Shown here in pieces: positions 1-24,447 of a DNA stretch of 24,447 bases; within the stretch, counting starts at the first letter, position 1, and every line of letters starts with the position of its first letter. Location: assembly GCA_012735335.1 (NCBI GenBank), contig JAAYHO010000293.1, forward strand, positions 1-24,447, read 5' to 3'. Source of the stretch: Gammaproteobacteria bacterium. GTDB taxonomy: Bacteria > Pseudomonadota > Gammaproteobacteria > Pseudomonadales > Pseudomonadaceae. The notes under the pieces are model-generated. The model ran no database searches, was not told the origin of the DNA, and saw only the letters and a list, made by a program, of their open reading frames with translations. The translations under genes and the position numbers were made by a program.

Positions 1-177
1 CGCAGGCAGCTGGAAGAGGCCGTCACCGAAACCCCGGAAGCCAGCATAGCGGTGACCATCAGCATCGGAGTGGCCCTGCTGTACGGTCACAGCATCGACA
101 GTGTTCAGGAAGCGGCGGACAAGGCGCTGTACCAGGCCAAGCACAACGGCCGCAACCAGGTCTCCCTCGCGCAGTAG
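1..177 (+). CDS. GGDEF-domain diguanylate cyclase, 3' end only
   Basis: Frame 1 is open from the window edge to TAG at 175-177 and encodes the last 58 residues of a protein. The segment contains ISIGVA followed by ADKALYQAKHNGRNQV, the typical last strand and helix of a GGDEF domain, which makes cyclic di-GMP from two GTP. The GG(D/E)EF active-site loop and any sensory domain lie outside the window, so activity and input signal cannot be judged. The gene converges on the beta-propeller gene with only 2 nt between the two stop codons. No terminator hairpin fits between them. The domain assignment is firm; the role is unknown. Confidence 0.85.
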   Translation, partial: RRQLEEAVTETPEASIAVTISIGVALLYGHSIDSVQEAADKALYQAKHNGRNQVSLAQ

Positions 178-179
178 TT

Positions 180-2030
180 TTACACTCGGCGCAGGATGAT
201 GCCTCTGTCACCTACCGCATAGACAGCACCGCTGCGGCTGGCGCAGACGGCGCGCAGGCCGAGGTCGGTGCCGCTGGTTTCCTGCTGCCACTGGCCGTTT
301 TTCAGACGCATGATGCGGCCGCGGGTGCCGACTGCCCAGGCCCGGTCCGGGCCGGTGCCGGAGATGCTCAGCAGGTCGTCGCGCAGGCGGGTGGGTTGCA
401 GTTGCCAGCGCTGGCCGTTGAAGTGGGCCAGGCTGCCGGACAGGCCCACCGCGTAGATGTCGTCCAGCTCCGGGCCCCAGATGCTGTAGAGGAAGTTCTC
501 GGTGCCGACGTTGAACTCCGCCCAGTCCCGGCCGTTGTAGCGCAGTACCAGACCGAAGTCACCGACCGCCAGCAGGCGGTCCTGGCCCCAGCCGTACAGA
601 CCATAGAGTGCCGACTGGGTACCGCTGGGCATGCGTTTCCAGCCCAGGCCGTCGTAGTGCAGGATCAGGCCTTCGTCACCCACCGCATAGAGGTCGTCCG
701 GGGCGCTGCCCCACAGGCCGAGGATGGTCAGGTCCAGGTGCAGGTCGTAGTGCAGTTGCCAGTCGCTGCCGTCATAGCGGTAGATGCGCCCGTGCTGACC
801 GGCGGCGAACAGGCCGTTGCCGGTATCCCACAGGCAGTGCACGTTGAGTTCGCTGGGGGCGGGCAGGGCGCGCCACTGGTCACCTTCCAGCACCAGTACG
901 GTACCGGCCTCGCCGCAGGCGTAGCAGGTGCCGTCGACACCTTCATGGATGCCCCACAGCTGGCGCTTGCCGGTACTGATCATGGGTTGCCAGCGGCTCT
1001 GCTCCCTGGCTGCGGCGGGGGCGGCCAGGGCGGCGGTGAAGTTGACTGCGGCGGTCATGATGCTGCCGAAGTCGCCCACCGCCAGCGCCTCACCGGTGGG
1101 CAGGGTGATGATATCCATCAGGTCATGGATGCTGTTGCTCTCCAGCCGGTTGAGCTGCAGGCCCTTGAGGTAGAACAGGTGGCCCTGGTCGCCGACCATC
1201 AGCACGCCGTCCTTGTAGGCCTTGAGTGAGCGCAGGCGCGGCATCGGGGTGTCGAAGGTCAGGGTCTGGAACTTGCCCTGACGGTAGCGCACCAGCTCGC
1301 CGCGAAAGCCACCGGGATCGACGAAGTAGCGCCCACCGGCCAGCAGCAGCTCGTCCTCGCCGGTCAGCAGCAGGGCCTGGAAGCCGGAGCCGAAGGGGCA
1401 GTCCAGCGCCAGCCAGCGGCCATCCACATCGCGCATCAGCACGGTGCCATCACCGCCGGCGGCGTAGACCCTGCCGTTGGCGGCGCAGGCCACTGCACGC
1501 AGGTTGGCCCGGGTCGGGGAGACTTCCTGATGCCAGTCACTGCCATCGAAGTGCAGGATGAGGCCGTCGTCACCCACCGCCCAGGCCTGGCCCTGTTCGT
1601 TGCCGTCGATGGCGAACAGCGGGGTGTTTTCCACGCAGGCGGCGAAGCGGCCATTGTCATCGACGATGGCGCCCCGGCGCTGCTGCCACTGGTCGCCGTC
1701 GAAATGCAGTACGGTGCCCATCCAGCCCACCGCGATCAGCTGGTCGGCGCGGTTGCCCCAGATGCCGTGCAGCGGCAGTTGAGTGGGTACGGACTGGCGT
1801 TGCCACTGGGGGCTGCTATCGTCGCTGGCACCGGTGTAGCGCAGCACCATGCCCTCGTCGCCGACCACGAACACTTCGCCGTCTCCGGCCCAGCCGGACC
1901 AGAGCACATCACCATCACCAGCCCCGACTTCGGGTACCCGACGCCAGGGCGCGCGCTGGGGTGCCTGGTCATCGCCACCGAGCAGTTGACGGAAAAACTG
2001 GCGGCGCTCGGCGTTGGGGGCCTGGGTCAT
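180..2030 (-). CDS. 14-repeat beta-propeller protein, last gene of the Ddh-like operon
   Basis: This 616-residue protein is built almost wholly of repeats of about 40 residues of the form L-x-x-[IL]-W ... YAVG-D-x-G-x-[IL]-L-H-[YF]-D-G ... W. I count 14 units (for example WAVGDDGLILHFDG and YAVGDEGLILHYDG), which would give two seven-bladed propellers. The repeat resembles BNR/YCF48-like propellers; I do not recognise a named family. The N-terminus has ERRQFFRQLLGG at residues 8-19, like a twin-arginine motif, but a charged stretch follows instead of a hydrophobic one, so export is unlikely and a cytoplasmic location is inferred. A GAGG ribosome site precedes the ATG by about 9 nt. It lies 36 nt after the Mrp-like gene, so co-transcription is likely. 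Possible roles are scaffold or assembly factor for the molybdoenzyme. Confidence 0.8.
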   Translation of the reverse strand: MTQAPNAERRQFFRQLLGGDDQAPQRAPWRRVPEVGAGDGDVLWSGWAGDGEVFVVGDEGMVLRYTGASDDSSPQWQRQSVPTQLPLHGIWGNRADQLIAVGWMGTVLHFDGDQWQQRRGAIVDDNGRFAACVENTPLFAIDGNEQGQAWAVGDDGLILHFDGSDWHQEVSPTRANLRAVACAANGRVYAAGGDGTVLMRDVDGRWLALDCPFGSGFQALLLTGEDELLLAGGRYFVDPGGFRGELVRYRQGKFQTLTFDTPMPRLRSLKAYKDGVLMVGDQGHLFYLKGLQLNRLESNSIHDLMDIITLPTGEALAVGDFGSIMTAAVNFTAALAAPAAAREQSRWQPMISTGKRQLWGIHEGVDGTCYACGEAGTVLVLEGDQWRALPAPSELNVHCLWDTGNGLFAAGQHGRIYRYDGSDWQLHYDLHLDLTILGLWGSAPDDLYAVGDEGLILHYDGLGWKRMPSGTQSALYGLYGWGQDRLLAVGDFGLVLRYNGRDWAEFNVGTENFLYSIWGPELDDIYAVGLSGSLAHFNGQRWQLQPTRLRDDLLSISGTGPDRAWAVGTRGRIMRLKNGQWQQETSGTDLGLRAVCASRSGAVYAVGDRGIILRRV

Positions 2031-2066
2031 GGTTTGAATCCTCGAAGATGAAAGTGTCGCTGGCGG

Positions 2067-3173
2067 TCAGTGCTGGTTGCCGCTGTCGTCGGGGCGGGCC
2101 TGACCGAGCAGGCTGCTCAGTTCGGCGCGCAGGGCATCACGTTGCTCGGCAGGTACAGCCGCCAGCGCGGCCTCGATATCCGCTGTGCCCTGTTGCCCCT
2201 GGTGCAGGCTCTGCAATGAATGGGCTGCGGCGGCGGCAAAGCTGTCCCGGGCCTGGTCGATGCAGGCCTGGACCGCTGGCATGAAGGCCCGCGCCTCGAT
2301 GCTGTCCGGCTCGGCCAGCACGATCGGCTGGCCACGGTCGGAGCCGCTGGCCAGTGCCGGTGACAGGGGGATCTGGGTCAGCGAGCTGACCCCGGCCTGG
2401 TCCAGTGCCTCGGCCAGATGGGCCCGGGGGAACAGGTGGAACTCACCACCGCAGTGCGGGCAGGTGACACCGGCCATGTTCTCCACCACACCGAGCAGCG
2501 GCATGCCGCGCTCCTGACAGAAACGGATGGCCTTGAGGCTGTCCATCAGCGCCACTTCCTGGGGCGTGGTGGCGAGCAGGGCGGCGACGTCGTGGCCTTC
2601 CAGCAGATCCGACAGGGTGATCAGCTCGTTGCCGGTGCCCGGCGGCATGTCGATCACCAGAAAATCCAGCGGGCCCCAGTCGAAGGAGCCGATCAGGTGG
2701 TGCATGAAGTCGTGCTTGTAGGCGTCGCGCCAGACGATCGGGGTGTCGTCGGTTTCCATCATGAAGGCCAGCGAGCCGACCCGGATCGGCTGCTGCAGCG
2801 CCGGATGGGTGAAGGCCAGGGTGCTGAGCCCCTGCTGGTTGATGCGTACCCGTTCGCCGACGAAGCCGAAGAAGCGGCTCTGGTTGGGGCCGTGGATGTC
2901 CGCATCGGCGACGCCGACCCGGTAGCCCCGGGCAGCCAGTCCGGCAGCCAGGTTGGCCGAGACGGTGCTTTTGCCGACCCCGCCCTTGTTGGCCATGACC
3001 ATGATGATCTGGCCGATCTGCTCCAGCCGGGATTCAAGCACGCGTTTCTCGTGGTGGCCCTTGTCCAGCCGACATTCCGGCTCCTGCGGGCAGAACTGGC
3101 AGGCGTGGCCGCGACCACAGTCCTCCGGCTTCAGCGCCAGCGGGTCGTGGGGGTGGAAATGGGAAACCGACAT
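2067..3173 (-). CDS. Mrp/Nbp35-type P-loop ATPase, probable Fe-S carrier
   Basis: This 368-residue protein is of the Mrp/ApbC/Nbp35 group of SIMIBI ATPases that carry and deliver iron-sulfur clusters. It has the deviant Walker A KGGVGKST (residues 63-70), a DADIHGPNQ switch (90-97), the IDMPPGTGNE switch II (174-183), and the CPHC pair (C238, C241) that binds the bridging cluster in Mrp dimers. Unusually, the N-terminus carries four cysteines (C19, C25, C28, C34). Their CX2CX5C end recalls the N-terminal 4Fe-4S motif of eukaryotic Nbp35, which bacterial Mrp normally lacks. The last 60 or so residues form an Ala/Gln-rich helical tail. An AGGAG site precedes the ATG. The gene starts 26 nt after the gamma subunit, suggesting service to that enzyme's Fe-S clusters. 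The family is clear; the client is inferred. Confidence 0.9.
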   Translation of the reverse strand: MSVSHFHPHDPLALKPEDCGRGHACQFCPQEPECRLDKGHHEKRVLESRLEQIGQIIMVMANKGGVGKSTVSANLAAGLAARGYRVGVADADIHGPNQSRFFGFVGERVRINQQGLSTLAFTHPALQQPIRVGSLAFMMETDDTPIVWRDAYKHDFMHHLIGSFDWGPLDFLVIDMPPGTGNELITLSDLLEGHDVAALLATTPQEVALMDSLKAIRFCQERGMPLLGVVENMAGVTCPHCGGEFHLFPRAHLAEALDQAGVSSLTQIPLSPALASGSDRGQPIVLAEPDSIEARAFMPAVQACIDQARDSFAAAAAHSLQSLHQGQQGTADIEAALAAVPAEQRDALRAELSSLLGQARPDDSGNQH

Positions 3174-3199
3174 GACTACTCCTGTTGGGCGGACGCGGG

Positions 3200-3988
3200 T
3201 CAGCCTTTATTGCCGTCGCTGGTATCGAGCATGATCCAGGTGTGGGTGATGCGCTTGTTGCCGTCGCGCTCATGGTCTTCACCCTGCCACACGGCAAAGG
3301 ATACCGGTACCGGGCCCTTGCTGAAATCGATCTCGTGCTTGTCGGCCGGGGCCAGCGGGCGGGACATGACTACCTGCCATTCGCTGTCCAGCTCGATCTG
3401 TTTGATCAGGTGCTTGCTGTCTCCGGAAACACTCTGCTCGGGCAGGCTGGTGGTACTGCCGAAGCCCCCGGCGGCGAGGTTCTGCACCGCATTGGTGTCG
3501 GCCCGCCAGTACCAGATGTTGACCGGCTTTTCCGGGCCGCTGCCCATCATGTAGGAGGTGTCCGCGCCATTCAGGGCGTACTGCACCGCCACACCATCGG
3601 GGAACTCATCCACACTGTTGTCAGTGTTGGCGCTGGGGTCCTTCCAGTACAGGCGTACATAGAAGCGCTCGCCGGTGCGGGCGACCTGGAAGTAGATGTG
3701 CTTGCTGCGCATGGCGCCATCGGCAAAGCGCAGGCTGACCGACTGGTGCACCGGCGGGGCCGGGTGCAGGTGGGTGCGGTAGACCGGCAGGCGCGACCAG
3801 ATCAGGTCGTCCGGGTCGTTCTGGTTGCGCAGGTAGATCTGCCCGGGGATGCGCTCGACCTTGATGGTGTCGCCGGGCTTGATCTCGGCCACGTTGGGGT
3901 TGGCCTCCTGGTGCTCGGCCAGCGCGACCGAGGCGCTGAAGGTCAGTGCCAGGGCCAGGGAGCTTCGCAGTATGGATTGCAGATTCAT
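3200..3988 (-). CDS. ddhC: Heme-b gamma subunit of a Ddh/Ebd-type molybdoenzyme
   Basis: This 262-residue precursor has a Sec signal peptide (hydrophobic LALALTFSAS, probable cleavage after VALA, residue 24). It matches the ethylbenzene-dehydrogenase-related family, which binds one heme b through Met and Lys in the periplasm and passes electrons between the Fe-S subunit and an external carrier. The likely ligand regions are M147/M148 just before PVNIWYWRAD and K245 in GNKRITHTW near the C-terminus, by analogy with EbdC. The ATG at 3988 is preceded by AAGGAG at good spacing and gives the signal peptide; the open frame extends 32 codons further without support. It follows the chaperone gene by 46 nt, giving the A-B-D-C order of ddh, ser and clr operons. 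Substrate-specific naming depends on the catalytic subunit. Confidence 0.85.
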   Translation of the reverse strand: MNLQSILRSSLALALTFSASVALAEHQEANPNVAEIKPGDTIKVERIPGQIYLRNQNDPDDLIWSRLPVYRTHLHPAPPVHQSVSLRFADGAMRSKHIYFQVARTGERFYVRLYWKDPSANTDNSVDEFPDGVAVQYALNGADTSYMMGSGPEKPVNIWYWRADTNAVQNLAAGGFGSTTSLPEQSVSGDSKHLIKQIELDSEWQVVMSRPLAPADKHEIDFSKGPVPVSFAVWQGEDHERDGNKRITHTWIMLDTSDGNKG

Positions 3989-4034
3989 GGTCAATCTCCT
4001 TGCAGGGGCAGCGCGCCCCGTTGGCGTCGGCCGG

Positions 4035-4772
4035 TCAGTCCCACAGCGGACGCGCATCGGCAGCGGAATCGGTGTTGGCAGCATTGGGCTGCGGGCAGGG
4101 GCCGACCTGGGCTTCCAGTTCGGCCTGCTGCTGCGCTACCCAGTCGGGCAGCACCTGGATCAGCTGGGCCAGGGTCTGGTTCAGACCCTGCTCCCGGGCC
4201 TTGCCGAAGCTCTCGCGGGTGGCGCACAGCAGCGGCTGCAGGTAGCGGGCGATGAAGTCCCGCTGGGCCCGTCTATAGGGACTGGGGTCGCGCTCGTTGA
4301 CCAGCGCCTCCTGCTCCAGATGACAGAGCAGGCTGCAGAACTCGAGCATGGCCACCAGATGGTCCGGTTCCTCGTTGTGGCCCTCGTCGCCCTGGGCGGC
4401 CTGCAGGCCGAAGTGGCGGTAGAAGGCCTGCACGTTGAGCAGGAAGCTGCCCGGGGTCAGGCCGCCGAGCAGATGCTCGTGGGCGCTGGCCAGCAGCGGC
4501 ACCCGCGGACGGCCCCGGCGGCCCTGCAGAAAGGTATCGGTATAACCGACCTGCAGGGCGACCAGATCCGGACTGGAGGGCAGCAGCGGCCAGCGCTCCC
4601 CCGTCAGGGTCTGCCAGGCGGGGGCCAGTGCGCTGTGCACCCGGCCTTCCTCCATGGCCTGCTGGGTTTCCTCCAGCGGGTAGCCGAACAGGGCGGCGGC
4701 CAGCCGGTAGACGGTCTCCCGCGCGGCCAGCCGATCGCTGTCGGCGGGCAGGGCGGCGGCGGTCTGGGTCAT
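4035..4772 (-). CDS. ddhD: NarJ/TorD-like chaperone for the molybdoenzyme
   Basis: This 245-residue, largely helical cytoplasmic protein has no signal peptide or cysteine cluster. It resembles the TorD/DmsD/NarJ family of redox-enzyme maturation proteins, which bind the Tat leader and apo-form of the catalytic subunit until Moco is inserted. Visible family-like stretches are the early YRLAAALFGYPLEE and the PDHLVAMLEFCSLLCHLEQEAL helix around the middle. I chose the ATG at 4772 because a GGGAGAG site lies just upstream. A TTG at 4790 in the same frame would overlap the stop of the B-subunit gene and is less likely. Its position between subunits B and C is the diagnostic D position in ddhABDC, serABDC and clrABDC operons. 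The protein is absent from the mature enzyme in those systems. Confidence 0.85.
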   Translation of the reverse strand: MTQTAAALPADSDRLAARETVYRLAAALFGYPLEETQQAMEEGRVHSALAPAWQTLTGERWPLLPSSPDLVALQVGYTDTFLQGRRGRPRVPLLASAHEHLLGGLTPGSFLLNVQAFYRHFGLQAAQGDEGHNEEPDHLVAMLEFCSLLCHLEQEALVNERDPSPYRRAQRDFIARYLQPLLCATRESFGKAREQGLNQTLAQLIQVLPDWVAQQQAELEAQVGPCPQPNAANTDSAADARPLWD

Positions 4773-4786
4773 GACATCTCTCCCGC

Positions 4787-5767
4787 TCAACTGAGCTTGA
4801 ACATCTCGGCGTGCTTGAAGCCGATCAGGGTGTCCATCAGCTCGCTGTCCCGGCCTTCGGCCTTGGCCTGACGCTCCCGGGCCAGGGTGGCCAGAGCCTC
4901 ACCGGTGGTCGGGCCGAACAGGCTTTCCAGGTATTCCAGCGGAATGCGTTGCTCGCCGGTGTCGCGGCCCTCGGAGTCGTATTTCGACGGCGAGGTCGGC
5001 GGCACGTAGAACACGTTGGGCTGGGTGCCCCATTCGGCGTGCAGTGGCAGCGCTACCTTGTACTTCTCCACCAGCAGGTGGATGGGACCTTCCTCATCGT
5101 CGCGGTAGCCGATCCAGCGGATGCGGCCGACGCACTGCTGGGCGCAGGCGGTGGGCAGGCCCTTCTCGATGCGCGGGTAGCAGAAGATGCACTTCTCCGA
5201 CTTGGAGATCTCCTCGTTGAAGTAGACCTTCTTGTACGGGCAGGCGTTGACGCAGTAACGGTAGCCCCGGCAGCGCTCCTGGTCGACCAGTACGATGCCG
5301 TCCTCCTGGCGCTTGTAGATGGCGTTGCGCGAGCAGGCCGCCAGACAGGCCGGGTTGGCGCAGTGGTTGCACAGCCGTGGCAGGTAGAAGTAGTAACTGT
5401 TGGGATACTGGCCCTCACCCTCGTCCTCATCCCAGTTGGGACCCCAGGTGGGTTTGACGTGGGGCCGCAGCCAGGGGTCGGTGCCGGTCATCAGGGCTTC
5501 CTGGTAGTTGTACTCCCAGGGAATGCCGTAGTCGTCCTGACTGGGCTGGCGGCCCAGGCGCAGGGCGCCGTCGGCATCGAAGCCACCGCCCATCTGTTCG
5601 TATTCACGGGGATAACCGACACCGGGCTGGCTCTCCACGTTGTTCCAGTACATGAATTCCCGGCCGTTGCGGTTGGTCCACATCAGCTTGCAGGCGGTGG
5701 AGCAGGTGTGGCAGCCGATGCACTTGTTCAGGTCCAGCACCATGCTCAGTTGGCGTTTGACAGCCAT
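4787..5767 (-). CDS. ddhB: Four-cluster Fe-S beta subunit of a Ddh-type molybdoenzyme
   Basis: This 326-residue ferredoxin-like subunit resembles NarH, DdhB and EbdB. Sixteen ligand positions form four groups: C16/C19/C22/C26; C133/C136/C141/C145; C166/Y169/C172/C176; C193/C196/C208/C212. In the third group the second cysteine is replaced by tyrosine (CRGYRYC). The corresponding tryptophan in NarH goes with a 3Fe-4S cluster, so three 4Fe-4S and one 3Fe-4S are expected. There is no signal peptide; it would be exported through Tat bound to the catalytic subunit. The ATG at 5767 has AGGAGA upstream and lies 12 nt after the stop of the catalytic gene. The subunit carries electrons between the Mo site and the heme-b subunit. 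Confidence 0.92.
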   Translation of the reverse strand: MAVKRQLSMVLDLNKCIGCHTCSTACKLMWTNRNGREFMYWNNVESQPGVGYPREYEQMGGGFDADGALRLGRQPSQDDYGIPWEYNYQEALMTGTDPWLRPHVKPTWGPNWDEDEGEGQYPNSYYFYLPRLCNHCANPACLAACSRNAIYKRQEDGIVLVDQERCRGYRYCVNACPYKKVYFNEEISKSEKCIFCYPRIEKGLPTACAQQCVGRIRWIGYRDDEEGPIHLLVEKYKVALPLHAEWGTQPNVFYVPPTSPSKYDSEGRDTGEQRIPLEYLESLFGPTTGEALATLARERQAKAEGRDSELMDTLIGFKHAEMFKLS

Positions 5768-5779
5768 GGCAATCTCCTC

Positions 5780-8551
5780 TTAAACCGTCCGCGGATCGGC
5801 AATGTCTTCGGGCTTGGCCAGCTCGATATCGAAGCTCGATTCGTGCAACAGCTGGTTGGCGTTCCACATGGCGTACTTGTAGGTCAAATGGCCCCAGCCC
5901 CCGACCAGTTCCAGCGGTTGCAGGAAGGTGGCCATGGCATTGTTCATCGGCTTGCGGTGGATGTACTGGTGCGGCTCCCAGCCGTGTTCCATCATGATTG
6001 AGTGCTTGGGAATGCTCGGATAGAACTTGGCCTGGGCGAAGAAGTCACCGGTTGAGTTGTACAGGCGGACGGTATCGCCGTCCTTGATGCCGCGCTCGGC
6101 GGCCAGCTCGGGGTTGATATAGATGTTCGGCTCACCGCGCTGCAGGCGCAGCATGTACTTGTTGCTGCGCCAGTTGGAGTGGATGCCCCAGCGGGTGTGC
6201 GGCGAGTAGAAGTGCAGCGGGTATTTCGACGCTTCCGGGCCACCGTACAGGCGGGCGGTGGGCACCGTGGACTTGAGCTTCATGAACCGTGGGTGGTCGA
6301 CGTAGAAGGTCACCCGCCCGGTCAGGGTGTCATAGGGCTTCTTGTCGGCGGTCTGGGCGACGAAGGGGTTGTAGGGTTCGTCCTTGAGCAGCGGCTGGTT
6401 GCCACCGGCATGCTCGTTCATGACGATGAAGCCGCGCTCGCCTGCCTCTTCCAGCGACACGCCACCGAATTCCGGTGAATTCTCGACGATATAGCGGGCC
6501 ACATCCATTTCGGTGGCGAGTTCACCGTTGCGGGTGAAATCGTCGTGAATGGTATGCAGGTCCCGGGTCACGTCGCCGTCCTGAATCGGACCGATGCCCC
6601 GGGCAATGGCGCGCTCCTGAATCTTTTTGGTCAGCAGCACCAGGATATCCCAGTCCGGCTTGCACTCCCCGACCGGCTCGACCGAGCGGGTGAACACGTT
6701 GCAGAAGCGGTGATAGCCCTGGGTGCGCAGGTCCCATGCCTCATAGTGGCTGGCGGCGGGCAGCACGTAGTCGGCCCATTCGGCGGTGGAGTCCATGCGC
6801 ACGTTGATGCAGGCAAACAGCTCGCTGGCCTGGCGCAGGTGCTCCTCGCGGTACTTGTCGGCAAACTTGTTGCGGCGGAAGGTGTTATCAGCGATCGAGA
6901 TCATGCCCTTGATTTCGCCGTAATAGGGCATCCAGCCCTCGTCCAGCGACTCCTGGATCATCTCTTCCATCTCGTCCAGATCGAAGCCCACACGCTTTTT
7001 CAGCTTGGCATTATCGAAGTGCTTGCGCGCCCCTTCCATCATGCCACCACGCAGGAACTCGCCCAGACCGCCCGGCTCGTAGCGCGCGGACTTCTTGCCC
7101 TCGAAGGTGGCCACCTCGGTCCACAGCGGATGATTCCAGGCTACCCAGGAGGTATCCAGACCGCCGGTGCGGCCGCCATGGCCGGTCAGTGCCAGCGCCA
7201 GTGCATAGCTCCAGCAGGTGTACAGGCAGTTGGAATAGCTGGAGGTGATATAGCCGAGCATGACGATGGCTTTTTTCGCCTTGGCCATGTGCCGGGCTTC
7301 CTGACGCACCACATCCGGGTGGATATTGGTGGTCTTGAAGGTGTTCTCGGGCTTGAACCTGGCGGCCTCGAGCTTGACCTGCTCGAACACCGTGGTGACC
7401 TTGATACCGTCAACGGTGAACTGGCCTTCCAGCGCCGGATCGACACCGTCGAGCCTGATGGTCTTCTCCTCGCTGCCCATGGAGCCCTTGGCCTTGACCG
7501 CCTGCTGGCTGTTCAGGTCCCAGTGGTAGAACACCTCGTCGCTGCCGCCTTCGACCAGATCGGACTCGCGCAGCAGCTTCTTGTTGTCCACTCGCACCAG
7601 CATCGGCAGGTCGGTCTGTTCCTTCATGAAGTCCGGCTGATAGAGCTTTTCCTCAAGAATGACGTTGACCAGCGACATGGCGAAGAAGGGGTCGGTGCCT
7701 TGGTTGATCGGCATCCACAGGTCGGTGTGGATGGCGCTGGGGTTGTAGTCCGGCGAGGTGCTGGTGATCCGTGCGCCGTTGTACTTGGCTTCCCAGATGT
7801 AGTGCGCGTCGGGAATCCGCGTGGCGTTGGGGTTGATCATGCCGAGCAGGATGTAGTCGGCGTCGAACCAGCCATCCGAGGTAAAGCTTTCCAGCGGCGT
7901 ACCATAGGCCAGATGGGCACCGGTGAGCAGGTCGCCGACCACGGTGAAGCCGTCCAGCTGGATACCGCCGACCAGCGAGGCAAAACGCTGACCGCCGGAC
8001 TGGCGGACCATGGTCTGGTTGCCTGAGCCCTGGTGGGTCTTGAGCTTGCCGGGGCCGTATTTCTCGAAGATATCAATCACCTTGTCGGCGATTTCTTCGG
8101 TGGCCTGATCCCAGGAAATACGCTGCCACTTGCCCTCGCCGCGCTCACCGGCGCGCTTGAGCGGGTAACGTAGGCGGTCGGCTTCGTACATGGCAGTGGA
8201 GTGGATGGCGCCCTTCTGGCAACCACGGGGGTTGGCATCCGGGACGTTGGGGTTGACCTGGGGATACTTGGCGATCTGCTCCTCGCGGATGACGATGCCG
8301 TCCTTGACATAGACGTTCCAGGCGCAGTTACCCATGCAGTTGATGCAGTGGGCGGCATGGCCGACGCTGTCCCAGGTCCATTCGTTGCGGTACAGGTCTT
8401 CCCAGCTGCGATAGGGATACTCGCTGGCCAGGGTGTCGCCGACCGGCTCCAGCCGGTTGAGCGACCAGACCTTGCCACTGACCATGGCCCCGGCACTGGT
8501 GGCCCCCAGGCCTTTCAGGAAGTCACGCCGCTTGAGCTTCCACATACCCAT
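5780..8551 (-). CDS. ddhA: Mo-bisMGD catalytic subunit, type II DMSO reductase family, DMS dehydrogenase-like
   Basis: This 923-residue precursor starts at the ATG at 8551, which has GAGGAGA upstream and places a Tat leader at the N-terminus (KRRDFLKG, residues 7-14, then a short hydrophobic run). The FS0 cluster motif is H68, C72, C76 and C111 (in HCINCMGNCAW and NPRGCQKG), with His as first ligand as in type II enzymes. D207 in VVGDLLTG aligns with the aspartate Mo ligand of NarG/EbdA. From memory, HCINCMGNCAW, GDLxTGAHLAYG and SPHTRWGIHSNWRSNK match dimethylsulfide dehydrogenase DdhA of Rhodovulum, whereas ClrA/SerA have HSNGCVAGCAW. DdhA oxidises DMS to DMSO in the periplasm and reduces cytochrome c. 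Family assignment is very secure; the DMS substrate is inference. A chlorate, selenate or hydrocarbon substrate remains possible. Confidence 0.9.
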   Translation of the reverse strand: MGMWKLKRRDFLKGLGATSAGAMVSGKVWSLNRLEPVGDTLASEYPYRSWEDLYRNEWTWDSVGHAAHCINCMGNCAWNVYVKDGIVIREEQIAKYPQVNPNVPDANPRGCQKGAIHSTAMYEADRLRYPLKRAGERGEGKWQRISWDQATEEIADKVIDIFEKYGPGKLKTHQGSGNQTMVRQSGGQRFASLVGGIQLDGFTVVGDLLTGAHLAYGTPLESFTSDGWFDADYILLGMINPNATRIPDAHYIWEAKYNGARITSTSPDYNPSAIHTDLWMPINQGTDPFFAMSLVNVILEEKLYQPDFMKEQTDLPMLVRVDNKKLLRESDLVEGGSDEVFYHWDLNSQQAVKAKGSMGSEEKTIRLDGVDPALEGQFTVDGIKVTTVFEQVKLEAARFKPENTFKTTNIHPDVVRQEARHMAKAKKAIVMLGYITSSYSNCLYTCWSYALALALTGHGGRTGGLDTSWVAWNHPLWTEVATFEGKKSARYEPGGLGEFLRGGMMEGARKHFDNAKLKKRVGFDLDEMEEMIQESLDEGWMPYYGEIKGMISIADNTFRRNKFADKYREEHLRQASELFACINVRMDSTAEWADYVLPAASHYEAWDLRTQGYHRFCNVFTRSVEPVGECKPDWDILVLLTKKIQERAIARGIGPIQDGDVTRDLHTIHDDFTRNGELATEMDVARYIVENSPEFGGVSLEEAGERGFIVMNEHAGGNQPLLKDEPYNPFVAQTADKKPYDTLTGRVTFYVDHPRFMKLKSTVPTARLYGGPEASKYPLHFYSPHTRWGIHSNWRSNKYMLRLQRGEPNIYINPELAAERGIKDGDTVRLYNSTGDFFAQAKFYPSIPKHSIMMEHGWEPHQYIHRKPMNNAMATFLQPLELVGGWGHLTYKYAMWNANQLLHESSFDIELAKPEDIADPRTV

Positions 8552-8672
8552 AATTATCTCCTCACCACAGGTTCCGCCAACTGTTGCCGCTGACTGGAAC
8601 CGTTCTGTATTCATCGGGCCTGACGTCAATGCTGCCGGTCCTCACGGGGACCGGGCTGGCGCTGCGCTTATG

Positions 8673-8701
8673 ACTATAGCCAGTACCTCAGCAGATGTCT
8701 G
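8673..8701 (-). promoter_or_regulatory. Possible sigma-70 promoter in front of the catalytic subunit gene
   Basis: On the minus strand, CAGACA (8701-8696) is followed after 17 nt by TATAGT (8678-8673), four and five matches to the -35 and -10 consensus. Transcription from here would give a leader of roughly 115 nt before the ATG at 8551. No Fnr box is visible in this 202-nt gap. It may be a secondary promoter separate from the one upstream of the cytochrome gene. This is a pattern match only. Confidence 0.3.
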
Positions 8702-8721
8702 AACAGGTGCTCTTGATGTTG

Positions 8722-8748
8722 CCGGGCGGCTGATCCGCAACCGCCGGG
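8722..8748 (-). repeat. Intercistronic hairpin between the cytochrome c and catalytic subunit genes
   Basis: CCGGGCGG and CCGCCGGG flank an 11-nt loop. They can form a stem of five G-C pairs, one mismatch and two more pairs, starting about 6 nt after the cytochrome stop codon. No T-run follows on the minus strand, so it does not look like a Rho-independent terminator. It could mark an mRNA processing or stability point that separates expression of the cytochrome from the enzyme. Confidence 0.4.
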
Positions 8749-8753
8749 GGATG

Positions 8754-9077
8754 TCATTGCTGGCTGTAATAGGCAGCAATATCAGCGATATCCTGATCGC
8801 TGAGGTTGAGGGTCTGCGGGGTCATGACCATGGACATGCCGCCGCCGCGCAGACCTTCGCGGTAGGATTTGAGGGAGGTTTCCAGATAGCTGGCGGACTG
8901 GCCGGCCAGATTGGGGTAGATATCGGCGGTGGCCTTGCCATCGAGGCCGTGGCAGGCGACGCAGACGGTAATCTTCTGGGCGCCTGCTTCGGGATCACCG
9001 GCGGCGCTGGCCAGCCCGGAGTACATCATGCTGCCCAGCAACAGCGTTGCCGAGGCTTTCATCAGCTTGCTCCACAT
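8754..9077 (-). CDS. Small periplasmic cytochrome c, single heme
   Basis: This 107-residue precursor has a Sec signal peptide (cleavage likely near GLASA, residue 25) and one heme-attachment motif CVACH (C39, C42, H43). The sixth ligand is probably one of the methionines in MSMVMTP (M81, M83 or M85). The sequence resembles class I c5/c553/c4-half cytochromes (PNLAGQSASYLETSLKSYREG). The start at 9077 is preceded by GAGGAAG at good spacing; an in-frame ATG at 9104 has no such support and would spoil the signal peptide. It is the first gene downstream of the Fnr/Anr box and lies 202 nt upstream of the catalytic subunit gene. It is a plausible electron partner of the Ddh-like enzyme, since DMS dehydrogenase donates to a periplasmic cytochrome c. 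The pairing is inferred from position. Confidence 0.9.
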   Translation of the reverse strand: MWSKLMKASATLLLGSMMYSGLASAAGDPEAGAQKITVCVACHGLDGKATADIYPNLAGQSASYLETSLKSYREGLRGGGMSMVMTPQTLNLSDQDIADIAAYYSQQ

Positions 9078-9180
9078 TGCATCTTCCTCATCAGTGCCAG
9101 TCACTTTTGATAATGACTTTATTTAACAAGTGCTTAGCGGGCATTACAGGAACGTCATCACAGACCAGTCATGTTAGTAG

Positions 9181-9217
9181 CTGCGGCACAAAGGCGATAG
9201 GTGGCATCGCGCCGCAG
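9181..9217. repeat. Compound inverted repeat in the cytochrome c leader
   Basis: CTGCGGC (9181-9187) pairs with GCCGCAG (9211-9217), and inside it GCGAT (9194-9198) pairs with ATCGC (9206-9210). It lies between the Fnr/Anr box and the cytochrome start, so it could fold in the 5' leader of that transcript. No T-run follows on either strand in the right place for a terminator. Confidence 0.35.
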
Positions 9218-9227
9218 CAACAAAAAA

Positions 9228-9241
9228 TTGATCCAGATCAA
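9228..9241. promoter_or_regulatory. Fnr/Anr (Crp/Fnr family) binding site
   Basis: TTGATCCAGATCAA is a perfect match to the Fnr/Anr consensus TTGAT-N4-ATCAA. It lies in the 174-nt gap after the moeA stop (9252), with its centre about 157 nt upstream of the cytochrome c start. The expected reading is oxygen-limited activation of the leftward cytochrome/Ddh-like transcript. I could not find a convincing -10 element at the class II distance, so the transcription start is not fixed. A member of the Dnr or Crp-like subfamily could also use this site. Confidence 0.75.
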
Positions 9242-9251
9242 TGTTTTCAGC

Positions 9252-10472
9252 TTACAGCAGAGCGCTGTAGGGAATGTAGCCCAGTATGTCGCCGGGCTGC
9301 ACGCTGTGCTGTGCCGGAATCACCACCAGACCGTCCGCCCAGCTGCAGTTGGCCAGCATGGCGGAACTCTGCTGTGGGTGCAGCTGGACCTGCAGTCTGC
9401 CCTGTTCGATCTCCAACCGGGCCTGCAGATACTGGGTGCGCAGTCTGGGCTTGCTGCGGCTGAAGCTGGCCTGTACCCGCAGCAGCTGCGGCGTAGTAAC
9501 GGTCTGGCCCTGGGCGGCGAGCAATGCCGGGCGGGCAATGATCAGCGCGGTGACCAGACTGGCCGCCGGGTTGCCGGGCAGACCGATCCAGGGCGTGCTG
9601 CCGATACTGCCGAAGGCCAGCGGCTTGCCCGGCTGAATGGCGACCCGCCACAGGTTCAGCTGGCCCAGTTGCTGTACGGCGGTTTTCAGGTGATCCGCCT
9701 CGCCGACCGAGACGCCGCCGCTGCTGATCAGCAGATCCTGCTCCTGGCTGGCGCGGTCGAACAGTTGCAGGGTGTCGTCCAGGTTGTCGCGCAGATGCGG
9801 GTACTGGGTCACGCTAAAGCCCCAGCCCTGCAGCAGGCTGGCCAGCAGGTAGCGGTTGGTATCGTAGATCTGGCTGCCCTGCAGTTCGCTGCCGGGAGCG
9901 CAGAGCTCGTTGCCGCTGCTGATGATGCCGATGCGCAGTGGCCGACAGACCGGTACCCGGGCAAAGCCCTGACTGGCCAGCAGACCGATTTCCTGTGCCC
10001 GCAGGCGGGTGCCGCTGGCCAGCAGCAGAGCGCCGCTGCGGGTTTCCTCGCCCTGACGGCGGATATTCTGCCCGGCCTCGACCTGGCCGAATTCCACTGC
10101 GTCAGCCTGGCGCAGGCAATTCTCCTGGGGTACCACGGTATCGGCCCCGGTAGGCACCGGGGCACCGGTGAAGATCTGCAGGCAATGGCCCGGCGGCAGC
10201 GTCTGCAGGGTATCCCCTGCCGCCTGGCAACCGGCCAGCGGCAGGCGACTGGTTCGGGCCAGGTCGGCACTGTTCAGGGCGTAGCCGTCCATCGCGCTGT
10301 TGTCCCAGCGGGGCACGTCGAGCCGGGCGTGCAGGTCCTCGGCAAGCACCAGCCCGCTGGCCTCGGTGAGCGCCACGCTGTGGGACTCGACCGGGCGCTG
10401 CAGCAGCTCGGTCAGCGCGGCGATGGCCTGCTCGATGCTGTTGAGGCCGGGCTGTTCACATACCGAACTCAT
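9252..10472 (-). CDS. moeA: Molybdopterin molybdotransferase MoeA, first copy
   Basis: This 406-residue protein inserts molybdate into adenylated molybdopterin. Family motifs present are DNSAMDGYA (57-65), FTGAPVPTGAD (101-111), the SGGVSVGEAD loop and the C-terminal GLPGNPAAS. The motif usually read as STGDEL is SSGNEL here (N188), replacing an aspartate that is conserved in the family. The start at 10472 overlaps the moaE stop as ATGA and has AAGGAG 5 nt upstream, so translation is probably coupled; an in-frame ATG at 10496 lies within moaE. A second MoeA gene is at 14072-15271. The Asn substitution may mark divergence in activity or substrate, perhaps Mo insertion for one class of enzyme. 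Family call is firm. Confidence 0.93.
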   Translation of the reverse strand: MSSVCEQPGLNSIEQAIAALTELLQRPVESHSVALTEASGLVLAEDLHARLDVPRWDNSAMDGYALNSADLARTSRLPLAGCQAAGDTLQTLPPGHCLQIFTGAPVPTGADTVVPQENCLRQADAVEFGQVEAGQNIRRQGEETRSGALLLASGTRLRAQEIGLLASQGFARVPVCRPLRIGIISSGNELCAPGSELQGSQIYDTNRYLLASLLQGWGFSVTQYPHLRDNLDDTLQLFDRASQEQDLLISSGGVSVGEADHLKTAVQQLGQLNLWRVAIQPGKPLAFGSIGSTPWIGLPGNPAASLVTALIIARPALLAAQGQTVTTPQLLRVQASFSRSKPRLRTQYLQARLEIEQGRLQVQLHPQQSSAMLANCSWADGLVVIPAQHSVQPGDILGYIPYSALL

Positions 10473-10939
10473 GGGCGCTCCTTGTCGGTGTTCCAACGCT
10501 CAGCGGCCTGCTGATCGCTGCTGCGGCCATCCACCCAGTAGCTGCCGGTGGCGGTGAATTCCTTCTTCCAGAAGGGCGCACGGGTCTTCAGGTAGTCCAT
10601 GATGAACTCGCAGGCAGCGAAGGCGTCACCACGGTGGGCGCTGGCGGTGCCGACAAACACGATCGGCTCGCTCGGGGTCAGCTGGCCGACCCGGTGCAGT
10701 ATGTGTACTGCCTGCAGCGGCCAGCGCTGGCAGGCCTGCTCGGCAATCGCCCGCAGGGACTTCTCGGTCATGCCGGGGAAGTGTTCGAGAAACAGCCCCT
10801 GCACCTGCTGATCCTGGTTGAAGTCACGCATGTAGCCGGTAAAGCAGACCGTTGCGCCAATCGCCGGGTTGGCACCATGCACCCCGTGCAGCAGTGCGCC
10901 GGGATCGAACAGCTGTTCCTGTACCTGAACCTGAATCAC
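10469..10939 (-). CDS. moaE: Molybdopterin synthase large subunit MoaE
   Basis: This 156-residue cytoplasmic protein is the catalytic subunit of molybdopterin synthase. With thiocarboxylated MoaD it converts cyclic pyranopterin monophosphate into molybdopterin. The family pattern is clear: GATVCFTGYMRD near residue 28, LEHFPGM, the HRVG and ASAHRGDAF segments (H102, R103) and the lysine region around K118 and FWKKE (K125), positions equivalent to catalytic lysines in E. coli MoaE. Length agrees with the family. It begins 2 nt after moaD and its stop overlaps the start of moeA, as expected in a tightly coupled Moco operon. Confidence 0.95.
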   Translation of the reverse strand: MIQVQVQEQLFDPGALLHGVHGANPAIGATVCFTGYMRDFNQDQQVQGLFLEHFPGMTEKSLRAIAEQACQRWPLQAVHILHRVGQLTPSEPIVFVGTASAHRGDAFAACEFIMDYLKTRAPFWKKEFTATGSYWVDGRSSDQQAAERWNTDKERP

Positions 10940-10941
10940 CC

Positions 10942-11190
10942 TCAGCCTCCTGTTACCAGTGGGAAGAACACCACCTCATCGCCGGACTGCACCGGGCTGT
11001 CCAGGCTGCACATTTCCTCGTTCAGCGCACACATCAGGGTGCTGTCCTCCAGCACTGTCCAGGCTTCGCCGCGCTGGGTCAGGTGGGTGCGGATATCGCC
11101 CACGGTCTGCCAGCCATCCTGCCAGGGCAGTTGCAGCCGGTCGGTCTGCAGCTCTTCCTTGTAACGGGCAAAAAACAATACGGTGATCAT
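10942..11190 (-). CDS. moaD: Molybdopterin synthase sulfur carrier MoaD
   Basis: This 82-residue ubiquitin-like protein ends in the required Gly-Gly (VTGG). The terminal glycine is normally adenylated by MoeB and converted to a thiocarboxylate that supplies the dithiolene sulfurs of molybdopterin. [14 protein letters not shown] at the N-terminus and [13 protein letters not shown] at the C-terminus are characteristic. Its ATG overlaps the moaC stop as ATGA, and moaE follows after 2 nt. No moeB is present in the window, so the activating enzyme must be encoded elsewhere. Confidence 0.95.
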
Positions 11191-11675
11191 GATTGCTCCT
11201 GTGCGTCTGCGTTACGCAGGTAATGGCCGGATTTGCCGCCGAGCTTTTCCAGCAGGTGGACCTGCTGGATCTGCATGTCCTTGTCCACCGCCTTGCACAT
11301 GTCGTACAGGGTCAGGGCGGCGACCGAGGCGGCGGTCAGCGCCTCCATTTCCACGCCGGTCTGACCGGCCAGCTTGCAGGTGGCGGTGATGCGCACATGC
11401 TCCGGCGGCAGGGCTTCGAGCTGCACCTTGATGCTGGTCAGCAGCAGCGGGTGGCACAGTGGAATCAGCTCATGGGTACGTTTGGCGGCCTGAATGCCGG
11501 CTATGCGGGCCACGGCGAAGACATCGCCCTTGGGGTGACCACCGTCCTGAATCATGCTCAGGGTCTCGGCGCGCATCTGTACCAGCGCCTGGGCGCTGGC
11601 CTGACGTTCGGTGACCGCCTTGGCGGTCACATCGACCATATTGGCGCGGCCCTGATTATCCAGATGGGTAAGCAT
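11187..11675 (-). CDS. moaC: Cyclic pyranopterin monophosphate synthase MoaC
   Basis: This 162-residue protein completes the first step of Moco synthesis by converting the MoaA product 3',8-cyclo-GTP into cyclic pyranopterin monophosphate. Clear motifs are the N-terminal [41 protein letters not shown] and the active-site MCKAVDK near residue 130. The true start is the ATG at 11675 with TAGGAG upstream. The open frame continues 102 codons further, but that part lies antisense-free inside mobA and has no ribosome site. It starts 8 nt after mobA and overlaps moaD by 4 nt. Confidence 0.95.
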
Positions 11676-11683
11676 GAAGGCTC

Positions 11684-12277
11684 CTATGATGAGGGCTGGG
11701 TCAGCATCGCCAGCTCGTTGAAGTTGCTCAGCCGCCGGTCGTCGGCCGGGCATTCCAGTGCCAGCGGCTGATGCTCCAGCAGGGCCCGCTGCGGACTGCG
11801 TTGTCCGGCCTGCCATTGTGCCTGCAGGGCGGGCAGCAGGGTGGTCGGGATCAGGCTGAACAGCGGTTCCCAGTAACCGTCCCGGCGCAGCATCACCGGT
11901 CGGGCACCGGCCTGCCCATGCAGCTGCTGCAGCAGCTCGCGGTCCACCAGTGGCGCATCGCAGGGCAGTACCAGCAGCCAAGGATGCCGGGCCACCCTGA
12001 GCGCTTCAATGATCCCGATCAAGGGGCCGGGAAAATCCGCCACCGGGTCGCTGATCAACTGGTCAGCCAGCGCTGCGTAGCGTGCTTGATTGCGATTGCA
12101 GGAGATGATCAGGTCATCCGTCAGGGGGCGTACCACGGCATGCACATGTTCGATCAGCGCCCGCCCCTGCCAGTTGACCCAACCCTTGTCCCGGCCGCCC
12201 ATGCGCTGCCCGCGACCACCGGCCAGCAGCAGGATACTGCAGTCTGCCAGGGGGGAGGGATGGGGTATGCCGGACAT
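11684..12277 (-). CDS. mobA: Molybdenum cofactor guanylyltransferase MobA
   Basis: This 197-residue nucleotidyltransferase attaches GMP from GTP to Mo-molybdopterin, giving the bis-MGD form used by DMSO-reductase-family enzymes. The signature [15 protein letters not shown] (residues 18-32, with K31) and the LPCDAPL metal-binding segment (D107) are present. Length is near the E. coli protein. It is the first gene of the leftward Moco operon; moaC follows after 8 nt. The ribosome site before the ATG at 12277 is weak, and a 14-nt perfect palindrome lies about 27 nt upstream. Both large enzymes in the window need bis-MGD, which agrees with its presence here. Confidence 0.93.
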
Positions 12278-12303
12278 GTGGTGCAGCCTGTTTCAAGAGT
12301 GAT

Positions 12304-12317
12304 CCCGCTACAGCGGG
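12304..12317. repeat. Short perfect palindrome in front of mobA
   Basis: CCCGCT-AC-AGCGGG can form a five-pair G-C stem with a TACA loop. It sits about 27 nt upstream of the mobA start, in the 181-nt divergent gap between mobA and moaA. It may be an operator or a leader hairpin. I saw no Fnr box or convincing -35/-10 pair in this gap, although TACAAT (minus strand, near 12415-12425) is a possible -10. Confidence 0.3.
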
Positions 12318-12458
12318 CAGAGTGCAGGACAGAGCAGGTAGTGTGTCATAAACGGATGTGTTTGCAATCCGGAGCAGGATGTCACAGCCGAGTCTGACTC
12401 AGAACGGTGGCAAATATTGTACACTGCGGCCACAACTGCTTTCGGGAGTCAGAGAAGT

Positions 12459-13451
12459 ATGGCCTCCACCTGGGTCGATGGCTTTGGCCGCCAGATAGAC
12501 TACGTGCGGATATCGGTCACCGATCGCTGTGACTTTCGCTGTATCTACTGCATGGCCGAAGACATGACCTTTCTGCCGCGCCAGCAGGTGCTGACGCTGG
12601 AAGAAATCTACCGCAGCGCCCAGCTGTTCGTTGCCAATGGGGTGCGCAAGATCCGTCTGACCGGTGGCGAGCCGCTGGTACGCAAGGGCATCGTCGAACT
12701 GTGCGCGCAGATCAGCACGCTGCCCGGACTGGATGAGCTGGTGATGACCACCAACGGCTCGCAACTGACCCGCCATGCCCGGGGGCTGGCCGAGGCCGGG
12801 GTCCGGCGGCTGAACATCAGTCTGGACACCCTGGACGCCGAACGCTTCCGCGCCATGACTCGGGTCGGTGATCTGCAGCAGGTGCTGGCGGGGATAGACG
12901 CGGCGCAGCAGGCGGGTTTTGCCTCGGTGAAGATCAACAGCGTGATCATCCGCGGGCGCAATGATGACGAGATCCAGCGGCTGACCGAGTTTGCCATCCA
13001 GCGCGGGCTGGACATCACCTTTATCGAAGAGATGCCGCTGGGCCATGTGGGGCGCAGCCGTGAGCAGGCACTGTTTCGCAGTGATCAGATCCAGAGTCTG
13101 CTGGAGCAGCGCTACCGGCTGGCCCCCAGTGTCGAAACCACCGGCGGGCCGGCGCGCTATGTGCGGCTGGAAGAGCACCCGCAGACCCGCGTCGGCTTCA
13201 TCTCCCCGCACAGCAACAACTTCTGCAGCAGCTGCAACCGGGTACGCCTGACCTCGGAAGGGCGGCTGCTGCTGTGCCTGGGCAACGAGCACGACCTGGA
13301 TATGCGCGCCCTGCTGCGCCGTCATCCGCTGGATGATCAGCCGCTGATCGATGCGGTACGCAATGCCCTGCAGTACAAGCCCGAACGCCACGAGTTCAGT
13401 GCCGATGGCGAGGTGCAGATCCTGCGCTTCATGAATGCCAGTGGAGGCTAG
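12459..13451 (+). CDS. moaA: GTP 3',8-cyclase MoaA (radical SAM)
   Basis: This 330-residue enzyme cyclises GTP to 3',8-cyclo-GTP as the first Moco step. The N-terminal radical-SAM cluster is C24-X3-C28-X2-C31 ([15 protein letters not shown]). The C-terminal cluster is C256, C259 and C273 ([19 protein letters not shown]). The TGGEPL SAM-binding motif is present and the protein ends in Gly-Gly, as active MoaA proteins do. I chose the ATG at 12459 with AGAGAAG upstream; the frame extends 14 codons further without a ribosome site. It is divergent from mobA, so the shared 181-nt gap probably holds both promoters. Confidence 0.95.
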
Positions 13452-13475
13452 CAGCGCCCCCTGTTTTTTGTCGGA

Positions 13476-13491
13476 GCGGCGCCCCCGCCGC
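13476..13491. repeat. REP-like palindrome between moaA and moaB
   Basis: GCGGCG-CCCC-CGCCGC is a perfect hairpin, embedded in GTCGGAGCGGCG ... CGCCGCGAATCCC. The flanks GGAGCGG and CCGCGAAT resemble the repetitive extragenic palindromes common in Pseudomonas genomes. It lies in the 82-nt gap after the moaA stop and may stabilise or process the mRNA. A run of six T lies before it, not after, so it is not a rightward terminator. Confidence 0.5.
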
Positions 13492-13533
13492 GAATCCCGG
13501 CAGCCGATTTTCTTTTACCGAAGAGGAACACCC

Positions 13534-14070
13534 ATGAGTCACGCCAGCAAGGAATTCATCCCGCTGAATGTAGCGGTACTGACCATCAGCGACACCCGCA
13601 CCCTGGAGACCGATACCTCCGGTCAGTATCTGGTGGATCAGTTACAAAAAGACGGCCACCGGGTGGCCGAGCGGGTCATCCTCAAGGACAACCTGTACCA
13701 GATCCGCGCCCAGGTAGCCCAGTGGATCGCCAGTGACGATATCCAGGTGGTGCTGACCACCGGTGGCACCGGTTTTACCGACCGCGACAGCACCCCGGAT
13801 GCGGTGGCCTGCCTGCTGGACCGGCGCATCGAGGGTTTCGGCGAGCTGTTCCGGCAGATCTCGTATGAGGAAATCGGCAGCTCCACCATCCAGTCCCGGG
13901 CACTGGCCGGTCTGGCCAATCGCACCCTGGTGTGCTGCGTACCCGGCTCCACCGGCGCCTGCCGCACCGCCTGGGAAGGACTGATCCAGAAGCAGCTGGA
14001 TGCCCGTCACGGCCCCTGCAACATGGTGCCGCACATCACCCGCACCGCCGCCTGCGACAGCCGGGGTTGA
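13534..14070 (+). CDS. moaB: Molybdopterin adenylyltransferase-family protein MoaB
   Basis: This 178-residue protein is of the MoaB/MogA fold that binds molybdopterin. In Pseudomonas-like bacteria MoaB probably adenylates molybdopterin before MoeA inserts molybdate. Family motifs are LTISDTRT near the start, the VLTTGGTGFTDRDSTPDA substrate loop, and FGELFRQISYEEIGSS. The ATG at 13534 has AAGAGGAA upstream. The open frame upstream of it runs into the end of moaA and the REP-like element and is unlikely to be coding. The second moeA starts 1 nt after the stop, so the pair acts in consecutive steps. No mogA is seen in the window. Confidence 0.93.
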   Translation: MSHASKEFIPLNVAVLTISDTRTLETDTSGQYLVDQLQKDGHRVAERVILKDNLYQIRAQVAQWIASDDIQVVLTTGGTGFTDRDSTPDAVACLLDRRIEGFGELFRQISYEEIGSSTIQSRALAGLANRTLVCCVPGSTGACRTAWEGLIQKQLDARHGPCNMVPHITRTAACDSRG

Positions 14071-14071
14071 T

Positions 14072-15271
14072 ATGGCGCTGATGCCCCTTGATCAGGCCCT
14101 GCAGCGATTGCTGCAGCAGGCCGACCAGCTTGGCCCGACGCCGGTCGAGACGTTGGCCGCCGAGGCCGCACTGGGACGTATTCTGGCCAGTCCACTGATC
14201 GCCGAGCAGACTCTGCCGCCCTGGCCCAACAGCGCCATGGACGGCTATGCGGTGCGCAGCGCCGAGGTGGTGCCGGGCCAGCCGTTGCCGGTCAGCCAGA
14301 AGGTGTTTGCCGGACAGATGCCAGCGGCGTTGCAGCCGGGCAGCTGTGCGCGGATCTTCACCGGAGCACCGCTGCCCGAGGGTGCCGATGCGGTGGAAAT
14401 GCAGGAAAACGTGCAGCTGGATGCCGAGGGGCGGGTGCTGTTTGCTCAGGCAATACCCGCCGGGCGCTTCGTGCGTCCGGCAGGGGAGGAGGCTCAGCCC
14501 GGGCAGCTCAAGCTGGAGGCCGGGGTGCGGTTGGGGCCGGTGGAGCTGGCCCAGGCCGCATCACTGGGTGTTACCCAGTTGCAGGTGCACCGCCCGCTGC
14601 GGGTGGCGGTGCTGTCCACCGGCGATGAGCTGGTCGAGCCGGGTCAGCCCCTGCAACCGGGGCAGATCTACAACAGCAATCGCGCACTGATGATCCACTG
14701 GCTGCGGCGCATGGGTTGCGAGGTGCTGGACGCAGGCTGCCTGCCGGATGATCCGCAGCAGATCCGCCAGCAGCTGGCGGCACTGGAGGATATCGACCTG
14801 CTGCTCAGCTCCGGCGGGGTTTCCGTGGGTGAAGCGGACTACCTGGGGCAGCTGCTGCGCGAGGAGGGCGAGGTCAACTTCTGGCGCCTGGCACTCAAAC
14901 CGGGCAAGCCGATGACCTTCGGCCGTTACCGGGGCATGTCCTTCATCGGTCTGCCGGGCAACCCGGTGTCGACCCTGGTGACCATGACAATCCTGGCGCG
15001 GCCGTGGATCCTGCGGCGCATGGGCATGCGCGACGTGGCGCCGCTGTGTTTTCCGGTACCGGTGGACTTTGCCATCAGCCAGGCCGGCAGCCGTCGGGAG
15101 TTTCTGCGGGTGGGCTGGCGCCATGGCCGGGCGCAGCTGTACGACAACCAGTGCTCGGGCATTCTCAGCAGCGCGGCCTGGGCCGATGGTCTGCTGGAGT
15201 TGCCGGAGGGCAGCACCTGTCAGCCGGGGGATCTGCTGAACTTCTATCCCTTCTCCGAATTGCTGGCTTGA
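14072..15271 (+). CDS. moeA: Molybdopterin molybdotransferase MoeA, second copy
   Basis: This 399-residue paralogue of the 9252-10472 gene has the canonical STGDEL motif, FTGAPLPEGAD, SGGVSVGEAD and GLPGNPVST. It differs from the usual DNSAMDGYA by a proline in place of the first aspartate (WPNSAMDGYA, P52). The start at 14072 follows the moaB stop after one base. The upstream frame lies within moaB and is rejected. The pair moaB-moeA suggests that this is the general housekeeping copy, while the copy with GNEL may be specialised; that is inference. It catalyses the same step, molybdate insertion into adenylated molybdopterin. Confidence 0.93.
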   Translation: MALMPLDQALQRLLQQADQLGPTPVETLAAEAALGRILASPLIAEQTLPPWPNSAMDGYAVRSAEVVPGQPLPVSQKVFAGQMPAALQPGSCARIFTGAPLPEGADAVEMQENVQLDAEGRVLFAQAIPAGRFVRPAGEEAQPGQLKLEAGVRLGPVELAQAASLGVTQLQVHRPLRVAVLSTGDELVEPGQPLQPGQIYNSNRALMIHWLRRMGCEVLDAGCLPDDPQQIRQQLAALEDIDLLLSSGGVSVGEADYLGQLLREEGEVNFWRLALKPGKPMTFGRYRGMSFIGLPGNPVSTLVTMTILARPWILRRMGMRDVAPLCFPVPVDFAISQAGSRREFLRVGWRHGRAQLYDNQCSGILSSAAWADGLLELPEGSTCQPGDLLNFYPFSELLA

Positions 15272-15392
15272 GCCAGGCTGCATTGGCCTGCCAGCGAAGC
15301 GGCTACTAGACTTTAGTCGTTAGCTATTTGACAGGGGCAGGCTTAAACTGTCCAGGATGAGACAAATGGTCACACGGTGGGGGAACTGGTAG

Positions 15393-16235
15393 ATGTCTGG
15401 CCAGGCCGAGTTATTGGGGAGTCATGCGTTGGAACCCAGCGCGGAGCACACCTATCTGACCTACAGCTACGCCGAGCTGGGTACCGACACGTCTGCGCAG
15501 CCAGTGGCACTGGCTACCGAAACCGCCCTGAGCATCAGCTACAACGGCCTCAATCAGGCGGTGATGATGGTCTCGCCCCATGATCTGGAAGACTTCGTGG
15601 TGGGCTTCAGTCTCACCAACGGCATCCTCGGTCGGGTTGAAGACCTCTACGACCTCGAACTGCAACAGGGGCAGGGTGGTGCCTGGCATGCGGAGCTGAC
15701 CATCAGCAGTCGCAGCTTCTGGAATCTCAAACAACATCGCCGCCAGCTGGCTGGCAGCAGCGGCTGCGGCCTGTGTGGCGTGGATGCCATCGAGCTGGCG
15801 TTGCCGCAACTGACGCCGCTGGTACCCTCGACCCTGCCGCCCGCCGCCCATCTGCAACAGCTGCGTCAACGCATCAATGCTGCCCAGCAACTGGCCCGCC
15901 ACAGTGGCGGCATGCATGCCGCAGCCTTTGTCGATGCCAGTGGGGAGCTGCTGCTGTGCCGCGAGGATATCGGTCGGCACAACGCGCTGGACAAGCTGAT
16001 CGGCGCGCTGTTGCGCGGTCGGCATGACACCCGTGGCGGCTTTGCCGTGGTTACCAGCCGCTGCGGGCTGGAGCTGTTGCACAAGGCGGTACGTGCCGGT
16101 ATCGGCACCCTGGTGAGCCTGTCGGCACCGACCACACTGACGGTGGACTGGGCCCGGGGCCATAACCTGAATCTGATTCACGCGCCGCACCGCGACGCAC
16201 CCCGGGTCTACAGCCCCGGTCCGGACAATTTATAA
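15393..16235 (+). CDS. fdhD: Formate dehydrogenase accessory sulfurtransferase FdhD
   Basis: This 280-residue cytoplasmic protein transfers sulfur from the cysteine desulfurase IscS to bis-MGD, giving the sulfido ligand needed by formate dehydrogenases. The reactive CXXC is visible as GCGLCG (C125, C128), as are EDFVVGFSLTNGI, CREDIGRHNALDKLIG and the C-terminal ARGHNLNLI. Length matches E. coli FdhD (277 residues). A G-rich ribosome site (GGTGGGGGAA) precedes the ATG. It lies 129 nt upstream of fdnG and serves that enzyme. TTGACA at 15328-15333 has no good -10 partner, so the promoter in the 121-nt gap after moeA is not resolved. Confidence 0.95.
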   Translation: MSGQAELLGSHALEPSAEHTYLTYSYAELGTDTSAQPVALATETALSISYNGLNQAVMMVSPHDLEDFVVGFSLTNGILGRVEDLYDLELQQGQGGAWHAELTISSRSFWNLKQHRRQLAGSSGCGLCGVDAIELALPQLTPLVPSTLPPAAHLQQLRQRINAAQQLARHSGGMHAAAFVDASGELLLCREDIGRHNALDKLIGALLRGRHDTRGGFAVVTSRCGLELLHKAVRAGIGTLVSLSAPTTLTVDWARGHNLNLIHAPHRDAPRVYSPGPDNL

Positions 16236-16299
16236 ATACAACCCTGCCGCTGGTGCCGTGCCAGTAAAGCGGGGGTAATACACAGATGCCTGAATTGTA

Positions 16300-16347
16300 T
16301 CCGGCCATTACGAAGCCGGAACGAATGACCCAAGCGCAGTATTGCGC
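16300..16347. repeat. Two small hairpins in front of fdnG
   Basis: TCCGGC (16300-16305) pairs with GCCGGA (16315-16320), and GCGCA (16334-16338) pairs with TGCGC (16343-16347), the second just upstream of the fdnG ribosome site. They could affect mRNA processing or translation between fdhD and fdnG. There is no T-run, so neither is a convincing terminator. Confidence 0.3.
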
Positions 16348-16364
16348 CGGATGAGGAGATACCA

Positions 16365-19300
16365 ATGGAACTTGGCAGAAGGCAGTTCATCAAACTATGT
16401 GCTGCCGGTGTCGCTACCGCCAGCGCTGCCACCCTGGGCTTTGCCCCGAGTGTTGCCCAGGCGGCCCAAACGCGTCAGTACAAGCTGCTGCGCGCCAAGG
16501 AAACCCGCAACAACTGCACCTACTGCTCGGTAGGCTGTGGTGTACTCATGTACAGCCTGGGGGATGGGGCGAAGAACGCCAAGGAGCGTATCTTCCATAT
16601 CGAGGGCGATCCGGATCACCCGGTCAGCCGCGGCTCGCTGTGCCCCAAGGGCGCGGGCCTGATCGACTATATCCACAGTGACCACCGCCTGCAGTACCCC
16701 GAGTACCGCGCCCCCGGTTCGGACAAGTGGCAGCGCATCAGCTGGGAAGACGCGGTCAAGCGTATCGCCCGGCTGATCAAGGACGACCGCGACGCCAACT
16801 TCATCGAGAAGAACGAGCAGGGCACCACGGTCAACCGCTGGCTGTCCACCGGTATGCTGGCTTCCTCCGCCGCCTCCAACGAGACCGGCATCCTCGACTT
16901 CTACTTCAGCCGCGCGCTGGGCATCCTCGGTATGGACTGCCAGGCCCGCTTGTGTCACGGCCCGACGGTATCGGCGCTGGCGCCGAGCTTCGGTCGCGGT
17001 GCCATGACCAACAACTGGGTCGATATCAAGAACGCCAACGTGGTGCTGATCATGGGTGGCAACCCGGCCGAAGCTCACCCGGTCGGCTTCAAGTGGGTGG
17101 TCGAGGCCAAGGTGCGCAATGGCGCCAAGGTGATCGTGGTCGACCCGCGCTTCAACCGCAGTGCGGCGGTCGCCGACATGTATTCGCCGATCCGCGCCGG
17201 TTCCGACATCGCCTTCCTCATGGGTGTGGTCAACTACCTGCTGAGCAACGACAAGATCCACCATGAGTACGTCAAGCATTACACCAACGCCAGCCTGATC
17301 GTGCATGAGGACTACCGTTTCGACGAAGGCATGTTCAGTGGTTACGACGAAGCCACCCGCAAGTACGACAAGACCAGCTGGGGCTACGAGCTGGACGAGA
17401 ACGGCCATGCCCGCAAGGACCTGACCCTGCAGCACCCGCGCAGTGTGTTCCAACTGCTCAAGCAGCACGTCAGCCGCTACACCCCGGAGATGGTCACGCG
17501 CATCTGCGGTACGCCCAAGGAGGACTTCCTGGAGATCTGCCGCATCCTCGGCGAGACCAGCGTATCCGACAAGACCGCGACCTTCCTCTACGCCCTGGGC
17601 TGGACCCAGCACACCAGCGGCGCACAGATGATCCGTGGTGCGGCCATGGTCCAGCTGCTGCTGGGTAACATCGGCATGGCCGGCGGCGGCATCAACGCCC
17701 TGCGCGGTCACTCCAATATTCAGGGTTATACCGATCTGGGCTTGCTGTCGATCCGTCTGCCGGGCTACATGAACCTGCCGACCGATCAGCAGACCACGCT
17801 GGAAACCTATCTGGAACAGACCACACCGGCAGCATTGCAGGCCGGACAGGTCAACTACTACAAGAACACCCCCAGCTTCTTCGTCAGTCTGATGAAGGAT
17901 CTGTGGGGCGACAAGGCCACCGCCGAGAACGACTGGGGCTTTGACTGGTTGCCCAAGTGGGACCAGGAATACGACATGCTGAGCATGACCGACCGCATGC
18001 GCGAAGGTAAGGTCAACGGCTATATCGTTCAGGGCTTCAACCCGATTGCTGCCATGCCCGACAAGAACAAGGGCATCGCCGCCATGTCCAACCTCAAGTG
18101 GATGGTGGTCATCGACCCGCTGCCCACCGAGACCTCGACCTTCTGGCAGAACCACGGCGAGTTCAACGACGTGGACACCGCCAGCATCCAGACCGAAGTA
18201 TTCCGTCTGCCCTCGTCCTGCTTTGCTGAAGAGAATGGCGCCATCGTCAACTCCGGCCGCTGGCTGCAGTGGCACTTCGCCGGTGCCGAGCCGCCGGGTG
18301 AAGCCTGGCACGATGGCAAGATCCTCGGCCATATCTTCATGGCCGTGCGCGAGCTGTACGAGAAGGAAGGGGGCGTCTGCCCCGAGCCGATCCTCAACAT
18401 GAACTGGAAGTTCGCCAACCCGCTGGATCCGCAGCCGGAAGAGGTGGCCAAGCGCGCCAACGGCTATGCCCTGCAGGATCTGCATGATGCCGATGGCAAG
18501 CTGCTGGCGAAGAAGGGCGAGCTGCTGGAAGACTTCTCGCTGCTGCGCAACGACGGCTCTACCTCCAGCTATTGCTGGGTGTTCACCGGCTCCTGGACCG
18601 AAGCGGGCAACCAGATGGCCCGTCGGGACAACACCGACACCGGCCATGGCTGCACCCCGGGCTGGGCCTTCTCCTGGCCGCAGAACCGCCGCATCCTGTA
18701 CAACCGCGCCTCCGCCGACCCCATGGGCAAGCCCTGGGATCCCAAACGTCGCATTCTGGAGTGGACCGGCAGCCGCTGGGTCGGTGCCGACGTACCGGAC
18801 TACGGTCTGACCCTGCCGCCGGGCAGCGAAGCCGGACCCTTCATCATGCTGCCCGAGGGCGTGGGCCGCCTGTTTGCCGGTGGCAATATCAACGAAGGCC
18901 CCTTCCCGGAGCACTACGAGCCGCTTGAGTCCCCCCTGGCCAGCAACCCGCTGCACCCGGCGGTGACCTACAACCCGACCATGCGTCTGCTGGATGACGA
19001 CGCCAAGCGGGTCGGCAAGCGCGAGGAGTTCCCCTATGTGGCGACCACCTACTCGATTACCGAGTTGTTCCGCCACTGGACCAAGTTCTCCAAGCTCAAC
19101 GCCATCGTCCAGCCCGAGCAGTTCATCGAGATCGGTGAAACCCTGGCCAAGGAGAAGGGCATCGTCGCCGGGGACACGGTCAAGGTCAGCAGCAAACGGG
19201 GCTATATCCGCGGCAAGGCAGTGGTGACCAAGCGTATTTCCGCGTTGACCGTGGATGGTGACACCGTTCACCAGATCGGTATTCCCTGCCACTGGGGCTA

Positions 19301-19415
19301 TGAAGGTGCTACCAAGAAGGGCTTTCTGGCCAACACCCTGAGCCCGGGCGTAGGTGATGCCAACAGCAACACCCCCGAGTACAAGGCCTTTCTGGTCAAC
19401 GTTGAAAAGGCGTAA
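16365..19415 (+). CDS. fdnG: Formate dehydrogenase-N alpha subunit, cysteine form
   Basis: This 1016-residue catalytic subunit oxidises formate to CO2 in the periplasm. It has a Tat leader (GRRQFIK, residues 4-10, then a hydrophobic run ending near AQA, 31-33), a 4Fe-4S motif (C51, C54, C58, C93) and the Mo ligand region QARLCHGPTV. The ligand is Cys197, encoded by TGT at 16953-16955, where E. coli FdnG has selenocysteine at an in-frame TGA. His198 follows as in the family. Length matches FdnG (1015). GAGGAGA precedes the ATG. fdnH follows after 12 nt. Electrons would pass through FdnH and FdnI to quinone. The FdnG/FdoG subfamily cannot be separated by eye. Confidence 0.95.
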   Translation: MELGRRQFIKLCAAGVATASAATLGFAPSVAQAAQTRQYKLLRAKETRNNCTYCSVGCGVLMYSLGDGAKNAKERIFHIEGDPDHPVSRGSLCPKGAGLIDYIHSDHRLQYPEYRAPGSDKWQRISWEDAVKRIARLIKDDRDANFIEKNEQGTTVNRWLSTGMLASSAASNETGILDFYFSRALGILGMDCQARLCHGPTVSALAPSFGRGAMTNNWVDIKNANVVLIMGGNPAEAHPVGFKWVVEAKVRNGAKVIVVDPRFNRSAAVADMYSPIRAGSDIAFLMGVVNYLLSNDKIHHEYVKHYTNASLIVHEDYRFDEGMFSGYDEATRKYDKTSWGYELDENGHARKDLTLQHPRSVFQLLKQHVSRYTPEMVTRICGTPKEDFLEICRILGETSVSDKTATFLYALGWTQHTSGAQMIRGAAMVQLLLGNIGMAGGGINALRGHSNIQGYTDLGLLSIRLPGYMNLPTDQQTTLETYLEQTTPAALQAGQVNYYKNTPSFFVSLMKDLWGDKATAENDWGFDWLPKWDQEYDMLSMTDRMREGKVNGYIVQGFNPIAAMPDKNKGIAAMSNLKWMVVIDPLPTETSTFWQNHGEFNDVDTASIQTEVFRLPSSCFAEENGAIVNSGRWLQWHFAGAEPPGEAWHDGKILGHIFMAVRELYEKEGGVCPEPILNMNWKFANPLDPQPEEVAKRANGYALQDLHDADGKLLAKKGELLEDFSLLRNDGSTSSYCWVFTGSWTEAGNQMARRDNTDTGHGCTPGWAFSWPQNRRILYNRASADPMGKPWDPKRRILEWTGSRWVGADVPDYGLTLPPGSEAGPFIMLPEGVGRLFAGGNINEGPFPEHYEPLESPLASNPLHPAVTYNPTMRLLDDDAKRVGKREEFPYVATTYSITELFRHWTKFSKLNAIVQPEQFIEIGETLAKEKGIVAGDTVKVSSKRGYIRGKAVVTKRISALTVDGDTVHQIGIPCHWGYEGATKKGFLANTLSPGVGDANSNTPEYKAFLVNVEKA

Positions 19416-19427
19416 CGGAGCGAACAT

Positions 19428-20330
19428 ATGTCAATGCAATCTCAGGATATCATCAGGCGCTCCGCGACCAACTCCCTGACCCCCGCACCCCAGGTGCGGG
19501 ACAAGCAGGTGGAAGTGGCCAAGCTGATCGACGTGACCACCTGCATCGGCTGCAAGGCCTGTCAGGTGGCCTGCGGTGAGTGGAACGACCTGCGCGACGA
19601 AGTCGGCGAGAACTTCGGTGTCTACGACAACCCCCGGGACCTGTCCCCTGACACCTGGACGCTGATGCGCTTCGACGAGTATGAAAACGATGAGTCGGGC
19701 AAGCTCGAATGGCTGATCCGCAAGGACGGCTGCATGCACTGCGCCGAGCCGGGCTGTCTGACTGCCTGTCCGCAGCCGGGGGCCATCGTGCAGTACGCCA
19801 ACGGCATCGTCGACTTCAACTCCGAGCACTGTATCGGTTGCGGCTACTGCATCGCCGGTTGCCCGTTCGACGTACCGCGCATCAGCAAGCAGGACAACAA
19901 GGCCTACAAGTGCACCCTGTGTGTCGACCGCGTATCCGTCGGCCAGGAGCCGGCCTGCGTCAAGACCTGCCCCACCGGGGCCATCCGCTTCGGCAGCAAG
20001 AAGGACATGCTCGACTACGGTGCCGAGCGGGTCGAGGAACTCAAGGGCCGCGGTTTTGCCGGTGCCGGTATCTACGACCCGGCGGGCGTGGGTGGCACCC
20101 ACGTGGTCTATGTCCTGCAGCATGCGGACAAGCCGGAGCTGTACCACAAGCTGCCGACCGACCCGCGCATCAGCAGCGCCATCTACGGCTGGAAGGGCTG
20201 GCTCAAGCCGGTCGCCGCCGTCGCCTTCTTCGCCACCCTGGCTGGCACCCTGTTCCACTACGTGGGCATGGGTCCCCAGACCCTGGATGACGAAGATGAC
20301 AAAGAACAGGATGAGGAGAAGCAGGCATGA
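19428..20330 (+). CDS. fdnH: Formate dehydrogenase-N beta subunit, Fe-S and membrane anchor
   Basis: This 300-residue subunit has four ferredoxin-type Cys groups: C39/C42/C45/C49, C102/C105/C110/C114, C135/C138/C141/C145 and C162/C165/C177/C181. They carry electrons from FdnG to the cytochrome b. One transmembrane helix near the C-terminus ([19 protein letters not shown], about 254-272) anchors it, and the tail after it is very acidic ([12 protein letters not shown]). There is no signal peptide; it would be carried through Tat with FdnG. Its stop overlaps the fdnI start as ATGA. All four clusters keep full cysteine sets, unlike the Ddh-like beta subunit. Confidence 0.95.
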
Positions 20331-20971
20331 GCAAGCGCAACGGACTTCTGCGTACACCCTATACGGTGCGTATCAGTCACTGGTTGATGGTGATCTGCTT
20401 CTTCTTTGTCGCCATGTCCGGGCTGTCCTGGTTCTTCCCGTCGCTGAACTGGCTGAACAACCTGCTCGGTGGGCCACAGCTGGCGCGCATCCTGCACCCC
20501 TTTCTGGGTGTGGCGATCTTCGTCTTCCTGGTCTACATGTTCCTGCGTCTGGTCAGCTACAACCTGCCGGAGAAGGGCGACGGCAAGTGGTTTGCCAACC
20601 TGTGCAGCGTGATCAAGGGTGAGCACTCCGACGAGCTGGATACGGGCAAGTACAACGCCGGTCAGAAGCTGCTGTTCTGGGGCATCATGGGGCTGATCAC
20701 GCTGTTGCTGATCAGCGGCGTGGTGATCTGGCGGCCGTACTTCGCACCGTTGTTCTCGATCCCGACCATCCGCATCGGTCTGTTCGTCCATGCCCTGGCC
20801 GGGGTACTGCTGATGCTGCTGATCATCGGCCACATCTACCTGGCGTTCTGGGTCAAGGGCTCGGTCGACAGCATGTCCACCGGCTATGTCAGCCGCAAAT
20901 GGGCGCGTACCCACCACCCACGCTGGTATCGCCAGGTCACCGGTGACAGCGCCAGAAAGGAACGCCCATGA
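20327..20971 (+). CDS. fdnI: Formate dehydrogenase-N gamma subunit, cytochrome b556
   Basis: This 214-residue integral membrane protein has four hydrophobic segments, about residues 15-38, 57-80, 113-136 and 149-178. Histidines in or next to helices 1, 2 and 4 (RISHWLM, LHPFLG, FVHALAG, IGHIYLA) are the expected ligands of two b hemes. It takes electrons from FdnH and reduces quinone on the cytoplasmic side, so formate oxidation is linked to proton motive force. Length agrees with E. coli FdnI (217). Both ends overlap neighbours as ATGA, with fdnH upstream and fdhE downstream, which indicates translational coupling. Confidence 0.95.
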
Positions 20972-21873
20972 GCAGTATCAAACTGGTACCGGTGCAGGAG
21001 CCTACCGGTGGTGTGAAACACATCGCCCCGCTGCTGCTGCCCCAGCTCAACCAGCACTATCAGGCCCGGGCCGAGCGGCTCGGGGTCCTGGCCCAAGAGC
21101 ATGTCATGGCGGACTACCTGCAGTTCACTGCTGCACTGGTCGTTGCCCAGCAGCAGGTCATTGATGAACTGCCCCTGCCGGATACGGCCAACGCCCGGAT
21201 CGAGCTGATCGACGGTCAGGCCCCGCTGGCCTGGAACCAGCTGCAACGGGATGCCTACTGGCAGCAGGCGCTGGGGCTGCTGATCGACAAGCTGCGCCCC
21301 GGGGCCAACCCCGAGACCTTGGCGGTACTCGACGAGCTGCAGGGCAGCAGTGCCGCACAGCTGGAGCAGTGGGCCGGTTACCTGCTGGCCGGCAACTTTG
21401 CCGAGGTCGGCAGTGGTCGTGCGCTGTTGTTGTGGAGCGCCTTGTCGCTGTACTGGACGCAACTGGCCGCACGTCTGCCGTTCGAAGCGGTGGCCGAACT
21501 GGGTGAACAGCGCCAGTTCTGCCCGGTGTGCGCCAGTGCGCCCACCGCCAGCGTGGTACTGGGTGGTGATCAGGCCGGTCTGCGTTACCTGCACTGCGGT
21601 CTGTGTGAAAGCCGCTGGCATATGGTGCGCATCAAGTGCAGCAACTGCGAGCAGAGCGAGAAGCTGGAATACTGGTCACTGGAAACCCGCGAAGCGCCGC
21701 TCAAGGCGGAAAGCTGCGGCGACTGCAACAGCTACCTGAAAGTCATCTACCTGGACAAGGCCAAGGAACAGGACGTGGTCGCCGACGACCTCGCCTCACT
21801 GGCGCTGGACGCGGAAATGGAACAGGAAGGCTTCGGCCGCAGCGGCCCCAACCCACTGCTGTTCCCGGGCTGA
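20968..21873 (+). CDS. fdhE: Formate dehydrogenase accessory protein FdhE
   Basis: This 301-residue cytoplasmic protein is needed for assembly of respiratory formate dehydrogenases and interacts with the catalytic subunits before export. The C-terminal half carries four CXXC motifs (CPVC, CGLC, CSNC, CGDC), the rubredoxin-like metal sites of the family, while the N-terminal half is helical. The length is close to E. coli FdhE (309). It overlaps fdnI by 4 nt and ends the formate dehydrogenase operon. A palindromic repeat doublet begins 7 nt after its stop. Exact chemistry of FdhE is not settled in the literature as I know it. Confidence 0.93.
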   Translation: MSSIKLVPVQEPTGGVKHIAPLLLPQLNQHYQARAERLGVLAQEHVMADYLQFTAALVVAQQQVIDELPLPDTANARIELIDGQAPLAWNQLQRDAYWQQALGLLIDKLRPGANPETLAVLDELQGSSAAQLEQWAGYLLAGNFAEVGSGRALLLWSALSLYWTQLAARLPFEAVAELGEQRQFCPVCASAPTASVVLGGDQAGLRYLHCGLCESRWHMVRIKCSNCEQSEKLEYWSLETREAPLKAESCGDCNSYLKVIYLDKAKEQDVVADDLASLALDAEMEQEGFGRSGPNPLLFPG

Positions 21874-21880
21874 CCCCTCC

Positions 21881-21953
21881 TGGGAACGTCGAGCACCAGC
21901 TCGATGACGAGGCCGCCCGCAGCCCGCTGGACGAGCTGGTGCTCGTCCCTCCC
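21881..21953. repeat. Palindromic REP-like repeat, copy 1
   Basis: This 73-bp element has 14-bp perfect inverted arms, CGAGCACCAGCTCG and CGAGCTGGTGCTCG, separated by a GC-rich core, with outer TGGGA and TCCC ends. It is repeated in the same orientation at 22019-22091 with only two base differences by eye. Its reverse reading gives the artefact peptide EGRAPARP, often seen where such repeats are mis-annotated as genes. It lies directly after fdhE and may limit 3' mRNA decay. Spread by a RAYT-type transposase acting elsewhere is possible. Confidence 0.85.
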
Positions 21954-22018
21954 GGCGAGTCATCGGCAAACCCCAGTTGCCGGGATGGAACCCGGCACTC
22001 CATCGAGTACACAGCCCC

Positions 22019-22091
22019 TGGGAACGTCGAGCACCAGCTCGATGACGAGGCCGTCCGCAGCCCGCTGGACGAGCTGGTGCTCGTCCTTCCC
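22019..22091. repeat. Palindromic REP-like repeat, copy 2
   Basis: This is the second copy of the 73-bp element, separated from copy 1 by 65 nt. The two visible differences are C to T in the core (GCCGCCCGC to GCCGTCCGC) and C to T near the right end (GTCCCTCCC to GTCCTTCCC). Both arms are intact. The copy ends 14 nt before the stop codon of the leftward carboxymuconolactone-decarboxylase-family gene, so the doublet fills the convergent gap between that gene and fdhE. Confidence 0.85.
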
Positions 22092-22105
22092 AGCACTCCA
22101 CCATC

Positions 22106-22513
22106 TCAATCCTGCGGTGTAATACTCACCCCCTGCTCGGCAAACACCTCCTGCGCCACCTTCAGCGCATTCAGCGCCCGGGGGAAGCCCACGTAGGGAA
22201 TCAGGTGCATGATGCATCCGGCAATCTCATCCGCCGTCAGCCCCACATTCAGCCCGGTAATCACATGCATGCCAATCTGCGGCGTACCCTGGGCTACCAG
22301 CGCGGAAATGGTGGTCAGCACCTTCTGCTTGTTATCCAGCCCCGGTCGGGCATAGATATCACCAAAGGCAAACTCCACCACCAGCCGGGTCAGATCCGGC
22401 GCAATATCCTTGAAGCTCTCACCCACCTCCATGTGCCCGGTCGGACTGTTGGCATCCGCCACCGTCAGCTCCTTCAACTTGTCCATGCCTTTCTGATAGC
22501 GATCAGCACTCAT
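22106..22513 (-). CDS. Carboxymuconolactone decarboxylase-family protein
   Basis: This 135-residue protein has the helical CMD/AhpD-like pattern: LDNKQKVLTTISALVAQG, GMHVITGLNVGLTADEI and CIMHLIPYVGFPRALNAL. It lacks the CXXC pair of AhpD peroxidase-type members (a lone C100 and H103 are present), so it is closer to the gamma-carboxymuconolactone decarboxylase branch. The substrate is unknown. An AGGAG site precedes the ATG at 22513. It stands alone, divergent from modA and convergent with fdhE, with no aromatic-degradation genes nearby. A pathway role therefore cannot be read from context. Confidence 0.85.
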   Translation of the reverse strand: MSADRYQKGMDKLKELTVADANSPTGHMEVGESFKDIAPDLTRLVVEFAFGDIYARPGLDNKQKVLTTISALVAQGTPQIGMHVITGLNVGLTADEIAGCIMHLIPYVGFPRALNALKVAQEVFAEQGVSITPQD

Positions 22514-22636
22514 CTCGGTCTCCTGTTCAAATAGGTGGATACAAGGATCATACCCACCATACTGTCACACTGCTTGTCGCACCCTCACATACCCCCTACC
22601 ATCAATCCGTTCCGCCCTCATTCAAGGAATAGTGCG

Positions 22637-23395
22637 ATGCGTCTTTTGAGTTCTGCCGTTTCAGCTGCGTTGGGTTTCTGCGTGCTGTTCGGTGCGTCGT
22701 CTGCGGCCATGGCGGCTTCGACCCATGTGGCGGTGGCGGCCAACTTCACCGATGCGGCCAGCGAGATTGCCGCTGCCTTTGCCGAGGCCTCCGAACATGA
22801 GGCAGTGCTGTCTTTCGGTGCCACGGGGCAGTTCTATACCCAGATCAGCCAGGGTGCGCCCTTCGAAGTATTCCTGGCGGCGGATGATCAGCGTCCGACC
22901 CTGGCTGTGGATGAGAAGCATGGCGTTGATGGCACCGTGTTCACCTATGCCATCGGCCAGTTGGTGCTCTACTCGGTAGAAGAGGGCAAGGTGACCGGGG
23001 CCGAGACCCTGAAGTCCGGTGATTTCACCAGACTGGCCATTGCTAACCCGGAAACCGCTCCCTACGGCCAGGCCGCTGTGGAAACCCTGACTGCCATGGG
23101 CATCTACGACACTCTGAAGCCGAAGCTCGTCCAGGGCCAGAATATCGGTCAGGCCTACCAGTTTGTGGCAACCGGTAACGCCGAGATCGGCTTTGTAGCG
23201 CTGGGTCAGGTCTCCCAGAGCGAGGCCGGCTCGCGCTGGGTCGTCCCCCAGGAGCTGTATCAGCCGATCCGTCAGGATGCCGTGCTGCTGAACAAGGGGG
23301 CCGACAACCCGGCGGCCGTTGCCTTCCTCGAGTTTCTCAAGGGTGACGAGGCCGGCGCTATTATCGAGCAATACGGTTACGCGCTGGATCGCTGA
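22637..23395 (+). CDS. modA: Periplasmic molybdate-binding protein ModA
   Basis: This 252-residue precursor has a Sec signal peptide (residues 1-26, cleavage after AMA). The mature part begins [20 protein letters not shown], with the [12 protein letters not shown] and [13 protein letters not shown] segments typical of ModA oxyanion binding, and ends [14 protein letters not shown]. It captures molybdate (or tungstate) for the ModBC transporter. The ATG at 22637 is preceded by AAGGA. The open frame extends 34 codons upstream but has no ribosome site and would hide the signal peptide. The 123-nt gap to the divergent neighbour should carry the promoter; I saw no clear ModE site there. Confidence 0.95.
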
Positions 23396-23415
23396 ACCCC
23401 CGACATGAGGTGTGC

Positions 23416-24096
23416 ATGCTGACAGCAGAGTTGTGGCAGCCGATCCGGCTGACGCTGGAACTGGCGGTACTGACCACGATTCTGCTGTTGATCGTGGGCA
23501 CGCCGATTGCCTGGTGGCTGGCGTATTCGCACTCGCGTTTCAAGGAAGTGGTGGCAACCATCGTCGCGCTGCCGCTGGTGCTGCCGCCGACGGTACTCGG
23601 CTTCTACCTGTTGATTGCCCTCGGCCCGGATGGGCTGGGTGGCCTGTTCGGCGGCTGGTTCGGCGTGCGCACCTTTGCCTTCACCTTCGAGGGACTGGTG
23701 TTCGGCTCGGTGCTCTACTCCATGCCCTTTGTGGTGCAGCCGATCCGCAATGCCTTCGAGGCCATGGGGCCTCGGCCGCTGGAAGTGGCTGCTACTTTGC
23801 GCGCCTCACCCATTGACCGCTTCCTTACCGTGGCCATCCCGCTGGCCAAGCCGGGCTTTCTTACCGGCGCGGTGCTGGGTTTTGCCAATACGGTGGGCGA
23901 GTTCGGGGTGATTCTCATGGTCGGCGGCAGCATTCCCGGCGAGACCAAGGTGCTGTCGATTGCCATCTACGACTTCGTTGAAACCCTGCGCTGGCGCGAG
24001 GCGCATATCCTCTCGGCGGGCATGCTGGTGTTCTCCTTTGCGGTCATTCTGGCCATGTCCCTGCTGGCGCGGCGTTCCGGCCGCAGGATCTGGTAG
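23416..24096 (+). CDS. modB: Molybdate ABC transporter permease ModB
   Basis: This 226-residue inner-membrane protein has about five hydrophobic helices and the permease EAA loop ([25 protein letters not shown]) that docks with the ATPase. The stretch [16 protein letters not shown] is characteristic of ModB. The ATG at 23416 has GAGG 5 nt upstream; a GTG two codons earlier is possible but less well placed. modA ends 20 nt upstream, and modC starts immediately after the stop, so the three form one operon. It conducts molybdate into the cytoplasm for the Moco enzymes encoded in this window. Confidence 0.94.
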
Positions 24097-24447
24097 ATGA
24101 GCAGCATCGATCAGCAACAGACCATTGATGTACGGCTGAACGGCAAGCTTGGCTCCTTCAGCCTGGATGTCGACTTTCAGGTGCCCACCCACGGGGTGGC
24201 CGCGCTGTTCGGCCCCTCCGGCTGCGGCAAGACCTCGGTGCTGCGATGCATTGCCGGGTTGCAACGGCTGCCCGGCGAGATCGTCGTCGGCGGTGAGGTA
24301 TGGCAGGACGCCCGGCACTTCGTGCCGCCGCACAAGCGCGCCATCGGCTATATATTTCAGGAAGCCAGCCTGTTCCCGCACCTGTCGGTGCGCCGCAACC
24401 TGACCTACGGCGAGCGTCGGGCCAGGGGTGGCGAGCAGCAGATCCAC
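24097..24447 (+). CDS. modC: Molybdate ABC transporter ATPase ModC, 5' part
   Basis: The first 117 residues of an ABC ATPase are present and the frame is open to the window edge. Walker A is GPSGCGKTS (residues 39-47), and the Q-loop is [13 protein letters not shown] with Q88, a form typical of ModC. The signature motif, Walker B and the C-terminal MOP regulatory domain, if any, are outside the window. The ATG follows the modB stop with no gap, showing translational coupling. It powers molybdate uptake. Confidence 0.93.

Follow-up and report, generated by a model that had tools for sequence, protein, structure and literature searches.

The window, i.e. the whole stretch of 24,447 nucleotides analysed here from a member of Pseudomonadaceae, carries seven genes on the minus strand. 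They code for a c-type cytochrome, the subunits A, B, D and C of a molybdenum enzyme, an Mrp/Nbp35-like ATPase and a double beta-propeller protein, and all their frames are open (Table 1). The operon limits given by the initial annotation, 180 to 9077, are correct. Families found in the flanking DNA comprise MoeA, MoaE, MoaD, MoaC, MoaA, MoaB, a second MoeA, FdhD, formate dehydrogenase, ModA and ModB, the last two being names that we assign presumptively to a Pfam solute-binding protein and a permease. Given these neighbours, the surroundings of the operon are a molybdenum gene island. Four open reading frames of the window had no Pfam match, and Rfam search of the window returned nothing useful.

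Table 1. Features of the operon and of the region ahead of it
Feature	Position	Strand	Evidence and remarks
Anr/FNR-type box TTGATCTGGATCAA	9228..9241	-	Exact palindrome; about 150 bp ahead of cytochrome gene
Small c-type cytochrome, leader-like start (read by eye)	8754..9077	-	Pfam Cytochrom_C, 48.7 bits
A, catalytic Mo-bis-MGD subunit, DdhA clade	5780..8551	-	TIGR03479, trees, motif alignment; start codon ATG 8551
B, four-cluster Fe-S subunit	4787..5767	-	TIGR03478; 15 conserved Cys and Tyr169
D, TorD-like assembly chaperone	4035..4790	-	Pfam Nitrate_red_del; start TTG 4790 or ATG 4772
C, heme b subunit, leader-like start	3200..3988	-	TIGR03477; EbdC and NxrC matches in PDB
Mrp/Nbp35-like P-loop ATPase	2067..3173	-	Pfam ParA/NUBPL, 242 bits; motif residues
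Tandem beta-propeller protein	180..2030	-	AlphaFold2 model, Foldseek; two weak Pfam propeller models

The assignment to type II periplasmic molybdoenzymes, proposed in the initial annotation, was borne out by family models and by ligand residues. Subunits A (1225 bits, NCBIfam cut-off 985), B (566 bits, cut-off 481) and C (183 bits on the longer frame 3200-4084, cut-off 170) all pass their models and thus fall into the heme b subgroup of DMSO reductase family type II, while D reaches 136 bits with TIGR03482, slightly under the cut-off of 152. Subunit A fails the ethylbenzene dehydrogenase model NF042978 (440 bits, cut-off 2000). We assign a Tat leader to A; its match to the Pfam TAT-signal model lies slightly under the curated cut-off. 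Motif alignment locates the FS0 ligands of A in an H-x3-C-x3-C...C arrangement and the molybdenum-binding aspartate at D208 (924-residue numbering). In B, Tyr169 stands in place of the sixteenth cysteine and the other 15 are conserved. Type II fold and cofactor ligands are common to this enzyme and to the distant EbdABC and PcrA. The heme ligands of EbdC are a methionine and a lysine. Conserved Met148 and Lys245 of C align with a methionine and Lys201 of EbdC, which makes Met148 a candidate ligand. Conservation of this pair fits the high-potential heme (+324 mV) described for dimethyl sulfide (DMS) dehydrogenase in the available part of PMC8840923.

To place the catalytic subunit among its relatives, phylogenetic trees were constructed. 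Subunit A clusters with DdhA of Rhodovulum sulfidophilum (68% identity), Ideonella ClrA being 45% identical. In the first tree, in which the outgroup did not form one side of a branch, both DdhA-type proteins fall into a clade of 50 rows with SH-aLRT of 98. In a more careful tree, from which 29 of 66 rows had been dropped beforehand, the split of DdhA clade from four ClrA-type rows received 100/100; the rooting by ClrA outgroup inside the clade and some inner branches were not settled. Subunit A does not belong to the clade of Ideonella-type ClrA and SerA, in which Sedimenticola selenatireducens stood in for Thauera SerA. Trees and identities thus agree with the earlier preference for DdhA over ClrA. 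A genome with an identical A gene (G415) contains one type II A above the NCBIfam cut-off, so that the protein is its DdhA by exclusion. Within the clade, loci of alphaproteobacteria (alpha branch) can be told from those of gamma- and betaproteobacteria (gamma/beta branch). The DdhA proteins of DMS-degrading Labrenzia, Oceanicola and Stappia isolates share 76% identity with the R. sulfidophilum protein, as given in the available part of PMC6524544. In the literature searched, no member of the gamma/beta branch was found to have been assayed on DMS. The available part of PMC9751292 names groups ClrA1-3 without giving their members.

We wondered if the gene content of the operon is peculiar to the source genome, since the initial annotation had singled out the Mrp-like, propeller and cytochrome genes as unusual extras. 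Loci were counted if A was nearly complete and followed by 6.5 kb or more of sequence; the order A-B-D-C-Mrp-propeller occurs in 48 of these 49, including R. sulfidophilum and R. imhoffii. A strict count gives 46 of 49; the misses are two tandem duplications (L010 and L042, where the first copy is complete and the better B match sits in the second) and a distant relative of 49% identity (L046). Because the order is kept across bacterial classes, it is no chance arrangement, and the operon is confirmed as a real, widely shared gene set for a type II molybdenum enzyme, present with the same six genes in both branches. In R. sulfidophilum, the DdhABDC proteins are followed by Mrp (60% identity) and propeller (46%) just as in the window; its B, C and D are 77%, 47% and 43% identical to ours. 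Ideonella dechloratans ClrABDC likewise shows the A-B-D-C order and a nearby cytochrome c gene, but the Ideonella stretch read contained no match to Mrp or propeller. Relatives carrying both genes thus rule out that these are peculiar to the source genome. Comparison of operons upheld the shared core order; what differs by branch is the upstream part.

The Mrp-like ATPase shares P-loop and CPxC motif with Mrp/NBP35 carriers (ApbC, Nbp35, MrpORP). It additionally bears an N-terminal C-x5-C-x2-C-x5-C motif, which we take to resemble that of eukaryotic Nbp35. Residues of the N-terminal and CPxC motifs are kept in at least 95% of 56 operon copies, and the N-terminal motif is missing from the three ApbC-type paralogues read, all of them from other genomes. 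Judged by these motifs, the protein is likely to be a dedicated Fe-S loader. AlphaFold2 modelled the propeller with pLDDT of 89.6 and pTM of 0.55, and Foldseek matched it to generic tandem propellers. Its N-terminal Arg-Arg motif lacks a hydrophobic stretch, with R9 and R10 invariant in 28 sequences. No other match above 60.4 bits was found in 397 further Pseudomonadota genomes. The propeller is likely a cytoplasmic assembly factor.

Further, we examined the loop that precedes the molybdenum-binding aspartate. The window has LDGFTVVGD, i.e. GFTV in place of the IFTD of DdhA type, which is found in R. sulfidophilum and in all 15 alpha loci. In the gamma/beta loci, GFTV occurs in 36 of 38 and GFTT in the other two. 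The change from IFTD to GFTV replaces isoleucine by glycine at position -6 and aspartate by valine at -3. Aspartate at -3 is present in EbdA and DdhA, both dehydrogenases compared, and absent from NarG, PcrA, Ideonella ClrA and the A protein of Stutzerimonas chloritidismutans AW-1. The literature searched, in searches not aimed at the loop as such, yielded neither the loop nor the extra-gene observations.

Both branches also differ upstream of A. The window contains one match to the Anr/FNR-type box TTGATCTGGATCAA against 0.01 expected. Of 38 gamma/beta loci, 24 have a similar box at most 800 bp ahead of A; among 15 alpha loci there is none. A relative of the cytochrome, in either orientation, is found within 2 kb upstream of A in 20 of 38 and 0 of 15, respectively. 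The cytochrome is thus not unique to the window, yet among these loci it is limited to the gamma/beta branch. For these tallies loci were sorted by loop, which gives the same grouping as sorting by organism. All 14 alpha loci examined, and none of 36 gamma/beta loci, had a divergent two-component system; the clustering behind this tally left aside L032, L015 and the window and detects only relatives of those two genes; R. sulfidophilum itself has a divergent hybrid histidine kinase and neither Anr box nor cytochrome. Seven of 58 genome loci were set aside from the flank clustering as partial or distant. The small cytochrome c is likely to be the electron partner of the enzyme. It is therefore the gamma/beta branch, with its GFTV loop, Anr/FNR boxes and often a cytochrome, that is distinctive, and not the Mrp and propeller genes.

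The branch includes a chlorate respirer, S. chloritidismutans AW-1 (PMC6299022, as far as the available part of the source goes). A single complete type II A gene was found in its genome; this gene falls in the gamma/beta branch and adjoins chlorite dismutase; the locus is presumed to be its chlorate reductase. A second operon copy in AW-1 was rejected: its two contig ends have 1638 bases in common at 99.9%, and no further complete type II A turned up. Its A and B are 82% and 88% identical to those of the window, and D, C, Mrp and propeller follow on the overlapping contig, as in the window gene set. Because the operon is split over contigs, AW-1 stayed outside the order count. Unlike the window, it has a transposase as well as chlorite dismutase alongside, and the loop reads HVAA. 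The tree, which the initial annotation had proposed as a test, thus separates A of the window from Ideonella ClrA, but not from the presumed chlorate reductase of AW-1, and membership in DdhA clade is no proof of DMS oxidation.

The window enzyme might accordingly be an oxyanion reductase (for chlorate, bromate, selenate or similar) fed by the cytochrome, with AW-1 chlorate reductase as best-known member. The position of AW-1 in the branch speaks for it, as do the missing aspartate at -3, shared with the reductases compared, and the Anr/FNR-type box ahead of the operon. Anr/FNR control is typical for anaerobic reductases. On the other side, the AW-1 loop is rewritten at residues 202-204 relative to 38 gamma/beta loci, while the window keeps the usual one. 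Of 478 sites invariant in these loci, which were chosen by organism, seven are changed in AW-1, among them the three residues 202-204, where a histidine is introduced. When each of the 38 was compared with the others, none departed within residues 200-208. In a set of 133 sequences (relatives of about 64% identity and above, with certain proteins entered twice from two sources, without L046, L059, L060 and proteins of up to 880 residues), the rewritten loop HVAA or HITA occurs in three, the window not among them. In an unbiased comparison with 130 sequences, AW-1 is changed at 2 of 417 sites of at least 95% conservation, both in the loop, at 8 of 493 at 90% (two in the loop) and at 0 of 241 at 100%. 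Its near twin L017 retains Thr204. Chlorite dismutase is likewise rare: of 20 genomes with ddh that were searched, two have it, and only in AW-1 does it adjoin the operon. Among the loci compared for it, L019 was the sole match besides Ideonella control L059. The window's own genome, a draft of 92.5% completeness, gave no match. An oxyanion reductase appears rather unlikely for the window. AW-1, for its part, seems to owe its chlorate reductase to the gamma/beta branch.

Alternatively, the enzyme may act as dehydrogenase or hydroxylase on a different neutral compound (a larger thioether, a hydrocarbon or an alcohol) and perhaps be linked to denitrification; glycine for isoleucine at -6 would then open the pocket. 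The branch-wide change from IFTD to GFTV/GFTT, exchange of upstream regulator genes, addition of the cytochrome and the fact that the structural relative EbdA hydroxylates a hydrocarbon all agree with this reading, which we nevertheless hold to be unlikely. Operon composition is identical in both branches, and ten flank proteins scanned with Pfam (recurrent ones or those of AW-1) give no hint of a substrate; those of gamma genomes are local neighbours, e.g. YidC, MnmE and an ABC transporter.

Association with denitrification was assessed through NosZ. Of 16 gamma/beta ddh genomes examined, 14 encode it, among them the window's own (G464 and G600, whose NosZ places are identical, were taken as one); in the alpha branch 2 of 5 ddh genomes do so, and no NosZ was found in the AW-1 genome. 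Within Halomonas, NosZ accompanies ddh in 8 of 9 genomes against 51 of 81 without ddh (p 0.16), and within the window's own genus in 3 of 3 against 8 of 20 among the matches listed (p 0.09). A stratified test, which ignores kinship, gave p 0.047. The link within genera is weak, and with these within-genus values and only 2 of 5 in the alpha branch it was discarded as decisive evidence.

Our leading interpretation, to which we give even chances, is an Anr-controlled, soluble periplasmic type II dehydrogenase that would act on DMS or on a small neutral thioether like it, feeding cytochrome c and perhaps denitrification. Counted in its favour were the tree position and identities of A, the six-gene operon common to both branches, the DMS-degrading isolates, the Met/Lys pair of C, the Anr box, the NosZ counts, the draft genome in which chlorite dismutase was not found, and retention of the hydrophobic GFTV loop, unlike in AW-1. 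Changes at -6 and -3, upstream wiring unlike that of the alpha branch and the weak denitrification link within genera were counted against it, as was AW-1, a close branch member whose genetic context marks it as a reductase. Redox potentials, as a matter of general knowledge, rule out that cytochrome c drives DMSO reduction. Gene content, clade, conservation of cofactor ligands and of the operon, the Anr-type box and the presence of NosZ in the source genome are observations; we infer substrate and direction of electron flow as well as the roles of Mrp and propeller. An ABC trimer, assembled with D, Mrp and propeller, would reside in the periplasm as a soluble complex with its own cytochrome c. 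DMS or a similar thioether would most likely be oxidised to sulfoxide at the molybdenum site, and electrons would pass via FS0, FS1-FS4 and heme b to cytochrome c and on to acceptors of high potential, which may include the reductases for nitrous oxide and for other steps of denitrification. At low oxygen, Anr/FNR would probably switch on transcription. For the gamma/beta branch as a whole, it is conceivable, at somewhat less than even chances, that it represents a functionally distinct enzyme (Anr-controlled, possibly denitrification-linked, with its own molybdenum loop), which also served as scaffold of AW-1 chlorate reductase through rewriting of residues 202-205 next to the molybdenum and pairing with chlorite dismutase.

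These distinctions bear on the use of ddhA, which is tallied in metagenomes to gauge the loss of DMS, a marine gas (available parts of PMC6524544 and PMC9327192). Should the gamma/beta branch, with Halomonas, Marinobacter, Pseudomonas relatives and others, have another function, such counts are inflated; should it oxidise DMS, the loss of this gas is linked to low-oxygen bacteria. Mrp and propeller are putative assembly genes that heterologous Ddh expression may need. Comparison of AW-1 with its branch provides a small test case for the origin of chlorate respiration from another molybdoenzyme.

The window operon encodes a type II molybdoenzyme with catalytic subunit A, Fe-S subunit B, TorD-like chaperone D and heme b subunit C.

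Location of the operon and of other features described in the text
Feature	Position	Strand
Operon: cytochrome c, A, B, D, C, Mrp-like ATPase, propeller protein, in that order	window 9077 to 180	minus
Propeller gene	window 180-2030	
Island beside operon	window 9252-15271	
Chlorite dismutase family gene, Tropicimonas isoalkanivorans	G609:C20:120216-120743	
Two operon copies, Oceanisphaera-like contigs	L010 and L042, ~10.0-22.5 kb	
Mrp-type ATPase gene, Haloferax larsenii plasmid	L060:13398-14678	
Ribonucleotide reductase gene	L024:5221-7611	

A, B and C score above the cut-offs of their NCBIfam models for the type II group of the DMSO reductase family, and D lies slightly under its own. By alignment, A retains the FS0 ligands (His and three Cys) and Mo-Asp 208, B has 15 Cys and Tyr169 at cluster ligand positions, and Met148 and Lys245 occupy the predicted heme ligand positions of C. 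These scores and residues agree with the initial annotation, which had proposed a type II enzyme with His-type FS0, Asp Mo ligand and Tyr-substituted cluster. EbdC binds heme by one Met and one Lys; Lys245 is aligned opposite its Lys201, Met148 opposite an EbdC Met. Neighbouring gene families comprise molybdenum cofactor synthesis, formate dehydrogenase and a transporter, probably for molybdate. The island contains two MoeA-type genes together with MoaA, MoaB, MoaC, MoaD and MoaE types; relatives of much of it are present in locus L001.

To identify relatives, one genome per species was scanned with six short peptide patterns. The resulting 58 loci, not an exhaustive set, belong to Halomonas, Marinobacter, Pseudomonas-like, Oceanimonas, Roseobacter-group and other Proteobacteria. 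Where sequence was sufficient, the order A-B-D-C-Mrp-propeller was found strictly in 46/49 loci, and in 48/49 when two tandem duplicates with complete first copy are counted. All six genes also occur in Rhodovulum sulfidophilum and R. imhoffii. A full-length propeller gene is present in 5/5 ddh (DMS dehydrogenase) genomes checked; among 398 evenly drawn Pseudomonadota genomes including the window's own, 24 gave matches with E 0.001 or better, and the only full-length one was in the window's own genome (next best 60.4 bits). The Mrp-like and propeller genes, previously regarded as unusual additions, are thus standard parts of the ddh operon, and the window operon is an ordinary system of known kind from a poorly studied branch. 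Two Oceanisphaera-like contigs carry two head-to-tail operon copies; each second copy is seen from A through B into the beginning of D, and both copies have the GFTV loop described below. Near a Halomonas ddh operon, a ribonucleotide reductase gene contains intein-splicing and LAGLIDADG domains.

The Mrp-like protein displays an N-terminal C-x5-C-x2-C-x5-C motif and a CPxC motif. Across 56 copies, the residues of both are at least 95% conserved; the N-terminal motif is absent from all three ApbC-type paralogues read. Mrp-type ATPases are described as Fe-S cluster carriers, one of them thought to serve the complex encoded by neighbouring genes (PMC6345978). Since the complex needs five clusters, a dedicated Fe-S loader is plausible. 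A type II operon on a haloarchaeal plasmid (Haloferax larsenii) also includes an Mrp-type ATPase, with FeS_assembly_P domain and DUF2249, along with a cytochrome b/Rieske pair. For the propeller protein, structure prediction gives a tandem beta-propeller (pLDDT 89.6, pTM 0.55). A short N-terminal helix, itself poorly modelled, carries an invariant Arg-Arg; this and the lack of a hydrophobic stretch suggest that the protein is a cytoplasmic factor acting ahead of Tat export. The Arg-Arg (residues 9-10) resembles a cut-down Tat motif; NapF has a similar start.

To place A, phylogenetic trees were examined. In the 66-row tree, A and R. sulfidophilum DdhA share a clade of 50 rows, and Ideonella ClrA with a Sedimenticola relative forms a separate clade; the careful 37-row tree recovers the split with support 100/100. 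A thus groups with R. sulfidophilum DdhA and apart from ClrA, as preferred initially. Full-length A occurs in 2/16 Rhodovulum genomes. Of these two, the genome whose A is identical to that of R. sulfidophilum contains just one type II A above cut-off, so this protein is DdhA by exclusion.

Stutzerimonas chloritidismutans AW-1 is described as a chlorate respirer (PMC6299022). The only type II A gene complete in this strain (82% identity to window A) belongs to the gamma/beta branch of the DdhA clade, as does window A. Chlorite dismutase, 64% identical to Ideonella's, lies ~2.3 kb away with a transposase in between. The DdhA clade therefore most likely contains a chlorate reductase, that of AW-1. 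The proposed separation of A from chlorate reductases therefore holds for Ideonella ClrA, but not for the likely enzyme of AW-1.

The loop preceding Mo-Asp 208 reads LDIFTDVGD in 70 of 133 clade members, LDGFTVVGD in 51 and variants in the rest; HVAA replaces GFTV in AW-1 and HITA in its two near twins. Compared with the other 130 sequences, AW-1 departs at 0/241 sites of 100% conservation, at two of 365 sites conserved to at least 97%, namely the loop residues F203 and T204, and at 8/493 sites of 90% conservation, two in the loop. Against 38 gamma/beta loci picked by organism, it differs at 7/478 invariant sites, three being residues 202-204; 0/38 of these loci, each likewise compared against the rest, depart within 200-208. 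The rewritten loop thus appears to go with chlorate function, as an association, and is absent from window A. The genome of Tropicimonas isoalkanivorans includes a gene of the chlorite dismutase family, outside the ddh locus stretch examined; A of this species has the loop IFTD.

For R. sulfidophilum DdhA, the assigned activity is DMS oxidation (PMC10100899), and DMS degradation by isolates with alpha-type DdhA fits this assignment (PMC6524544). Given the unchanged operon and still hydrophobic loop, DMS oxidation is the most economical reading for the gamma/beta branch, with both direction and substrate putative. NosZ is encoded in the window's own genome and in 14/16 gamma/beta ddh genomes. 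Within Halomonas it is found in 8/9 ddh genomes versus 51/81 without ddh (p 0.16); stratification by genus gives p 0.047, a weak link inside genera.

The two branches differ upstream of A. TTGAY-N4-RTCAA occurs at most 800 bp upstream of A in 24/38 gamma/beta loci, versus ~0.3/38 expected from its background frequency outside such upstream stretches (related loci being non-independent), and a cytochrome gene adjoins the operon in 20/38; each was found in 0/15 alpha loci. The box preceding the window operon matches the palindrome exactly; AW-1 has none upstream of A. Among loci in flank clustering, divergent hybrid kinase and/or response regulator genes accompany 14/14 alpha versus 0/36 gamma/beta loci. 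Together with the changed loop, this upstream wiring sets the gamma/beta branch apart as an ortholog group of its own. Its substrate should not be carried over from R. sulfidophilum by default, and the branch-specific loop, regulation and comparison with AW-1 are the aspects that merit following up.
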